A stretch of 64,000 nucleotides of DNA, taken from NCBI GenBank assembly GCA_040219235.1, contig JAVJSV010000011.1, positions 1,116,001-1,180,000 of the forward strand, written 5' to 3'. This stretch comes from Rhodospirillaceae bacterium. GTDB taxonomy: Bacteria; Pseudomonadota; Alphaproteobacteria; Rhodospirillales; Rhodospirillaceae. Numbering within the stretch: position 1 is the stretch's first letter; each line of letters opens with the position of its first letter. The position numbers and the translations under genes are program-made. This document shows positions 1 through 64,000 of this stretch, piece by piece. The notes beneath the pieces were generated by a model. That model made no database searches. It was given only the letters and a program-made list of their open reading frames with translations, and had not been told where the DNA came from.

Positions 1-98
1 GCTTGCGCACCGGAGTAATCAAATTCGCATGCCTGACCGATAATAATTGGGCCAGCGCCGATGATTAGAATGCTTTTAATATCTGTACGTTTGGGCAT
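1..98 (-). CDS. carB: carbamoyl-phosphate synthase large subunit, N-terminal fragment
   Basis: The first 32 codons of the large (synthetase) subunit, cut by the left edge. The visible protein begins [17 protein letters not shown] and continues into [11 protein letters not shown], the strongly conserved CarB start with the nucleotide-binding glycine loop. CarB makes carbamoyl phosphate from bicarbonate, ATP and ammonia delivered by CarA, for arginine and pyrimidine synthesis. It starts 3 nt after the carA stop on the same strand, so the two are surely co-transcribed. Nothing can be said about the remaining thousand or so residues. Confidence 0.95.
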
Positions 99-101
99 GG
101 G

Positions 102-1310
102 TTAAGCGCTTCTTGCCGCATTGGTTTTTGCAGCCGTCATAAGGTCTGCGAATCGTTCAAATAAATAGTAGCTGTCTTGAGGGCCTGGCGACGCTTCTGG
201 GTGATATTGCACCGAGAACACCGGCTTATTCTCGACTCGTATGCCTTCTAATATGCCATCGAATAGAGAGCGATGGGTTTCGATGACACCATTCGGGAGG
301 CTGTCCCGATCTACACTGAAGCCATGATTCTGGGAGGTGATTTCAACTTTACCGGTTTCCAGGTCTTTGACCGGCTGATTAGCACCACGATGACCAAATT
401 TCAGCTTGTAAGTTTTTGCACCGAGGGCCAGCGATAAAATCTGATGCCCAAGACAAATCCCGAAAATCGGTTTACCAGTTTCCAGCAGAGACTGCACAAC
501 TGGAACTGCATAGGCGCCTGTTGCAGCGGGGTCTCCGGGGCCATTGGAAAGAAAGATGCCATCAGGTTTGTGGGATAATATATCTTCTGCTGATGCAGTT
601 GCCGGAACAACCGTGACCTTGCATCCAGCATTGGCCAAACATCTGAGAATGTTGCGTTTAGCGCCAAAATCAATTGCGACAACGTGATGCTTTGCCGTTG
701 CACCATCTTTGCCTATCGCCCCATATCCCTTGGCCAGATCCCATCGGGTTTCTGTCCATACCTCTGAAGATTCCCGCGTGACCGCCTTGGCGAGGTCCAT
801 ACCTTCAAGCCCAGGCCATTGCTTTGCTTGCTTGAGAAGGGCCTCAAGATCGAGCTTGCCATCGGGAGAATGAGCAACAACTCCGTTAGGTGCGCCATTA
901 TCTCGAATAAGCCCTGTTAAACGCCGCGTATCAACACCTGACAACCCAATAAGATTATGGTCTTTTAGCCATTCGTTTAGATGTTGACTGGACCGCCAGT
1001 TGGCGGGCTCGGTCACGTCCATACGCAATATGCAGCCAAGAGCGGCAGGGCGCGTGCTCTCCATGTCCTCGTCGTTGGTGCCCACATTACCGATGTGAGG
1101 AAATGTAAACGTGATAATTTGTGCTGCGTAGGATGGGTCGGTCAGTACTTCCTGGTATCCCGTAAGGGACGTGTTGAAGACCACTTCTCCGACATGGGCG
1201 CCGATGGCGCCTAAGCCTTTACCCCAAAAAACAGATCCATCGCTGAGAACCAATACCCCCGTCGCACCTGGTGGCTGGGGAGGAAATTCTTTGGCACTCG
1301 CCTCCGGCAT
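102..1310 (-). CDS. carA: carbamoyl-phosphate synthase small subunit (glutaminase)
   Basis: CarA, 402 residues from the start chosen here. It hydrolyses glutamine and passes ammonia to CarB. The N-terminal half is the CPSase small-chain domain ([15 protein letters not shown] onward). The C-terminal half is a class I glutamine amidotransferase with nucleophile Cys286 in GICLGHQ and the His370/Glu372 pair in QYHPEA. The open frame extends to 1532, but the extra 74 residues are unlike CarA. The ATG at 1310 puts the conserved domain about 15 residues from the start, as in other alphaproteobacterial CarA. No clear Shine-Dalgarno sequence precedes it, so the start is the weak point. It is followed directly by carB. 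Confidence 0.95.
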
Positions 1311-1675
1311 AAGAATCCGTCTGTTTTGGGGCCTAATTAAGCCCTGGGTGGTCGCCCATCTAAGCGTGTTTACCCGGTCCAGTTGTCCTGCTATTCCGTC
1401 CCCAGTCTGATGACCTGGGTCAGCATCGCAAAATCTCAATATTGTGGCGGGGTCAAACCCGGGCTTGTAAAACGACCGAAACCATCTCACATAAGTACTT
1501 AGAATAAGCAAAATTTTGCGGTTGATAAGCAATCATATGGATCAAGTCAAGTCTCTGGTGTGCCAGATTTTTGTTAGCGAAAACAATAACTTGATCGCAT
1601 GCGAGAAGGCTTTGCGTTAGTCCGTCTAATAGGTTATTTTGATCCCTTAACTTCTATTTAGGAAGTTCTTTTTCC
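1311..1675. other. intergenic region between divergent carA and yqeY
   Basis: 365 bp that should hold the promoters of carAB (leftward) and yqeY-dnaG-rpoD (rightward). A perfect 10-bp palindrome TCGCATGCGA lies at 1595-1604. A weak sigma70-like pair for the rightward genes is TTGCGT at 1612-1617 and TTATTT at 1634-1639 (16-bp spacer). An AGGAAG ribosome binding site lies about 12 nt before the yqeY ATG. I see no pyrimidine-type attenuator or leader peptide before carA. Confidence 0.4.
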
Positions 1676-2131
1676 ATGTTACGTAACCAACTCTCCGACG
1701 CGCTGAAAGATGCGCTGCGTGGCAACGACAAAAGGTCCGTCGCCACAGTTCGCCTTATTCTTGCAGCGCTCAAGGATCGCGACATTTGTGATCGTGGGCG
1801 CGGCAATACCGACGGCATAGATGATGCTGAAATCCTTGAAATGCTTCAGTCCATGATTAAGCAACGCCGCGATAGCATCGACATGTATGAGCAAGGCGGT
1901 CGCTGCGAACTGGCTGAGCGGGAACAAGAAGAGATTGAAATTATTTCCCGCTTTATGCCGGAGCAACTCGATGAGGATGAGATTCGTGGCGCTGTCACGG
2001 ATGTAATTGGTGAGCTTGAAGCCTCCAGTTTAAAGGATATGGGGCGGGTGATGGCGGCCCTTAAAGAGCGCTTCTCTGGTCGGATGGATTTCGGTCAGGC
2101 CAGTTCGGTGGTTAAGGAAAATCTTGCCTGA
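1676..2131 (+). CDS. GatB/YqeY domain protein
   Basis: A 151-residue protein of the YqeY family, which resembles the tRNA-binding C-terminal domain of the amidotransferase subunit GatB. It starts MLRNQLSDALKDALRGNDK, has the helical core with TVRLILAALKDRDI, and the typical C-terminal stretch KDMGRVMAALKERFSGRMDFGQ. The family is widespread and its role is not settled; a role in tRNA-dependent amidation is inferred only from the domain. It is 47 bp upstream of dnaG, an arrangement common in Alphaproteobacteria, so it probably shares a macromolecular-synthesis operon with dnaG and rpoD. Length is normal for the family. Confidence 0.9.
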   Translation: MLRNQLSDALKDALRGNDKRSVATVRLILAALKDRDICDRGRGNTDGIDDAEILEMLQSMIKQRRDSIDMYEQGGRCELAEREQEEIEIISRFMPEQLDEDEIRGAVTDVIGELEASSLKDMGRVMAALKERFSGRMDFGQASSVVKENLA

Positions 2132-2178
2132 CGCACCATTGTTTGGGCGATTCATAAGGGCCAGGTTAGGGATGCCAT

Positions 2179-3987
2179 ATGTCCTACCCTCCTAATTTTC
2201 TTGATGAAATCCGCGTGCGTGTGCCCGTGTCGTCGGTGGTTGGACGTGCGGTCAAACTTCAGCGCCGTGGTCGGGAGTTCATAGGCTTAAGCCCGTTCAC
2301 ATCTGAAAAAACGCCGTCTTTCACGGTCAATGATGAGAAAGGGTTTTACCACTGCTTCTCGTCCGGTGAGCACGGCGACATCTTTACGTTCCTCATGAAA
2401 ACCCAGAGCGTGCCATTTCCAGAGGCTGTAGAACGACTGGCCGAAGAGGCTGGCTTGGAAGTTCCTCGCGCTACGCCAGAAGAAGCGCAGCGGGCGGAAC
2501 GCCGCACCACGCTTCAGGATGCTGTCGAGTTTGCTTGTCGATTTTATGAGCAAAAATTGCGATCACCAGAAGGGCGTGAGGCTTATGACTACCTCCGCAA
2601 CCGTGGCTTAAGTGACGCTGTCATCAAAGCCTATCGTCTGGGTTACGCACCCGGGAGCAATGCCCTTAAAGCGGCTTTATTACGAGACTCCATAGGTGAA
2701 GATATTGCTATAGAAACGCGTGTTCTGAGCCCCGGCCAGGATGGGCGACCCTCTTTCGATTTTTTCCGTGACCGGGTCATGTTTCCGATTCTCGACGCAC
2801 GCGGGCGGCCAGTGGCCTTCGGAGGTCGAGTCTTGGGGGATGGCGGGCCAAAGTATCTGAACTCACCGGAAACACCCCTTTTTCACAAGGGGCATATTGT
2901 CTACGGGTATTCACAAGCGCGAAAATCTGCCGCAGAGCAAAGCGAAGTGATTATTGCCGAGGGCTACATGGACGTTATTGCGTTATCCCAGGCCGGTATC
3001 ACAAACGCTGTTGCGCCTTTAGGAACGGCCCTCACTGAAGAGCAGATCGCTTTACTTTGGCGCATATCCCCTGAGCCCATACTTTGTTTTGATGGCGATA
3101 GCGCGGGGCAAAAAGCTGCTCTGCGGGCCGCCGACCGGGCGCTGCCAATGCTGGAGCCAGGGCGATCACTGAGATTTGCGATTTTGCCAGCAGGGCAGGA
3201 CCCAGATGATCTAATTAAGTCAGACGGGAAAGAAGCAATGCGCGCTGTGCTTGATGGTGCCCTACCGTTGTCCGAAATTATCTGGCGGCGTCTTATCGAG
3301 GGGCGGCGCATCAATACGCCTGAGCGTCGGGCAGCGCTAGAGAAAGAAGCAGATGAATTGATTCGGGTGATTAAAGATGGCTCGGTTCAAGGGCATTATC
3401 GGCGCTTGCTTCGTGAGCGCATATATCAGCTGTTCCGGGGGCAGAGCGGTGGCAATACAACTCGGCCAGGCCGGGGCCTGCAAACTGGCTCAAGACCACC
3501 TCATTTTGCGGCAAAACAGTCCGCTATGGACGTGGATACTTTACGACATCGAATCTTGTTAGCCACGCTTATCAACCATCCAGAGCTCCTGGATCATGTT
3601 GAAGAGCGGCTTGGAGCTATGCCGTATGCCGATTCGCGCCTTGACTCACTTCGACAATCGGCCTTAATGCACCTCTCGCAGTCGTCGAACCTTGAATCCC
3701 AGGTCTTAAAGGACCACTTATCAGAATTAGGGTTCTCCGACGAACTAAAGAAGCTAATCAGTTCAGAGGTTTACATACACGCCGGATTTGCACGTCAAGA
3801 GGCTCAACTTGAGGACGCAACGAAAGGGTGGGATCACACGTTTTCGTTATGTCAGCGCGGCGACTTAGAGGCAGATGTCCGGCGTGCAGCAGATGATTTG
3901 ATCAATGATCCGACCGACAATGCCTTTGCAGTTTTTCAGTCTTTGAGAACTGAAGGTCAAGAGTCAGACGATAATGATCGGTCGTAA
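2179..3987 (+). CDS. dnaG: DNA primase
   Basis: Primase, 602 residues, synthesises RNA primers at the replication fork. The N-terminal zinc-binding domain (about residues 35-95) is recognisable but three of the four usual metal ligands are changed: the normal Cys-x-x-His is SPFT, and only the first cysteine of the second pair remains in HCFSSGEHGD. This loss is common in alphaproteobacterial DnaG. The catalytic core and Toprim domain follow, with AEGYMDVI, the conserved glutamate, and FDGDSAGQKA. The C-terminal 150 residues would be the DnaB-interacting domain. A TAGGGA ribosome binding site lies about 8 nt before the ATG. rpoD follows after about 100 bp. Confidence 0.96.
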   Translation: MSYPPNFLDEIRVRVPVSSVVGRAVKLQRRGREFIGLSPFTSEKTPSFTVNDEKGFYHCFSSGEHGDIFTFLMKTQSVPFPEAVERLAEEAGLEVPRATPEEAQRAERRTTLQDAVEFACRFYEQKLRSPEGREAYDYLRNRGLSDAVIKAYRLGYAPGSNALKAALLRDSIGEDIAIETRVLSPGQDGRPSFDFFRDRVMFPILDARGRPVAFGGRVLGDGGPKYLNSPETPLFHKGHIVYGYSQARKSAAEQSEVIIAEGYMDVIALSQAGITNAVAPLGTALTEEQIALLWRISPEPILCFDGDSAGQKAALRAADRALPMLEPGRSLRFAILPAGQDPDDLIKSDGKEAMRAVLDGALPLSEIIWRRLIEGRRINTPERRAALEKEADELIRVIKDGSVQGHYRRLLRERIYQLFRGQSGGNTTRPGRGLQTGSRPPHFAAKQSAMDVDTLRHRILLATLINHPELLDHVEERLGAMPYADSRLDSLRQSALMHLSQSSNLESQVLKDHLSELGFSDELKKLISSEVYIHAGFARQEAQLEDATKGWDHTFSLCQRGDLEADVRRAADDLINDPTDNAFAVFQSLRTEGQESDDNDRS

Positions 3988-4089
3988 AGATAGCCCAGAC
4001 GGGCTGTATGAAGAGGCCCGACGGGGGAAGCGACGCATTGCTAAAGCGTGAGTCGCTGGGATGGTTTAACGAAGGGAGAGCGTAGCTCC

Positions 4090-6108
4090 ATGGCGACTAA
4101 GGCCGCAGCCAAGACTGAGAAAAAGGAAGAACGGGAAGAAGGCGATAGCCCGCTTCTCGACTCCACCAACGCATCAGTCAAAAAACTGATTCAGAAAGCC
4201 AAAGAGAAAGGCTACATCACTTACGAAGAGCTCAATAGCGCTCTACCGTCTGAAGAGATGTCTTCTGAGCAAATCGAAGACACGATGTCGATGCTCTCGG
4301 AAATGGGCATTAACGTCGTCGAAGAAGACGAGCAAGAAGACGAGAACTCTGAGACAGAAGCCGAAAAAAAAGCCACCGAAGTTGTAGCCAGCGGCAATGT
4401 TGGTGAAAGCGATATCGGTCGCACGGATGATCCTGTTCGCATGTATCTGCGCGAGATGGGCTCTGTCGAGTTGTTGTCCCGTGAAGGCGAAATTGCGATT
4501 GCCAAACGCATCGAAGCTGGCAGGCAAATGATGATTGGCGGTATTTGCGAGAGCCCGATGACCATTCGTGCATTGCTGTCCTGGCACGATGCGTTGGTCG
4601 ATGGCAAAATGCTGCTACGCGATATTATTGATCTCGATACTACCTATGGCGGTAACTCGGCCACAAACAATGCCAAAGTCAACCCAGCCGCGCCTGGCGC
4701 TTCAGTTGCAAAGCCGCCAGAATCGAATAATGACAACGCAAAGTCTAGCGGCTCTGATGATAAGGCTGATGAAGATGGCTCGGAAACGGAGTCTACCTCT
4801 GATAATTCAGACGACGACGACGATGACGACGACGAGGGTGCAGTATCTCTGGCCGCTATGGAAGCTGAATTGATGCCGAAGGTGGTCAGTGCCTTCGAAA
4901 AAATTTCCAGTGTCTATACTAAGATGAAGCGCGCGCAAGATCAGCGTTTGACGTCTCTCAATACTGGTGAAGAAATCGCCAAGACCGTTGAGAAGCGCTA
5001 TCAGAAATACAAACAAGAACTGATTCAGATGATGGATGACATTCATCTGAACAATGCTCGTATTGATTATCTGGTCGAGCAGATGAACGACCTCAATAAA
5101 TCTCTGATGATCATGGAAGGCCAACTTATGCAGTTGGCAACCAAGGCTAAGGTCAAGAGAGACCAGTTTATTGAGCAATACTACGGCAGTGAATTAGATC
5201 CGAAATGGCTTGCCCGGGTGCGCCGGTTAACCGGCAAAGGCTGGAAAGATTTTGGTGCCAAATACAAAACCGAAATTGAAGACTTGCGAACCGGCATCGC
5301 TGAGGTCTCGGAAATGGCAGGCTTGTCTATTTCTGAACTCCGCCGTGTCGTCTCTACCGTTCAAAAAGGCGAGCGCGAGGCCTCCAAAGCGAAGAAGGAA
5401 ATGATTGAAGCCAACCTTCGTTTGGTGATTTCTATCGCTAAAAAGTACACAAACCGTGGCCTGCAGTTCCTCGATCTTATTCAAGAAGGCAACATTGGTC
5501 TGATGAAGGCCGTTGATAAGTTTGAATATCGTCGTGGGTACAAGTTTTCCACCTATGCCACGTGGTGGATTCGTCAAGCGATCACGCGTTCCATTGCGGA
5601 TCAGGCGCGGACCATTCGTATTCCGGTCCATATGATTGAGACGATCAATAAACTCGTCAGAACGTCCCGCCAGATGCTGCACGAAATTGGCCGTGAGCCG
5701 ACACCTGAAGAGCTTGCTGAAAAGCTGCAGATGCCGCTGGAGAAAGTGCGCAAGGTTCTCAAGATTGCAAAGGAACCAATCTCGCTTGAAACGCCAATTG
5801 GTGACGAAGAAGACAGCCATTTGGGCGACTTCATTGAAGATAAAAACGCCATACAGCCAATTGATTCGGCTATTCAGGGCAACCTGCGGGAAACCACGAC
5901 ACGCGTTCTTGCAAGCCTCACTCCTCGTGAGGAGCGGGTGCTCCGCATGCGTTTTGGCATCGGTATGAACACGGATCACACCCTGGAAGAAGTTGGTCAA
6001 CAGTTCTCGGTTACACGTGAACGTATCCGGCAGATTGAAGCCAAAGCGCTGCGTAAGCTGAAGCATCCAAGTCGCTCGAGGAAACTTCGAAGTTTCCTCG
6101 ACAACTAA
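4090..6108 (+). CDS. rpoD: RNA polymerase primary sigma factor
   Basis: Housekeeping sigma-70, 672 residues from the ATG at 4090, which has GAAGGGAG upstream; a GTG at 4048 would add 14 residues. Region 1.1 ([19 protein letters not shown]), region 1.2 ([21 protein letters not shown]), a long acidic non-conserved region with a run of eight aspartates around residue 245, region 2 ([20 protein letters not shown], -10 recognition), region 3, and region 4.2 with [20 protein letters not shown] for the -35 element are all present. The C-terminus [10 protein letters not shown] is the normal one, but its codons form a perfect 26-bp palindrome at 6076-6101. The gene is convergent with the outer-membrane protein at 6128. 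Confidence 0.97.
6076..6101. repeat. 26-bp perfect palindrome over the 3' end of rpoD
   Basis: Two 13-bp arms with no spacer, running from TCGAGGAAACTTC to its exact reverse complement. They encode the conserved SRKLRSFLD end of the sigma factor and stop 5 bp before the TAA. A second hairpin follows at 6120-6142. Without a T-run it is not a classical terminator by itself, but it could fold in the mRNA or protect the 3' end. Confidence 0.7.
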
Positions 6109-6119
6109 AAGGTTGGAGC

Positions 6120-6142
6120 GGCCGGTGCTAGAAGCGCCGGCC
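6120..6142. terminator. probable bidirectional terminator hairpin between convergent genes
   Basis: GGCCGGTGC (6120-6128) pairs with GCGCCGGCC (6134-6142) around a TAGAA loop, 8 of 9 bases Watson-Crick plus one G-T. It lies between the rpoD stop and the stop of the leftward gene at 6128, overlapping the latter. There is no strong T-run, so termination efficiency is uncertain. Confidence 0.5.
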
Positions 6143-6862
6143 AAGGCGCACACGGATTTCTTCGTCGGGGCTGGCCGCGGTCACACCGACCAGTAGAATG
6201 CCGTATACGGACCACTCACGTCCCAAACGAGCGCTTATGAAGGGACCTGTCTGGTGGACTTGGTCTTTCAAAGCTGGAATCTCCACAGTCGATCCGTAAG
6301 TGTTGTAGGATTCAATGCCGAGCGTTGTCACAGTTGAAGCAGCCCAGTCGATGCGGGCGCGTGTCTGTAACAACACACCCTTGCGTCTGCCGTTGCCTAT
6401 ATCTAAGGCGCCTTGCCCAATGAAACGAAGATATACGCCGTCAGAGAGCTGAACTTGATTGGCCCAGTTCACCGCAAATGAGCCATTCTCGTGTCTGTTA
6501 TTGTAGCGGGCATCTATCCGAATGCCACTCTGCCAGGGCGCCGCATTATTTGTGATTTGCCATGTTAGCTCGACGCCGAGATGGTCGAGATAGAATGACG
6601 CACCCGACGCATGGCGCCCTTGTGCTGAAACGCGCCACAAGACCGAGTCGTTTACTGCGCGCTGGTAGTGGAGGCGGTGGACGGCGCGGTCTCCCTCGGG
6701 CACGAAGCCCAAACGGTATTCTGCCGAGATATGACCTTCATTGACGACCGGACTAAAAACACCCGCAACGCTCTGGGTCAGTGCCGTAACCGGCCAAAAA
6801 AAGCCGATGATAAGCGGTAGGGCAAGGCGGATATGTGACGGACGTAATACACCAAGGGTCAT
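6128..6862 (-). CDS. small outer-membrane beta-barrel-like protein, function unknown
   Basis: A 244-residue exported protein that I cannot name. An N-terminal hydrophobic stretch (RLALPLIIGFFWPVTAL) ending near TQSVAG looks like a signal peptide. The rest is rich in alternating polar/aromatic strands (for example FYLDHLGVELTWQI, GIRIDARYNNRH, VYLRFIGQGALDIG). The chain ends in a terminal phenylalanine (RVRLGRRF), the usual signature of an outer-membrane barrel. Its ATG overlaps the TGA of the upstream hydrolase by 4 nt (ATGA), so it is translationally coupled to it. That pairing suggests, but does not show, a joint envelope function. Confidence 0.6.
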   Translation of the reverse strand: MTLGVLRPSHIRLALPLIIGFFWPVTALTQSVAGVFSPVVNEGHISAEYRLGFVPEGDRAVHRLHYQRAVNDSVLWRVSAQGRHASGASFYLDHLGVELTWQITNNAAPWQSGIRIDARYNNRHENGSFAVNWANQVQLSDGVYLRFIGQGALDIGNGRRKGVLLQTRARIDWAASTVTTLGIESYNTYGSTVEIPALKDQVHQTGPFISARLGREWSVYGILLVGVTAASPDEEIRVRLGRRF

Positions 6863-7833
6863 ATAGGTTCCGCCAAAAACCCCCGCACGATGTCAGCCAT
6901 CTCTTCGGTGTGCATGTCCAGGTGCCCATGAGTCCATCCCGGCAAGTCGTGGATGCGACCGTTCTTTAGAAAGGGCTTTGCCCTGGGTGTTTGCTCCCAT
7001 AGATCATCTTCAGGATTTAGGATCAAAATTGGCTGATCGACCTCCGGCAGTGTTTTTGTCAGGTCATAGGCAAACGCGGCTCGGAAGCCCCAGTTGCCCG
7101 TTCGGAAATGACGTAAACGCTCAAGACTAACATCCTCATAACGCTCATCAGTCATATCCCGAAACATACCGCGACCGTTCTCGCGTAAGTTTTTAGCTGT
7201 GGAAGCCAACACCTCATGAAGCGGTGGCACGGCGTCGTAGATGCGTGTGCTGTAATCATCAATGATTGCCTGATCAAAAATCGGGGCCGAGATCATCACG
7301 ACTTTTCGAATGCGCTCGGGATAGCGCATTGCTAGATCAGCCGATGTGAAAGAGCCTGTGTGGTAGCCCATAACATCCACGGTTTGCAGACCAACCGAGT
7401 CCATAAAACCAATCATTAAATCGCCCAGGTCACCGATGAGTGGAGGCTCACTTGGTGTGTCAGATCCACCGTAACCTGGTGTGTCAGGTGCGACACAAAA
7501 CCTATCTTTTGCCATTTCGGCCAGCCAATAATCGTAAAGAATTCCTGACAAGGGGCTGGCATGCAAGCACATCAATGGCGTTTCTGAGGAGGTTTTATCT
7601 CCGGCGTAACGATAATGAATCTGCCCATAAGGCCCATCAGCATAAGCTTTGCGCACTGTCGTTAGCTGCCTGTCAGAAGGCATAAGAGTGTCTCCTTGGT
7701 TAGAGGCAAGAGCAGGCTTCGAAATCAACTCACTGACAGCCATGCCTGCACCGATTGCGGTGCTGGTAAGAAGGCTTGCCGCTATCCGCCGGCTCATAAG
7801 TCGATGTGTTTTTAGTGGTCGTCGCTGGCTCAT
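6859..7833 (-). CDS. exported alpha/beta-hydrolase-fold protein with His in the nucleophile elbow
   Basis: A 324-residue alpha/beta hydrolase. The frame continues upstream to 8025 but that would run through the tRNA on the other strand. The ATG at 7833 gives MSQRRPLKTHRLMSRRIAAS followed by a hydrophobic stretch and PALAS, a signal peptide with twin arginines. The core has LMCLHASPLSG (oxyanion region) and APDTPGYGGSD. The nucleophile elbow reads GYHTG, so His158 occupies the position normally held by Ser. An acid (NPEDD) and a C-terminal histidine (GWTHGHLDMH) remain. It is a paralogue of the gene at 21118, which shares GYHTG. Substrate unknown; the missing serine argues against a normal esterase mechanism. 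Confidence 0.75.
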   Translation of the reverse strand: MSQRRPLKTHRLMSRRIAASLLTSTAIGAGMAVSELISKPALASNQGDTLMPSDRQLTTVRKAYADGPYGQIHYRYAGDKTSSETPLMCLHASPLSGILYDYWLAEMAKDRFCVAPDTPGYGGSDTPSEPPLIGDLGDLMIGFMDSVGLQTVDVMGYHTGSFTSADLAMRYPERIRKVVMISAPIFDQAIIDDYSTRIYDAVPPLHEVLASTAKNLRENGRGMFRDMTDERYEDVSLERLRHFRTGNWGFRAAFAYDLTKTLPEVDQPILILNPEDDLWEQTPRAKPFLKNGRIHDLPGWTHGHLDMHTEEMADIVRGFLAEPI

Positions 7834-8010
7834 ATCAGATCTCACTTTGGGCTGATGGCGATGTTCCATATTACAGGGAAGACTTACTGATAAAGCCACT
7901 TTAGGTGGTCGGCGTTCGCCTGAAGGTGGTTTAGAAATAATCTGTACGCTTGACCTCGGCAAAGGTAACGCTACTTTGTCGCCGTCCGCGCTAATATGGC
8001 GGGGCAGGTG

Positions 8011-8087
8011 GGGCCCGTAGCTCAACTGGTTAGAGCCGGCCGCTCATAACGGTCTGGTTGCAGGTTCGAGTCCTGCCGGGCCCACCA
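8011..8087 (+). tRNA. tRNA with CAU anticodon, probably tRNA-Ile2
   Basis: A complete 77-nt cloverleaf including an encoded CCA. Acceptor arms are GGGCCCG (8011-8017) and CGGGCCC (8077-8083), the anticodon stem is GGCCG/CGGTC, and the loop is CTCATAA with anticodon CAT. CAU tRNAs are initiator Met, elongator Met or Ile2 (read AUA after lysidine modification by TilS). C4-G69 and C5-G68 in the acceptor stem match the TilS-recognised Ile2 type, and the first base pair is G-C, which excludes the initiator. The Ile2 call is therefore likely, with elongator Met as the alternative. Confidence 0.9.
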
Positions 8088-8604
8088 CTCCTTTTTGCTC
8101 GAACTCACCGCCAGAGAATTTCTGCCCCGGAATGGCGCAGAACTGGCCGGTTTTGGCTGTAACGGAGACGCTTGCAGACTTCGATTCTCTGCCGAATCGC
8201 CCCAAATCCCTAAAAGTCTCTGTGGCCGATTTCCTGCATCCAGAACGTTGAACGTTGCATGACGATAGAGCTAAATGATGCTGAGAATTTAGAGGGAGAA
8301 GCCCGGGACGCAGCGTTGCCCTTGCTGGTCTGTCGGAAACGGGCTCAGCCGTTTGAGGTGGTTTGTGGTGAGGTTCACCGTCCACATCGTTTTGTTGTCT
8401 TGAATCTCGAATCCATCTTAGAAACATATTTAAAGCAGGTGGGTGCGAATGGTCTCAGTTTTTCTTTCTGAATCATTACCATCGTTATGAGAGAGTATTG
8501 TCATGGGGAATCTAGATGATAGGAAATCTAGCTAATAAAGACCATTTTTTCTGTGATAATAGCTTAAAATAAATCTCGTTTACTCGAAATTGATGCCGCT
8601 GAAA
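8088..8604. other. tRNA-proximal intergenic region, no convincing gene
   Basis: 517 bp between the tRNA and the acyl-CoA dehydrogenase. A 70-codon rightward frame (8259-8471) and a leftward frame running through the tRNA are present, but neither resembles a known protein and neither has a good ribosome binding site. The last 130 bp are AT-rich and lie downstream of the leftward catabolic operon. No integrase remnant or copy of the tRNA 3' end was found here. Confidence 0.5.
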
Positions 8605-9768
8605 TCACGCTTTTGCTAATCCAGACCAGTTTACGATATTGTTTCTTTGAATGGACGAGGTGCCGCCGATGATGGGCATGAGTAAACTGTCCCGAACGTA
8701 GCGCTCTGTGTCGAACTCTTTAGAATAGCCATAAGCGCCAAGTATTGTCTGAGCTTCTTGGCAAACCAATTTACATTGCTCAGTCACAAACAACTTAGTC
8801 ATAGAGGTCTCAACGCCAGCACGCATGTTATTGGTGGCCATCCAAGCCGCATTATAAAGCATTAGCCTGCTGGCATGCAGCGCCGTTTTCATGTCTGCCA
8901 GTTTATGTCGGATCGATTGATAGGTTGATACGGCTTTGCCGAACTGGATGCGGTCCTGGGCATAATTCCAGGCATCATCAAAGGCTGCCTGGCCGAGACC
9001 GAGCGCCATAGCCGCCACTTCTAGTTTTTCGACGTCCAAGCCAGGCCCGGCAATCATCTTCCATCCCTGGTTCCACCCGTCCGGTCCACCGAGAATGTGA
9101 TCTTCTGGTACCTCCACATTATCGAGCGTGATATCAGTCGTTCCTGCGCCCTTAAAGCCCATCATATCCATGTGTTTTACTTCGAAGCCTGGCGCGCCTT
9201 TGGGTATGAGGACGATCGAAAGATTTTTGTAACGCTCACCATGAGGGTCTGAGTTGCAGACGGTATAGAGGTAATCGGCAATGCCACCACCGGTGCAAAA
9301 CCGTTTAGACCCGTTGATGATGACTTTACCATCCGTGCGCTTGGCCGTAGTTTTTACGGATGCAACGTCGGAGCCAACATCTGGCTCAGTCCATCCATAA
9401 GCAAACATAATCTTCCCCTCAGCAACCTTTGGCAGAAGGTCTCGCTTCTGTTGATCAGATGCCGACTCTGTGAGGTTCATACCAGCGTAACAGGCACTCA
9501 TAATGTACGGTACGGCGACAGCCATGGAGCGCTTTGACAATTCCTCGATGACCACCATACAGGCCAAAATGTCTCGACCCGCGCCACCATATACCTCTGG
9601 GACAACCAGAGACATCATTCCAGCCTCACCAAGGGCTTTAAACACTTGCTCTGGGAAATGATCATTCTTGTCCCACAGCCGCGCTTGTTCACGTGGCATA
9701 TGTTTCGCCGTGAAACGGGCCAGTGAATCCCGAAGAAGTTGGATATGCTCTGGTTCTGTAAAATCCAT
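8605..9768 (-). CDS. acyl-CoA dehydrogenase
   Basis: A 387-residue flavin acyl-CoA dehydrogenase that oxidises an acyl-CoA to the 2-enoyl-CoA. The ATG at 9768 (MDFTEPEHIQLLRDSLARF) lies 1 bp after the preceding crotonase stop; the longer frame overlaps that gene and is rejected. N-terminal helical domain, then YGWTEPDVGSD (FAD/substrate loop), a beta domain, and a C-terminal helical domain ending IIGGTSSIQRNN. The usual medium-chain catalytic glutamate motif (YEGT) reads IGGT. A glutamate in GLDVEKLEV sits where isovaleryl-CoA dehydrogenase carries its catalytic base, so a branched or bulky acyl substrate is plausible. Part of the leftward hydrolase-ligase-crotonase-dehydrogenase block. Confidence 0.9.
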   Translation of the reverse strand: MDFTEPEHIQLLRDSLARFTAKHMPREQARLWDKNDHFPEQVFKALGEAGMMSLVVPEVYGGAGRDILACMVVIEELSKRSMAVAVPYIMSACYAGMNLTESASDQQKRDLLPKVAEGKIMFAYGWTEPDVGSDVASVKTTAKRTDGKVIINGSKRFCTGGGIADYLYTVCNSDPHGERYKNLSIVLIPKGAPGFEVKHMDMMGFKGAGTTDITLDNVEVPEDHILGGPDGWNQGWKMIAGPGLDVEKLEVAAMALGLGQAAFDDAWNYAQDRIQFGKAVSTYQSIRHKLADMKTALHASRLMLYNAAWMATNNMRAGVETSMTKLFVTEQCKLVCQEAQTILGAYGYSKEFDTERYVRDSLLMPIIGGTSSIQRNNIVNWSGLAKA

Positions 9769-9769
9769 T

Positions 9770-10564
9770 TTACTCGCCTGTAAAAGTAGGTTTCTCACGG
9801 TTGGCGAAGGCGGTGACTGCCGTGAGATGATCCTTCGACCTATTGGTGATGGTCTCATAGGCCAGGCTGGTATCGAGAATTGAATGAGCAAGCTGTTTCA
9901 GACCGATATTAATGGAAACCTTAGTGTATTTAATTGCCAGTAAAGCGCCTGCCAGCAGGTCGTCGCAAAAAACATCTACGGCTGCATCTAGCTCGCCTGT
10001 CGGCACTGCGTGATTAACCAGACCGATCTCCGCTGCTTTAGAGCCGGAGAGCCGTTTACCGGTCATGAGATATTCCTTTGCGCGAGCGTATCCGATTAAC
10101 TGAGGCCATATCACGGCCCCGCCATCGCCTGCCACAAGGCCAACACTGACATGAGGATCAGAAATCACTGCATCTTCTGCAGCGAAGATGATGTCTGAGA
10201 AAAGGGCTATGGTACACCCAAGGCCGACTGCGGGACCGTTGATCTTTGCGACGATTGGTTTTTCGCAATCTAGCATCGAAAAAATAATGCGCTTGCCGTG
10301 TGCACGAACAATGTCAAATTCAGCGGTGTTTGCTGTCATGCTTTTGAGCCAACCGATATCGCCACCTGCTGAAAAAGCTTTTCCCGATCCTGTGATCATA
10401 ACGACGTCTGACTCTTGATCGTCTTGAGCATCAATGAACACGCGAGAAAGTTCTTCGTGCATTTCACCATTCACGGCGTTGAGGGCCTCTGGGCGATTTA
10501 GGCTGAGTATTAGAACTCTGCCTCTACGCGTTACAGATATGGTCTTGTAGTCTTTAGGATTCAT
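9770..10564 (-). CDS. enoyl-CoA hydratase/isomerase (crotonase) family protein
   Basis: A 264-residue crotonase. The oxyanion-hole segments are GKAFSAGGDIGWL and NGPAVGLGCTIALFSD, and the trimer helix and C-terminal ITNRSKDHLTAVTAFANREKP are normal. The two catalytic glutamates of classical hydratase are replaced: the first position is Thr in GLGCTIA and the second is His in SDPHV. It therefore belongs to the VAGDGG subgroup of crotonases rather than to the standard hydratases, and may isomerise, hydrolyse or cleave a CoA ester instead. GGAG lies about 8 nt before the ATG. The acyl-CoA dehydrogenase follows after 1 bp; a 196-bp gap separates it from the upstream ligase. Confidence 0.88.
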   Translation of the reverse strand: MNPKDYKTISVTRRGRVLILSLNRPEALNAVNGEMHEELSRVFIDAQDDQESDVVMITGSGKAFSAGGDIGWLKSMTANTAEFDIVRAHGKRIIFSMLDCEKPIVAKINGPAVGLGCTIALFSDIIFAAEDAVISDPHVSVGLVAGDGGAVIWPQLIGYARAKEYLMTGKRLSGSKAAEIGLVNHAVPTGELDAAVDVFCDDLLAGALLAIKYTKVSINIGLKQLAHSILDTSLAYETITNRSKDHLTAVTAFANREKPTFTGE

Positions 10565-10760
10565 GGTGGCTCCGTGACGTTTCTTTTTAATTACTAGGCC
10601 AAGCTTGTCGATTTGTTCTCCATAGACACACTAGACGCTTCCTGGGCGAAGGGCACTTCAGATAAGTTTTTTTAATATTACCTCTATCAAGAGCTTAGAT
10701 GCCGACTTTTATGGGAAGCCTGTATCATGAATGAAATGTTCGTTTTCTAAGTCGTACCTG

Positions 10761-12320
10761 TTAAATCTTTGTGCGGTTCTTAAGTTCCCTTTTGAGCACC
10801 TTGCCGGCTGGATTTCTCGGGAGCTCTGTTTCGAACATAACCTCTTTAGGAATTTTAAATCCTGCCAGCGATTGCGAGCAGTGCTTCTTAATCTCATTAG
10901 CGGTGACATTTGCTCCGTTCTGCAGAACGATATGTGCGACAAGCTTTTCACCCCATTGGGCATCCTCAACGCCAACGACAGCGGCTTCAGTGACACCAGA
11001 CAGTTCTGAAATGACTTCTTCAATCTCTCTTGGGTACACGTTCAGGCCACCGGAAATGACCATATCCTTTTTGCGATCTACGATATAAATGTAGCCTTCG
11101 TCATCTTTGACAGCCATATCACCAACTGTAACCCAGTCTCCATAGAAGGCTTCGGCGGTCTCTTCGGGTCTGTTCCAGTATCCATTGAAGAGCGAGGGCC
11201 CGGTAGCAAAGAGCTCTCCTACTTCACCATTTTTGACTTCATTCCGATCTTCATCCAGGAGATTTACCGAGGTTGAAAAGAAAGGGTGCCCGACGCATTT
11301 CTGTTTTCTGAGTTGATCAGCTGGCCTGAGATTGGAAACTATCCCAGCTTCTGTAGAGCCATAACACTCAAACAGCTTGTCCGATCCGAAGTAGTCTACA
11401 ATTCTCTCCTTTGAGGATTGTTGTAACGGGGCAGCATTGGAAATGATCGACCTTAGTTTGGTGCCGCGATACTTTTCCAAGGTCTTGTCGTCGAGGTTAA
11501 AAATCTTATGAAATTGAGAAGGTACAAGAAAGACGCCGGTCGCGTTTCCGTGGTGTAGCTTTTCGAGCGTGTGCTCAACATCGTACTGTCTGATGAATTC
11601 ACCGGTGCCTCCAAAGAACAGGCTCGCATATAACATTGTGAAACCGGCTCCATGACACATAGGCGTCGTGCCAAGGAAATGATGGTCTGGACCATAGCAC
11701 CCATATTCAACAGCCATTGCATAGATGTTAAGTGTTCGGGCGCGATGGGGCACAAGAACGCCCTTAGGTTTTCCTGTTGTGCCAGAGGTGTAGGGAATGG
11801 AAAACGTTGTCCATTCATCTGCAAGTGGTTTACGAGGGCGATCGGATGCTTGATCAATCCAAGCTTCAAATTCAGCGCCGAAGGTCATAATTTTGTGAAG
11901 CTTTGGCAGTGCATCTGCATTAATCAAATCCACAAGTTCAGGCTCGGTGAAAACGACTTGTGCCTCGCAGTCTAAGAGTATGTCATTTACTTCAATAGCG
12001 GTAAGGCTTGGGCTTGGAGTCGCAACTGCAACACCCAGATCAGAAATGCCTACCATTACTTCCATGAATTCGAAGCGGTTTCTTGCCAATATTGCAACGT
12101 GATCGCCAGGCCCTAAATTTAAGTCTTCAGCAGCGGCATTGATGATTTTGTTCATGCGACTGACAAACTCGCGGTAGGTTCTCACTTCGGAATCTATCAT
12201 AAGGGCTGGTTTGTTTGGATTTCGAACCGCAGTCGACCGAACACCGTCCGAGATCAATAGTGAAATAAATGACGAAGGAGGCGATGCTGCTGCTCTATTT
12301 TGATGAAGGCGTGTTTGCAT
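10761..12320 (-). CDS. AMP-forming acyl-CoA synthetase
   Basis: A 519-residue ANL-superfamily ligase that activates a carboxylic acid to its CoA thioester through an acyl-adenylate. The P-loop-like core motif is YTSGTTGKPKGVLVPH, then YGSTEAG (A5), TVGDMAVKDDEGYIYIVDRKKDM (A7/A8 hinge), ISGGLNVYPREIEEV, and the C-terminal catalytic lysine in NPAGKVLKREL. The set is complete, so it should be active. It lies 27 bp after the hydrolase at 12348 on the same strand, and precedes the crotonase and dehydrogenase. The obvious role is to prime an acid released by the hydrolase for beta-oxidation. Chain type of the substrate cannot be read by eye. Confidence 0.92.
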   Translation of the reverse strand: MQTRLHQNRAAASPPSSFISLLISDGVRSTAVRNPNKPALMIDSEVRTYREFVSRMNKIINAAAEDLNLGPGDHVAILARNRFEFMEVMVGISDLGVAVATPSPSLTAIEVNDILLDCEAQVVFTEPELVDLINADALPKLHKIMTFGAEFEAWIDQASDRPRKPLADEWTTFSIPYTSGTTGKPKGVLVPHRARTLNIYAMAVEYGCYGPDHHFLGTTPMCHGAGFTMLYASLFFGGTGEFIRQYDVEHTLEKLHHGNATGVFLVPSQFHKIFNLDDKTLEKYRGTKLRSIISNAAPLQQSSKERIVDYFGSDKLFECYGSTEAGIVSNLRPADQLRKQKCVGHPFFSTSVNLLDEDRNEVKNGEVGELFATGPSLFNGYWNRPEETAEAFYGDWVTVGDMAVKDDEGYIYIVDRKKDMVISGGLNVYPREIEEVISELSGVTEAAVVGVEDAQWGEKLVAHIVLQNGANVTANEIKKHCSQSLAGFKIPKEVMFETELPRNPAGKVLKRELKNRTKI

Positions 12321-12347
12321 GTTTGAGATCCAAATACGTTTGGTGCG

Positions 12348-13379
12348 TTAGTTCTTGTGTCTGAAGTTATCTTCAGAAAGTTTAGAATATGATCTGCGAA
12401 ATATGTGAGTCAGTGCGGCGACATCAGCAGGTACTTGTTTGACAAACTCTAGGTAATCTCTAGCGCTTTCCTTTGGATTCTCATAAGTAACATTGTGTCC
12501 AACGCCTTCGTATGTCACCGTTGTAACGGGCGCGTTTATCAATCGACTTTTGAATTCATCAACCTGACTCAAAGGTAAATTGCCGTTAGATTCACCCCAC
12601 ATCAGCAGGGTGGGGGAGCGTATCAAATTAAGTTCTTCAGTGGTGCGACCGATTGTGAATTGTCGATTGCGTTCTATCTCTGCTTCCCGTTGACCTTCAA
12701 CCATATTGAAGCGGTACCACTGATCGACCACGTCATCGGAGATGCTCGCCGGATCGCCAGCAACGTTGCGCAATATATTCTCTACAATTGATTTCGGGGT
12801 GTAGTAGGCAAGAGCGTCAATCCACCAAGCCATCTCATAACGGTCGTCTGGTCCCCTAGTAGGGTTTTTGAGGCCACCAGAATTGATCAGCCCAAGACTT
12901 AAAATTCGATCGGGGTTAGCTGCAGTATATTTGTAAGCGATCATTCCGCCAATTGAAGTCCCAGCTATGTGAAATTTTTCGAGGTTTAGCCGGTCGGCAA
13001 GCTGTTCCAGCAACCAAACGGCACGTTCATTTGTGTAGTCACCAGTTGGATCAACACCAGTTAAGCCGTGGCTTGTCAGGTCAAACCGCACAACGCGATG
13101 GTTCTGCAGAAGGGTTGGCATCCAGAAGTCCCATTGAAACAGGCTTCCCCAATGTCCGTGAATAAGAACAATCGTTGTACCATCACCTTCGTCACGATAG
13201 TGGATCCGAACGTCGTCAATCATCATGAATTGTGATGGCGGCTTACCATAATCCGCTTCCAGAACTTCAACTGGTATGTCGCGATAAATCCAAAGTGTTG
13301 CAAGTAGACCGGCAACACAAATTGCTGCGGTAACGCCAGTCAGATACTTGAGGGCCCTCAGCAGCGCAGAGAATTTCAT
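12348..13379 (-). CDS. membrane-anchored alpha/beta hydrolase
   Basis: A 343-residue alpha/beta hydrolase with one N-terminal transmembrane segment (about residues 12-32), so its catalytic domain probably faces the periplasm. Oxyanion region TTIVLIHGHWGSLFQWDFW, nucleophile elbow AGTSIGGM with Ser, an acidic residue in MWGESNGN, and the catalytic histidine in EGVGHNVTYE are all present, so the triad looks intact. It is first in the leftward catabolic block and is divergent from the flavin reductase at 13640. The palindromic site at 13494-13510 lies in between. Likely an ester, lactone or C-C bond hydrolase; specificity unknown. Confidence 0.85.
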   Translation of the reverse strand: MKFSALLRALKYLTGVTAAICVAGLLATLWIYRDIPVEVLEADYGKPPSQFMMIDDVRIHYRDEGDGTTIVLIHGHWGSLFQWDFWMPTLLQNHRVVRFDLTSHGLTGVDPTGDYTNERAVWLLEQLADRLNLEKFHIAGTSIGGMIAYKYTAANPDRILSLGLINSGGLKNPTRGPDDRYEMAWWIDALAYYTPKSIVENILRNVAGDPASISDDVVDQWYRFNMVEGQREAEIERNRQFTIGRTTEELNLIRSPTLLMWGESNGNLPLSQVDEFKSRLINAPVTTVTYEGVGHNVTYENPKESARDYLEFVKQVPADVAALTHIFRRSYSKLSEDNFRHKN

Positions 13380-13493
13380 ATAGTAGGGTTTTCCTGCTTG
13401 TGGTGCCGGTTAATGGACGATTATTCGCTTACTAAATTTGATTACGAAAGTAGAAAGCAACAGAATTATCCCCACAATTGGCAATCCCGTTTT

Positions 13494-13510
13494 CGCACGC
13501 ATTACGTGCG
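13494..13510. promoter_or_regulatory. candidate operator, site 1 of 3
   Basis: Perfect inverted repeat CGCACG-CATTA-CGTGCG in the divergent region between the hydrolase (start 13379) and the flavin reductase (start 13640). The 15-bp core GCACG-CATTR-CGYGC recurs at 15954 and 21999. Its placement in three promoter regions of one island suggests a common regulator, most simply the IclR protein encoded at 16050. Confidence 0.55.
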
Positions 13511-13639
13511 TATGCTGCGTTGTGTCTGGAGATTGTGTTTGATTTGCCCAAAGTTAGAGAGACGTGATGATCAAGTTTTTCATACCGCAAGGTCGATACG
13601 AACAGGGAGTAGCTGCTTTCTTCACAAGCAAAAATTGAT

Positions 13640-14167
13640 ATGCCGAATGCACCGAGAAATGAAACCAAATCCAATACTGCGGACTCATTTAGATTGGCAA
13701 TGCGCGGTCTTGCAAAGTCCGTCGTGCTCATCTCGAGCGTAGATAAAAACGGGCAACGCCACGTGATGGCAGCAACCGCAGTAACACCAGTAAGTATGGC
13801 ACCGCCTTCCATGCTTTTCTGTATCAACCGTGATGCATCATCCTATCCAGCGCTCAAGGAGGGAGCCGATTTTTGCATAAATGTTTTGGCCAGAGATCAT
13901 TTGTTGCTGGCTCATGTCTGCAGTGTTGGCGCAAAGGGCGAAGCGCGTTTTGATCAAGGCGCGTGGACTCAAGACGAATTTGGCGTTCCTTATCTTGATG
14001 ATGCACAATCATCAATAATTTGTGAGCAAGATCTTTGTCAGTCGTATGGTTCTCATGATATTTTTATTGGCCTCGTGAGAGATATTCATTTCGGCCATGA
14101 AATAGAGCCGCTGGTTTACGCAAACGGCGTATATGATCGGCTCGTTGGCGAAGCGCTTGTTGTGTGA
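13640..14167 (+). CDS. flavin reductase-like domain protein
   Basis: A 175-residue member of the flavin reductase (HpaC/NADH:FMN oxidoreductase) family. It has the split-barrel core SFRLAMRGLAKSVVLISS, the flavin-binding TAVTPVSMAPPSMLFCIN, and the typical SSYPALKEGADFCINVLA segment. Such proteins usually supply reduced FMN or FAD to a separate oxygenase. No partner flavin monooxygenase of the two-component type lies in the island (the FAD monooxygenase at 22133 is single-component by its fold), so the partner may be elsewhere. It is divergent from the hydrolase at 12348 and sits downstream of candidate operator 1. Confidence 0.85.
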   Translation: MPNAPRNETKSNTADSFRLAMRGLAKSVVLISSVDKNGQRHVMAATAVTPVSMAPPSMLFCINRDASSYPALKEGADFCINVLARDHLLLAHVCSVGAKGEARFDQGAWTQDEFGVPYLDDAQSSIICEQDLCQSYGSHDIFIGLVRDIHFGHEIEPLVYANGVYDRLVGEALVV

Positions 14168-14254
14168 TGTTTAGGATTAATTGTTGAACACACATAAGTG
14201 ATTAATGAGTATTCTTGTAACTTCCAACATTATGTAATTGCGAAAAAAGATCGT

Positions 14255-15874
14255 TTATGGCTGAAATGCCATATCCTCAAATTTCAGGCCGCGTGATCCC
14301 ATTTTGACGTTTGTAAGTTTAGGGTTGGACGCAGTGATTTGAGCCGTGTTGGTAAGCCAGATGGCTGGCGCTAATTCACGCATAGCCGACATGATCTGTT
14401 GAAGCGTAGCATCTCTTATTTCTGGGTCAGCTTGTGTCCGGCTTAAGCGGATGTCGTCAGCCAATGCTTCATCACAGAAAAACGGCTTTGGCCGAAGGCA
14501 GGAAAAGTATTCCAATGCCCTACCAACATCGCGCATCGGTTCATTATTCCAGAGCAACGAGAACGCATCGTACTCACCCCAGTCATTGCTAGTAAAGCGC
14601 CGTAAGAATTCTGCTCCGGGTAGAGCTCTGACTTCCGCTGAAATGCCGACTGCGTTTAAGTCCTGGGCAACTTTCTGGTAAGCTAATTCTTGTCCCGATC
14701 CGGCAGCGCTCAAGACACCTATCGTCAGCGGAAAGCCAAGCGGATATCCAGCTTTAACGAGAAGCTCGCGTGCGGTAGAGGGATCATAAGGATAGGGTGT
14801 TAAGTCAGGGTTGAAGCCGACTGTTCCGCGAACAGCTCCTTGACTTGCCGCTTCAACGAATCCCCCAAAGATATGTTTTGCGATGCTCGGTCGATCAACA
14901 GCAAAGTTAAGAGCTTGACGCACCAAAGCTGAGTTCAATGGAGACGATCCCCGCGTCGCATTCGGGAGTGCAACCGATAACACCTGCGAACGCGAATGTA
15001 CCTGCACGTTAAAGCCAGCGTTCTGCAATCCCTCGTACGAGTCGGAATTGAGGTTGTCGATGAGGTCTAAATCACCAGACAGTAAGGCTTGTTCCCGTGA
15101 AACGTTATTAGGCACCTCAGTCAGAATCAGAGTCTTTATTGCAGGTGCTGATGATATAGAATTTATTGACGCTTCTAGGGTGGCAGAGTTGTTGCCACGG
15201 CCCCATTGAACCAATGCATAGGGACCTGTGCCGACTGGTGCCTGAGCATAATTCTCTGGCCCAAGTTCGGTCCAAAGCTTTGGTTCGATCATCATGATAA
15301 GGCTGAGGCGACGCGGTAAGATAGCATCCGGCTCGATGGTGACGATTTCTACGTCATGGTCCGAGAGGGCATGAACGCTATCAATATTCTTGACCTCAGT
15401 GGCCAAAAGGTAACGAGCAGCTTCTGCACTTTTCAAATAATTAATTGTCGTTGTAACGGATTGGGCATCAAAAGGAGCACCATTATGGAAAAGCACATCA
15501 CGACGCAAGCTAAACACCCATCGTTTCGGCTCTGTTTGTTCCCATTTCACCGCTAAAGACGGAGCGACAGTCCCATCTTCAGAGATCTCAGTCAGGGGGT
15601 CGAAAATGCTTGCCCAGAAATGTCCAGATGGAAGCCCCATAGCTGTATAAGGATTGCCAAGAGAGGGCGGTAGCTCAGCGATGCCCACGTGCAAAATGTC
15701 CGGCTTAGCAAAGCTAGGTCCAGTGCTCCAAAGGCCGAATAGTAGAAAGGTACTTGAGAGAATAAGTAGCCTTTTCCGCTTCTGCTGAAGCCAGAATAGC
15801 TTGAGGCCATTACACCGGGCCTGGACTTTCTGAGTTCCAAAGTCGGTGTCGAATTTTATTGTATTTTGTGACAT
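14255..15874 (-). CDS. ABC transporter substrate-binding protein, peptide/opine type (SBP family 5)
   Basis: A 539-residue periplasmic binding protein. After a basic stretch, the hydrophobic LLILSSTFLLFGLWSTG and PSFA form a signal peptide. The mature part starts DILHVGIAELPPSLGNPYT and has the family signature around WVFSLRRDVLFHNGAPFDA. Near the C-terminus two cysteines (CLRPKPFFC) may form a disulfide; the paralogue at 26647 has the same pair. No permease or ATPase gene is adjacent, so it either borrows a transporter or serves as a sensor or carrier. It is divergent from the IclR regulator, with a candidate operator in the gap. Confidence 0.88.
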   Translation of the reverse strand: MSQNTIKFDTDFGTQKVQARCNGLKLFWLQQKRKRLLILSSTFLLFGLWSTGPSFAKPDILHVGIAELPPSLGNPYTAMGLPSGHFWASIFDPLTEISEDGTVAPSLAVKWEQTEPKRWVFSLRRDVLFHNGAPFDAQSVTTTINYLKSAEAARYLLATEVKNIDSVHALSDHDVEIVTIEPDAILPRRLSLIMMIEPKLWTELGPENYAQAPVGTGPYALVQWGRGNNSATLEASINSISSAPAIKTLILTEVPNNVSREQALLSGDLDLIDNLNSDSYEGLQNAGFNVQVHSRSQVLSVALPNATRGSSPLNSALVRQALNFAVDRPSIAKHIFGGFVEAASQGAVRGTVGFNPDLTPYPYDPSTARELLVKAGYPLGFPLTIGVLSAAGSGQELAYQKVAQDLNAVGISAEVRALPGAEFLRRFTSNDWGEYDAFSLLWNNEPMRDVGRALEYFSCLRPKPFFCDEALADDIRLSRTQADPEIRDATLQQIMSAMRELAPAIWLTNTAQITASNPKLTNVKMGSRGLKFEDMAFQP

Positions 15875-15953
15875 GGGGCCTCTTGTCGGTCAGTCGGTGT
15901 AAAAGAATGAAAACATGCGATCCCTCTGCCTGCTACAAGCTAACTTTTCGATG

Positions 15954-15968
15954 GCACGCATTGCGTGC
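15954..15968. promoter_or_regulatory. candidate operator, site 2 of 3
   Basis: Perfect inverted repeat GCACG-CATTG-CGTGC, 80 bp upstream of both the binding-protein start (15874) and the IclR start (16050). Same core and spacing as site 1. Position fits autoregulation of iclR and control of the divergent binding-protein gene. Confidence 0.6.
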
Positions 15969-16049
15969 TTTAATGGTGGCTGGTCTTGTGAAACGATTAT
16001 TTAGCGTCACTCTAAACACATCCCATAAACCGAAGTGAACTCATCAGAT

Positions 16050-16859
16050 ATGGAGCAAAAAAGAATAGTACAAGCTTTTGATCGGGGTCTGGACGTCTTG
16101 GTCTATTTGAACACGCACGATGGCGCGTCCATCGGTGAAGTGGCCAGTGCCACAGGAATTAACCGTGGGATTGTTTATCGCCTCTTGGAAACGCTTCGCA
16201 AGAAGAACTACGTCACAAAAAAGGCTGAGTCCCCTAAGTATTGGCTCACAAATGCTGTGCGTAATCTGGCAGATGGCTTCAATGATGAGGAATGGGTTGA
16301 GACAATTGCCAAACCGGTGGTGAATGCACTTGGTCGAGATTTGATGTGGCCAATATCGCTGACCACATTGTCGGGTAATTCCATGCTGGTGAGAGTTTCG
16401 TCAGACTCACAAAGCCCTCTGGTTTTGAATCGGTATTCCAGAGGATTTAGGTTTTCTATACCTCAGTCAGCGTCAGGACTTTCCTATCTAGCGTTTAGCA
16501 CGCAGCAGCAACGTGCTTCGTTAATTGAAGTGCTGCTAAGATTGTTGGATGACCCCGATGATTTGTCCATCTTGAGTTCTGCGAATTTATCCTCGCGTCT
16601 TGATAAAATCCGCAGCCAGGGATACGCGTCTGTTCGAGGTCAGTTGGCCAACACAGGTGCTATTTCAGTTCCGATTAGATTCGGAGACATAATGTTTGGA
16701 GCGTTATCTCTTCGGTATTTTCAATCAGCTCTGAGTCCTGCGAAAGCGGCAACACAATTTTATCAGCCCCTGACCGACAGCGCCGATAATATTGCCGAAT
16801 CACTTGTTGGAGTTGATCAGCACAGCATCACGAGTTCTAAAAAGAGCGACCAGCGATGA
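16050..16859 (+). CDS. IclR-family transcriptional regulator
   Basis: A 269-residue IclR regulator. The N-terminal winged helix-turn-helix is clear: ALDRG-type start IVQAFDRGLDVLVYL, GASIGEVASATGINRGIVYR as recognition region, and LRKKNYV as the wing. The C-terminal effector domain follows from about residue 75 and would bind a small organic acid. An in-frame GTG at 16035 would add 5 residues. The gene sits centrally in the island, divergent from a binding protein and upstream of the rightward catabolic genes. Members usually repress or activate adjacent aromatic or organic-acid pathways; which applies here is not evident. Confidence 0.93.
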   Translation: MEQKRIVQAFDRGLDVLVYLNTHDGASIGEVASATGINRGIVYRLLETLRKKNYVTKKAESPKYWLTNAVRNLADGFNDEEWVETIAKPVVNALGRDLMWPISLTTLSGNSMLVRVSSDSQSPLVLNRYSRGFRFSIPQSASGLSYLAFSTQQQRASLIEVLLRLLDDPDDLSILSSANLSSRLDKIRSQGYASVRGQLANTGAISVPIRFGDIMFGALSLRYFQSALSPAKAATQFYQPLTDSADNIAESLVGVDQHSITSSKKSDQR

Positions 16860-16949
16860 GCGAGTGCTTCGTTGAGATTAAGTCCTGCTGCCGGGTTCAC
16901 CTTGCCAGCTCAGCTGCAACTCATAAGTTTTTTTTACAGAGGATAATCC

Positions 16950-17801
16950 ATGCTTGACAACGCAGACCTTATGATTCCTGGCCCCGATGGGAGAATCTCC
17001 GTTCGAACACGCGGTATGGGCGACAATAACGGCAACGTTGTTGTGCTCGTCCAGGGTGCCAATGTTTCGGGGCAGGCCGGGTATGATTTCAAGTTTGATG
17101 GCGGCGCAGATTATTCGTTTATGGATGGCCTGTCAGCGCGCGGAATTGGCTCTGTTACATTTTCTATTCGCGGATATGAAAAATCAGAATTAAAAAGTGC
17201 TCCGCTATCTGTACAAACAGAGCAAGCCATTGAAGATCTCGCCGCCGTTGTCAATTGGCTGAATTCAGAAGGCATAAAAAAACCGCACCTTCTTGGTTGG
17301 TCTTGGGGAGGTAGAATCTCTGGGCGCTATGTTGAAAGCAATCCGGATCGCATAGACCGGCTTGTGCTGCTGGACCCTGCCTTGGGGGGCGGTCAATTGG
17401 TTCTTCCTCATCCGACAGAGGAATGGTGGGATAATACCTACGACTACTTCTTCAACCGTTTGGAAGAAGAATACACCGAGTTACAAGCCCGTAAGGCGTT
17501 TGCCGCCCTTGTTTCGTCTACTGAACCAAAGGCACCAAATGGCATTCGGCAGGAAAATGCTAACGGAAGCATACCCACTAATCCGGCGGCCATAACACGC
17601 CCCACAATGCTGCTGTATGGTGATGCCGCGGGCGCAGCAAACTATATGCATGGCAGCCAGCGGCGTGGTGATTTCTTTGAAAGTCTAGGCACTCAAGATA
17701 AATCACTGATGGTCATTCCAGGGGCTGGCGATTATGCGCACATTCAGAATCCGCGTATTCGTTTCCAGAAGGCAGTTGCTGACTTTCTGACAGTGTTTTA
17801 A
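16950..17801 (+). CDS. alpha/beta hydrolase
   Basis: A 283-residue soluble alpha/beta hydrolase without a signal peptide. The nucleophile elbow is GWSWGGRISG (Ser with a flanking Trp), an acid lies in YGDAAG, and the catalytic histidine is probably in GDYAHIQNPR. NVVVLVQGANVSG replaces the usual HG oxyanion motif with QG, which is uncommon. Good ribosome binding site (AGAGGAT) before the ATG. It opens the rightward gene run after the regulator, with 77 bp to the EthD-like gene, so it is probably co-transcribed with the downstream genes. Substrate unknown. Confidence 0.85.
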   Translation: MLDNADLMIPGPDGRISVRTRGMGDNNGNVVVLVQGANVSGQAGYDFKFDGGADYSFMDGLSARGIGSVTFSIRGYEKSELKSAPLSVQTEQAIEDLAAVVNWLNSEGIKKPHLLGWSWGGRISGRYVESNPDRIDRLVLLDPALGGGQLVLPHPTEEWWDNTYDYFFNRLEEEYTELQARKAFAALVSSTEPKAPNGIRQENANGSIPTNPAAITRPTMLLYGDAAGAANYMHGSQRRGDFFESLGTQDKSLMVIPGAGDYAHIQNPRIRFQKAVADFLTVF

Positions 17802-17878
17802 GCACGGCATCAAGTGAATCAGCTTGGTTCAGTTACACAAGAAAATTACCAATACAGAACGAGTTAAATAGGTAACAC

Positions 17879-18799
17879 ATGACCCTCGTCGATATTGAAA
17901 ATAAGGCAGGTCTGTGCCGCATCACATGCGGCTGGAAAAAACCTGAATTACCAATTGACTGGGTGCGGCGTTACTGGCGCGACGTGCACAGTCCTGCTAT
18001 CGCGCGGCGCGCTGGACTCTATGATTACCGCCACTATCAATATGACCCCGTACGTAAAGATGTATTGGCTCCGATTGTGAGCGTTGAATTTGCTGCCCCC
18101 CCTCTCGAACAGCTGATGTGGACGTCGGATGTTCGCTATAGAGACGAGGCGGCTTTAGCGCTTTTCGATAAGTCGCCTGAGGGTAAAGCGAAATCCGATA
18201 TCCTTGGTGATATTGATATTATTGTGGATCAGAGCACCACTTACCGTGCTGTAAATGGAAATGCGTTTACCTATGTAGACGAGACAGGCATCGCTATGCC
18301 GCAGGGGCCATGTGCCGCGCCGACATTCGCGCTCTTCATTCGCAGCAAATCGAGCGAAGAAGAGTTCCGGTCTTGCCTGCGCCAAATTGCAGAAAGCTGG
18401 TCAAAAATAACGGGTGTTCTCCGTCTCCGGCTTAGCTTGTTTGACGCGCCCGATATGGAGAAAGAGCGTCAGGCGGGTTACCCGGTTAAGACTCATCCCG
18501 TGGAACGGCAATATCAAGCCTGTATAGAGATCGCTTTGGACACTGAAGCGCGTGGTAAGACATTGGTCTGCGACGATGATGGGATTGATTATGCGTCTCA
18601 CATCTCGGTTATTCACGCTTACCCCGTACGTGTCATCTACACCAGCAACTACAACGGAAAACCGACATTGGTGGGCCTGCGTGGATATCCTGCTTACGAA
18701 GCTTTGACCGCTCTAGATGCCGAAAACCAGCGGCAAACAAGCCTGTTGGAGTGGATGTATGGCGATATTGCTAAAAACGGAACGGCAGAGGGCTCCTAA
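17879..18799 (+). CDS. EthD-like tandem dimeric alpha/beta-barrel protein
   Basis: A 306-residue protein with two EthD-like ferredoxin-fold halves. The first contains WVRRYWRDVHSPAIARR and AGLYDYRHYQYD, the hallmark of EthD-type proteins. The second (about residues 155-290) has FALFIRSKSSEEEFRSCL and HPVERQYQACIEIALDTEA. EthD was named from an ether-degradation cluster and its family is recurrent in catabolic clusters, with no firm biochemical role. The stop overlaps the ATG of the MmgE/PrpD gene by one base (TAATG), implying coupled translation. Confidence 0.7.
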   Translation: MTLVDIENKAGLCRITCGWKKPELPIDWVRRYWRDVHSPAIARRAGLYDYRHYQYDPVRKDVLAPIVSVEFAAPPLEQLMWTSDVRYRDEAALALFDKSPEGKAKSDILGDIDIIVDQSTTYRAVNGNAFTYVDETGIAMPQGPCAAPTFALFIRSKSSEEEFRSCLRQIAESWSKITGVLRLRLSLFDAPDMEKERQAGYPVKTHPVERQYQACIEIALDTEARGKTLVCDDDGIDYASHISVIHAYPVRVIYTSNYNGKPTLVGLRGYPAYEALTALDAENQRQTSLLEWMYGDIAKNGTAEGS

Positions 18800-20175
18800 T
18801 GCTAGACAGATCAGTATCAGAGAGATTGATTGATTTCGCCTTTGAATGGAAAGAGCGTGGGGTTCCCGAGGATGTGACGCACGAAGCTAAGCGGCTTCTT
18901 CTTAATCAACTCAAAGCGTCGGTCGGCGCAACCCAAACTGAAACCGTTAGAATTCTTCATGAGTCTATCGCGCCACCTCGGCCAGATCAAAAACTTGCAC
19001 ACGTTCTTTGGCTGGGGACTCAAACCACCCAAGAAGACGCCGCACTGGTTAACGGTGCTCTCTATGAAGTCCTTGATTTCCACGACACCTATATCCCTTG
19101 CTACATGCATGCCACATCGGCGGTTTTACCAGCAGTTATGGCTGCCGCTGAAGGGAGGAGTAAAAGTGGCAAAGAGGTCATTGAAGCGCTCGCGTTGGGC
19201 ATGGAAATTGAATTGGCCATCGCGACGATACTCATGCCGACGGCCTATTTTCGTGGCTACGTCCCAGCAGGTTTGACAGGCAGTGTCGGAGCTGCGGCGG
19301 CCTGCAGTATCTTGGCAGGATTGAGCAAGGAACAGATGCGTAACGCGATCGGCATCGCCATGTGCACGGCATTCGGGCTGTATGTCTCTGTTGGCAGTAT
19401 GACGCTCTCCTACATCACCGGAGCAACCGCACGATCCGGCTTGACGGCTTTCAGTCTTGCAGAGAAGGGGTTCGACGCACCGAAGACGGCCTTTGAAGGC
19501 GACAAGGGTATGTTGGTGACTCACTCCGATGAAGATGTGAAAAAAATTGATGAGGTGCTTGGCACATTAGGTCAGAGTTGGCGCATTCATGGTCAAACTT
19601 ACAAAGTCATACCAACTGAAACCATTACCCATGGACCAGTTGAGTTAGTCCTAGACGTTCTGCCAAGGGCCAAAGGCCGTGACGTCGAGAGTCTCGAGTT
19701 TGCAGTGTGTCCGATCGTCAAAGAAATTTGCGACGAGCGGATGGAGCGGTTTGGTGATCCCGACAGTGAATTGACCGCAAGGTTTGATCTTTGCTTTTGC
19801 GCTGCAGCTGCCTGGCAGCGTGGCCGGTTCACCTTGGATGAAATGCGGGAACCAGCCTACACAGATAAAGATATTCTTGATCTGCGATCACGGACGCGTC
19901 TCGTAAAGGATGAAACGCGCGAGACCTTTGAAGGCTGTTCTTTGACCGTTAGATTTACGGACGGGACCACCGAAACCGCAAACGTCGATGCATTTTTGGG
20001 CAGCCCAGGCAGTCGCATGACAGACGAGCAGCTTTCTGATCTGTTCCGCATGTCTTCAGCTGATGTTTTACCTCAGGGCCGTGCGGATCAAATTTTAGAT
20101 GCGGTTTGGACCCTCGAAGACGCTGACAGTATCTCTAACCTCATATCGCTTCTGACTCTCAAGCAGACGGTGTGA
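18799..20175 (+). CDS. MmgE/PrpD family protein
   Basis: A 458-residue member of the family that includes 2-methylcitrate dehydratase and cis-aconitate decarboxylase. The all-helical N-terminal domain holds EVLDFHDTYIPCYMHATSAV, the region corresponding to the active site His-rich loop, and the smaller C-terminal domain starts near residue 270 (THGPVELVLDVLPRAKG). Overlaps the preceding EthD-like gene by one base and is followed by a hydrolase whose ATG lies 2 bp after the stop. A dehydratase or decarboxylase acting on a hydroxy or unsaturated acid in this pathway is the reasonable inference; it is not a clear PrpD because no methylcitrate genes are near. Confidence 0.88.
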   Translation: MLDRSVSERLIDFAFEWKERGVPEDVTHEAKRLLLNQLKASVGATQTETVRILHESIAPPRPDQKLAHVLWLGTQTTQEDAALVNGALYEVLDFHDTYIPCYMHATSAVLPAVMAAAEGRSKSGKEVIEALALGMEIELAIATILMPTAYFRGYVPAGLTGSVGAAAACSILAGLSKEQMRNAIGIAMCTAFGLYVSVGSMTLSYITGATARSGLTAFSLAEKGFDAPKTAFEGDKGMLVTHSDEDVKKIDEVLGTLGQSWRIHGQTYKVIPTETITHGPVELVLDVLPRAKGRDVESLEFAVCPIVKEICDERMERFGDPDSELTARFDLCFCAAAAWQRGRFTLDEMREPAYTDKDILDLRSRTRLVKDETRETFEGCSLTVRFTDGTTETANVDAFLGSPGSRMTDEQLSDLFRMSSADVLPQGRADQILDAVWTLEDADSISNLISLLTLKQTV

Positions 20176-20177
20176 AA

Positions 20178-20987
20178 ATGACAACTGTTACCCTAAGCCA
20201 GGGCGAGACCTTCTGGTATAAGAAGACCGGATCAGGTCCACCTTTACTCCACATCCATGGCTCAGCCTTTGGTCACCGTAACTTTGAAAAGCTCACCCCG
20301 CGTGTTGCAGAAAAGTTTGAAGTGATTGACTTTGACCTACCTGGATACGGCCAAAGCGTTGGGGCGTCCAGGCCAGGCGGTATGGAGGGTCTCGCGGAGC
20401 AGGTGTATGAGTTTATCCTTCGGACTGGCTATGAGCGGGTAAACTTACACGGCACATCATTTGGGGCCATGATCGGTTTTTGCCTTGCCGCACATCATCC
20501 CGAAGTGATTGATCATCTCATTCTGAGTTGTTTCCTCGCGAGATATGATAACGCGGCCCGCATGATGCGCGGAACCTGGAAGCGTGCGGCGCGAGACAGC
20601 GGTATGGAAGCTGTCGCTGACTTAACATCAGTTGCTGGATTCGCCCGCAGTTTCTACGATCTTGATGGTGCACGAGCACAACTGCAATCCATGCGCGATG
20701 CCTTTAACAATACTGACCCTGAGGCATTCATCGCCGGCACCGAAACCATTGAGAAGACTGACCTTAGTCATCTGACTTCGAAGATATCAGCGCCTACGCT
20801 CCTGCTCGCGGGTGATGAAGACAATATGACTCCCTTCAGTCCCTCCGAGAGCGGTGTTGGAATGTCTAATATTTCCGAGGGCCTCAAGACCTGTGAAACC
20901 AAAATACTAGATCAATGTGGGCACTATCTCGTCATTGAGCAGCCTGAATTGGCGGCAAAATACATTGCTGACTTCATCAATAGATAG
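20178..20987 (+). CDS. alpha/beta hydrolase
   Basis: A 269-residue alpha/beta hydrolase with an intact triad: oxyanion region LLHIHGSAFGHRNF, nucleophile elbow HGTSFGAMIG, acid in AGDEDNM, histidine in LDQCGHYLVIEQPE. The ATG at 20178 is used; an in-frame GTG at 20172 overlaps the TGA of the upstream gene and could start translation instead. The fold is that of meta-cleavage product hydrolases, lactonases and esterases. Close packing with the MmgE/PrpD gene places it in the same transcript. No export signal, so it acts in the cytoplasm. Confidence 0.86.
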   Translation: MTTVTLSQGETFWYKKTGSGPPLLHIHGSAFGHRNFEKLTPRVAEKFEVIDFDLPGYGQSVGASRPGGMEGLAEQVYEFILRTGYERVNLHGTSFGAMIGFCLAAHHPEVIDHLILSCFLARYDNAARMMRGTWKRAARDSGMEAVADLTSVAGFARSFYDLDGARAQLQSMRDAFNNTDPEAFIAGTETIEKTDLSHLTSKISAPTLLLAGDEDNMTPFSPSESGVGMSNISEGLKTCETKILDQCGHYLVIEQPELAAKYIADFINR

Positions 20988-21001
20988 AGGTTGGTCGGAA
21001 G

Positions 21002-21121
21002 ATGGCAGAAATAGCAAAAGAGGCAGAGCTGCCATTTCATTGTAGCGGCAAAGGTTGGTGGATTTGGTCCGCGCTTCATTTCTATCTGGCCTCACGTGCC
21101 ATTGAGCGTGAGTTGAAATGA
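21002..21121 (+). CDS. possible 39-residue small protein overlapping the next gene
   Basis: ATG at 21002 opens 39 codons (MAEIAKEAELPFHCSGKG, then WWIWSALHFYLASRAIEREL and K). Its TGA overlaps the ATG of the following hydrolase-like gene in the ATGA arrangement typical of coupled genes. A tryptophan/aromatic-rich helix forms the C-terminal half. GAGG lies about 13 nt upstream of the ATG. I do not recognise the protein. It may be a real small partner of the next gene, or simply a translated leader that positions ribosomes on it. The gap would otherwise be 130 bp in a tightly packed operon, which supports a function. Confidence 0.5.
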   Translation: MAEIAKEAELPFHCSGKGWWIWSALHFYLASRAIERELK

Positions 21122-21942
21122 CCAGAACGTCTGCTCTTAGAAAGTCCTATGTTGATGGCCTCTATGGCCAAGTACATATGTTAACTGGTGGGCAAGAGCG
21201 GGCTTCCAAACCGCCCTTATATATGCTTCATGCCACTGCATATTCAGGCCGAACGTTTTCTCCATTGATGGAAAAGCTTTCTGACAATCGGATTGTGCAT
21301 GCACCGGACACACCCGGATATGGTGGCTCAGACCGTCCGTCTGAACTTCCAGACCTTGGCGGCTATGCTGAAGCATTTATTGACCTCGTATCCAAGACAA
21401 CCAATTCGGAGTCTGGTCCCGTTGATGTTCTTGGATATCACACAGGTGTTTTTATTGCGCTTGAGGTAGCTGCTCAACGCCCTGAGTTGTTTCGATCTGT
21501 AATCCTCATTGGCGTGCCACATTATCTCGGAGCAGAGAGAGAAGAGCGGAGGGCGGTGCTGGCTGAGAAAACCAAATTGACGGAAGACTTTGAACAGTTC
21601 AGAGCGCGTTGGGAGTACTTTATTCGCGACCGCACACCAGGCTTATCTTTGTCACGAGCCTTTGAATGTTTCGTTGACGAATTACGCGCTTATCCTAATC
21701 AATGGTGGGCGCATGAAGCCTTATTTACTTATGACACTGTTTCCAGCTTAGAGCGGGTTGATTGCCCTGTTTTGATATTAAATCCGAACAACCCGCTTTC
21801 TGGTCCGTCCAGGGCTGCTGCAAAAATACTCAAAAATGTCGAGTTCATTGAACTCCCGACATTGTCAGGTGCGATTTTTGACCTCGGAGTTGAACAAATT
21901 ACCGAACGCGTGGAAGACTTCTTGAATCGGCAAGATCGTTAA
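21118..21942 (+). CDS. alpha/beta-hydrolase-fold protein lacking the catalytic triad
   Basis: A 274-residue paralogue of the exported protein at 6859: shared landmarks are RKSYVDGLYGQVH, LHATAYSG, HAPDTPGYGGSD and LGYHTGVF. His108 replaces the nucleophilic Ser in the elbow, the acid position reads NPNNPL instead of an Asp, and the C-terminal region LPTLSGAIFDLG has no histidine where the catalytic one belongs. All three triad positions are thus changed, more extensively than in the paralogue. It has no signal peptide. It could be a binding protein, a non-hydrolytic enzyme, or a decaying copy, but the frame is intact and its start is coupled to the upstream small gene. Confidence 0.75.
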   Translation: MTRTSALRKSYVDGLYGQVHMLTGGQERASKPPLYMLHATAYSGRTFSPLMEKLSDNRIVHAPDTPGYGGSDRPSELPDLGGYAEAFIDLVSKTTNSESGPVDVLGYHTGVFIALEVAAQRPELFRSVILIGVPHYLGAEREERRAVLAEKTKLTEDFEQFRARWEYFIRDRTPGLSLSRAFECFVDELRAYPNQWWAHEALFTYDTVSSLERVDCPVLILNPNNPLSGPSRAAAKILKNVEFIELPTLSGAIFDLGVEQITERVEDFLNRQDR

Positions 21943-21998
21943 AGCGCGCTTGGCCATTGTTTTGTTAAACACAAAACACAGAGATAATCGTTCACGGT

Positions 21999-22013
21999 GC
22001 ACGCATTGCGCGC
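21999..22013. promoter_or_regulatory. candidate operator, site 3 of 3
   Basis: GCACG-CATTG-CGCGC, one mismatch from the perfect repeat of site 2, in the 190-bp gap before the FAD monooxygenase (start 22133). The gap suggests a separate promoter for the monooxygenase, NmrA-like and serine-hydrolase genes under the same control as sites 1 and 2. Confidence 0.5.
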
Positions 22014-22132
22014 TTTCTATGCATGACAACTTGTCTGCATTTCTGCGTGTGAAATAGGTTTTTGTTCTAACCAAAGCGAATAAGTCTCATAAATCAAGCT
22101 GTTGCTGACGCATTGAAACCCGGAGTTTTCAC

Positions 22133-23311
22133 TTGCCACTTAACAAGATAGGGACTCGCTTAATTATTGCTGGTGCGGGTATTGGCGGTCTGGCAGCGGC
22201 TTTATCCTGTCAAAAGATCGGGCGGCAGGTTCGTATTTTCGAGCGTGCAAAGACGCTCGGTGAAATTGGCGCAGGCATCATGCTCACGCCCAATTCGGTT
22301 AAATGCTTAGAATACTTGGGCGTTGGTGAAGCATTGGCGGCGGCTGCGATCGAACCTTCAGAGTCAATCTATCGTAAATTCGATACTGCTGAAGTTATTA
22401 TGCGCGCTGGGGTGAAAGACAGAATGCGCGACACTTATGGTGCCGGTTACTACCTGATCCACAGAGCTGATTTGCACTCTATTCTGATGCAGGCTGTGCT
22501 GGCTTATGACCCTGAAGCTATATGTCCGGGTTACGGGGTTACCGGAATAGATCAGAGTGATGAGAGTGTTGCTGTGCGCTTTGAAAATGGGGAGTCCGTT
22601 TCCGGCCATCTCCTAATTGGCTGTGACGGCATTCACTCTCAGGTGCGCGCGAGTTTGTTTGGTAAGAGCAATGCGCAGTACACCGGGCAATCTGCCTGGC
22701 GCGGCATGGTCCCAACTGAAGGACTGCCTGAATCTGTGATTGAGCCAAGCATGATCTCCTGGATTGGTGAGGACAAGCACATCATACAATACCCTGTCCG
22801 GCAGGGACGCTTGATCAATTATGTTGCGATTGTAGCCCTTGAAGATTGGGCAGAAGAAGGTTGGAATAGAGCTGCGCCTGTTGAGGAGGTCATTGCGCAG
22901 TTTGCTGAGTGGCACCCAGATATCTTGCAACTTATTTCCTCCACGCCGTTAAAGGATTGTTACAAGTGGGGACTGTTCGTTCGAGAACCTTTGAAATCTT
23001 GGACTGTCGGTCGTGTAACGTTGCTTGGCGATGCCGCGCATCCGACACTCCCATTTGCTGCGCAAGGTTCCGCGATGGCGATCGAAGATGCTGTTGTATT
23101 AGGTCGTGCATTGGCTGACCAAGATAATGACGAACGTGCGCTAAAAGTTTATCAAAACACACGCCTTTCGCGCACCACGTGGCTTGTCGAGCATGCTCGA
23201 CAAGCCACGAAACTATATCAACGTGTTCACGGAGATAAGTCTAAAGAGCGAGCTGCGAGTGTAGAAGAGATTTACAGCTACGATGCGATTCAATGTCCTC
23301 TCGCAGCATAA
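22133..23311 (+). CDS. FAD-dependent aromatic-type monooxygenase
   Basis: A 392-residue class A flavoprotein monooxygenase (salicylate hydroxylase / 3-hydroxybenzoate 6-hydroxylase type). The Rossmann motif is IIAGAGIGGLAAAL, GCDGIHSQVR is the DG motif, and LLGDAAHPTLPFAAQGSAMAIEDA holds the GD motif and active-site prolines. Translation probably starts at TTG 22133, with GGAG 8 nt upstream and no ATG nearby. Such enzymes hydroxylate a phenolic or related ring with NAD(P)H and oxygen. Near its 3' end the coding sequence contains a 32-bp perfect palindrome (23178-23209). Follows candidate operator 3 and precedes the NmrA-like gene by 47 bp. Confidence 0.9.
   Translation: MPLNKIGTRLIIAGAGIGGLAAALSCQKIGRQVRIFERAKTLGEIGAGIMLTPNSVKCLEYLGVGEALAAAAIEPSESIYRKFDTAEVIMRAGVKDRMRDTYGAGYYLIHRADLHSILMQAVLAYDPEAICPGYGVTGIDQSDESVAVRFENGESVSGHLLIGCDGIHSQVRASLFGKSNAQYTGQSAWRGMVPTEGLPESVIEPSMISWIGEDKHIIQYPVRQGRLINYVAIVALEDWAEEGWNRAAPVEEVIAQFAEWHPDILQLISSTPLKDCYKWGLFVREPLKSWTVGRVTLLGDAAHPTLPFAAQGSAMAIEDAVVLGRALADQDNDERALKVYQNTRLSRTTWLVEHARQATKLYQRVHGDKSKERAASVEEIYSYDAIQCPLAA
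23178..23209. repeat. 32-bp perfect palindrome inside the monooxygenase gene
   Basis: Two 16-bp arms, CGTGGCTTGTCGAGCA and its exact reverse complement, abut without spacer. They encode the TWLVEHARQAT stretch. There is no following T-run. The site could form an mRNA hairpin or a cruciform; a regulatory or recognition role is open. Confidence 0.75.
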
Positions 23312-23358
23312 TCTTGTCGGCGCAGGTATGACACCAAACCTAAGTTAGGAACATAATT

Positions 23359-24225
23359 ATGGTTACATTGGTATTCGGCGGAACCGGTAAAGTAGGTTCG
23401 GCGGCGGTTAGGCGTTTGGTCGAGAAGGGCCGAACCGTTCGTGTGTTTACACACTCTCCAGACAAACTCTCGATTCTTCCATCTGGTGTCGAGGCTGCGC
23501 AAGGTGATCTCGATAAACCTGAGACTATCCCGGCAGCCTTTGACGGCGTTGATGAGGTGATGCTCATCTTAGCGGTTAATCCGGCAGAGCAAGCGCGGGG
23601 CTTGGCCGTGGTAGAGGCAGCTAAAGCTGCCGGTGTTAAAAGATTGGCCTTTTTGTCTCTGGTGCATGGGCCAGGAACAGAGAAGGTGCCCTTCTACCAA
23701 AGCAAGCTTGCAATCGAAGCGGCGTTCAAACAGTCGGGCATGGCGTGGGCCATTGTCAGGTCGAGCAGCTTTTTTCAGTCGGATGCTGGTTTGAAATCAG
23801 AAATTGTTGATCAAGGTGTGTTTAGCGCACCAATTGGATCGGTGGGCGTTAATCGCATAGATACGCGCGATGTTGGGTATGCGATGGCAGAAGCGTTGAC
23901 CAAAGAGCCTTTTGAAACAGGTGAATTTCGTGTTTTTGGACCGGACTCTCTTACTGGCGATAGCATTGCTGAAATCTATTCAAAACTCCTCGGAAAACCG
24001 ATCCGCTACTATGGAGATGACCTTGATCAATGGGCGGAATTTAAAAAGGGTACATTTCCTCCGTGGTCGTTGAATGCGCTGCGTCACATGTATGCTGCGA
24101 CTCAACAAACGGGAATGAAACCCGAAGAAGGCGAGGCAAAAAGCAGTCTATTGCCAGATGAATTAATTACCTTCGAAAAGTTTGCGCGCGAGCTTATGAG
24201 CACGGGTACGATATCCGTTAAATGA
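23359..24225 (+). CDS. NmrA-like NAD(P)-binding protein
   Basis: A 288-residue atypical short-chain dehydrogenase of the NmrA / NAD(P)H-dependent azoreductase group. The N-terminal dinucleotide motif is LVFGGTGKVGSAAVRRL, followed by the usual VFTHSPDKLS and GDLDKPETI segments; LAFLSLVHGPG replaces the SDR catalytic YxxxK region. Some members sense redox state, others reduce quinones or azo dyes. It lies 47 bp after the monooxygenase with TAGGAA upstream, so a role in reducing a quinone formed by that enzyme is conceivable but unproven. Its stop overlaps the first in-frame ATG of the next frame. Confidence 0.85.
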   Translation: MVTLVFGGTGKVGSAAVRRLVEKGRTVRVFTHSPDKLSILPSGVEAAQGDLDKPETIPAAFDGVDEVMLILAVNPAEQARGLAVVEAAKAAGVKRLAFLSLVHGPGTEKVPFYQSKLAIEAAFKQSGMAWAIVRSSSFFQSDAGLKSEIVDQGVFSAPIGSVGVNRIDTRDVGYAMAEALTKEPFETGEFRVFGPDSLTGDSIAEIYSKLLGKPIRYYGDDLDQWAEFKKGTFPPWSLNALRHMYAATQQTGMKPEEGEAKSSLLPDELITFEKFARELMSTGTISVK

Positions 24226-24251
24226 TCTGGTTATTTAGTAGGATCTCAAAC

Positions 24252-25553
24252 ATGAAAGTGCCATTTGGGTACCTCGCTATTATTATTGTTTGCGCCGTCG
24301 CAGCTGTAACGCCTGTGTATGCGCAATTAAAAAAAATTGACGGTTTCTATGTCGGGGAACTGATGTTTTCCTCCGAAGAGGAAGCGGAATACCTGGAGCG
24401 TCATAAAAAGGCTCAGGTGCGAGCAGCAGCGGATGAGATCTACGTTGATCAAGAAACTATTCTCGGAGCCCCGAACTGGGAACCGCTTCCGACTGCCTTG
24501 CCGGACGAGCGAACGATCTCAGAACCAGCTCTGCAGGATGCGGTCACATATGTGGCCAAAAATAATTCAAACGCTTTTATCGTTTGGCGGAATGGTAAAG
24601 TTGAGTTGGAAAGCTACTTTGGTGACCATACGCGTTCCACACCGATCATTTCTCATTCTCTTGCAAAGCAAGTCACGGCATTCGCCATTGGGCGCGCACT
24701 TTCCCTCGGAGATATTAAATCGCTTGATCAGCCAGTAGCTGACTATGTAACAGAATGGAGAGACGACCCTCTACGCAATAAGATACTTGTTCGTCATTTA
24801 TTGGATATGCGCGCTGGGTTTTTACCGCAAGGTGGGGGCGCTGATCCGAGGGACGTCATGTCTCGAACCTTCTTACATCCAAGGCATGATGAGATCATCA
24901 TTGCGGAATATCCGGTAATAAATGAACCTGGCACGCGCTACGATTACAACAATGCAGCAAGCGAAATGGTTGCTGTATTAATTGAACGTGCCACTGGGCG
25001 GCGGTACGCAGAATTCGTAGGGACTGAAATTTGGCAAAAGATCGGGGCCATGGGCGGAACGGTTTGGGTTAATCGGCCCGAAGGTATGGCCCACGCTGGA
25101 TGCTGCATGATGGTGCCTGCTGAGAATTTCTTGCGCCTCGGTATTTTAATGCTGCAGGACGGCGTTTGGGGCGGGCAGCAGCTTTTGCCAGAGGGTTATG
25201 TTCAGAAAATGATAACGCCGACCAAAGAAAACCCATACTTTGGTTTGAGTATATGGGTGGCTGGTCCCTATACTGACCGACGCGGTTTTTCAAATCCGGA
25301 CAGCGGATTGCCGCAAATTCTTCACAGCGAGCCCTATTTTGCGGATGATCTTTATCTGTTTGATGGCAATGCAAACCAAGTCGTTTATATCGTCCCTTCT
25401 CAGAACCTTGTCGTACTTCGAACAGGACTGCCGCCAGCGCGTGGCGAGGGCATTGAATGGGATAATTCATACCTTCCCAATGCAATTATGCGCGGTATCT
25501 ATAAGGATCAGCGGGTGTCGGTCCCGCAATCGGGTTTATTGAATAGTCAGTAA
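24252..25553 (+). CDS. exported serine hydrolase (beta-lactamase class C / esterase family)
   Basis: A 433-residue periplasmic serine hydrolase. The ATG at 24252 has AGGAT upstream and opens a signal peptide (GYLAIIIVCAVAAVTPVYAQ). The SxxK motif is Ser136-Leu-Ala-Lys139 in HSLAKQ and the YxN motif is in RYDYNNAASE. Family members include esterases, D-aminopeptidases and 6-aminohexanoate-dimer hydrolases as well as beta-lactamases. An in-frame ATG at 24222 overlaps the NmrA-like stop but adds 10 residues ahead of the signal peptide. Last gene of the island before the decayed transposase. A catabolic esterase or amidase fits the setting better than antibiotic resistance. Confidence 0.87.
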   Translation: MKVPFGYLAIIIVCAVAAVTPVYAQLKKIDGFYVGELMFSSEEEAEYLERHKKAQVRAAADEIYVDQETILGAPNWEPLPTALPDERTISEPALQDAVTYVAKNNSNAFIVWRNGKVELESYFGDHTRSTPIISHSLAKQVTAFAIGRALSLGDIKSLDQPVADYVTEWRDDPLRNKILVRHLLDMRAGFLPQGGGADPRDVMSRTFLHPRHDEIIIAEYPVINEPGTRYDYNNAASEMVAVLIERATGRRYAEFVGTEIWQKIGAMGGTVWVNRPEGMAHAGCCMMVPAENFLRLGILMLQDGVWGGQQLLPEGYVQKMITPTKENPYFGLSIWVAGPYTDRRGFSNPDSGLPQILHSEPYFADDLYLFDGNANQVVYIVPSQNLVVLRTGLPPARGEGIEWDNSYLPNAIMRGIYKDQRVSVPQSGLLNSQ

Positions 25554-25604
25554 ATTTAAAACCATCGCTGTCCCTTTGGGAAATCTCACTCGCTTGAATA
25601 GGTC

Positions 25605-26008
25605 ATGGATCATCTGTCATCGGATTGGGATGATCTAATTCGCGGCGTTTTCATTGTGGCAATTTTGGCTCTGAGCAAGACACAGAAATGCCTTGCGGCA
25701 GAGAACATCGCACTGAGGCATTTCCATCGGCATCAGAGACCGCGCAACGGCATCTGGATCTCCATGATAAAATGGATATATCGGGCGCGTTATCGATTCA
25801 ATGTTCAGAAATGTCTTGGCCACAAAACCCTATTTGGAGAGGTCCATCTTCGTTAGACATTGAAGAGCTATGCCCGATATTAAGATCGTGTTCGGACTCA
25901 CCTAAATCTCTAAGTAAGAATTCCCCAATTCCGCAGCCTCTTGAGCATGAGGGTGCTATTGTAAGGCGATAATACTTAGACGGATTACATAGCAAATACC
26001 GGCGATAA
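25605..26008 (+). pseudogene. remnant of an integrase-core transposase
   Basis: About 400 bp of a decayed insertion-sequence transposase. The 5' part in one frame reads LAAENIALRHF, like the ENLALRQQL start of such genes. The 3' part in another frame reads LSKNSPIPQPLEHEGAIVRR, then an in-frame TAA, then YLDGLHSKYRR and a stop, matching the conserved C-terminal end (KDSPxPRPV...GGLHHxYxR) of integrase-core transposases. The catalytic DDE middle is deleted and frames are shifted. No terminal inverted repeats were seen. It separates the catabolic island from the second module and marks past mobility. It is the only gene-like content in the 600-bp gap. Confidence 0.65.
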
Positions 26009-26152
26009 GGTAAAAAGTCAGGGGGAGGCCGATATCTATAATTTTGTGTACAAAGCGCTATTTTTTGACCTGTATGAGAAATTTCTGATAGGAACGGCCT
26101 TCAAATCTTTAGGCCATCAACTGTAATCACATCAATCGGAGCCAGGACACAC

Positions 26153-26530
26153 ATGAAGCACAACGAACCGGACCATGCCGAACGCATGAAATCAGCAGCA
26201 AAGGCGAAGCAAGCGCTGCTGGAACGGGCCCGTGCTAAAGCTCCGGAGAACGATCCTGACTTTGAAAAACGCCAAGAAGAACGCCTGGCAAAAGCCAAAG
26301 AGCGTGAAGAACGCATAGCAAAAAAGGCCGCTGAGAAGAAAGAGAAGCTGGCCCGTGTTGCAGAAGAGCGCGCGGCCAAGAAACTCGAGCGTCAAAAAGA
26401 GCTGGAAGAAGCCGAAGCGGCAAAGGTGGCTGATGTCGAGGCCCAAGCGGCCGCTGAAGAGGAGCTGAAGGCCAAACAAAAAGCGGCGCGTGACGCTAAG
26501 TATGCAGCGCGCAAGGCCCGCCGACGTTAA
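26153..26530 (+). CDS. lysine/alanine/glutamate-rich coiled-coil protein, DUF6481-like
   Basis: A 125-residue highly charged protein (MKHNEPDHAERMKSAAKAKQ at the start, ARKARRR at the end) that should be one long alpha helix or coiled coil. The start and the AAKAKQALLERARA segment resemble the small DUF6481 proteins of Alphaproteobacteria. No domain of known function and no export signal. A strongly basic C-terminus might bind nucleic acid, but that is speculative. It stands alone between the transposase remnant and a binding-protein gene. Assignment to the family is by recollection of the pattern and is tentative. Confidence 0.65.
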   Translation: MKHNEPDHAERMKSAAKAKQALLERARAKAPENDPDFEKRQEERLAKAKEREERIAKKAAEKKEKLARVAEERAAKKLERQKELEEAEAAKVADVEAQAAAEEELKAKQKAARDAKYAARKARRR

Positions 26531-26646
26531 TCGTCTTGTCTTAGACCTCCCTAAAATCGACGTCATTTTTTATCAACTGCGGCGTGACGCCCGCAGCATA
26601 GACTGCCATGCTAGTGCTACGATTCGTCAACTGACCTGGGTGAGAC

Positions 26647-28191
26647 ATGGTTCGTTTCTCGATCTTAAGCCGCTGGACACGCGCAGTGGGACTCTTTACC
26701 GCGCTGACTATTGGCCTCTTCTTTAGCCCCGCCATTCACAAAACTGCCAATGGCGAGCAGATTTTACGTGTTGGTGTCACGAGCTTGCCAACCTCGCGGG
26801 GTAATCCGTTTAACACCACAAGTGGCCTGCCCAGTCTCTATACCTATGCGGCTTTCTTCGAGGGGCTGACTCGCGTCAACAGTGTCGCCGCGCCGGTGCC
26901 CATGCTTGCAGAACGATGGGAGTCAGAGACGACGACGTCCTGGCTTTTTCACCTCCGGCCAAATGTCTTGTTTTCTAATGGCGAACCACTAGATGCGGCT
27001 GCCGTAGCGGCCACGTACGCGATTTTACAAACAGAGATCGGCGTTACTTATCCCATTGCTCGTGAGTTGGCGGGCATTACGGCTATTGAAGTTGTCGATG
27101 AGCGAACGGTGCGTGTGCGCACTCAAGCGCCGGACATCCTCCTCCCAAACAAAATCGCGGCCCTGAAAATTGTTCCACCGCGCTATTGGGCTGATGTCGG
27201 TGTGGATGGTTTTGCCTCGGCACCGATCGGCACCGGACCGTTTATGATCACAGAGTATAGATCGTCCTCCATGACGTTAACCCGATCTCCAACCGCATGG
27301 CGTCAGCCACGTGTTGATGGATTGGAAATTATTGCGGCAGCTGAGGCCATAGCCCGCGTGCAAGGCGTTTTGTCGGGGCGTTTGCATATAGGTTTGCAGT
27401 TGGGGCCTGATGAAACACCGATGGTGGAAGCCGCCGGACATCGCATGGTTGTCGGTGTTGACCCCAGCATGCAGGTGCTGGCCTTTATCACCGAGAAAGA
27501 GTCTCCACTACAAAATCTCCAAGTGCGCCGCGCGCTCAATTATGCGGTAGACCGCACGGCAATCGCTGAGGGGTTGCTTGGTGGCAGCGTTAAAATGGCG
27601 ACCCAGACCACGCCGAGCTTTGCGTTCGGCTGGGACCCGGAGATCAAACCCTGGCCCTATGATCCTGATCAAGCAAAAGCCATGCTTGCCGAAGCTGGTT
27701 ATCCTGATGGGTTTTCGTTTTCGGCAGATATCTTACTCAATAGTGCGTCGTTTGCACCGCAGGTCTATCAGCAGGTGGCGGCCGACCTGGCCCGCATCGG
27801 TGTGACCCTCTCTCTGCGTCAGATTCCTGCTTCTCAGTATGCGCGTGGTCTCTATCAGGGTGACTGGGGCGGCGAAGCGTTTGGTGTGGATTACGGCATT
27901 AACCCAACGCTGGATGCCTTAACGCCGTTGGTGCGTCATTCCTGCCTATGGGTTCAGCCCTGGTTCTGTGATCCCTCTGTGCCGCCGCTCATGGCTAAGG
28001 CCGAGGCTGCTTTTGATATAGAGGAACGCCGTAAGCTCACCCAGGCGGTTATGCGTCATCAGTTGAGTTTAGCACCGGCTATTTTACTGTATGAAACATC
28101 ACGGTTTGATGCGGTCAGCCGGTCTGTGCAGGGCTATGAAATTGTCATAGGACATATCGATTACGATAAGATCACCATTGATGCTAATTAA
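26647..28191 (+). CDS. ABC transporter substrate-binding protein, SBP family 5
   Basis: A 514-residue periplasmic binding protein, paralogous to the one at 14255. After a signal peptide (GLFTALTIGLFFSPAIH) the mature part starts ILRVGVTSLPTSRGNPFN and has SWLFHLRPNVLFSNGEPLDA, as in the paralogue. Near the C-terminus CLWVQPWFC parallels the paralogue's cysteine pair. Again no permease or ATPase gene is present. It is followed by a flavin oxidoreductase, an MFS carrier and a Gfo/Idh dehydrogenase in the same direction, so it may bind the substrate of that module. Confidence 0.88.
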   Translation: MVRFSILSRWTRAVGLFTALTIGLFFSPAIHKTANGEQILRVGVTSLPTSRGNPFNTTSGLPSLYTYAAFFEGLTRVNSVAAPVPMLAERWESETTTSWLFHLRPNVLFSNGEPLDAAAVAATYAILQTEIGVTYPIARELAGITAIEVVDERTVRVRTQAPDILLPNKIAALKIVPPRYWADVGVDGFASAPIGTGPFMITEYRSSSMTLTRSPTAWRQPRVDGLEIIAAAEAIARVQGVLSGRLHIGLQLGPDETPMVEAAGHRMVVGVDPSMQVLAFITEKESPLQNLQVRRALNYAVDRTAIAEGLLGGSVKMATQTTPSFAFGWDPEIKPWPYDPDQAKAMLAEAGYPDGFSFSADILLNSASFAPQVYQQVAADLARIGVTLSLRQIPASQYARGLYQGDWGGEAFGVDYGINPTLDALTPLVRHSCLWVQPWFCDPSVPPLMAKAEAAFDIEERRKLTQAVMRHQLSLAPAILLYETSRFDAVSRSVQGYEIVIGHIDYDKITIDAN

Positions 28192-28319
28192 ACTCAGGGG
28201 TGAGCAAGAACAAACAGTCATTCAGTGTGCATCATCGCGCTTTTTGAAGTCAGTAATGATTGTTAATTTATAAGGTCTTCAAGCGTACGCGCATCAATAG
28301 ATTAGAAAGTAAGGCGGGC

Positions 28320-29711
28320 ATGAGTATTTTAAGTCCAGAAACAGCGAATTTTGACGGCGAAGTTGATGTTCTGGTGATTGGGGCTGGCGGCTGTGGTCTA
28401 ACAGCGGCGCTCTCTGCTCATGAATCAGGCGCTGAAGTTCTGGTTCTTGAACGGGATTCTTCTGCCCTTGGGACGACAGCCATGTCGACCGGTTTGATTC
28501 CGGGGGCAGGCAGCAGGTTCCAAATAGAGAAGGGCATTAAAGATTCGCCAGAACTCTTCACGGCCGATCTTCTTCGTAAAACACATAATGAAACAGATCA
28601 TGATATGGCGGCTCATATGGCCAAGGTCTCTGCACCAACGGTCGAATGGCTTACTGAGTCTTGCGGTGTACCTTTGTCCCTGGTTGACTCCTTCGACTAC
28701 CCCGGTCACACCAAACGCCGCATGCATGGCACACCCAACCGCACCGGGTCTGAACTGATGGGTGCGCTGCACGATGCGATGGCGCGCAACAGCCTGGATA
28801 TCGTGTTGGAAGCGCCTGTAACGGCTTTGTTTGCGGATAGCGCAGGTTTGGTCAAAGGTGTGCGCATCACTCGTCCAGACGGCACGGTTGAAGACCTCGG
28901 CTGTAATGCCCTGATCCTCGGATGCTGCGGTTTCGCCGGCAATCAGGAGATGCTGAAGGAATATATTCCTGAAATCGTTGCGGCGGAGTTTTTTGGGCAC
29001 CCTGGCAATAAGGGCGATGCCATCCGTTGGGGGCGAGGTATGGGCGCAGCCATTGGTGATATTCATTCGTACCAAGGTCATGGCGGTCTTGCCTACGGTC
29101 AGGGGGTTCCCATCCTTTGGGCGCATATTATGGAAGGCGGCTTCCAGGTGAATGCTCAGGGGGAGCGGTTCTCAAACGAAGCCAAAGGCTATTCGGAACA
29201 AGCTGTACAAATTGTCGCGCAACCGGATCATTACGCCTGGAGCATCTACGATGAACGTTGTCATAACGTCATGAAAGAATTTGACGATTACCACGATGCC
29301 TTGAAGGCGGATTGTATTCGTAAGGCCGAAACACTGGATGATCTTGTCGCGATCACAAAGCTGCCCAATGCTTTGAAGAAAACAGTCGCAGATGTGGAAG
29401 CCATGACACGTGGCGAGGCTGAAGACTCCTTCGGGCGTGATTTCACTGGTCACGCGGTTCTGAAAGCACCGTACTATGCCGTGAAGGTCAGCGCGGCCTT
29501 GTTCCATACTCAAGGCGGTTTGGTTGTCGATGGCAACGGTCAAGTTAAACGGGAGGACGGTTCGCTGTTCCCGAATCTGTTTGCCGGGGGAGGTGCCGCG
29601 CGCGGTATTTCGGGGCCAGGGGCATCAGGCTACATGGCTGGCAATGGCCTCCTGACAGCCACCGCTTTTGGCTGGCTCTCTGGTCGCGCGGCGGCCAAGA
29701 TTGTTACCTAA
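28320..29711 (+). CDS. FAD-dependent oxidoreductase (fumarate reductase / KstD-like)
   Basis: A 463-residue FAD_binding_2 protein. The dinucleotide motif is VLVIGAGGCGLTAALSAHES with VLERDSSALGTTAMSTGLIPG, and the C-terminal FAD contact is FAGGGAARGISGPGASGY. The family includes fumarate reductase flavoproteins, 3-ketosteroid dehydrogenases and urocanate reductase. No heme domain is present. The ATG at 28320 with AAGGCGG upstream is used; the longer frame from 28260 has no comparable signal. It probably dehydrogenates or reduces a carbon-carbon double bond in the small molecule handled by the neighbouring MFS carrier and binding protein. Confidence 0.88.
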   Translation: MSILSPETANFDGEVDVLVIGAGGCGLTAALSAHESGAEVLVLERDSSALGTTAMSTGLIPGAGSRFQIEKGIKDSPELFTADLLRKTHNETDHDMAAHMAKVSAPTVEWLTESCGVPLSLVDSFDYPGHTKRRMHGTPNRTGSELMGALHDAMARNSLDIVLEAPVTALFADSAGLVKGVRITRPDGTVEDLGCNALILGCCGFAGNQEMLKEYIPEIVAAEFFGHPGNKGDAIRWGRGMGAAIGDIHSYQGHGGLAYGQGVPILWAHIMEGGFQVNAQGERFSNEAKGYSEQAVQIVAQPDHYAWSIYDERCHNVMKEFDDYHDALKADCIRKAETLDDLVAITKLPNALKKTVADVEAMTRGEAEDSFGRDFTGHAVLKAPYYAVKVSAALFHTQGGLVVDGNGQVKREDGSLFPNLFAGGGAARGISGPGASGYMAGNGLLTATAFGWLSGRAAAKIVT

Positions 29712-29812
29712 TATTATAGAGTTATCATTACCTGTAAGCCCCAGCAGAGACTCTGTCTCAGAATTTAAGCTAAGCTGTGGTTCTCTTTAAAGATCGGCGA
29801 GGGGGCCGTTTT

Positions 29813-31258
29813 ATGTCAGAGCAATCCATACGGTCCTTGGATGAGTTTCGCGCCGGGTGGCAACCACTTGTTGGCGCGATCTTTGGTGTTGGTGCGGGCC
29901 TGACCGGAATTGTCTTCTATACCCATGGTGTCTTCGTCATTCCGTTGACGGAAGAATTTGGTTGGACTCGAGGTGCAACCCAATTCGCCTTTTCCTTTGT
30001 TATGATCAGTGCGTTGGTTACAGCCCCATTCATTGGGTTTTTGAGCGACAAGTATGGTGCACGTAAATTGTCACTCATATCGCTGATTACCCTCAGCGCA
30101 ACGTTTGCCGCCCTGTCTCTGACAACGGATCAGATTTTCGTCTACTACGCTTTGTGGATCATTATGTCGGTCTTGGCCGCGGGCACCTTTCCGGTGACCT
30201 GGACGCGGGGTGTAAACACCTGGTTCAATGCCAACCGTGGGCTGGCACTTGGTCTGACGATGATGGGCACAGGCTTGGTGGCGGCTGTGGGGCCTGCGTT
30301 TGCCGCGTCGCTCATAGAAGACTACGGATGGCGAGATGCGTATCGCGTCTTAGGATTGGCACTTCTTGTCTGCACCTTTCCGATTGCCTATTTCTTCTTT
30401 TACGAAAAGGGCAGTGCAGATACAGACCGCGCAGATTTAGGCGTAAAGCCTAAGGGGATACGGCTGCTTATCATGGCCGCCGCAGTATTGTTTGTTGTGT
30501 ATGTGTTTTGGGGATTGCTGTCTAACCTCGCCCTCAAGATCATGCAGGACATGACCGTTGGCTTGGTGCTGGTGGGGTTCGGCGTACTCGTGGCACTCTT
30601 CTATCTGCGTGAGCGCGGCAAAGGCATCTCTGATTCGCATGCGCCAGCAGGTGACCAAGGTCTGAGCCCTAAAGAAGCGCTTTCAGGATATCGCTTTTGG
30701 GTGATGGGGATTGCGCTCTTCTTCGTGTGTTATGGCGTGGCTGGGCTGATTTCTAACCTTGTCCCGCTCCTTATGGACAAGGGATATCCCGTTGCCGAAG
30801 CGGCAAGCTATGCCGGTTTTGTGGGGGCGATGGTTGTGGTTGGTCGACTGCTCGTGGGCTATCTCATCGACCGCATTTGGGCACCAAAGGTGGCGTGCTT
30901 GTTTTTGATATTGCCGGCTGTGTCTTGCATCCTTCTCGCACAGGGCGAATTGACGCCGGCCATGATCACCATCGCGGCCTTAGCTATTGGCCTGGCTGCT
31001 GGCGCTGAACTTGACCTGATTGCGTATTTGACCAGCCGCTACTTCGGGATGAAGCACTACGGTCAATTGTATGGCGCGCAGTTTATTTTCTTTGCCATTG
31101 GGTCTGGCGCCGCACCGGCCGTGTTTGGATTATCATTCGATGCGTTTGGCAGCTATGAACTGATTCTGTACTCAACGGCTGGCCTGTTTGTTTTGGGCGG
31201 CTTAATGATGCTGGCCTTAGGCCCATATCCCGTCTTTGCAAAGTCTGAGGCAGAGTGA
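29813..31258 (+). CDS. major facilitator superfamily transporter
   Basis: A 481-residue MFS carrier with about 12 transmembrane helices, in the monocarboxylate/oxalate-formate-like group. The loop 2-3 signature is FIGFLSDKYGARKLS, and helix 4-5 has AAGTFPVTWTRGVNTWF and NRGLALGLTMMGTGL. The ATG at 29813 follows GAGGGGG; a start at 29777 would add 12 residues. It lies 100 bp after the flavin oxidoreductase and 3 bp before the Gfo/Idh gene, so these three are one unit. An organic acid is the likely cargo. Confidence 0.92.
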   Translation: MSEQSIRSLDEFRAGWQPLVGAIFGVGAGLTGIVFYTHGVFVIPLTEEFGWTRGATQFAFSFVMISALVTAPFIGFLSDKYGARKLSLISLITLSATFAALSLTTDQIFVYYALWIIMSVLAAGTFPVTWTRGVNTWFNANRGLALGLTMMGTGLVAAVGPAFAASLIEDYGWRDAYRVLGLALLVCTFPIAYFFFYEKGSADTDRADLGVKPKGIRLLIMAAAVLFVVYVFWGLLSNLALKIMQDMTVGLVLVGFGVLVALFYLRERGKGISDSHAPAGDQGLSPKEALSGYRFWVMGIALFFVCYGVAGLISNLVPLLMDKGYPVAEAASYAGFVGAMVVVGRLLVGYLIDRIWAPKVACLFLILPAVSCILLAQGELTPAMITIAALAIGLAAGAELDLIAYLTSRYFGMKHYGQLYGAQFIFFAIGSGAAPAVFGLSFDAFGSYELILYSTAGLFVLGGLMMLALGPYPVFAKSEAE

Positions 31259-31261
31259 TCT

Positions 31262-32230
31262 TTGAAGGCAAACGGGTGCTGTAGGGTGGTCAACTGGCTT
31301 GTGGCGGGGGCAGGGCAAGCCGGACGGTGTCATATCGCTGCGATCAAAAGGTGCTCCGACGCAGTTTTGGTTGGCGTGATTGATCCATCCCTGACCGATG
31401 ATCTGGCGCGAGCTTCTGGAGCTCCCTCTTTTTTTAAGGATTTTGAGTCTGCTCTGTCAGCCGGTCCAGCAGATGGTCTTATCATCGCGACGCCCAACGA
31501 TGTGCAAGCGGCGATAGCCCAAAAAGCGATCGCGGCTGGCCTCCCTGTTTTATGCGAGAAGCCCGTAGGCGTCTCATTGGCTGAGGCTAAGGCCTTAAAT
31601 CAAAAAGCGAGGACTGCGGGTGTGCCGTTTGGTGTGGTTCTAAATCAACGCGCTCAGGCGCACACACGCTGGGTAACTAGCCTTATGCAGAGTGGCCATC
31701 TGAACCCAACGCGCGTGACCTTCACGGGTGATCTGGCACGCTTAACGGGCTGGCATGCTGATCCTAGTCGTTCCGGGGGCGGTGTGCTCCGCACCATCGG
31801 TTTGCACTACTTGGATCTGTTGTTGTGGTGGTTTGGGACGCCCACACAGGTTAAGGTTCAACTGAGGGGGCAGCCTCAGGATCATGCGTGCGATTTAGCC
31901 TTTGAGTTTGAGTCCGGATGCCAGGCGTCTGTGTCCCTTCAAGCGATTAAAGAACGGGCGGCTGGACCTGTCGTTTGCATTATCGAAGGACAAACCGGTG
32001 AAAACGCCCAACGCGTCGAAATGCACGGGCATCAGATCGTAACAGCATCAGGTGTTTCAGACCCGCCAGCCCCAGAGCCAACGCATTCGGATTTCTTTTT
32101 CGGGCCAGGACACGGCACACTTGTGGCCGAGGCGACACAGGCACTCTCACGCGAAGAACCGTTTCCGGTCACACTGGAAGATGTGTTGCCAGCTTTAACG
32201 CTGATTGATGAGCTGTATGCGGCTGCGTGA
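31262..32230 (+). CDS. Gfo/Idh/MocA family NAD(P)-dependent oxidoreductase
   Basis: A 322-residue dehydrogenase. N-terminal Rossmann fold with WLVAGAGQAGRCHIAAI, the EKP motif in VLCEKPVGVS, and the C-terminal substrate-domain signature SGGGVLRTIGLHYLDLLLWW with the catalytic histidine. The start is uncertain: TTG at 31262 lies 3 bp after the MFS stop, and GTG at 31286 is nearer the conserved fold. Members oxidise sugars, inositols and related hydroxy compounds. It completes the flavin oxidoreductase-MFS module. Confidence 0.9.
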   Translation: MKANGCCRVVNWLVAGAGQAGRCHIAAIKRCSDAVLVGVIDPSLTDDLARASGAPSFFKDFESALSAGPADGLIIATPNDVQAAIAQKAIAAGLPVLCEKPVGVSLAEAKALNQKARTAGVPFGVVLNQRAQAHTRWVTSLMQSGHLNPTRVTFTGDLARLTGWHADPSRSGGGVLRTIGLHYLDLLLWWFGTPTQVKVQLRGQPQDHACDLAFEFESGCQASVSLQAIKERAAGPVVCIIEGQTGENAQRVEMHGHQIVTASGVSDPPAPEPTHSDFFFGPGHGTLVAEATQALSREEPFPVTLEDVLPALTLIDELYAAA

Positions 32231-32255
32231 AGCGACCGCAGGGTTCGCTCAGGGC

Positions 32256-32462
32256 TTAAGCCGCTTGGGCTTTCTGACCACCAATAGACTGCAGCGCGCG
32301 ATAGACATAAGCGCAGGCAAGCCAGATGGGAATGGCTAGCACGAAGGCCATAACCAAACTGACCGAGCTAAGAACAATAGAGGTCAGAACAACGAACAAA
32401 ATTATGAAAAGTAGGTCCACAAGGGCGCGTCCCAGAACTTTCAAGAGTTTTAAAATCCACAT
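32256..32462 (-). CDS. small two-helix membrane protein, unknown
   Basis: A 68-residue protein with two hydrophobic helices (ALVDLLFIILFVVLTSIVL and LVMAFVLAIPIWLACAYVY) separated by a very short SSVS turn, ending in a basic/alanine tail. I do not recognise it. It is convergent with the Gfo/Idh gene (25-bp gap) and 100 bp downstream of the hydrolase at 32567 on the same strand. The composition is clearly membrane-type, which supports a real gene, but function is open. Confidence 0.6.
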   Translation of the reverse strand: MWILKLLKVLGRALVDLLFIILFVVLTSIVLSSVSLVMAFVLAIPIWLACAYVYRALQSIGGQKAQAA

Positions 32463-32566
32463 ATGTCTTACCTGTGTTTAACTCGGCAGTGATTAATCTA
32501 CGGTATTTCTGTCGCCTTTTTGGCACCAACGCAAGGTCTCGCCGACCCAACAGTGGTCATGCCACA

Positions 32567-33529
32567 TCATTTACGCTCAAACGCATACATCGCCTCTGTC
32601 TGTCCGGCCTCGCTTAGAGCCTCCAGATAAACGCGGGCGGCGTCCATATCCAGGGCATACAGGTCCATAAAGGCCAGAGTCGCCGCATTCAGGGTCGCCA
32701 TTTGCACAGGCATCGGTTCGCCACCAACGTCGCCACAGATGAGACCGCCAAAGCGGTGATCAGCGCCTTGCACCACAGCCAAGTATTTCTCGCTGGGCAA
32801 GGCGTCTCGGTACGTGTCCGCGTGAACTTCCCAAGTCGGCATCATGGGTGGAGTAAAATCTTCAGTGCCGGTGGTCACGATCATCGGTCGGTCAATGGAC
32901 AACGAAGACTGCTCGTCGACAAACCCAGGCATCCGGCCAGGGGGGGAAACCGCAACAATGGCCTTGAAGCGGCCGTCCGGTTCGTGAACCAGCACATTTG
33001 GCTCGCCGCGTGAATAGCTTTTTAGACCGCCTGCGGATTGCGCCGTGAGGCCGCCATAGGAATGACCTGCGGCGACCACGGTAGACAGGTCGAGAGAGTC
33101 ACTTAGGCCCGGAATGGCAGCGTCGATCTGATCCATCAAGTCCAGGCTGCGCTCCAGGTCACGCCGCCGTTCTGTCCAAATAACCTCTTGCGGGTAGGCT
33201 TCGGCTTTTGAGTCCGGTTCGGCATCCAGATGGCGCGGTTGAATCACGGTATAGCCATAGCTGGCCCAGTGGGCGACCAATGGGTCGTTGCCGTCTAATT
33301 CACACTTAAAGCCATGCGAAAAAATAATCACTGGCGACTCAGATTTATCAACAGGCCGCGTAACCTGTACAACAAAGGGTTCAGGGCGGTTGGGTGCAAC
33401 CAGTTCCAGATCGCGCACGTAGCTCACTTCATATGGTCCTGGATTGCCCGTGTATCGGTCCGCATCGGCAAGGGCAGATGCTGAGGCCGCCACCAGTGAG
33501 AAAGCTGTCAATGCAAGGCGCAGGGTCAT
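32567..33529 (-). CDS. exported alpha/beta hydrolase, dienelactone hydrolase / PAF-acetylhydrolase type
   Basis: A 320-residue hydrolase with a signal peptide (LALTAFSLVAASASALADAD). Oxyanion region VIIFSHGFKCELDG, nucleophile elbow AAGHSYGGLTAQSAG, acid in TGTEDFTPP, and histidine in QGADHRFGGLICGD make an intact triad. The spacing and the SHGFK motif are those of the platelet-activating-factor acetylhydrolase / dienelactone-hydrolase-like group. It is divergent from the VOC protein at 33700, with a perfect 16-bp palindrome in the shared promoter region. Probably a periplasmic esterase. Confidence 0.85.
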   Translation of the reverse strand: MTLRLALTAFSLVAASASALADADRYTGNPGPYEVSYVRDLELVAPNRPEPFVVQVTRPVDKSESPVIIFSHGFKCELDGNDPLVAHWASYGYTVIQPRHLDAEPDSKAEAYPQEVIWTERRRDLERSLDLMDQIDAAIPGLSDSLDLSTVVAAGHSYGGLTAQSAGGLKSYSRGEPNVLVHEPDGRFKAIVAVSPPGRMPGFVDEQSSLSIDRPMIVTTGTEDFTPPMMPTWEVHADTYRDALPSEKYLAVVQGADHRFGGLICGDVGGEPMPVQMATLNAATLAFMDLYALDMDAARVYLEALSEAGQTEAMYAFERK

Positions 33530-33662
33530 GATTTTTCATCCGAATCGTTGAGACGACACTTCAAGGGTATTTATAACCTCTTTTGGGGCGGTAAAGGTCA
33601 TTTTCTCTGACCCGCCCAACCTTAGAGCTTTTGAGCCTCTCTCAGGCCAGCTAAGGTAATCG

Positions 33663-33678
33663 CTATGAAAGTTCATAG
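33663..33678. promoter_or_regulatory. candidate operator between hydrolase and VOC gene
   Basis: Inverted repeat CTATGAA-AG-TTCATAG, 22 bp before the VOC-protein ATG at 33700 and 134 bp from the divergent hydrolase start. Position close to the translation start fits a repressor site. No regulator gene is adjacent. Confidence 0.4.
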
Positions 33679-33699
33679 ACTTTACCGGAGCATTGCTAC

Positions 33700-34263
33700 A
33701 TGTCAGCTTTAAAACATAGAGGGTTATTATCTCTAGCGTGCTGCGTCCTGTTCGTTTTCGCCGGAGGCTCTGTTCTAGGGGCGCAAGAAGAGGTGGAACG
33801 CCCTCTGGCCAAGATGGGCTCTGTCGGATTCGTTACCGATGATTTAGACGCCACCATTCATTTCTACGAGACCGTTCTCGGCTTTTCTGTGGTGGGAGCT
33901 ACTGATGTAACGGCGTCAAAGACACGCCAAGTGGTCGGTGTGACGTCTGGTGAAGCTGTTCGCTATGCTGCTCTGGCACCGGATTCCTGGGTCAAAGGTG
34001 ATAAGTCGCTCGCGATCCTTAGTTTCTTTGAAGTGCCATCAGCGTCGTCGCGCCCAAATAGAGGAAACGCAAGCCACCCTTCCTTTGTGGGGGATGCCAT
34101 ACTGGGACTAAGCGTCAACAACTTGGATCAGGTCGTCGCACGCGCCCAAGTAGCTGGCGCGCCCCTTGTCGCTGATCTCGGTGACTCAGGTACAACGCGG
34201 ACCAGCCGATCCATCTCCATTCTAGACCCCAATGGTCTCCGGCTTGAGATTTACGAGTACTAG
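33700..34263 (+). CDS. exported VOC (glyoxalase/dioxygenase-fold) protein
   Basis: A 187-residue vicinal-oxygen-chelate protein with a signal peptide (LLSLACCVLFVFAGGSVLGA). Two beta-alpha-beta-beta-beta units: KMGSVGFVTDDLDATIHFYE at the start of the first, LGLSVNNLDQVVARAQVAG at the second, and SILDPNGLRLEIYEY at the end. The C-terminal LEIYE carries the usual metal-ligand glutamate, but the first expected His (of the H-x-x position at strand 1) is a Gly/Val here, so metal binding is uncertain. Followed after 39 bp by an exported hydrolase, likely co-transcribed. Confidence 0.8.
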   Translation: MSALKHRGLLSLACCVLFVFAGGSVLGAQEEVERPLAKMGSVGFVTDDLDATIHFYETVLGFSVVGATDVTASKTRQVVGVTSGEAVRYAALAPDSWVKGDKSLAILSFFEVPSASSRPNRGNASHPSFVGDAILGLSVNNLDQVVARAQVAGAPLVADLGDSGTTRTSRSISILDPNGLRLEIYEY

Positions 34264-34302
34264 AAGACTCAGACAAAAAGTACTGCCCCTTCGGAGAATA
34301 AA

Positions 34303-35214
34303 ATGAAAAAATTTATATTTCACATGTCTCTTCTGGTCACGTTGACCTGGTCGGCGATCGCGTCAGCCGATGTTGAGTTTATGACGGTCGAAGGCTATGG
34401 CGGCGTGCCATTGAACGTGATGACAGCGGGCAATCCCGACAATCCGGGGATTTTATTTATTCACGGCATGGCGCAAGCCTCACAGGCATTTCGTCTTCAA
34501 TTTGAATCCGGCCTTGCGGATGAATTTTATCTGGTTGCGTTTGACATGCGGGGTCATGGTTTGTCGGGTAAGCCATGGCAACCTGAACTCCTAGGACCCT
34601 CTCAACCCTGGGCCGGTGATATCGCAACAGTCATGGCCGTCACGGGCCTAGATAAACCGGTTGTCGTCGGCTGGTCCTATGGCGGCTTTGTGGTCGCGGA
34701 TTACGTCCGTCACTATGGCGTGGGTAATGTCGCCGGCATCAACCTGGTTGGGTCGCTTGGCGGTTTGGTGCCGCGCTCACCTTTTCCCCAGACCGATGAT
34801 GTCAAAGAGATTATGGAAAACTCTGCCCGCACGCGGTCCTTGAATCTCGTGGAAAACGTCATCGCCGCTGAGAATGTGGCGGCATCGTTCTACACGGACA
34901 ACATGACCGAGACCGATAAAGCGGCGCAAGTGGCTATGGGGCTGATGATGCCCGCTTACGTGCGCCGTGCTATGGCGGGCCGCAAGTTGGACAATATAGA
35001 CATCGCGATGCAGATGACTGTGCCCATGCTGTTAACACGCGGTTCGGACGATCTCATGATGCCTGATTCAGATACGACGTTGGCGCTGGAAACGCTCCCC
35101 AATGCGATCTTGTCATTCTACCCGGACACAGGCCACTTGCCGTTTTTCCAGCGCGTTGATCGCTTTAATGACGAACTGTCGAAATTTGCCAAAACCGTCC
35201 AGATGACTGAATAA
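34303..35214 (+). CDS. exported alpha/beta hydrolase
   Basis: A 303-residue hydrolase with a signal peptide (FIFHMSLLVTLTWSAIASA). Oxyanion region ILFIHGMAQASQAF, FDMRGHGLSGKPW, nucleophile elbow VVGWSYGGFV, acid in RGSDDLMM, and histidine in PDTGHLPFFQ: a complete triad. It follows the VOC gene closely. The pair resembles haloperoxidase/esterase-type hydrolases with a periplasmic location. Convergent with the MATE gene 11 bp away. Confidence 0.87.
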   Translation: MKKFIFHMSLLVTLTWSAIASADVEFMTVEGYGGVPLNVMTAGNPDNPGILFIHGMAQASQAFRLQFESGLADEFYLVAFDMRGHGLSGKPWQPELLGPSQPWAGDIATVMAVTGLDKPVVVGWSYGGFVVADYVRHYGVGNVAGINLVGSLGGLVPRSPFPQTDDVKEIMENSARTRSLNLVENVIAAENVAASFYTDNMTETDKAAQVAMGLMMPAYVRRAMAGRKLDNIDIAMQMTVPMLLTRGSDDLMMPDSDTTLALETLPNAILSFYPDTGHLPFFQRVDRFNDELSKFAKTVQMTE

Positions 35215-35225
35215 GCTAATCGCGC

Positions 35226-36572
35226 TCAAACCTTAATGTGTTGCCAGCGGCCAAATTGCCAGAACCCGGCAAAGATCAGCGTTGTGAGCAGGCGGTAGGT
35301 GATGAACCACGTCCATACGCCCATCAGTCCATAGCCCATCACCGGTCCGATTACATACGCCAGGGGTAAGAACACCAGCCACTGCAAGCTGATCGACATC
35401 TTAGCCACGATCTTGGCCGCGCCAGCACCTTGCAGACCGCTCAGGAGAATCATCGAAACGGCTTCAAACCATATCGTTGCCCCAACCAAAATGAGGGCCG
35501 GTCGTGCCAGCGCAATGACCTCAGGGTCGGTGAGAAAGATCGACAGGATCGGCGTTGGCAGAAAGACCATGGGAATGCCCAGCACGCCCATAACGCAGAT
35601 CCCGATTTTCACGACATCCCACCCCCAGGCTTTGGCATCTTCCGGATCGCCGCGCCCCAAGGCTTGGCCGACCATGGACGCGCAGGCAATCCCCAGCCCT
35701 AATCCCGGCAAAAATGCGGTCTGAGAGACATTCATCAAAACGTTTGCCGCGGCCAATTCTGCGGTCCCAATTTTTCCAATAATCAAAAATAGGGCGGTAA
35801 ACCCGGCGGCAAAAAAGAACTGCTGAATGGAAGCTGGGATTGAGATGCGCAGAATACCTACAAGAGTTTCGCGTTTGGGCAGGCGGTCCATAAAGCCCCG
35901 GTCGCGGGCCAGATGCCAGGCTTGAGTGGCGTAGAGGACAGTCCCCACAAAAATTGAAATCGTCGTCGCGATACCGGCGCCTTCAGCCCCCAGGGCCGGG
36001 GCTCCCAGATTGCCGAAGATGAGAACCCAGTTGAGGAAAATATTGACCACATGCATCACGATCAGAGTGCGCATGTAGACCAACGACATGTTGATTCCGT
36101 TCCAGAACCCGCGGAAGGAATAGTTCATGGCAATCGCAACTGTGCCCAGAAAGCGGGCCTGTAAGTAGGGCACACCTTGCTCAACAACCTCCGGATCGCT
36201 GACCAAGAGAGGGAACCCATAGGGGGTCGCATAGTAAAATATGACCGTCAGCGGCACGCCGATAATGAAGGCGAGGAATAAGCCGCCGTTTAAAGGAATC
36301 GCGGTTTCGTGCTCCTTGCCTTCGCCTTTTCGGCGCGACGCAATGGCTTGAACGCCGGTGCCCAACCCTAGAATGATTGCGATCGCCATAAAATTTGTAA
36401 AACTGGCGATCCCAACAGCTGCTAGGGCGGTCGGACCAACCCGTCCGACCATGGCTGTATCGACCAGATTCAGGATGTTTTGCGAGACCATGCCGGCAAC
36501 AATTGGCAGCGATAGCGTTAGAATTGTCTTAAGCCGACTTGCGGGCAGTGGTGTTGGCGTCGCGTCGGTCAT
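35226..36572 (-). CDS. MATE family multidrug/toxin efflux transporter
   Basis: A 448-residue MATE exporter of about 12 membrane helices. The start SRLKTILTLSLPIVAGMVSQ and NLVDTAMVGRVGPTALAAVG is the hallmark first-repeat motif (helices 1-2). The second repeat begins near residue 235 (ISIPASIQQFFFAAGFTALF) and has GTAELAAANVLMNVSQTAFLPG. Exports cationic or other toxic compounds in exchange for Na+ or H+. No regulator or partner gene adjacent; divergent from the tannase-family gene. Confidence 0.93.
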   Translation of the reverse strand: MTDATPTPLPASRLKTILTLSLPIVAGMVSQNILNLVDTAMVGRVGPTALAAVGIASFTNFMAIAIILGLGTGVQAIASRRKGEGKEHETAIPLNGGLFLAFIIGVPLTVIFYYATPYGFPLLVSDPEVVEQGVPYLQARFLGTVAIAMNYSFRGFWNGINMSLVYMRTLIVMHVVNIFLNWVLIFGNLGAPALGAEGAGIATTISIFVGTVLYATQAWHLARDRGFMDRLPKRETLVGILRISIPASIQQFFFAAGFTALFLIIGKIGTAELAAANVLMNVSQTAFLPGLGLGIACASMVGQALGRGDPEDAKAWGWDVVKIGICVMGVLGIPMVFLPTPILSIFLTDPEVIALARPALILVGATIWFEAVSMILLSGLQGAGAAKIVAKMSISLQWLVFLPLAYVIGPVMGYGLMGVWTWFITYRLLTTLIFAGFWQFGRWQHIKV

Positions 36573-36730
36573 ATAAATCCCTGAACCCCAAAATCTCTAT
36601 GAGGACACTCTACGCGATAAAATTGGCTATGGGTTTGACAAACACGTGACCGGCTCACACTTGACCATTGACGCGGGGGAGGCTCTTAGCCCTACGATGA
36701 TCAAGGTGAAGTCAGAATCAGGGGAATAAA

Positions 36731-38296
36731 ATGCGACATTGGCCAAAAGTCCTACTGCTATTTTGTATCGGTGTGCTGATGACGAATGCATCTGATGCAC
36801 AGTCAGCCACAGAGGCCCAATGCCAAGCGCTCCTCAATCAGGACTTTTCAACGGTCATTGATGCCCCCACTCATCTTATGGGCAGCAAGGCTGTTCCGGC
36901 ATCAGCGGATGGTGTGCCTGCGCATTGTCAGGTGCGTGGCTATGTTGCGCCTAGCATCGAGTTTGAGATCCGGCTGCCCCTGAATAACTGGAACAGCAAA
37001 TTTCTGAAGCGCGGCTGCGGTGGCTTCTGTGGTGGCGTTTTTATCACCGCGTGTAACAATCACTTGAAAGATGGCTATGCCTGCATTGCGAGTGATATGG
37101 GCCATACCTCCACCGGCACCGACGCGAAATGGGCCTATAACGATGTCCAGTCCGAAATCGATTTTGGCTATCGTGCCACCCATGTGGTCACGGTGGCCGG
37201 GAAGGCAATAACGGAGTCCTTCTACGGCACCGCCCCTCAGCGATCCTATTTCATGGGCTGCTCCACCGGCGGCCGTCAGGGATTGGTCGAAGCCCAACGT
37301 TTCCCCTACGACTTTGACGGCATTGTTGCGGGCGCACCGGTGATCAATGAGACCGGTGCGGGCATGCAGCTGTTGTGGAACGTTGTGGCCAACCGTGATG
37401 ACGACGGCAAGCAGATATTGCCCGCCAGCAAAATCCAGATGATTCATGATGCGGTGATCAAGAAATGCGACAGGAATGACGGCCTTGAAGATGGTCTCAT
37501 CGGTGATGCCCGCGTGTGTGATTTTGAACCCAATGCGTTGCAATGTCGTGGTGGGGATCGGGCCTCCTGTCTTACCGCTGCCCAAGTTGAGGTGGTGAAC
37601 AAGATTTATAACGGCCCGGTCAATGCGGCTGGGGAAGCGCTGTATACCGGCGGTGCGCAGCGTGGGTCTGAACTAAACTGGATCGGCACGTACATCAGCG
37701 AAGATGGGGGCCCGTCGATCTATGAAAATTTCATGGGTGATCTGTGGCGCTATCTTGGTTTCATGCCGGACCCTGGTCCTGCGTGGCAGCAAACCGATTT
37801 TGACTTTGATTACGACTACAAACGGCTTGGGTTGATGGAAACCTTTTACAGCGGCTCAAACCCGGACCTGCGCAAATTCAAAGCCAATGGCGGAAAAATT
37901 TTAGTCTATCAAGGCTGGAGTGATCAGTCCGTGGTGCCACTGAATATCATCGACTACACCGACACCGTTACCAATACCATGGGTGGTCAGGCTGCGACGC
38001 AAGAGTTCTTTCGCCTGTTTATGATCCCAGGCATGAATCATTGCACCGGGGGAGACGGGGCTTATGCGATTGATTATCTCGCCTATATGGAAGCATGGCT
38101 TGAGCAGGGAACAGCGCCAGACAGACTGACCGGTATTCACCCAAAGATAAGCGTTGATAGCGCGGGCACCGATTTACCCTTAAGCGCGGACCAGGTCGAG
38201 TTCAGCCGGCCGGTCTTTCCGTATCCTGCGAGGGTTCAATACGATGGAAGCGGTGACCCAACGCAAGACAGCAGTTTTATCCGCGTCGATCCATAG
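36731..38296 (+). CDS. tannase/feruloyl esterase family protein
   Basis: A 521-residue secreted esterase (signal peptide VLLLFCIGVLMTNASDAQSA). The family CS-D-HC arrangement is visible: nucleophile in MGCSTGGRQGL, Asp in YQGWSDQSVVP, and His next to Cys in IPGMNHCTGG; the two cysteines are expected to form the disulfide that holds Ser and His together. YDFDGIVAGAPV is another family landmark. Such enzymes hydrolyse gallate, ferulate or terephthalate-type aromatic esters. GGGGAA ribosome binding site before the ATG. It ends 15 bp from the convergent cysNC end. Confidence 0.92.
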   Translation: MRHWPKVLLLFCIGVLMTNASDAQSATEAQCQALLNQDFSTVIDAPTHLMGSKAVPASADGVPAHCQVRGYVAPSIEFEIRLPLNNWNSKFLKRGCGGFCGGVFITACNNHLKDGYACIASDMGHTSTGTDAKWAYNDVQSEIDFGYRATHVVTVAGKAITESFYGTAPQRSYFMGCSTGGRQGLVEAQRFPYDFDGIVAGAPVINETGAGMQLLWNVVANRDDDGKQILPASKIQMIHDAVIKKCDRNDGLEDGLIGDARVCDFEPNALQCRGGDRASCLTAAQVEVVNKIYNGPVNAAGEALYTGGAQRGSELNWIGTYISEDGGPSIYENFMGDLWRYLGFMPDPGPAWQQTDFDFDYDYKRLGLMETFYSGSNPDLRKFKANGGKILVYQGWSDQSVVPLNIIDYTDTVTNTMGGQAATQEFFRLFMIPGMNHCTGGDGAYAIDYLAYMEAWLEQGTAPDRLTGIHPKISVDSAGTDLPLSADQVEFSRPVFPYPARVQYDGSGDPTQDSSFIRVDP

Positions 38297-38311
38297 TCAC
38301 GGAGAGCATAA

Positions 38312-40168
38312 CTAGACGGGCTTAAGAATGTTCTTTTCTAAGTAGTCCACCATCTTTGCCAACGACTCATCTAACGAGAGTTCTCCGGTGTTAACGTCCA
38401 AGTCGGGAGACTCCGGTGGTTCCCAAGGTGACGAGACGCCGGTGAAATCGTCGATCTCGCCGCGTCGCGCTTTTGCATACAAACCTTTAACATCGCGAGA
38501 TTCACACACGTCCATGTTGGCGCTCACGTGAACCTCGTGGAAATGTTCGCCGATGATCTCCCGTGCTGCAGCACGTGTAGCTTTGGTCGGCGCAATAAAG
38601 GCTGAAATCACAATCGTTCCCGCATCGGCAAACAGCTTTGCGACTTCAGCCACACGGCGAATGTTTTCAATGCGCTCTTCTTCGCTGAACCCAAGGTCCC
38701 GGTTCAGGCCGTTGCGCACGTTGTCGCCGTCCAGCGTGTAGACCTGGATTTTACGGCTGAACAGTTCCCGTTGCAGCGCCATCGCCAAGGTGGATTTTCC
38801 GGCACCGGATAATCCAGACATCCACAATACCGCGCCTGGATACCCGTTGGCTTTGGCGCGTTCTTCTGCTGTGACGGATTGTGGGACAGCCGTTAAGTTG
38901 CGTGACACCACCTCTATATCGCTGCCGCCTTCAATGATGCAGCCACCGACGACATCGTATCCATCCAGCAAAACACCACGCCCCATGGTCGGCAGGTCGT
39001 GAAACAGATCATAAGTAATGTCGCTGCGGGACCGGAGTGTCACTTCTGCGACCCCATTTTGCGTCACTTCCGTTCCACGGTGCCGGCTGAGGTCCTCGAC
39101 ATCAATCACAGTGTCGACGGAATCAACAGTCACATCGTAACTGGCCGTCGCGAGCTTAAGTGTCAGGGATTCGCCCTGACGCAGCGGATCTTTGCTGAGC
39201 CAAAACAGGCGCACAGATAACGCGTTAGAAAGTTTAGGACTCGCTGTTGGAAGTGTGAGGACATGGCCTCTCTCAATAAACAACTCATCGTCTAAGTTCA
39301 GCGCAACAGATTGGCCCGCCTGGACAGATTGAATAGGGGTTGCGGCTTTCCAGCTTCCAAATGCCAATACTTTGGCTGACCGGCCACTCGGCCAAACCGA
39401 AATGGCGTCGCCTTGATTTAAGGTTCCGCTTTCAACCCGGCCAACGATGAAGCGTTTGCCGTCCTGTCGATACACATCCTGAACAGGCATGCGAAAAGGG
39501 CGCTCCGTCGGTGCGGATACTCTTGGAAAGGCATCCAAGGCATCGGTAAGGGTTGGCCCGTCGTACCAGGGCATGCTGCAAGAACGGCGGGCGAGATTAT
39601 CGCCGTGCATGGCGGCCACCGGAATAACCGCTTGAGCGTTCAGACCAATATCTTTGAGATACATGCGCATCTCTGCTTCAACAGTTTTGAAGCGTTCTTC
39701 TGAATGGTCCACCAAGTCCATTTTATTGACGGCGACCACCACCTGCGGAATACCGATCAGGTGCAGCAGGTAGGCATGGCGTCGAGTCTGTTCTGAAACA
39801 CCTTGCTTGGCATCAATCACGATCACGCCCGCGTTCGCACTGGCCGCACCGGTGACCATGTTGCGTAAGAATTCCCGATGGCCGGGTGCATCAATGATCA
39901 CATATCGGCGGGTCTCGGTATGAAACCAGATTTGTGTGGAGTCCACGGTAATCGCCTGGTCACGCTCAAGCTGTAATGCATCCAACACAAACGACCATTC
40001 GAAGGGTACCCCGCGTCGATCAGAACTGGCTTGCAGCTCCTCGACTTTCCCGGTTGGCAATGCGTTCGTGTCATGGAGCATGCGACCGATCAAGGTCGAC
40101 TTGCCGTGATCAATATGCCCGACAATAACAATGGGAAAAGCGCGTTCCCTAACCAAAGGGAACCCCAT
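38312..40168 (-). CDS. cysNC: bifunctional sulfate adenylyltransferase subunit 1 / APS kinase
   Basis: A 618-residue fusion. Residues 1-420 are the GTPase subunit CysN of ATP sulfurylase: P-loop GHIDHGKSTLIGRML, DAPGHREFLRNM, NKMD. Residues 440-618 are APS kinase CysC with the P-loop GLSGAGKSTLAMALQ and DGDNVRNGLNRDLGFS. Together with CysD it converts sulfate to APS and then PAPS, for cysteine synthesis or sulfation. The ATG overlaps the cysD stop by one base (TGATG). The fusion is common in Alphaproteobacteria. It carries all motifs, so both activities should be present. Confidence 0.95.
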   Translation of the reverse strand: MGFPLVRERAFPIVIVGHIDHGKSTLIGRMLHDTNALPTGKVEELQASSDRRGVPFEWSFVLDALQLERDQAITVDSTQIWFHTETRRYVIIDAPGHREFLRNMVTGAASANAGVIVIDAKQGVSEQTRRHAYLLHLIGIPQVVVAVNKMDLVDHSEERFKTVEAEMRMYLKDIGLNAQAVIPVAAMHGDNLARRSCSMPWYDGPTLTDALDAFPRVSAPTERPFRMPVQDVYRQDGKRFIVGRVESGTLNQGDAISVWPSGRSAKVLAFGSWKAATPIQSVQAGQSVALNLDDELFIERGHVLTLPTASPKLSNALSVRLFWLSKDPLRQGESLTLKLATASYDVTVDSVDTVIDVEDLSRHRGTEVTQNGVAEVTLRSRSDITYDLFHDLPTMGRGVLLDGYDVVGGCIIEGGSDIEVVSRNLTAVPQSVTAEERAKANGYPGAVLWMSGLSGAGKSTLAMALQRELFSRKIQVYTLDGDNVRNGLNRDLGFSEEERIENIRRVAEVAKLFADAGTIVISAFIAPTKATRAAAREIIGEHFHEVHVSANMDVCESRDVKGLYAKARRGEIDDFTGVSSPWEPPESPDLDVNTGELSLDESLAKMVDYLEKNILKPV

Positions 40169-40962
40169 CAGAGATACCCCATCGTGCGCAGGCGCTCAAA
40201 GCTGTCTTCCGATTCATGATCCATCGTCCGTCCGGCACGTTCCGGATCTTTCGTGGCCTCAAGTTCGATGATGATTTCTGCAATTGTCGTGGCTTCAGAT
40301 TGTATCGGCTCGGTAATGCCAATCTCGCCCAAGGATCTATAGCGCTGACCATTCTTGGCGTAGTACAAGGGCACCATGGGGATGTCTTCCCGCTCAATGT
40401 AACGCCAGATGTCCACCTCGGTCCAATGCAGCAAGGGGTGCACGCGCACATGGGTGCCGGGTGGGAAGTCGGTGTTGTACTGATCCCAGAACTCGGGCGG
40501 CTGCTCGCGAAAATCCCACGAATTATCTGTACCACGCGGGCTGAACACGCGTTCTTTGGCACGCGTCGCCTGTTCATCCCGGCGAATGCCTGTAATCAGC
40601 GCCTTAAAGCCATAACGCTCAATAGCCTGCTGCAAGCCGAGCGACTTACGTGCGGCAAACCGGGACGCGGGTGGCAGGCTGGCATCAACGTCTTCGATGG
40701 GCGGGCAATCATCTGCGATTAAGTTTAAATTCCACGCGGCACTGTATTGGTCGCGAAAGGCATAAGCCTCGGGGAATTCTTTACCCGTATCTAAGTGTAC
40801 AGCAGGGAAGGGCATGCGGCCCAGAAAAGCTTTTTTGGCCAGCCAGATCATGACGCACGAGTCTTTACCGAGGGACCACAGCAAGGCCAGGGGATCGAAC
40901 TTGTTATAGGCTTCGCGCAATATAAAGATGCTCTGAGCCTCAAGTGCGTCCAAATCGTCCAT
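40168..40962 (-). CDS. cysD: sulfate adenylyltransferase subunit 2
   Basis: A 264-residue ATP-pyrophosphatase (PAPS reductase family) subunit of ATP sulfurylase, which adenylates sulfate. The PP-loop is SLGKDSCVMIWLAKKAF, then FPAVHLDTGKEFPE, GIRRDEQATRAKERVFS and the C-terminal LETKDPERAGRT-like stretch (here LEATKDPERAGRTMDHES). Overlaps cysNC by one base. Probable first gene of the operon; the 156-bp gap upstream to the divergent 41122 gene holds its promoter. No Cys regulator site could be identified with confidence. Confidence 0.95.
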   Translation of the reverse strand: MDDLDALEAQSIFILREAYNKFDPLALLWSLGKDSCVMIWLAKKAFLGRMPFPAVHLDTGKEFPEAYAFRDQYSAAWNLNLIADDCPPIEDVDASLPPASRFAARKSLGLQQAIERYGFKALITGIRRDEQATRAKERVFSPRGTDNSWDFREQPPEFWDQYNTDFPPGTHVRVHPLLHWTEVDIWRYIEREDIPMVPLYYAKNGQRYRSLGEIGITEPIQSEATTIAEIIIELEATKDPERAGRTMDHESEDSFERLRTMGYL

Positions 40963-41121
40963 GAAATCTCAACTTTCAATCACATTACCGGCTTTCTAGC
41001 GTGCCAGATTTCCTTTGTATATCAGCTTTTCCGTGTCGTCGTGGCTTGAGGGCTTGACGGGGGACCATCGTCTCAGGCCCAATCATACACCAGATGAGAC
41101 CAATGAACTGCCGGGGGCATG

Positions 41122-41382
41122 ATGACTAAATTTTTAATATCAGACGAAAATAAAGAAGGATTTCGTTTAGAGGATATTCTGCACGCCATACGCAAAGACG
41201 TTATTACCCGCAGCTTAAAGATTGCGGATGACGGTCGCCCAGAGGCACAGCATGTGTTGAATAACAATATAAAAGTATTGAACTACTTATCAGAGGCCAT
41301 CGCTTTGGCCGAAGATTCGACACGGACATTGGACAAGGCTTTTGGTCCTCATGGATCAGAACCGCGTATCGGCAAAGAATAA
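41122..41382 (+). CDS. hypothetical small protein
   Basis: An 86-residue helical protein (MTKFLISDENKEGFRLEDIL start, GSEPRIGKE end) that I do not recognise. The ATG at 41119 is immediately followed by this second ATG, and the GGGGG upstream is better spaced for the second. Content is amphipathic helix with AEDSTRTLDKAFGPHG near the C-terminus; no signal peptide. It is divergent from cysD and 80 bp upstream of a methyltransferase gene. It reads like a conserved small protein by codon use and composition, but no role can be given. Confidence 0.6.
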   Translation: MTKFLISDENKEGFRLEDILHAIRKDVITRSLKIADDGRPEAQHVLNNNIKVLNYLSEAIALAEDSTRTLDKAFGPHGSEPRIGKE

Positions 41383-41461
41383 GAGCTTTCTCCGTTCTCC
41401 TCTGATTGCCCTGTCGCAAAAAAACTCCTAAGTAGCGCCGTAGATTACAACAGGGTTTTTC

Positions 41462-42241
41462 ATGGCGATCACTCATATCGAATATGCGCTCATCCAACGT
41501 CTGGCGGATGAAAAATTATTTCCGAGCACGCCATCCATTCTCGAACTCGGCCAATCCAATTGGTACGGCGATGTTCCACTCGACACACTCGCCCAGGATG
41601 CCAAGCAATTTGCAGCGTCTCCAGAAGAGTCAGGGGCACTTGTCGAACGCCTGCGGCAGCTATCTCAAGATAAACCGAAACACCTCTTGTTCAAAATTGC
41701 AGACGTGTTCTGGGAAACCTTTTTAGGGCCGCATACTTACATGGCGATTGATTTGCATGGTGTTGATGAGCGGGCTCACAAGTTTGACCTGAATGAACCG
41801 GTGCCGATAGAAGACCAGTTTGATGTTGTTTGTAATTTTGGAACAGCAGAACACATTTTTAATGTCTATCAAGTCTTCAAGACGGTTCATGAGCGCACCA
41901 AGCCCGGTGGTTTGATGCTGCATGGCCTGCCGTTTCAAGGTTGGGTCGATCACGGCTTTTACAATTTTCAACCGACCTTCTATTTCGATTTGGCTGCCGC
42001 CAACGAATACGCGCCAGTTTCTATACTCTACGCTGAAGTGTCACCGCCGAACATTATCGCTGTGGTTGAACGTTCAACCATCCACGGCATGGTTGAACGT
42101 GGAGAAATCGGAGCCAACGCCATGATGTTTGCCGTGTTTCGAAAACCTGAGAACGAGCATGCTTTTGTCGCGCCCCAGCAGGGATACTATGCGCGCACCC
42201 TAGATAAGGACTCAGCCGAACGCTGGCAAAAGCTCCGCTAA
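41462..42241 (+). CDS. class I SAM-dependent methyltransferase-like protein
   Basis: A 259-residue protein of Methyltransf_23 type. A motif-I-like strand SILELGQSNWYGD lacks the canonical GxGxG but has the acid at its strand end. FDVVCNFGTAEHIFN is motif IV-like and TKPGGLMLHGLPF motif VI-like, which are the best evidence. The divergent motif I leaves doubt whether SAM is bound. Proteins with this TAEH motif often sit in surface-glycan or natural-product loci, but neighbours here are unrelated. It has no signal peptide. Confidence 0.65.
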   Translation: MAITHIEYALIQRLADEKLFPSTPSILELGQSNWYGDVPLDTLAQDAKQFAASPEESGALVERLRQLSQDKPKHLLFKIADVFWETFLGPHTYMAIDLHGVDERAHKFDLNEPVPIEDQFDVVCNFGTAEHIFNVYQVFKTVHERTKPGGLMLHGLPFQGWVDHGFYNFQPTFYFDLAAANEYAPVSILYAEVSPPNIIAVVERSTIHGMVERGEIGANAMMFAVFRKPENEHAFVAPQQGYYARTLDKDSAERWQKLR

Positions 42242-42383
42242 GAATATACCCGAATAAGTGCTGTTCCTGGTTCCCTTGCGAACGGCTGAACAGACAGCTC
42301 CTTTAACAATTGCCCGATCTCATCTGGCCATGCACAATGGGAGTACGTTGCGGTTGCAATTCATCAGCATGGGGAAAGCCAGC

Positions 42384-43277
42384 ATGGACAATTATAAAAT
42401 CTCACGACGAGGCCTTGCGTCCACGGCCGCAGGCTTGGGTGTTGCAGCGGCTGGTCTTGGTGCCAGCACCCGCGGGCAGGCAGCGGTCACCGCTCTGCCA
42501 ACGGACCCGGTCGAGCAATTGCACGCCATGGTGAAGATGATGGGAACGCGCGCCGAAGAGCGTGTGATTTGGAAAACCAAAGGCAAGATTTTTGCGATCA
42601 TGCCCGATGATGTGGTTCTGCTGTATGGCATGCGGGGCAGTGAGAGCACGTGGTGGCGGCAAATCGATGATACCACCTACGTGCGCTACAACTCGACCAT
42701 GTCTTTCTTCACCGATCCCGAGACCGATGAATTCATCGACACTTACACAAGTCCGTTTAACGGCGAGACCATCACGCTGCCCGCAAGCTATATCCGCCAC
42801 AAGGAAGGGGAGTTCTTTACGCCAATGGGCAGTTACTATGGCTCCATGAAAAAGGCATTTCCTGAAAAATATAAAGATGAGCCATTGCACATGGATTGGA
42901 CGTTGGATGGCGATGTCATCCGCCGCCAGGAAGGCGACAACTTTCCACCGATCATCCCGCAACCCTCTATCGAGTACGCTTCAATGTTCGCGTGGGCTTC
43001 GGAAGTCTTTGATCCAGACCTGGATCGGGCCAGCGGTGTCTCTAGCGGCTGGAACATTATGGCCGGTTCCCGCACGCCTTACACCGAGTTGGGAATTCCA
43101 CCAGGCAACGTGAACTGGCATTTTGACGCCGTAAAAATCGATGACGCCGATCAGCTGGACGACGATTACCTGGTCCGCGCGCGAGCCCACAGCGATCGGT
43201 TCGATGTCTCACCTGAGCTTGATGAGGGGCCGTCCTTCTTCGAGCGCATCCTTCAACTGCGCGGCCTCTCTAAATAA
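42384..43277 (+). CDS. Tat-exported DUF1838 family protein
   Basis: A 297-residue protein. The ATG at 42384 follows GGGGAAAG and opens a twin-arginine signal (NYKISRRGLASTAAG ... RGQAA). The mature part matches the DUF1838 layout: EERVIWKTKGKIFAIMPDD, FTDPETDEFIDTYTSPFNGE and a C-terminal RARAHSDRFDVSPEL. Function of the family is unknown. A longer frame from 42258 has no such signal and is not used. Followed by a hairpin at 43331 and by ettA. Confidence 0.8.
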   Translation: MDNYKISRRGLASTAAGLGVAAAGLGASTRGQAAVTALPTDPVEQLHAMVKMMGTRAEERVIWKTKGKIFAIMPDDVVLLYGMRGSESTWWRQIDDTTYVRYNSTMSFFTDPETDEFIDTYTSPFNGETITLPASYIRHKEGEFFTPMGSYYGSMKKAFPEKYKDEPLHMDWTLDGDVIRRQEGDNFPPIIPQPSIEYASMFAWASEVFDPDLDRASGVSSGWNIMAGSRTPYTELGIPPGNVNWHFDAVKIDDADQLDDDYLVRARAHSDRFDVSPELDEGPSFFERILQLRGLSK

Positions 43278-43330
43278 GCCTGCTCCAAGGTTAAGAGCCG
43301 TCTCTAAAAATGGCGGTATTCTGGGTGCAC

Positions 43331-43361
43331 ATGGGGTTCTCTTTTTAAGAGAGAGCCCCAT
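43331..43361 (+). terminator. hairpin between DUF1838 gene and ettA
   Basis: ATGGGGTTCTCT pairs with AGAGAGCCCCAT (one G-T pair) around a short T/A loop, 54 bp after the DUF1838 stop. The T-run lies in the loop and not after the stem, so it is not a textbook intrinsic terminator, but it probably marks the transcript end. Confidence 0.4.
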
Positions 43362-43502
43362 TCACATTGATGCGCTTGTTTCAGGGCTTAAATCTGGGAT
43401 ATAGACGTCGCTCAATCGCGCTTTTGAACAGATTTGCTGAGAGCAGTGATTTTATCACTTTCGCGCTCAGGCAATGCACATCGACATTGGAACGAAAGAC
43501 TT

Positions 43503-45182
43503 ATGGCAAGCTATCAATACGTCTACACCATGCACAAACTCGGCAAGAGCTATCCGGGTGGTAAAGAAGTTGTCAAAGACGTTTCCTTGTCGTTCCTCCC
43601 GGGGGCGAAAATTGGTGTGCTTGGCTACAACGGCTCAGGTAAGTCGACGCTGCTCAAAATCATGGCTGGTCTGGATACCGAGTATACCGGCGAGGCCCGG
43701 GCGGCCGATGGTCTTAAAATTGGCTACCTGGAGCAGGAACCCGAGCTCAATCCTGATAAAGACGTGCTGGGCAACGTCATGGAAGGGGTTGGCGAAATCA
43801 ACTCTTTGTTGCAACGGTTTGAAGAGGTCAGCGGCAAGTTCGCCGAGGAAATGACCGACGATGAGATGAATGACCTCATCGCCGAGCAAGCTGACTTGCA
43901 GGAAAAAATTGATGCGGCAGACGGCTGGGATGTCCAGCGTGGCGTCGAGATCGCCATGGATGCCTTGCGCTGCCCGCCAGGGGACTCAGGCGTCGAGAAG
44001 CTCTCGGGGGGTGAAAAACGCCGGGTGGCTTTGTGCCGCCTTTTGCTCTCTAAGCCCGATATGCTGTTGCTTGATGAGCCGACCAACCACCTGGATGCGG
44101 AATCGGTCGGCTGGCTGGAACACTTTCTGGAAGAATATCCAGGCACGGTCGTCGGTGTCACCCACGACCGTTACTTCCTTGATAATGTCACCGGCTGGAT
44201 TCTTGAACTCGACCGTGGCCGCGGTATTCCCTACGAAGGCAATTACTCGTCTTGGCTTGAGCAAAAACAAAAACGGCTTAAGCAGGAAGAGCGCGAAGAA
44301 ACAGGCCGTCAACGGACCCTGCAAACCGAATTGGAATGGGTACGCCAAAGCCCATCGGCCCGTCGCTCCAAGAGCAAGGCGCGTATCTCAGCCTACAATG
44401 ACTTGGTGGCCCAGGCGGCCGAGCGTGCACCGGATCATGCGCAAATTGTTATTCCGCCCGGCGAGCGTTTGGGGGGCTTGGTTATTGAGGCCAAGGGCGT
44501 TTCTAAAGCCTACGGCGACCGTCTCCTGATCGACAACTTGAACTTTAATCTCCCACCTGGCGGTATTGTCGGTGTGATCGGACCCAACGGGGCCGGAAAA
44601 TCGACCCTGTTCAAAATGATCACGGGTATTGAAAAACCTGATTCCGGCGAGCTGCGCATCGGAGACACCGTTAAACTAGGTTATATCGACCAAAATCGTG
44701 AGGCTCTGTCTGCGAATAAGACCGTCTGGGAGGAAATTTCAGACGGTAATGATGAAATCATGTTGGGCAAGTTCCCCGTGCAAAGCCGGGCTTATGTGGG
44801 GCGGTTTAACTTCAAGGGCTCCGACCAGCAGAAAAAGGTCGGACAGTTGTCTGGTGGGGAGCGTAATCGTGTCCATCTGGCCAAAATGTTAAAATCCGGC
44901 TCCAACGTCATCCTCCTCGATGAGCCCACCAATGATCTGGACGTGGATACCTTGCGGGCGTTGGAACTGGCTCTGCTTGAGTTTGCCGGCTGCGCTATTG
45001 TGATCAGCCACGATCGCTGGTTCTTAGACCGGATCGCCACACATATCCTCGCTTTTGAAGGCGATAGCCATGTGGAGTGGTTTGAGGGCAACTTTGAAGA
45101 CTACGAGGAAGACAAACGTCGCCGTCTGGGCACAGATGCCACCGAGCCACATCGTATCAAGTACAAAAAGATTGAGCGTTAA
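43503..45182 (+). CDS. ettA: energy-dependent translational throttle protein (ABC-F)
   Basis: A 559-residue ABC-F ATPase that binds the ribosomal E site and gates translation according to ATP/ADP level. Two ABC domains: Walker [17 protein letters not shown], signature [15 protein letters not shown] and Walker [14 protein letters not shown]; then [31 protein letters not shown] and [13 protein letters not shown]. The toe-print of EttA is the length and the arm in the first domain ([16 protein letters not shown]) and [20 protein letters not shown] in the linker. The ATG at 43503 ([15 protein letters not shown]) is the normal EttA start; the frame extends further upstream. Confidence 0.95.
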
Positions 45183-45552
45183 AACCACGCCGGCCAGGCT
45201 AAACGGTTCTAAACAGTCTCCAGATCACTGCGGCGGATGAGAAACCAGAAAGCCGTGACATTTTTGCACTTTTTCGCTGCAGGAAGCTTAGGGGCACGTT
45301 TGTGATTGTTGAAAAATGACAGTTTTCCTAGATGCACAGTAGCGCACAATGGCATGGACTTCAGTTTTAGACCGCAGTGAGACTTTGTTATGAACGCGAA
45401 TTGAACGCTATAAAACTACCACTCTGTGGACGCTAGAACGATCCCAGTTTGGGGCAGTCTGAACTTTCTCCCATGATCGCCTCGGAGAAAGCTATGCCAT
45501 GTGTATATAGGCATCATCCAAGTTAATTTACACCCAGGGGAGAACTACCTAA
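45183..45552. other. intergenic region upstream of TonB-dependent receptor
   Basis: 370 bp holding the receptor promoter. An 8-bp inverted repeat CTTTCTCC / GGAGAAAG lies at 45464-45491, 60 bp before the start, and an AGGGGAGAA ribosome binding site lies about 10 nt before the ATG at 45553. No recognisable Fur box, leader peptide or riboswitch was seen. No gene is evident. Confidence 0.4.
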
Positions 45553-48018
45553 ATGAAACGTACGTCTGTATTGGCCGCGTCGACAGCTTTGGTCACGTCG
45601 CTACTTTTGCCGCATGTGGCACCGATGGCCCAAAATTTGGCCCTCGAAGAAATCGTGGTGACCGCCCGTAAGGTTGAAGAAAACCTTATGGAAGTGCCGT
45701 TGGCCATTACCGCCTTCTCAGCGCAAGATATTGAGTCGCGCAACATGAAGGACCTGAATGACATCAGTGCCTTCACGCCAAGCTTCAGTTTCTCCAATCA
45801 GCAAGGTGGTTCAGGTCGTAACGACCGTTCGACGAACTCCCTTACGTTCCGTGGCTTGTTCCTGGGCAATAACGCCGGCTTGTCCGCTGGCGGTCAGCTT
45901 TTCATTGATGGTGCGCCGGTTATTGGGGCCCAGACCCCGAGCATCAGCGACGTCGAGCGTATTGAAGTGCTGAAAGGCCCTCAGAGTGCTTATTTCGGTC
46001 GCTCAACCTTTGCCGGTGCGATCAACTTTGTAACCCGCGATCCTGGCGATGAATTTGCTGGCAGAATCAATGCTGAGTACTCACAGTTTGGCTCACATGA
46101 TATGGCCCTCAGTCTTGAAGGCCCTATTGTAGAAGATAAGCTGGCCATTCGTGTTGGTGCGCGAAGTGTCCACGAAGGTGGATACTATACGAACTTCGCT
46201 GATCCGACGCAGAGTTTTGGCGAACGGGACACGACATCACTCTCGACATCGATTGTGTTCACGCCCAGCGACAACCTGAAGGTCAAAGCCTTCGTCCAGT
46301 ACTTCGAAAACAAGGACGGTCCGCCGGCCCAAGCGGCATTGAAGCAAGAATCTTTTAACGGGATTGCTGGCCGCGACGGCACGTGTCGTCCGAGCACGCC
46401 GTTACCTGCTGATATCACGCCAGGAAGCACTGCGGCCCAAGGGTACTACTGCGGCACGTTGCCGAGCGTCAGTGAAATTGACCCAAGCCTGATCTCGGGT
46501 GATTACGGAATCAATTCTGTGTTGCGTGAGACGCTGTTTAACCCGAACCCAAATTGGCTGACGTTCGATCCGACCTTTGTTGAGGGCTATGCCCATCGTC
46601 GTAACGCGTTCCAGGCCAATGTTCGGGCCGATTACGACACCAATGGTGGTTACACGTTCAGTTCGTTGACGGCTTATCATCGGGACAAATCTTCCAACCT
46701 GATCGACTTGAACTACCGCGATGCTAGAGATATCGCGAACCCGTTCTTTGTTTCGGAAGCCGTGACCCCAACACGCCTGCCATGGCGGAATACGCTCCTG
46801 CTTAGCCAAGCCCGCTCGCGGGACTTTAGCCAGGAATTGCGCATCACATCTCCGCAGGACGAGCGTCTGCGGTGGACAGCGGGGGTGAACTACCTTTGGG
46901 CGCATTCGCCGGGTGGCACGGTTTACGGCAACCTGATTCTGGGTCCGTTCTTTACGGCGGCCATCACCAAGCAATGGGCTGAAACGCCTTCCGTGTTTGG
47001 GGCTGTTTATTATGACATCGCCGATGATCTGACGCTCAGCGTAGAAGGCCGTTACCAGTGGGATAAGATCAGCCAACAGCCGATCATTGGCACAAATGGC
47101 CTCCCCACCACCGGCGTCGCCGCGCAGAAGCTCAAAGAAACCTACAAGAGCTTCTCACCCCGTGTTTCTATCGATTACAAATACGCGGAAAACTCGACTG
47201 CCTACGCCTTGTTCTCACGCGGGTATCGTCCGGGTGGCTTCAACGCCGGTCTCGTGACTTCCACACCTGAAACGCTTGCAGCCTTGCGGGCGGTTGTGCC
47301 GGATGCCGGTATTGCCTATCAGGAAGAGCAGATCGATAACTACGAGCTTGGTTTAAAATCCACGCTGCTCGACGGTCGTGCCCGTACAACCATCGCCCTG
47401 TATTATATGGACTGGTTGAATGGACAGGCTCAAAACAGCATCCCTGTCGTCGCCAATGGCGTTGCCAATCTGATCGGCTTAACCGTCAACAACGGTGCAG
47501 CCAAGCTCAAGGGCATCGAGTTTGAAGGTCAATTCCAAGCGACCGAAAATCTCACGTTGACTGCAGCTTTCGGTCTAAACGATACAGAGATCGAATCGTT
47601 CAACTGCTCTGAGTGTAACAACGCATACGGCAGCTTTGATGCAGTCGGAAACGAACTTCCAACTGTTCCAAAGTATACGTGGGCACTCTCAGGTGAGTAT
47701 ACCGACCAACTGACCAGTGAATTTGATTGGTTCACTCGCGTTGACTACACCCACACCGGTGCGAAGAACACTGACTTCTCGAACGTGGCGCAAACGGCCA
47801 AGATCGATAACGTGAATGCGCGCATTGGTATTCGCAATGACACGATGTCTTTAGAAGCCTTCGTCGTGAATGCGTTTAACCATGACGAAATGATCCATGG
47901 CTTGCAGGGGACAGACGTGTTCAACTTCATTACGGGTCCGGCCCCAAATGCACGTGAAATTCGTTTGTCATTACCTAAGCCACGCAGCTTTGGCGTGCGG
48001 GCGAGCTACAACTTCTAA
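45553..48018 (+). CDS. TonB-dependent outer-membrane receptor
   Basis: An 821-residue receptor that imports a scarce large nutrient with energy from TonB. A signal peptide precedes the plug domain, which begins LALEEIVVTARKVEENLMEV and includes VERIEVLKGPQSAYFGRSTFAGAINF. The beta-barrel fills the rest and the C-terminus ends in RASYNF with a terminal aromatic. The sequence is full length for the family and has the plug start typical of catabolic receptors in Sphingomonadales-like genomes. A strong terminator follows at 48044. Ligand unknown; iron chelate, vitamin or plant/algal compound are all possible. Confidence 0.95.
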   Translation: MKRTSVLAASTALVTSLLLPHVAPMAQNLALEEIVVTARKVEENLMEVPLAITAFSAQDIESRNMKDLNDISAFTPSFSFSNQQGGSGRNDRSTNSLTFRGLFLGNNAGLSAGGQLFIDGAPVIGAQTPSISDVERIEVLKGPQSAYFGRSTFAGAINFVTRDPGDEFAGRINAEYSQFGSHDMALSLEGPIVEDKLAIRVGARSVHEGGYYTNFADPTQSFGERDTTSLSTSIVFTPSDNLKVKAFVQYFENKDGPPAQAALKQESFNGIAGRDGTCRPSTPLPADITPGSTAAQGYYCGTLPSVSEIDPSLISGDYGINSVLRETLFNPNPNWLTFDPTFVEGYAHRRNAFQANVRADYDTNGGYTFSSLTAYHRDKSSNLIDLNYRDARDIANPFFVSEAVTPTRLPWRNTLLLSQARSRDFSQELRITSPQDERLRWTAGVNYLWAHSPGGTVYGNLILGPFFTAAITKQWAETPSVFGAVYYDIADDLTLSVEGRYQWDKISQQPIIGTNGLPTTGVAAQKLKETYKSFSPRVSIDYKYAENSTAYALFSRGYRPGGFNAGLVTSTPETLAALRAVVPDAGIAYQEEQIDNYELGLKSTLLDGRARTTIALYYMDWLNGQAQNSIPVVANGVANLIGLTVNNGAAKLKGIEFEGQFQATENLTLTAAFGLNDTEIESFNCSECNNAYGSFDAVGNELPTVPKYTWALSGEYTDQLTSEFDWFTRVDYTHTGAKNTDFSNVAQTAKIDNVNARIGIRNDTMSLEAFVVNAFNHDEMIHGLQGTDVFNFITGPAPNAREIRLSLPKPRSFGVRASYNF

Positions 48019-48043
48019 GTTTTCGCTCACATCAACAGTTTGG

Positions 48044-48079
48044 CAACGGCCGGGGTTTTTCCCCGGCCGTTGTTTTTTT
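48044..48079 (+). terminator. strong rho-independent terminator
   Basis: CAACGGCCGGGG (48044-48055) pairs perfectly with CCCCGGCCGTTG (48061-48072) across a TTTTT loop, followed by a run of Ts. Lies 26 bp after the receptor stop, so the receptor is transcribed alone. Confidence 0.92.
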
Positions 48080-48212
48080 AGCGCTATTTTTTGCCGTGAT
48101 TTTTTAACAAGACATTTCCTGGTTTTATTCCGCTGAACGATTGTCGGGATATCTTTGCGAAATGGGTCAGGCTGCTGTATGTCCTGAAGACCTTCAACGT
48201 GAAGTTTTGTTC

Positions 48213-50345
48213 ATGCCCTTCTACAGTCGCCTTCCTGTTGCACTTTCCCTGGCTCTTTCTCTCGCTTTTACAGCCGTTCCGCTGTCCGTTACGCTGGCGC
48301 AAACTGCCGCTCAGATAGACACGCAGCCGCAGGTGTCTGAGGATGGCTCAAAGACGGTCTATCCTGCCGCCTACTTTGTTCAGTATGACCCCTTAACCCT
48401 GCAGGATATGCTGCAACGCATTCCGGGCGCATCAATTACAGAGTCCGTCGCCACTGAAGAACGCCGCGGTCTGCGTGGCAACGAAGATGCCATTCTCATT
48501 AATGGGCAGCAGATCACCGGAAAAGATAGCGGCGGGGCTTCCGAACTGCAGCGCATCGCCGCCGCTCAAGTGGAACGCATTGAAATCCTGCGCGGCTCCT
48601 CCAGTGAAGTGCAGAGCACAACCCAGCGCATTATCAACGTGATCTTGCGGGCGGATGCCGGGGCGACGACAACGCTCACATTTGCGAGCCCGTACTATAC
48701 CAATGACGGGTCAGTGCGTCCCATCGTTGGCGCGACCTACAGCGTCAATGAACCCACCCGCAACTACACGGTGTCTATTAACACCAACCCGATTTACCGC
48801 CCCTGGGAACGGACCAAACTGACAACCGACTTGACCGGTCAGCCGGTGCTGTCCAGCGTCGAGTCAGAGCAGTCGAACAACTATACGATGCAATCCACCG
48901 GTCGGTATGAACAGAGTTTTGACTCCGGTTCGCGCCTGCAATTCAATGGTTTGGCACAATGGCGGATTCTTGATCGCGAGCGTCGTGAGGTGCTGCGGGA
49001 TCCCATGATCCCGCGCCAAAGCAACCAACTGTCAGATATCCTAGAGGTTGACGAGCGGGACCGCTTTACGGCGGAATTGAGTGCCGATTACAGCTTTCCT
49101 GTTGGCGAATCTGACACGGTGACGCTGCTCGGTTTGGTCAACTGGGAAAAAGAAAACCGCGACCGCGAAGTGTTTGATTTGGCACCGGAGGATGAGCCCG
49201 TTCTGGTGCGTCAGGCGCGTCAGGATATTAAAACCGAGACCATCGTGCGCGGCACCTACGACCGCACAGTCAGTCCCACCATCGGGGGGCAAATTGGCTT
49301 GGAAAGTGCCTTGAACACACAAGATACCGAATTCGATTTGTCGACCTTGGTCAATGGGGTCCTGACGCCTCTGCAAATTTTCAATAGCGACGGCAAGGTC
49401 ACTGAGTATCGTTCCGAGGCGTTCTCGACCCTGCGTTGGCGGCCCTTTGATAAACTGGAAACCGAGACCGGTCTTGCTGTTGAGGCTTCGCGGATTACCC
49501 AGGTCAGTGGTGATGTGGATAACGCCCGCACGCTTGTGTTCGCAAAGCCAACCTTCAATGCCTATTGGGATATCACGCCGAGTGATAAGATCATTTTCTC
49601 TGTCGCCCGAGACGTCAAGCAACTTAATTTCCTCGAGTTTGTTGCCACCATCACAGATCGCGATCAGGAACTGGAAGCAGGTAATCCTGACCTCAGACCA
49701 GAAAAATCCTGGGATACGGAACTTGGTATCGAGCATCGCATCGCAGACGGCGGTGGTGTGCTCTCTGCCTCCGCATTCTATCGCGCCGTTGAGGATGTCA
49801 GTGGCCGCACCACCTTCAACGGACTGCTCTCTCAGCCCGGAAACATTGGTGATGGCACAGAATATGGTGTGGAAGTCGAAGCCAGCTTGCAATTTACAAG
49901 GCTTGGGTGGTGGGACGGCGTTCTGACGGCCAGTTATCTCCGGCGTGACACTTCTGTCACCGATCCGTTTGATGGCCGCACCCGGCGCTTTGGTCTAACG
50001 CCCCACTGGGAGACCCAAGTTGAATACCGCCACGATGTTGATTTCATCATTGATGGACATGTCAGCTTTAATTTTTCTCAGAGTGGCGCAACCTACATTT
50101 ATGACTTGGATTATATCGAACGCATCAAGGAAGGCGGGTCTCTCACCCTCAGTGTCGAGCACCGGCTGAACGATTATTTCCGTCTGAATTTCTCGACCAA
50201 TAACTTTTTGAACCGCCTTCAGAGGCGGGACCGGCAATTGTTCGTGCCCGGCGGAACCATCGGAACGCGCACGCTTATTGGCGAGCGTAAAGAGCGTCAC
50301 AAATGGGGGCGTATTTTTAATGTCTTTATTCGTGGTACCTTCTAA
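48213..50345 (+). CDS. TonB-dependent outer-membrane receptor
   Basis: A 710-residue receptor. The ATG at 48213 opens a signal peptide (LPVALSLALSLAFTAVPLSV then TLAQTA); the frame continues upstream but those residues are unlike a signal. The plug has LTLQDMLQRIPGASI, RGLRGNEDAILINGQQITGK and VERIEILRGSSSEVQSTTQR. The barrel ends with IFNVFIRGTF, the terminal aromatic. It is of a different subtype from the receptor upstream: no EEIVVTAR start. It has its own transcription unit after the terminator at 48044 and converges on mlaC. Confidence 0.92.
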   Translation: MPFYSRLPVALSLALSLAFTAVPLSVTLAQTAAQIDTQPQVSEDGSKTVYPAAYFVQYDPLTLQDMLQRIPGASITESVATEERRGLRGNEDAILINGQQITGKDSGGASELQRIAAAQVERIEILRGSSSEVQSTTQRIINVILRADAGATTTLTFASPYYTNDGSVRPIVGATYSVNEPTRNYTVSINTNPIYRPWERTKLTTDLTGQPVLSSVESEQSNNYTMQSTGRYEQSFDSGSRLQFNGLAQWRILDRERREVLRDPMIPRQSNQLSDILEVDERDRFTAELSADYSFPVGESDTVTLLGLVNWEKENRDREVFDLAPEDEPVLVRQARQDIKTETIVRGTYDRTVSPTIGGQIGLESALNTQDTEFDLSTLVNGVLTPLQIFNSDGKVTEYRSEAFSTLRWRPFDKLETETGLAVEASRITQVSGDVDNARTLVFAKPTFNAYWDITPSDKIIFSVARDVKQLNFLEFVATITDRDQELEAGNPDLRPEKSWDTELGIEHRIADGGGVLSASAFYRAVEDVSGRTTFNGLLSQPGNIGDGTEYGVEVEASLQFTRLGWWDGVLTASYLRRDTSVTDPFDGRTRRFGLTPHWETQVEYRHDVDFIIDGHVSFNFSQSGATYIYDLDYIERIKEGGSLTLSVEHRLNDYFRLNFSTNNFLNRLQRRDRQLFVPGGTIGTRTLIGERKERHKWGRIFNVFIRGTF

Positions 50346-50380
50346 GCAGCCGATGCGGCAATAAACTTAAAAAGAACGCT

Positions 50381-50980
50381 TTAAGAAGCGCTGGCCACCT
50401 GCTTGCGCAGTTGGGTCAGCAGTCCCTCCAGGCCACCTTGTTGACGAATAGCCGAGGCGTAATCCTGGCGATAAGTAATTGCCATGCTGACGCCTTCCAC
50501 AATCACGTCGACAATGCGCAGGCCGTCTTCACGCAACCGCAGGCGCCATTGCACCGCAATGTTTTGCCCATTGGTGTCAACGATTACGGTGTCCACCACG
50601 GTGCCGCTGTCTCCGTCCGGTGTTGTGCCAAGAATCTTAATCGTTTGGCCACTGTATTCGCTAAACCGACGCGACCATGTGGCGACGATCACATTTTCGA
50701 AAACACTGATAAATTCTTGCTGCTCCGAGTTGCTGGCCGTGCGCCAATTGCGCGCGAGCACAAAGCGGCTGATGGCAGGGATATCAAAGCCATCATTGAA
50801 CAGGGCGCGAAATCGTTTTGCTTTCTCTTCTTCATCAATCTTAGCGGTGAGAATGCCGTCAATGCCAGCGGTTGCGAAATGATTGATGAAGGCGGTTGGG
50901 TCCGTGCGCCAGGCGTCCTCAGTGGCACTTGCTGTTCCACTGAAGGAGAGTAAAACGAGAAGAAAAAAGGCGCGTACCAT
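50381..50980 (-). CDS. mlaC: phospholipid-trafficking periplasmic protein MlaC
   Basis: A 199-residue periplasmic protein (signal FFLLVLLSFSGTASATE). It has the MlaC/Ttg2D family body with FRALFNDGFDIPAISRFVLA, WSRRFSEYSGQTIKIL and the C-terminal QQGGLEGLLTQLRKQ. MlaC ferries phospholipid between the outer-membrane MlaA complex and the inner-membrane MlaFEDB pump. Its ATG overlaps the mlaA stop by one base (TAATG). The pump genes are not in the window. Confidence 0.9.
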   Translation of the reverse strand: MVRAFFLLVLLSFSGTASATEDAWRTDPTAFINHFATAGIDGILTAKIDEEEKAKRFRALFNDGFDIPAISRFVLARNWRTASNSEQQEFISVFENVIVATWSRRFSEYSGQTIKILGTTPDGDSGTVVDTVIVDTNGQNIAVQWRLRLREDGLRIVDVIVEGVSMAITYRQDYASAIRQQGGLEGLLTQLRKQVASAS

Positions 50981-51843
50981 TACTGTGTTAGCCCTTGCGC
51001 TGTTTCTGTGGTGATCTCTTCGTTTTCAAGTCCTGAGAACGGGTCACCATCGTTGTCATCATCATAGTCGTTATAGTCTGGGGTCGGGGCAGGTGCTCCA
51101 TTACGAATGGCATTCCCGCGGTTCTGACGATAGGCCGAGCGCAAGGCGGCATAATAATCAACCGAAGACGCTTTCAGTTCGTTTAACACAGGTTCCGCAT
51201 TGCTTTTGGCATCGACGGCGAGTGCTCCGAAATAGGCCACTTGCCACCAGAAAGGGTTATCGGCGCGGCCAATCCAGGCCATGGCATCAAAGCCCATACT
51301 GTCAACTGTATATCCGCCGAGATCACGAACCCCAGACGGGCCTAGAATTGGAACGTAAAGATACGGACCATCGCTGACGCCCCATACGGCGAGGGTTTGG
51401 CCGAAGTCTTCAGAGTGATAGGGCAATCCCCAGCGGGAGGCGACATCAAACAAGCCAAACAGGCCCATGGTAGAGTTGATCAAAAAGCGCCCCAGGGTGG
51501 TGCCCGCGCGATCCCCTTCGCCTTGCAAGATATCATTGACCAAAGTGATGGGGGTGCGGAAATTACGAAACGCGTTGGTTACGCCGCGCTGTCCTGGCTC
51601 GGGCACCACAAACTGATAAGCCGAAATCGCCGGATTAAAGAGGACCGTGTCCAGGCCCTGATCCAATTGCAGCATGGAGCGGTTCCAGGGCTCTAACGGA
51701 TCATTCAATTGCGTGTAGGCTTTGAGCGCGTCCGGGTCCGATGCGGGGGGTTTCGAGGCACACGCCGATAACGCAACAACAGCGAGCAGCGCGCCAGTAA
51801 TATGTTTGGTATAAGCTGAGAAAAAAGAGGAACGTGACATCAA
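50980..51843 (-). CDS. mlaA: outer-membrane lipoprotein MlaA (VacJ)
   Basis: A 287-residue lipoprotein. Signal peptide with lipobox LSAC (cysteine about residue 28). The family core is present: DPLEPWNRSMLQLDQGLDTV, NDILQGEGDRAGTTLGRFLI and FGQTLAVWGVSDGPYLYVPI. MlaA removes surface phospholipid from the outer leaflet and hands it to MlaC. The C-terminal 30 residues are acidic. Translationally coupled to mlaC; divergent from metF. Confidence 0.93.
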   Translation of the reverse strand: MMSRSSFFSAYTKHITGALLAVVALSACASKPPASDPDALKAYTQLNDPLEPWNRSMLQLDQGLDTVLFNPAISAYQFVVPEPGQRGVTNAFRNFRTPITLVNDILQGEGDRAGTTLGRFLINSTMGLFGLFDVASRWGLPYHSEDFGQTLAVWGVSDGPYLYVPILGPSGVRDLGGYTVDSMGFDAMAWIGRADNPFWWQVAYFGALAVDAKSNAEPVLNELKASSVDYYAALRSAYRQNRGNAIRNGAPAPTPDYNDYDDDNDGDPFSGLENEEITTETAQGLTQ

Positions 51844-52079
51844 CTAACCTGAACCAAATATTCGCAAGAAAATCTATGAGTTCCGCAGAAAACTGCGCGA
51901 AATGACAGTTATTTTGGTAACATAACAGTGTCATAAACGCCAGACACGTTTCTGCGAAGATACCGAGCGCCAACGGCATATCTTAAGCATTCCTGCGGTC
52001 TTCGTTTGCGAATGACGGTAAGCCTGATAGAAAGCAGCGTCACATTGTGACATTCAGAACACAGGTCGTTGAGGGTTTC

Positions 52080-53012
52080 GTGTCGAAGGTTAAAACATCA
52101 CCGGATCGTGGGTCGCCGCTCATCGATCTCTTGCCCACAGATATTCAGGTTTCTTTCGAGTTTTTTCCGCCCAAAACGGAAAAGATGCAGGAAAAGTTAT
52201 GGACGGCCATTGAACGTCTGGCGCCGCTGAAGCCTAATTTTGTGTCTGTCACCTATGGGGCGGGTGGTTCGACTCGGGAGCGTACTCACGACACGCTGGT
52301 CCGCATACAAGAAGAAACAGATTTGGTGGCGGCCGCGCATCTGACCTGCGTCGGTGCGTCCCGTGGCGAGGTTGATGATGTGGCCCGCCGGTATTGGGAT
52401 GCGGGCGTGAAACATATAGTCGCATTGCGCGGCGATCCCCCGGGGGGCGAGACCGGTTATACCCCCCATCCAGATGGCTATGACTACGCATCTGATCTGG
52501 TGGCCGGTCTTAAAAAAGTTGCTGACTTTGAAATCAGTGTCGCGGCCTATCCGGAAACCCATGTTGAGGCGACAAGCGCCGAAATCGATTTAGATAACCT
52601 GAAGCGGAAAATTGATGCCGGGGCGACCCGCGCGATCACACAGTTATTTTTTGATCCTGATATCTATTTCAGATTTCTCGATCGCGCGGCGGCGGCGGGC
52701 ATCACCGTCCCCATCGTGCCGGGGTTAATGCCGGTCACACACTTCACCCAAAACGCCAATTTTGCGCAGCGGTGTGGCACCAGTGTTCCGCCTTGGATGC
52801 ATGATCTCTTTGCGGGGCTCGACGATGATCCTGGCACCCGGGAATTGGTTTCCGCCAGTTTGGCGGTCGAGCAGGTGAAGCGACTTGTCGCTGGGGGTGT
52901 CTCGGCGTTTCACTTCTATACCCTTAACCGCGCGGATCTGAGCTATGCCATTTGCCATGTGCTCGGCATTCGGCCTCAGGAGCCGTCAAAGGAACCGTCG
53001 TCAGCGGCCTAG
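52080..53012 (+). CDS. metF: methylenetetrahydrofolate reductase
   Basis: A 310-residue flavoprotein that reduces methylene-THF to methyl-THF for methionine synthesis. FEFFPPKTEKMQEKLW at the N-terminus, VTYGAGGSTRERTHDT, ALRGDPPGG and TQLFFDPDIYFRFLD are diagnostic. The GTG at 52080 with GAGGG 8 nt upstream is chosen; a GTG at 52047 in the same frame lacks such a signal. A SAM riboswitch was looked for upstream and not seen. Next gene starts 21 bp downstream with a perfect ribosome binding site. Confidence 0.95.
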   Translation: MSKVKTSPDRGSPLIDLLPTDIQVSFEFFPPKTEKMQEKLWTAIERLAPLKPNFVSVTYGAGGSTRERTHDTLVRIQEETDLVAAAHLTCVGASRGEVDDVARRYWDAGVKHIVALRGDPPGGETGYTPHPDGYDYASDLVAGLKKVADFEISVAAYPETHVEATSAEIDLDNLKRKIDAGATRAITQLFFDPDIYFRFLDRAAAAGITVPIVPGLMPVTHFTQNANFAQRCGTSVPPWMHDLFAGLDDDPGTRELVSASLAVEQVKRLVAGGVSAFHFYTLNRADLSYAICHVLGIRPQEPSKEPSSAA

Positions 53013-53032
53013 ACTAAGGAGGCGTCAAGCAC

Positions 53033-54802
53033 GTGAGTGGATACGGCAAAGTGAAGGGGAAAGTGCTCGCCGTTGTCCGTCACGACAATCTCATTCTCGC
53101 CGTGCTGGCGCTTGTGGTCGGCGTTGCGGTTGGTTGGGCTGTTTCTGGCTTTAGAACGGCGATCTCGCTTATTCAAACCCTGTTTTATGGCGATGGCGGT
53201 CAGAACCTCGCCACCATTGCGGATGGTCTTCCGGCCTGGCAAATCATCGCGGCGCCCTGCATCGGCGGTCTTCTGGTCGGTTTGTTTTATCGTTTTGTGA
53301 TGCCGGGTGGGGCTCCGCAAGCGGTTGCTCAGGTGATCGAAGCCAGCGCTTTGAAGTCTGGCCGACTGCCGTTGTGGCCAGGGTTTGCGGCGACCATCGG
53401 CAGTGCGGCGTCTCTCGGCGTGGGCGCATCGGCAGGTCGTGAAGGTCCCGCCGTGTTGTTGGGGGCGACGCTCAGTTCCTGGCTCGGTCAGCGCCTGAAC
53501 CTGGGCCGGCCCGTGGTGCGGACCCTGCTCGGCTGCGGCGGCGCAGCCGCCGTGGCGGCGTCTTTTAACGCTCCCATCGCCGGGGCCTTGTTCGCCCATG
53601 AAGTGATTGTCGGGCATTACGCTTTGAATGCGTTTACGCCGGTGGTGTTGTCGAGCATCGCAGCAACCATGGTGTCGCGCGCGATTTATGGCGACTATCC
53701 TGCCTTCATCATTCCCGCCTTTGACGTCATTGAATGGATCGAATTCCCAGCTTTTGCACTAACCGGCGTGGCGTGCGGTTTAGCGGCTGTGATCCTGATG
53801 CGCGGGATTGCCGTCCTCAAAAAAAGCGGGGACTCCTTATCGATCCCATGTTGGATCCGTCCCGCCTTGGCCGGGCTTGCCATTGGCCTCATAGCCCTGC
53901 AACTGCCGGATATTCTAGGCGTTGGCTACGAACAAACCGACCGCGCTCTGAGAAATATGTATCCACTGACCACGGTCTTGATGTTGATTGCCGCCAAGCT
54001 GGTCGCCACCACTTTATGTTTAGGTTGGGGCTTTGGCGGTGGTATCTTCAGCCCATCTTTGGCGTTGGGGGCCCTGGTCGGTGTCGCCGTCGGAACAGCG
54101 GCCACTCTGGTCGGCCAGGAGCTGTCGTCCGGGCCGGCGGCCTATGCCCTGGTGGGTATGGGCTCCTTGGCCGCCGCTGTGCTCGGCGCGCCGATCTCTA
54201 CAACACTCATTATTTTTGAAATGACAGGGGATTACACGCTCACCATTGCGGTCATGGTCGGCGTGGTGATTTCCACCTTGGTCAGTTCACAGTTGTACGG
54301 TCACAAATCGTTTTTCCTCGGGCAATTGTCGCAGGCGGGCATTCACCTGGGGGGCGGGCAGGATGTCAGTGGCCTTAAGGGCACTTCGGCCGCTGATTTT
54401 CTGGCCCCTAAGGTGGCGACCTGCATCCCGGAAACGCCAATCGCCGAGGTGCAGACCATGTTGCACGCGCGCAACATCGGTGAAGTCTACGTGGTTGACG
54501 ACTCTGACCAGTTTTTGGGCGTCGTCGCAGGGTCCGATGTTGCAGAAATACGCGGCGAGGCCGCAGATAAACCCGTCAAGCCCTTGGTTCACAGCGCAGC
54601 CTCCCTGGTGACCTCCACCGACACGGTTGAGAATGCTGTACAGGCATTGTTGGCTGCTGGCATGAACCGCTTACCCATGGTCCGCAGCCTTGAAGACCGC
54701 ACATTGATCGGAACTGTGGAAGCAAGAGCCCTGCTCAGGGCCGTAAATCTGACCCTTTTGGATGCCGACGCGGAAGCGCGTGGCAAGCCGCCTCGGCGAT
54801 AA
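53033..54802 (+). CDS. ClC-family chloride channel/transporter with CBS domains
   Basis: A 589-residue ClC protein. GTG start with AAGGAGG upstream. The membrane part (about residues 20-430) has the gating-glutamate motif GREGPAVLLG and GGGIFSPSLALGALVG. The GSGIP segment reads PGGAPQ, losing the anion-coordinating serine, and the proton-glutamate position of CLC-ec1 (second Glu of IEE) is Val in FAHEVIVG. These changes suggest a channel-like or altered-selectivity variant. The C-terminal 140 residues are two CBS domains (PKVATCIPETPIAEVQTML; VENAVQALLAAGMNRLPMV) that bind adenine nucleotides. Not a simple clcA. Confidence 0.9.
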   Translation: MSGYGKVKGKVLAVVRHDNLILAVLALVVGVAVGWAVSGFRTAISLIQTLFYGDGGQNLATIADGLPAWQIIAAPCIGGLLVGLFYRFVMPGGAPQAVAQVIEASALKSGRLPLWPGFAATIGSAASLGVGASAGREGPAVLLGATLSSWLGQRLNLGRPVVRTLLGCGGAAAVAASFNAPIAGALFAHEVIVGHYALNAFTPVVLSSIAATMVSRAIYGDYPAFIIPAFDVIEWIEFPAFALTGVACGLAAVILMRGIAVLKKSGDSLSIPCWIRPALAGLAIGLIALQLPDILGVGYEQTDRALRNMYPLTTVLMLIAAKLVATTLCLGWGFGGGIFSPSLALGALVGVAVGTAATLVGQELSSGPAAYALVGMGSLAAAVLGAPISTTLIIFEMTGDYTLTIAVMVGVVISTLVSSQLYGHKSFFLGQLSQAGIHLGGGQDVSGLKGTSAADFLAPKVATCIPETPIAEVQTMLHARNIGEVYVVDDSDQFLGVVAGSDVAEIRGEAADKPVKPLVHSAASLVTSTDTVENAVQALLAAGMNRLPMVRSLEDRTLIGTVEARALLRAVNLTLLDADAEARGKPPRR

Positions 54803-54881
54803 CAGGCGCGCATTTCCGCCAATCACCAACACGACCAAACTTCGGGCTTTTATCCCGGGTGAGACTGCGTAGGATGCGGTC

Positions 54882-57224
54882 ATGACACACTCCTCTTCAC
54901 ACTCATCTTCAAATTCGTCTTCTCCAACTCCATCGGATCCCTTCGCGCTGGACGATTCACCGCCGCCGGCTTCTTCGGAACCGTCCTCTTCAGAAGCTCC
55001 TGTCGCACAAGATCCACCTTGGCTGTCAGGGCTTAATCCAGAACAACGCCAGGCGGTCGAAACCACCGATGGTCCGGTTCTGGTCCTCTCCGGGGCGGGC
55101 ACAGGCAAGACCCGCGTGCTGATCACCCGCTTGGCCTACATTCTGGGCAAGCGTCTGGCTCAGCCCTGGCAAATTCTGGCGGTGACCTTCACCAACCGTG
55201 CCGCCAAAGAAATGCGCGAGCGGGTTGGCGGCTTGGTCGGGCCGATGGCGGAGTCTCTGTGGCTTGGCACCTTTCACGCGCTTGGGGTTCGTATTCTGCG
55301 TAAGCATGGCGAGCTTATCGGTCTGAAGTCCAATTTCACGATTTTGGATTCCGACGATCAAGTGCGCCTCTTAAAGCAGGTGATGGAGGCTGAAGGCGTC
55401 GATCACAAAAAATGGCCAGCTGCTGCGGTGCTGGGCGTGATTCAGCGCTGGAAAGACAAAGGGCTCACCGCTGACAAAGTCACCTCGTCCATGGCCGGTG
55501 ATTTGGCCGCGGGCCGCGCGGTTGACCTCTACAAGGCTTATCAAGCCAGACTGATTACGCTCAATGCCGCTGACTTTGGCGATCTTCTGCTGCACTGTCT
55601 GACCTTGTTTCAAGATCATCCGGACGTCCTCAGCGAATATCAAAATAAGTTCCGCTATATTTTGGTCGACGAGTATCAAGACACCAACGTTGCGCAGTAT
55701 CTCTGGCTGCGCTTGATGTCTCAGAAGCATCGCAACCTGTGTTGTGTCGGCGATGATGACCAGTCCATTTACTCCTGGCGCGGTGCAGAAGTGGGCAACA
55801 TCCTGAAGTTCGAAAAAGACTTTAAAGATGCCAAGGTGGTGCGCCTTGAGCGCAACTATCGGTCTACGCCAACCATCCTGGCGGCGGCCTCTGCGCTGAT
55901 TGATCACAACGAAGACCGCTTGGGCAAAACGCTACGTTCGGCAGAAGAATTGAAAGCAGATGTGGGGGCGGTCGTCACCGTTAAGGGCGTTTGGGACGGC
56001 CCCGAAGAGGCCCGCTGGGTGGTCGATGAAATCGAAGCACTGCACAGCAAAGGCGATAGCCTGTCGTCTATGGCGATCTTGGTGCGTGCGGGTTTTCAAA
56101 TGCTGGAATTTGAAGAACGCTTCATCACCACGGGCGTGTCGTATCGTGTGGTTGGTGGTCCGCGCTTTTACGAGCGCATGGAAATCCGGGACGCCATTGC
56201 CTACCTCCGCTGCATCACCACGCCCACAGACGACCTTGCGTTTGAGCGCATCGTCAATAAACCAAAGCGCGGCATCGGCGAAACCACAGTGCAAAAAGTG
56301 CATGTCTATGCAAGGTCGGCTGGCATCAGTTTGATAGAAGCGGCCTTGCGCTTGTGTGAAACCGATGAGTTGCGGGCCCAGACGCGCGCGGCCTTGCGTA
56401 CACTCGTCGAAGATATGTCCCGCTGGCGCTCGCTCAGGGAGGGATTGTCTCCGGCAGACCTGACAGCCCAGGTGTTGGATGAATCCGGTTACACCGAGAT
56501 GTGGCAGCGGGATACCTCGCCGGAAGCCCCCGGACGTCTTGAAAACCTCAAGGAATTTGTCGGTGGTCTGGAAGAATGGGACACCATTGGGGCGTTCTTG
56601 GAACACGTCAGCTTGGTCATGGAAAATGATGCCAAGGCGGGCGAGGAAGCGGTCACGGTGATGACCCTGCATGCGGCCAAGGGTCTTGAATTCGACACCG
56701 TGTTTCTGCCCGGTTGGGAAGAAGAGATCTTCCCGCACCGGCGTGCGTTGGACGATGGCGGCGGGGCGGCGGTCGAGGAAGAGCGCCGCCTGGCCTATGT
56801 TGGTCTCACCCGCGCGCGCCAGAAGGTGAATATTTCCTATGCCGCCAATCGCCGCGTTTACAATCAATGGCAGGCCAGTCTGCCCTCGCGTTTCATTTCT
56901 GAACTGCCCGAGAAACACATCGAACATATTTCCGACAGCGGCCTGATGGGGTCATTTGGGGGCGGCGGTGACGGGTTTTCCGACGGCTGGGGCAGCACCT
57001 CCAGTTGGCAGACGCAAAAAGCACGTAAGTCGCAGATTATTGAGGGTGAAGGTTGGCAGGTGAAGGCCCGCGAATCCTCAGGCGGATATGCCATCGGCAT
57101 GCGGGTGTTTCACCAAAAGTTTGGCTACGGCATCATTCAAGACATTGATGATACGCGCCTGGACATTGCGTTTGATAAGGCGGGGCAAAAGAAGGTCATC
57201 GACAGCTTTGTCGAACCGGCATAA
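54882..57224 (+). CDS. uvrD: UvrD/PcrA-type superfamily 1 DNA helicase
   Basis: A 780-residue 3'-5' helicase. Residues 1-45 are a low-complexity Ser/Pro-rich lead-in (SSSHSSSNSSSPTPSD). Q-motif LNPEQRQAVETTDGP, Walker A SGAGTGKT with Lys76, Walker B VDEYQDTN, motif III GDDDQSIYSWRGAEV, motif V VTVMTLHAAKGLEFDTVFLP and motif VI RRLAYVGLTRARQKVN are all present. C-terminal Tudor-like end (IGMRVFHQKFGYGIIQ). It works in nucleotide excision and mismatch repair. It has no operon partner; the 522-bp gap downstream holds the RNA candidate. Confidence 0.95.
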   Translation: MTHSSSHSSSNSSSPTPSDPFALDDSPPPASSEPSSSEAPVAQDPPWLSGLNPEQRQAVETTDGPVLVLSGAGTGKTRVLITRLAYILGKRLAQPWQILAVTFTNRAAKEMRERVGGLVGPMAESLWLGTFHALGVRILRKHGELIGLKSNFTILDSDDQVRLLKQVMEAEGVDHKKWPAAAVLGVIQRWKDKGLTADKVTSSMAGDLAAGRAVDLYKAYQARLITLNAADFGDLLLHCLTLFQDHPDVLSEYQNKFRYILVDEYQDTNVAQYLWLRLMSQKHRNLCCVGDDDQSIYSWRGAEVGNILKFEKDFKDAKVVRLERNYRSTPTILAAASALIDHNEDRLGKTLRSAEELKADVGAVVTVKGVWDGPEEARWVVDEIEALHSKGDSLSSMAILVRAGFQMLEFEERFITTGVSYRVVGGPRFYERMEIRDAIAYLRCITTPTDDLAFERIVNKPKRGIGETTVQKVHVYARSAGISLIEAALRLCETDELRAQTRAALRTLVEDMSRWRSLREGLSPADLTAQVLDESGYTEMWQRDTSPEAPGRLENLKEFVGGLEEWDTIGAFLEHVSLVMENDAKAGEEAVTVMTLHAAKGLEFDTVFLPGWEEEIFPHRRALDDGGGAAVEEERRLAYVGLTRARQKVNISYAANRRVYNQWQASLPSRFISELPEKHIEHISDSGLMGSFGGGGDGFSDGWGSTSSWQTQKARKSQIIEGEGWQVKARESSGGYAIGMRVFHQKFGYGIIQDIDDTRLDIAFDKAGQKKVIDSFVEPA

Positions 57225-57265
57225 GCGGCTTTGCAGAATCAATTAAAGTTAATGAGATAATCTCG

Positions 57266-57370
57266 GAAGAAGAAAACTCGGCGACGAAATCGCACTCTTG
57301 GGGGAAGAGTTTGGGGGAGGGGTCGCGTCTCCGTCGCCGAGAAACCGGTTAGCCTGAGGGGGAGTCAGTA
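57266..57370 (-). ncRNA. candidate small RNA with C-rich hairpin loops
   Basis: On the minus strand a 10-bp stem (CTCGGCGACG, 57341-57332, with CGTCGCCGAG, 57286-57277) encloses a smaller hairpin ACTCTT-CCCCC-AAGAGT and a single-stranded ACCCCTCCCCCAA. It is followed by the U-rich tract TTTTCTTCTT, which suits an intrinsic terminator. Further upstream on this strand lies CTGA-CTCCCCC-TCAG (57368-57354). C-rich loops of this kind can pair with Shine-Dalgarno sequences, as in alphaproteobacterial anti-SD sRNAs. No gene lies upstream on this strand within range, so it is not just the terminator of an operon. The 5' end and promoter are not defined. Confidence 0.45.
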
Positions 57371-57684
57371 TTAACCGGGCATTTTTCCTATCGTCACCAT
57401 ATTGTGATGACTTACTATATTATTTACGCCGTCTTCGCACATTTGGATCAGTGCCGGACGCTGGGTTGGAACCGCGCGGGGTGTTTCCTCTTCCGCACTG
57501 GAGGAGAAGGCGCGGGGCCTTTGCAAATTCAATGGTTTAGTCATAAAGGCTTCGCCATATCTCTCTGATCCTTTGTCGCTTAACATGCTCATAGTATTTA
57601 CGTTTGGTGTGTCAAATGGTTCCATTTTTTTTCAATACGAGGGCGTGTCAGTGCATAGCTGAGATGACCAGCGTGCATAGCGCC

Positions 57685-57729
57685 GGTGGCACAGGTGGCA
57701 CAGGTGGTACGTGTGGCGCTGGTGGTGTT
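57685..57729 (+). repeat. imperfect 9-bp tandem repeat
   Basis: Five units of GGTGGCACA-like sequence (GGTGGCACA, GGTGGCACA, GGTGGTACG, TGTGGCGCT, GGTGGTGTT), 18 bp before the prmA start. It may be a slippage-prone leader that affects translation; a role is not shown. Confidence 0.6.
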
Positions 57730-57746
57730 CGCTTGGTGATGAGTTG

Positions 57747-58649
57747 ATGTGGGCGGTAAGGTTCCAAGTCTCCGCCCACGCTGTGGATGCGTTCGCCAAA
57801 GCGTTGGAGCCTGACGCACTTGCCCTTTCCAGTTTTGAACTGGTGGATGAGGACGGACGCCAGATTGATGATCTGTGGACAATTGATCTGATCTACGCGG
57901 AGGAACCAGCCCCTGCCGGGGTTTCTGCGCGCATCGCTCTTATTGCGGCCTCGGTTTCTATTGAGGCTCCGGAGATCACCATAGCCGCAATCCCCCAGAC
58001 CGATTGGGTTGCTGAAACATTGTCGGCGTTTCCTCCCATTTCCATCGACCGGTTTTGGGTCCACGGCAGTCACGATATATCGACCACGCCATCGGGACGG
58101 TTACCCTTGTGTATCGACGCAGCGACGGCGTTCGGCACCGGCGAGCACGCCACCACGGCGGGCTGTTTGATGGCTTTGGCGGCTTTGGCGCGGCAGACAC
58201 ATTGGCGCAGCAAGCTGGCCGCATCTGGCGCGACCGGTGTTCTGGACATTGGCTGCGGTACGGGCATTCTGGCCCTCGGCGCGGCGCGGTTGTGGCCCGG
58301 TCATGTTTTAGGGTCCGACATAGATCCGGAAGCGGTGAGGTTTGCCACCCATACGGCGCGGCTGAATCATCTGCACACCCGTGTCCGATTTGTGGTTGCC
58401 GACGGCATCAACGCCAGATCCATCACAGCGTCCGCGCCCTATGCCATCATCACGGCAAATATTCTGGCCCGGCCATTGTGCCATCTCGCCAAGGGTATTC
58501 CGAAGCTGCTCAGCCCTGGCGGCGCGCTCATTTTGTCCGGCTTGTTGGTCACGCAGATTCCAATGGTGGCGAACGCCTACCGGGCACAGGGTCTGGTGAT
58601 GTCGCAGCAGTTTAACATTGGCGCGTGGTCGACGCTGGTGCTGCGCTAG
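57747..58649 (+). CDS. prmA: ribosomal protein L11 methyltransferase
   Basis: A 300-residue SAM methyltransferase that trimethylates ribosomal protein L11. The SAM motif I is VLDIGCGTGILALGAARLW, preceded by the family-specific DAATAFGTGEHATTAGCL, with VLGSDIDPEAVRFA (motif II), YAIITANILARPLC (NxxP-like motif IV) and SPGGALILSGLL. The ATG at 57747 is used; a longer frame from 57711 begins inside the tandem repeat. Slightly shorter N-terminal domain than in E. coli, as in other Alphaproteobacteria. Confidence 0.94.
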   Translation: MWAVRFQVSAHAVDAFAKALEPDALALSSFELVDEDGRQIDDLWTIDLIYAEEPAPAGVSARIALIAASVSIEAPEITIAAIPQTDWVAETLSAFPPISIDRFWVHGSHDISTTPSGRLPLCIDAATAFGTGEHATTAGCLMALAALARQTHWRSKLAASGATGVLDIGCGTGILALGAARLWPGHVLGSDIDPEAVRFATHTARLNHLHTRVRFVVADGINARSITASAPYAIITANILARPLCHLAKGIPKLLSPGGALILSGLLVTQIPMVANAYRAQGLVMSQQFNIGAWSTLVLR

Positions 58650-58770
58650 GGGCCTGCCTTGCCTGTGAGGCGGCCTGTGAGGTCACCTGCGAGTCCGTCT
58701 CTGCGTTCGGTTGCAAGTTCAGGCGCAGCCCCTTAGCTTCTCCTGACACTCACAGATCCAGGTTTTTCCT

Positions 58771-60576
58771 ATGCACATGACTCCCGCCGAACGCCTGACG
58801 GCGCTTCGTACACAGCTCACAACCCAAGGCGTTGATGGCTTCATCGTCCCGCGCGGCGACGAGTTCCAGGGCGAGTTTGTTGCGCCCTACGCGGAACGTC
58901 TGGCCTGGCTGACAGATTTTACCGGCTCCGCCGGTCTTGCGATTATTCTGCCAGAGCAGGCCGCCTTGTTTATTGATGGCCGCTACACCCTTCAGGTGAA
59001 AGATCAGGCTGACGCCAGCTTGTATGCCTTCAAGCAAATCCCAGACCAGTCTTCGGTGAAGTGGCTGAAAGACGTGCTGCACGCAGGCCAACGCCTCGGC
59101 TTTGATCCGCATCTGCATACGCCCGAGCAGATTAAAAAATTCCGTGACGCCTGCACCAAAAACAAGGCCGAACTGGTGCCCTTGGCCGCGAATCCGATCG
59201 ACGAAGTGTGGCAAGATCAACCCGTTCGGCCACAAGCCCCTGTGGCGGTGCATCCGCTCTCTCTGGCTGGCCAGCCACACACTGAGAAACGATCCACCCT
59301 TGGCAAAGGTCTTAAAGAAGACGGCTATGACGCCTATTTGGTGACTGCGCCCGACTCTCTGTGTTGGCTGCTCAATATCCGTGGTTCAGATGTCGAACAT
59401 ACGCCGTTGGTGTTGGCGACCGCTTTGGTGTTCGCCGATGGGCGGGCGTCTTTGTTTATCGATCCCGCCAAGATGTCTGACAAGGTTGTTACGCATCTGG
59501 GCGCAGACGTTTCAATCGAGCCGGCAGATGGATTGGGCGCAGCCGTGGACGGCTTGGGTGGATCTCTCTCCTCGGTGGCCGTCGACAAAGCAACGGTGTC
59601 GCAATGGGCTGTCGATCGTCTGGAAGCGGCAGGCTTGAAGGTTCATGTCATTGAAGACCCGTGTTCCCTGCCCAAGGCTTGCAAAAACGACACCGAGGTC
59701 AACGGCATCCGCGCGGCCCATGTGCGCGATGGCGCGGCCCTGACACAGTTTTTGGCGTGGCTTGATCAGGAAGCCCCGTCGGGCCACCTCACCGAGATGT
59801 CCGCCGCCGATCAACTGGAACAGGTTCGCCGCCGCGATGATATGTTACGCGGTCTCAGCTTCCCGACCATCTCTGGCGCGGGTGCTAACGGCGCTATTGT
59901 GCACTACCGTGCGACCGAGGCCACCGATGCGCCGATCAAAGGCGATATGTTGTTCCTGGTCGACAGCGGCGGACAGTATCTCGACGGCACGACAGACGTC
60001 ACCCGGACGATTGCGATTGGCACACCGACGGCGGAACAAAAACGCCGGTTTACCCAGGTCCTGAAAGGCCACATTCGGCTCGCCATGGCGCGTTTTCCAG
60101 AAGGCACCGCAGGTGGCCAATTGGATGGTTTCGCGCGCGAGGCGCTCTGGGCCGATGGCGTCGATTATGATCACGGCACCGGCCATGGCGTCGGCGCCTA
60201 TCTTGGGGTGCATGAAGGCCCGCAACGCATCAGCAAGGCGAGCCTTGGGCCGCCGCTCAAACCCGGCATGGTGATTTCCAACGAGCCCGGTTATTACAAA
60301 ACCGGTGAGTTCGGTATCCGCATCGAAAACCTGGTTGTCGTCCACGAAGGCGACAAACCCGCTGGGGCCGAACGGGCGCTGTATGAGTTTGAAACCATTA
60401 CACTTGCCCCCATTGATCTCCGGCTGGTTGACCCGAACCTCATGACCGGCGACGAGATCGCGTGGCTCAACAGCTATCACGCCCGTGTCCGTGAGACGCT
60501 GATGCCGCTCCTGAAGGACAATGGGGTAGGCGATGAGATTGGCCCGTGGCTCACCGCGGCCACGCGGACGATTTAG
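58771..60576 (+). CDS. long-type Xaa-Pro aminopeptidase (M24 family)
   Basis: A 601-residue three-domain aminopeptidase P like eukaryotic XPNPEP1, longer than E. coli PepP. Two creatinase-like N-terminal domains, then the M24 pita-bread domain with the metal ligands in DGTTDVTRT (two Asp), HGTGHGVGAYLG (His), ISNEPGYYK (Glu) and IRIENLVVV (Glu). It cleaves the residue before proline. Its last codons AATRTI and stop fall in the first copy of a 22-bp tandem triplication (60555-60620), which leaves two extra copies of the gene end downstream. Confidence 0.92.
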   Translation: MHMTPAERLTALRTQLTTQGVDGFIVPRGDEFQGEFVAPYAERLAWLTDFTGSAGLAIILPEQAALFIDGRYTLQVKDQADASLYAFKQIPDQSSVKWLKDVLHAGQRLGFDPHLHTPEQIKKFRDACTKNKAELVPLAANPIDEVWQDQPVRPQAPVAVHPLSLAGQPHTEKRSTLGKGLKEDGYDAYLVTAPDSLCWLLNIRGSDVEHTPLVLATALVFADGRASLFIDPAKMSDKVVTHLGADVSIEPADGLGAAVDGLGGSLSSVAVDKATVSQWAVDRLEAAGLKVHVIEDPCSLPKACKNDTEVNGIRAAHVRDGAALTQFLAWLDQEAPSGHLTEMSAADQLEQVRRRDDMLRGLSFPTISGAGANGAIVHYRATEATDAPIKGDMLFLVDSGGQYLDGTTDVTRTIAIGTPTAEQKRRFTQVLKGHIRLAMARFPEGTAGGQLDGFAREALWADGVDYDHGTGHGVGAYLGVHEGPQRISKASLGPPLKPGMVISNEPGYYKTGEFGIRIENLVVVHEGDKPAGAERALYEFETITLAPIDLRLVDPNLMTGDEIAWLNSYHARVRETLMPLLKDNGVGDEIGPWLTAATRTI

Positions 60577-60620
60577 CGCGGCCACGCGGACGATTTAGCG
60601 CGGCCACTCGGACGATTTAG
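60555..60620 (+). repeat. 22-bp tandem repeat, three copies, over the end of the aminopeptidase gene
   Basis: Units 60555-60576, 60577-60598 and 60599-60620 are identical (CGCGGCCACGCGGACGATTT then AG) except for one C/T-type change in the third copy (CACG to CTCG at its middle). Each unit ends with the TAG stop. This is a duplication of the gene end, probably by replication slippage; the first stop is used. No spacers, so not CRISPR. Confidence 0.9.
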
Positions 60621-60819
60621 GAGGGACACCCGCGCGCTTTAAGCGTCGAACATGAAGTGATCGTGTTGGTCTGTAGGGCCCTTTGCGGAAATCAGAGCAA
60701 AGGCATGTCTATGGCTGGGTAATATCACAAAGTTAGATTTCCGGCTTTTTCTCATATTTTAGTTGAGTCTGGGCCAGGTTGTATTTACCCTAAAATATGT
60801 ACTTTTGGGGGAGATTAAA

Positions 60820-61818
60820 ATGCAATATGAGCCGAGTAACGACGGCGCGGTTGCCGCACCTGTTGGGACGAAGAACTCTGTTGAAAACAATGGATCGATT
60901 ATTCCTTTGTCCTATGACGGCTCTCTCGGGCGCGTCTATGGAATTTGGCTACTCAACCTGATCCTGACAATCGTCACCCTCGGTATTTATATTTTTTGGG
61001 GGAAGACCCGCATGCGCCGTTATGTTGCTGGCGGGTTTAAGTTGTTGGGAGATCGCTTCGCCTATACCGGCACCGGCAAAGAGCTGTTCCTCGGGTTTTT
61101 AAAGGTGATGCCATTCATAATCGTCTTATACGCGCCGCTGGTTCTTTACTCGCCTGAGGTTTACCCCATAACGAACTTACTCTTTGTCGTGTACTACTTC
61201 CTATTCTTAGTCGCCATTTATGCGGCTCTGCGCTACCGTCTGTCTCGCACCACTTGGCGTGGCATCCGTGGCAGGCTGACTGGCTCTGCCTTTAAGTATG
61301 GTGCCATTGGCATGGGCGTTGGTATTCTTAATGTTCTTACACTTGGCATTTTTATTGCCAAAGGCGATCAAATTTTGATGCGCTACAAAATGAGCAACGT
61401 CTGGTTTGGTAATACGCAAGGTGTATTTATTGGCACAACGGGACAGCTTTGGAAATCGCACCTCATCACCTTAGTGCTGGCGCTCCCAACATTGGGGCTT
61501 TCGCGTGTGTGGTACGCTGCGACCGTCTTCAGATTTCAGCTTAATAACTTTAGTGTGGGTGGCATAAAGTTCAATGCGGATGCCCAAGGTTGGGATCTCT
61601 TTGGCCTGTTCCTAGGAAACTTTCTGATCGTTATCTTTACGCTCGGCTTTGGCACGCCCATCGTTATCCAACGCAACATGAAATATATGGTTCGCTTTGT
61701 TAGCCTGAGCGGTGACATCAATGCTGCGGCTGAGAAAATTTACCAGTCTCAGGAGGATCTCAAGAACTCTGGTGAAGGGCTTGATGGGGCGCTGGGCGTG
61801 GATAGCGGATTGTTCTGA
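60820..61818 (+). CDS. DUF898 (YjgN) family membrane protein
   Basis: A 332-residue integral membrane protein with about 7-8 helices. The ATG at 60820 has GGGGGAG 7 nt upstream; the longer frame from 60763 is not favoured. The DUF898 pattern is repeated: LYGIWLLNLILTIVTLGIYI-type helix (here VYGIWLLNLILTIVTLGIYI) with FWGKTRMRRY, and GVGILNVLTLGIFIAKGDQI. Function unknown in general. It is 2 bp before the M48 peptidase gene, a pairing seen in other Alphaproteobacteria, so the two probably work together at the membrane. Confidence 0.9.
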   Translation: MQYEPSNDGAVAAPVGTKNSVENNGSIIPLSYDGSLGRVYGIWLLNLILTIVTLGIYIFWGKTRMRRYVAGGFKLLGDRFAYTGTGKELFLGFLKVMPFIIVLYAPLVLYSPEVYPITNLLFVVYYFLFLVAIYAALRYRLSRTTWRGIRGRLTGSAFKYGAIGMGVGILNVLTLGIFIAKGDQILMRYKMSNVWFGNTQGVFIGTTGQLWKSHLITLVLALPTLGLSRVWYAATVFRFQLNNFSVGGIKFNADAQGWDLFGLFLGNFLIVIFTLGFGTPIVIQRNMKYMVRFVSLSGDINAAAEKIYQSQEDLKNSGEGLDGALGVDSGLF

Positions 61819-61820
61819 GC

Positions 61821-62909
61821 GTGACGCCGACTGGTCGATATTTCGATGGCCAGACTGCGCGGCCCTATGTGGTCGATATCCAGGTCGCGGGGCTGGGTGT
61901 TGAAATTCGCGGCGTTGACTGCGATCTTAAAACCACCTGGCGTTTCGTAGATGTGCGCTTGCTTGAAGCCCCGGAAGAAAACCGACCGGCTGTGATTACC
62001 AATGAGACCGTAGAGGGCGCGCGCCTAACCTTTACAGACGCCAAGTTGTATCGCGCGATTGCTGCTTATGCACCGTTGTCCGCACCGGGCCGAGTCTTCC
62101 TCAGCACCGCATGGCAGGCTTTGATCGGCTGGACCATTGCTGCTATTGCCGTGGTTGGCATCGTGGCCTGGGGTTATCCCCGTTTGGCCGAGCCTGCTGC
62201 CTTTTTTGTACCGGATACCTGGCGCGCAGCCTTGGGCGCGCAGGTGATTAAGGCGATGACGGCGGACAGAAAGGTGTGTTATGCGCAGCCAGGTCGAACG
62301 GCTCTGGATGATTTGACCGCCCGGCTTGTGGCGGCAGCACCGAGCAGAGAGCGCCTGAAGGTCAGAGTGATTTCGGGAAAGCCCGTGAATGCGTTTGCTG
62401 CGCCCGGCGGAGAAGTTGTTCTGTTCGAAGCGCTGATCTTGCAAGCCGAAGGGCCTGACGAAGTGGCTGGTATTCTGGCTCATGAAATTGGTCACGTTGT
62501 GCATCGTCATCCAACGGCGGGTGTGATCCGTGGTATCGGTTTAGCAACGCTGGTGCAGTTTATGTTTTCTGGTATTGGGTCTGATAACATTGCTGCAGCA
62601 GCCCAAATCTACGCGCTGACATATAATCGCGAAGCCGAGACTGAGGCTGACCTCACAGCTGCTGAAATGCTACGCCGTGCGGGCATGTCTCCGCATGGTT
62701 TGATCACTTTTTTTGAACGGCTTCAGGCAGAAGGGCGAAGTGGCGGTGACGAGGGTTTTTTCAAATACTTTTCTAGCCATCCTGCTCTGGGCGATCGCGT
62801 CGATCGCCTTTCATCAGAAACGCAGCAAAAGAAGGCTCCGGCATTAACAGATGATCAGTGGCGGTCTCTTCGTGCGATTTGCGGTACGCCTGAGGGCGAA
62901 GAAACCTAG
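61821..62909 (+). CDS. M48 family metallopeptidase with membrane anchor
   Basis: A 362-residue peptidase. GTG start 3 bp after the DUF898 stop. N-terminal ~85 residues look cytoplasmic, then a transmembrane segment (WTIAAIAVVGIVAWGYP), and a M48 domain with the zinc motif HEIGHVVH and third ligand in NREAETEADLTAAEM. The family includes HtpX and BepA/LoiP-type proteases. Orientation suggests the catalytic domain in the periplasm. Its C-terminal FSSHPALGDRVDRL is typical of the BepA/LoiP side. Translated with DUF898, its likely partner or substrate. Confidence 0.9.
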   Translation: MTPTGRYFDGQTARPYVVDIQVAGLGVEIRGVDCDLKTTWRFVDVRLLEAPEENRPAVITNETVEGARLTFTDAKLYRAIAAYAPLSAPGRVFLSTAWQALIGWTIAAIAVVGIVAWGYPRLAEPAAFFVPDTWRAALGAQVIKAMTADRKVCYAQPGRTALDDLTARLVAAAPSRERLKVRVISGKPVNAFAAPGGEVVLFEALILQAEGPDEVAGILAHEIGHVVHRHPTAGVIRGIGLATLVQFMFSGIGSDNIAAAAQIYALTYNREAETEADLTAAEMLRRAGMSPHGLITFFERLQAEGRSGGDEGFFKYFSSHPALGDRVDRLSSETQQKKAPALTDDQWRSLRAICGTPEGEET

Positions 62910-63039
62910 TTTGATGCATGCATTCTCTGCTGCAAGTCTTTTGTTCTCTGGCTGAGCATTGTATGGGTCGCGCCCTGGTCAAAGGACGATAGACGGCGCA
63001 TTGTTAGGCTAACAGATGATCAGTTGAGGGGCACGCAAC

Positions 63040-63183
63040 ATGAGCAATAATTCTGACGACTTTTTGGATGGCCCGGAAATCGACCGCCGCGATTTTTTTG
63101 CCGGTATGGCGCAGGCATTCGGCGCCGGAACAATAGGCGCCGGTGCGGTATGCTGTTCATGCCTCATGAATGACCATTCATGA
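63040..63183 (+). CDS. 47-residue twin-arginine signal-like peptide
   Basis: ATG at 63040 with GAGGGG 9 nt upstream opens 47 codons: an acidic lead (MSNNSDDFLDGPEI), then DRRDFFAGMAQ, a Gly/Ala stretch, and a terminal CCSC-LMNDHS with three cysteines. RRDFF is a Tat-like motif. The peptide stops where a mature protein should begin, and no frame continues after it. It is either a tiny exported Cys-rich peptide or the surviving start of a truncated Tat protein. The stop overlaps a perfect inverted repeat at 63165-63182. Confidence 0.5.
   Translation: MSNNSDDFLDGPEIDRRDFFAGMAQAFGAGTIGAGAVCCSCLMNDHS
63165..63182. promoter_or_regulatory. inverted repeat at the end of the small Tat peptide gene
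   Basis: CATGAATG-AC-CATTCATG, perfect 8-bp arms with a 2-nt spacer, just before AAAAAATAAC. It may be a weak hairpin that ends the short transcript, or an operator. Confidence 0.35.
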
Positions 63184-63286
63184 AAAAATAACATATTTTT
63201 ACTTACTGCCAGTGAAAATCAGGATGCAAATTGTCCGCGCGATAGTGATCCTGCCTGAAAATATAACTATGCGACCAAATATATCT

Positions 63287-63340
63287 ATTTGTACTATTAA
63301 AAAAATTTGTATCGTTAACTATAAAAATTTGTACCATTAA
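63287..63340 (+). promoter_or_regulatory. three imperfect AT-rich direct repeats before the receptor gene
   Basis: ATTTGTACTATTAA (63287), ATTTGTATCGTTAA (63305) and ATTTGTACCATTAA (63327) repeat the pattern ATTTGTANYRTTAA with 18 and 22 bp spacing, 70-125 bp before the receptor ATG at 63413. They look like multiple binding sites for one regulator. Surroundings are AT-rich compared with the rest of the window. Confidence 0.5.
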
Positions 63341-63412
63341 CAAGATTATATCAAACTCAGAAACGGTTACTGCCATATTTACGATAATGGCAGGCTTGGG
63401 AGGGCCAAAGAA

Positions 63413-64000
63413 ATGCTGTCACGTAAGAGAATTCTCAAAACCACAGGCGTGCTGTTTGCCGTATCGGCGATCGCCGCATCACCTGAGGGCTTTATCGCGT
63501 CTGCCAAAGCCCAACAGCTTGCCTTAGAAGAAATCGTCGTCACCGCGCGTCAACGCAGTGAGTCGATTCAAGACATTCCCATTTCCATCACGGCCTTTAC
63601 CGCTGCTGATATGGATAAGCGCGGCATCGTCTCGATGACAGATGTGGCCTTATCCACCCCCGGTTTCAACTTCGAGAACTTTGGCAACTCCGGAGCCACA
63701 GCGCCTGTCATTCGCGGTGCCACTCAGGTGGCGGGAAGCATTGAGCAGAATGTGTCGTTCTTTTTCGATGGCATTTATCTGCCACGGAACTACGTGACCG
63801 ATCTTGGGTTTGGCAACATTGAGCGGGTCGAGGTCGTGAAAGGCCCACAAAGCTCGCGCTATGGCCGTAATGCCTTCATGGGGGCGGTCAACTACATTTC
63901 CAAGAAGCCGACAGAAGAGTGGATGGCCGAAGGTCAATTGACGGCGGGTAGCTTCGGACGGTTTGACGCCGCGGCTGGTGTCTCTGGGGCGATCGTCCCA
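63413..64000 (+). CDS. TonB-dependent outer-membrane receptor, N-terminal part
   Basis: 196 codons of a receptor cut by the right edge. GGAGGG lies about 9 nt before the ATG at 63413. A signal peptide (TTGVLFAVSAIAASPEGFI) is followed by the plug: LALEEIVVTARQRSESIQDI, DVALSTPGFNFENFG and VERVEVVKGPQSSRYGRNAF-type motif (here IERVEVVKGPQSSRYGRN). The plug start resembles the receptor at 45553. The upstream direct repeats imply it is regulated. Ligand unknown. Confidence 0.93.
   Translation, partial: MLSRKRILKTTGVLFAVSAIAASPEGFIASAKAQQLALEEIVVTARQRSESIQDIPISITAFTAADMDKRGIVSMTDVALSTPGFNFENFGNSGATAPVIRGATQVAGSIEQNVSFFFDGIYLPRNYVTDLGFGNIERVEVVKGPQSSRYGRNAFMGAVNYISKKPTEEWMAEGQLTAGSFGRFDAAAGVSGAIVP

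Follow-up and report, generated by a model that had tools for sequence, protein, structure and literature searches.

The three copies of the palindrome GCACGCATTRCGYGC in the window (the whole 64,000-nucleotide stretch analysed) are very probably the binding sites of a regulator whose gene lies next to one copy, since relatives keep the word beside this regulator and do not carry it in clusters that lack the regulator. The regulator is an IclR-family protein, and comparison of sequences makes it highly likely that the palindrome is its operator and that the flanking genes would come under one effector-dependent switch. Four computed observations support this: exact sites restricted to the locus, their location in gaps, co-inheritance with one regulator clade, and absence where a catabolic cluster encodes no clade member. 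Binding, effector dependence and the operon extents we infer. The features are as follows.

8605-12320, minus strand: leftward block with acyl-CoA synthetase, enoyl-CoA hydratase and acyl-CoA dehydrogenase; tentative target, without cross-species support
12348-13379, minus strand: alpha/beta hydrolase that opens the leftward block, at 123 bp from the centre of operator 1
13474-13477, minus strand: TTGT on the leftward side of operator 1, 25 bp from its centre; may begin the -35 of the hydrolase/acyl-CoA block
13494-13510, no strand: putative operator 1, CGCACGCATTACGTGCG; separates the divergent genes of the hydrolase (12348-13379, minus) and the flavin reductase (from 13640, plus)
13640-14167, plus strand: flavin reductase (Pfam PF01613), predicted target of operator 1
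14255-15874, minus strand: family-5 solute-binding protein (Pfam SBP_bac_5), predicted target of operator 2
15954-15968, no strand: putative operator 2, a perfect palindrome, GCACGCATTGCGTGC; separates the divergent genes of the binding protein (minus) and iclR (plus)
15986-15991, plus strand: TTGTGA, possible -35 of iclR, 25 bp from the operator 2 centre
16035-16859, plus strand: IclR-family regulator, proposed operator reader; start GTG 16035 or ATG 16050
16950-20987, plus strand: hydrolase, 306-aa protein without a Pfam match, MmgE/PrpD and hydrolase, starting 90 bp after iclR
21118-21942, plus strand: alpha/beta hydrolase preceding operator 3
21999-22013, no strand: putative operator 3, GCACGCATTGCGCGC, centred 127 bp upstream of the FAD monooxygenase, which starts at 22133
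22031-22036, plus strand: TTGTCT at 25 bp from the centre of operator 3, candidate -35 of the monooxygenase operon
22133-25553, plus strand: FAD monooxygenase with NmrA-like and beta-lactamase-family proteins, an operon predicted to be controlled by operator 3

The preliminary description had placed the palindrome at three positions, each in a regulatory gap, and had noticed its core nowhere else; all of this is borne out. Exact matches lie at 13495-13509 (17-bp extension 13494-13510), 15954-15968 and 21999-22013; the 3.97-Mb genome has no further exact match, and the window has no other site with up to two mismatches. At up to three mismatches the window count is close to chance (13 vs a shuffled mean of 9.4). 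By the gene calls used, all three exact sites fall in intergenic gaps (13379 to 13640 and 15874 to 16035, both divergent, and 21942 to 22133), and gaps make up 9.9% of 6859-25553. From the centre of operator 2 it is 74 bp to GTG 16035 on one side and 87 bp to the start of the binding protein on the other. In a look-elsewhere test, which counted families of at least three near-palindromic 15-mers (at least 6/7 arm pairs) within two mismatches and ignored gene gaps, 5 of 200 dinucleotide-shuffled windows contained a comparable triple. Taken alone, the three copies in gaps are modest evidence.

The 16035-16859 product belongs to the IclR family, with Pfam scores of 40.2 bits for HTH_IclR (cut-off 22) and 38.3 bits for IclR_C (24). 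Among NCBIfam models the nearest are those of PRK09834, which we take to be MhpR-type, and all three score below their cut-offs (158.8 vs 269, 157.9 vs 299 and 145.7 vs 251). The protein is not assigned to the PcaR/PcaU/PobR group by TIGR02431 (67.9 vs 284.75). A scan of the 20 proteins of 6859-32230 found no transcription-factor family other than IclR.

Suvorova and Gelfand 2021 (PMC8222616) give the consensus of IclR group-1 operators as GKTYCRYW3-4RYGRAMC. The window sites resemble these operators in their 17-bp frame, AT-rich centre and dyad symmetry, in the bases G (K) at -7, C at -4, R at -3 and Y at -2, and in an iclR site centre less than 80 bp from the start codon. Each site has 8/8 counted positions of the group-1 core C-R-Y-W3-R-Y-G, with 6, 7 and 6 of 7 arm pairs. 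Unlike the published consensus, all three have C at -6 (published T) and A at -5 (published Y), and only site 2 has G at -8. The same paper reports tandem sites at 18-22 bp for 94 orthologous groups of group 1, which are not universal, and no second palindrome (at least 6/7 arm pairs, at 18-22 bp) occurs near any of the three window sites. The operator of E. coli MhpR, GGTGCACCTGGTGCACA (Table 1, PMC8222616), has the frame, G at -7 and C at -4 in common with the window sites; its half-site is GGTGCACC, against GGCACGCA in the window. PheR, described in PMC13273656 as an IclR-family repressor of phenanthrene genes in Sphingobium, is like the window regulator in being an IclR-family regulator of an aromatic catabolic cluster, but differs in its 44-bp footprint, its GCAACG minimal motif and its pathway. 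The palindrome and IclR protein would be a fresh instance of a type of gene switch that is already well known.

Five regulators, those of the window, G029, G011, G006 and G022, form one clade with support of 100/98 in a 71-row tree, for which the program warned of long-branch joins involving G011 and G022. The homologue set comprises 70 of 75 matches (five omitted, two of them at contig ends) and one from another search. An order-level search of 199 genomes added two homologues outside the tree (G110 and G505, 36-37% identical), whose upstream regions come no closer than three mismatches to the GCACG form and two to the GCTCG form. One remote match (29%) from a contig scan of genomes was excluded. 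The site is present at the iclR promoter in all five clade members, with no arm mismatches in the window, G029 and G011, one in G006 and two in G022, where it is weak. Of 57 homologues outside this clade and a neighbouring one (see below), 19 are also within two mismatches, three of them at one. Among IclR homologues generally, such palindromes occur in 15/71 upstream regions vs 0/71 coding pieces (0.61 expected).

Exact GCACGCAWTGCGTGC occurs at three places in 98 genomes (own and relatives), and the reversed-pattern control in one of the 98. These places are the window, a G029 position at 46 bp from the IclR match edge, and the stretch upstream of the flavin reductase gene of the G011 cluster, and each is a cluster encoding the window IclR protein or a clade member. 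A position weight matrix (PWM) gave five hits scoring at least 18 in 69.5 kb, four clade-member loci (shuffle mean 0.085), and none in 328 kb consisting of ten paralogue loci (182 kb; nine from G000, the own genome, and one from G003) and catabolic-cluster loci without a clade member (146 kb). A class-wide palindrome scan stayed at background (4/385 genomes including the own, vs 2/385 for the reversed control); in the other three genomes the 3-kb loci had no match to 23 window proteins. Gene order around the clade regulator is rearranged among the five genomes, and the operator accompanies the regulator. The earlier suggestion that the IclR protein is the reader is therefore well supported by inference, since the operator follows the clade and related catabolic clusters lacking a clade member do not have it.

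In the proposed switch, two regulator subunits would each read one GCACG half-site, and the three operators would bring iclR, the divergent solute-binding protein, the flavin reductase and the monooxygenase-NmrA-hydrolase operon under one control that responds to an effector and serves a catabolic substrate. The leftward hydrolase/acyl-CoA block may tentatively belong to the same switch. The 16950-20987 genes are possibly in the iclR transcript, and their orthologues in other genomes occur without operators. The uncharacterised catabolic island would gain a defined, testable switch, with conserved and optional regulon genes separated.

The single regulon of the preliminary description stands in part. 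Relatives repeat the link of the operator to the binding protein and to the flavin reductase: the G011 flavin reductase orthologue (68% identical) is preceded by a perfect palindrome (L072 14971), and binding-protein orthologues have a site centre 121 bp upstream in G006 and 375 bp upstream in G011. The link to the monooxygenase recurs more weakly, its homologues being preceded by sites of 13.0 bits in G022 (L073 10586) and 12.8 bits in G011 (L072 6154). The beta-oxidation link does not recur. Regulon content varies, since the G006 catabolic operon (76-86% identical) has no site scoring at least 16 before it. In G004 the catabolic operon is preceded by GCACGCAATACGATC (14.6 bits), a site not common to G006 or G002, and in G029 and G011 one cluster holds a clade member, with a second one of EthD/MmgE type, located elsewhere, that is free of sites.

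A narrower form keeps the IclR operator, limits the conserved switch to iclR, the binding protein, and the beta-lactamase-like and luciferase-like/flavin reductase genes, and leaves the beta-oxidation block outside. It is the alternative that survives best, with a minor share of the probability: the G006 sites cover only the iclR/beta-lactamase-like and binding protein/luciferase-like genes, and the 13 loci compared contain no homologue of the acyl-CoA synthetase or enoyl-CoA hydratase. The position of the block itself argues for the wider switch, as its first gene diverges from the flavin reductase with operator 1 at 123 bp, and the 25-bp spacing of TTGT found at iclR and the monooxygenase is repeated here.

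At three of the five window promoters, and in 4 of 20 site-gene pairs overall, TTGT stands exactly +25 bp from the centre of the operator; it is missing in the other 16, including all of G006, G029 and G022. No other tetramer or position does better, and shuffles allowing any word at any position reached the maxima in 20/1000 (window promoters) and 21/1000 (pairs). Shuffles yield more full sigma-70-like promoter matches than 13300-22300 itself (9.8 vs 5). Since this spacing at three window promoters, with TTGT as a possible start of a -35 box, would put the operator near -60, upstream of the RNA polymerase's boxes, ligand-dependent activation of the target genes is slightly favoured over repression.

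Another regulator encoded elsewhere in the genome, such as a different IclR paralogue, is improbable as the reader. At E<=1e-30 the IclR protein has nine more matches in the own genome, and the palindrome upstream of the paralogue L095 has the CGCATTGCG core in common. However, the exact sites are confined to the window locus, the nine G000 paralogue loci yield one PWM hit of at least 16, sited in a repeat-rich gap, and in five genomes the site is at the promoter of a single regulator clade.

With up to two mismatches, the genome scan gave 43 strand-hits at 38 places (3 exact, 2 with one mismatch and 33 with two), about three times the 12 strand-hits of the reversed-pattern control; sequence composition, the sole explanation offered, may account for the excess. 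The preliminary description had proposed to look for clustering upstream of pathway genes and would count many coding hits against the regulon. All three exact matches are in gaps of the locus; 34 of the 38 places overlap an ORF of at least 100 aa; many coding hits appear only at two mismatches, and five places have none or one. The 34 include window 13495, where the overlapping 131-aa and 114-aa frames clash with the flavin reductase gene and look spurious. Of the one-mismatch places, C12:891446 falls inside an ORF that spans 712 aa or more; the other, C7:110704, is among short repeats in a repeat-rich gap, while the 3-kb locus of C16:44174 (two mismatches, intergenic) has no match to 23 window query proteins. 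That the sites are short-repeat copies or terminator hairpins with no regulatory role is very improbable: the shuffled triples, the C7 copy and a 5-pair terminator-like hairpin at site 3 point that way, but a dispersed repeat is ruled out by the lack of any further exact copy in the genome and a terminator by counts at shuffle level (9 vs 8.8), two of the three sites lie between divergent genes, and from genome to genome the sites hold their place with respect to orthologous genes.

The neighbouring regulator clade, present in G000 too, mostly has GCTCG-N5-CGAGC, one symmetric base pair (+/-5) apart from GCACG-N5-CGTGC. Seven of its nine regulators match this form with at most one mismatch, one at two and one at three, and six of the 57 other homologues are within one mismatch (two perfect). 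The two clades are not strict sisters, as L098, L099 and L110 group on the side of the second clade (92/74, unstarred). Such kin, with operators one base pair different, form a natural set for studying how regulons of IclR proteins stay separate in one cell, and might be a source of orthogonal regulator-operator pairs. At the position preceding the conserved arginine of the recognition helix, all five first-clade regulators have Asn and the four second-clade regulators compared have Thr. It is conceivable, as a speculative extension, that MhpR-like IclR paralogues of this bacterial family split regulons through operator-arm changes in one fixed frame, with Asn/Thr helping to insulate them. The residue cannot be the whole code, since L095 combines Asn with GTTCG arms and L099 combines Thr with GTCCG arms. 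Outside both clades, L048 of G029, one of the homologues within two mismatches of the operator arms, has upstream GCGCGCATTGCGTGC, a word similar to the operator.

Three copies of the palindrome GCACG-CATTR-CGYGC lie in the window where the preliminary description had placed them, and they are its sole matches at up to two mismatches.

13494-13510: site 1, between the leftward hydrolase/acyl-CoA synthetase/enoyl-CoA hydratase/acyl-CoA dehydrogenase block and the rightward flavin reductase
15954-15968: site 2, a perfect palindrome between the leftward family-5 binding protein and iclR
16035-16859 (+): iclR, the proposed reader
21999-22013: site 3, upstream of the FAD monooxygenase, NmrA-like and beta-lactamase-family genes

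All three sites are in gaps between genes, as described, and gaps make up 9.9% of 6859-25553. The IclR protein is the sole transcription factor among the 20 proteins scanned for Pfam families (6859-32230). The genome scan gave a divided answer to the idea that copies would mark pathway promoters: exact matches in the own genome (3.97 Mb) are confined to the three window sites, but 34 of the 38 places with up to two mismatches fall in ORFs. The inexact places comprise two with one mismatch (one within a long ORF, one on contig C7 in a gap rich in repeats) and 33 with two. At this tolerance the pattern gave 43 strand-hits, mostly in coding sequence, against 12 for the reversed pattern. Near-palindrome triples arose in 5 of 200 shuffled windows in a blind test, a rarity too modest to settle the matter, and relatives were therefore compared. 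The short repeats that adjoin the intergenic match on C7 (L076, 14470-14720) are REP-like, of the form GCGCATAGTAAAACAGC...GCTGTTTTAGGACGTGGCGCGTGC, and their gap precedes a gene that by eye resembles a TonB receptor.

The search for IclR homologues covered 61 genomes, 73 family genomes, 385 class genomes and 199 order genomes; 15 of the 61 gave a match at E<=1e-30. Outside the own genome, members of the same regulator clade occur in G006 (59%), G029 (49%), G011 (42%) and G022 (41%). Their loci were scored with a position weight matrix (PWM) built solely from the three window sites.

Matches to the predicted operator in the relatives' clusters (PWM scores in bits)
G029: perfect palindrome by iclR
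G011: 19.9 by iclR; 20.2 at 375 bp before the binding-protein start
G011: perfect palindrome before the flavin reductase, opposite a methyltransferase gene
G011: weak, 12.8, between iclR and the monooxygenase
G006: 20.2 between iclR and a beta-lactamase-family gene
G006: 16.5 between the binding protein and a luciferase-like gene
G006: 16.2, one match, within an MFS gene
G022: 16.5 at the iclR start; weak, 13.0, between iclR and the monooxygenase

Because gene order varies among these clusters, residual DNA identity does not account for the agreement between sites. Three of 98 genomes, counting the own, contain the exact palindrome, and solely at regulator loci (reversed control, 1/98); class-wide it is at background, in 4 of 385 genomes including the own versus 2 of 385 for the reversed control.

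The catabolic part of the island (hydrolases, 306-aa protein, MmgE/PrpD, monooxygenase and NmrA) also has homologues, mostly 50-89% identical, in G001, G002, G004, G009 and second clusters of G029 and G011, and no clade member lies beside any of these clusters. About 9 kb from the G009 cluster is a neighbouring-clade regulator, and a more distant IclR homologue accompanies the second G029 cluster. The operator follows the regulator and not the enzymes, since the four loci that carry the regulator hold five PWM matches of at least 18 in 69.5 kb, versus none in 146 kb of clade-member-free catabolic loci. A single match of at least 16 in the latter lies at the position of the G006 MFS coding match and is the same word reversed. 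No such site was found at the G006 catabolic operon itself, which limits the claim that IclR links the island into one regulon.

The window protein and its four relatives form one clade (71-row tree, support 100/98; 200/200 bootstrap trees), with a program warning on the long G011 and G022 branches. Mismatches to GCACG-N5-CGTGC at the iclR promoters number 0 in the window, G029 and G011, 1 in G006 and 2 in G022; the G022 site counts little, because 19 of 57 homologues outside both clades also reach two or fewer. A palindrome with the IclR core lies within 200 bp upstream of 15 of 71 homologues versus 0 of 71 coding pieces (0.61 expected). The frame is nearly constant, with G at -7 and C at -4, and positions -6/-5 vary: CA at the window sites; CT, TT, CC, AA, AT, TC or TG elsewhere. 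The neighbouring clade comprises nine regulators, one in the own genome (C8:147976-148710), and seven have GCTCG-N5-CGAGC with at most one mismatch. At the position preceding the recognition-helix arginine, all five GCACG regulators have Asn, and the four GCTCG regulators compared have Thr. This residue does not account for the full code, since locus L095 has Asn with GTTCG and L099 has Thr with GTCCG. Same-frame upstream palindromes with other arms, such as GGTTCGCATTGCGAACC and TGCCCACATTGTGGGCA, occur at IclR paralogues in the own and related genomes (L095, L115, L099, L103, L110, L041, L033, L093).

The published group-1 IclR motif is GKTYCRYW3-4RYGRAMC, with site centres mostly 20-80 bp before the start (Suvorova and Gelfand, PMC8222616). 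The present operator fits it in core and in position at iclR but differs at -6/-5, and the MhpR operator GGTGCACCTGGTGCACA has the same frame. Unlike the 94 groups with tandem sites (PMC8222616), no tandem partner was found beside it. The operator is best classed with the IclR operators, with a half-site absent from the published subgroup consensuses. A full-text search of a limited literature collection found no paper with these operator letters.

Most likely, an IclR dimer would bind each palindrome and switch the flanking promoters in response to an effector. Operator centres in the window are 74-138 bp upstream of the start codons. Three window promoters, those of the leftward block, iclR and the monooxygenase, have a TTGT that starts exactly 25 bp from the centre, as does the G011 monooxygenase; for the binding protein the distance is 23 bp, and the flavin reductase has TTGT at both 18 and 31 bp. 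No tetramer surpasses this at a fixed position, and a maximum as high, with any word, arose in 20 of 1000 shuffles for the window's five promoters and in 21 of 1000 for 20 site-gene pairs. If TTGT begins a -35 box, the operator would lie near -60, an activator-like position. Repression is only somewhat less probable, because 16 of the 20 pairs lack TTGT at 25 bp and full promoter matches show no excess over shuffles.

A second cluster (26647-32230), encoding a family-5 binding protein, a flavocytochrome-like FAD protein, an MFS transporter and Gfo/Idh/MocA, adjoins the island and has no operator copy. All four relative clusters contain a luciferase-like monooxygenase gene (PF00296; L069 16171-17334, L072 12894-14078, L071 5183-6547, L073 7795-8970), a family without a match among the 20 scanned window proteins. 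The 306-aa protein (17879-18799) matches no Pfam family, even at E 1. Of 297 order genomes, nine, the own among them, encode it, with 54-88% identity elsewhere. MmgE/PrpD adjoins it in eight of the nine, the ninth (G022) being cut by a contig end.
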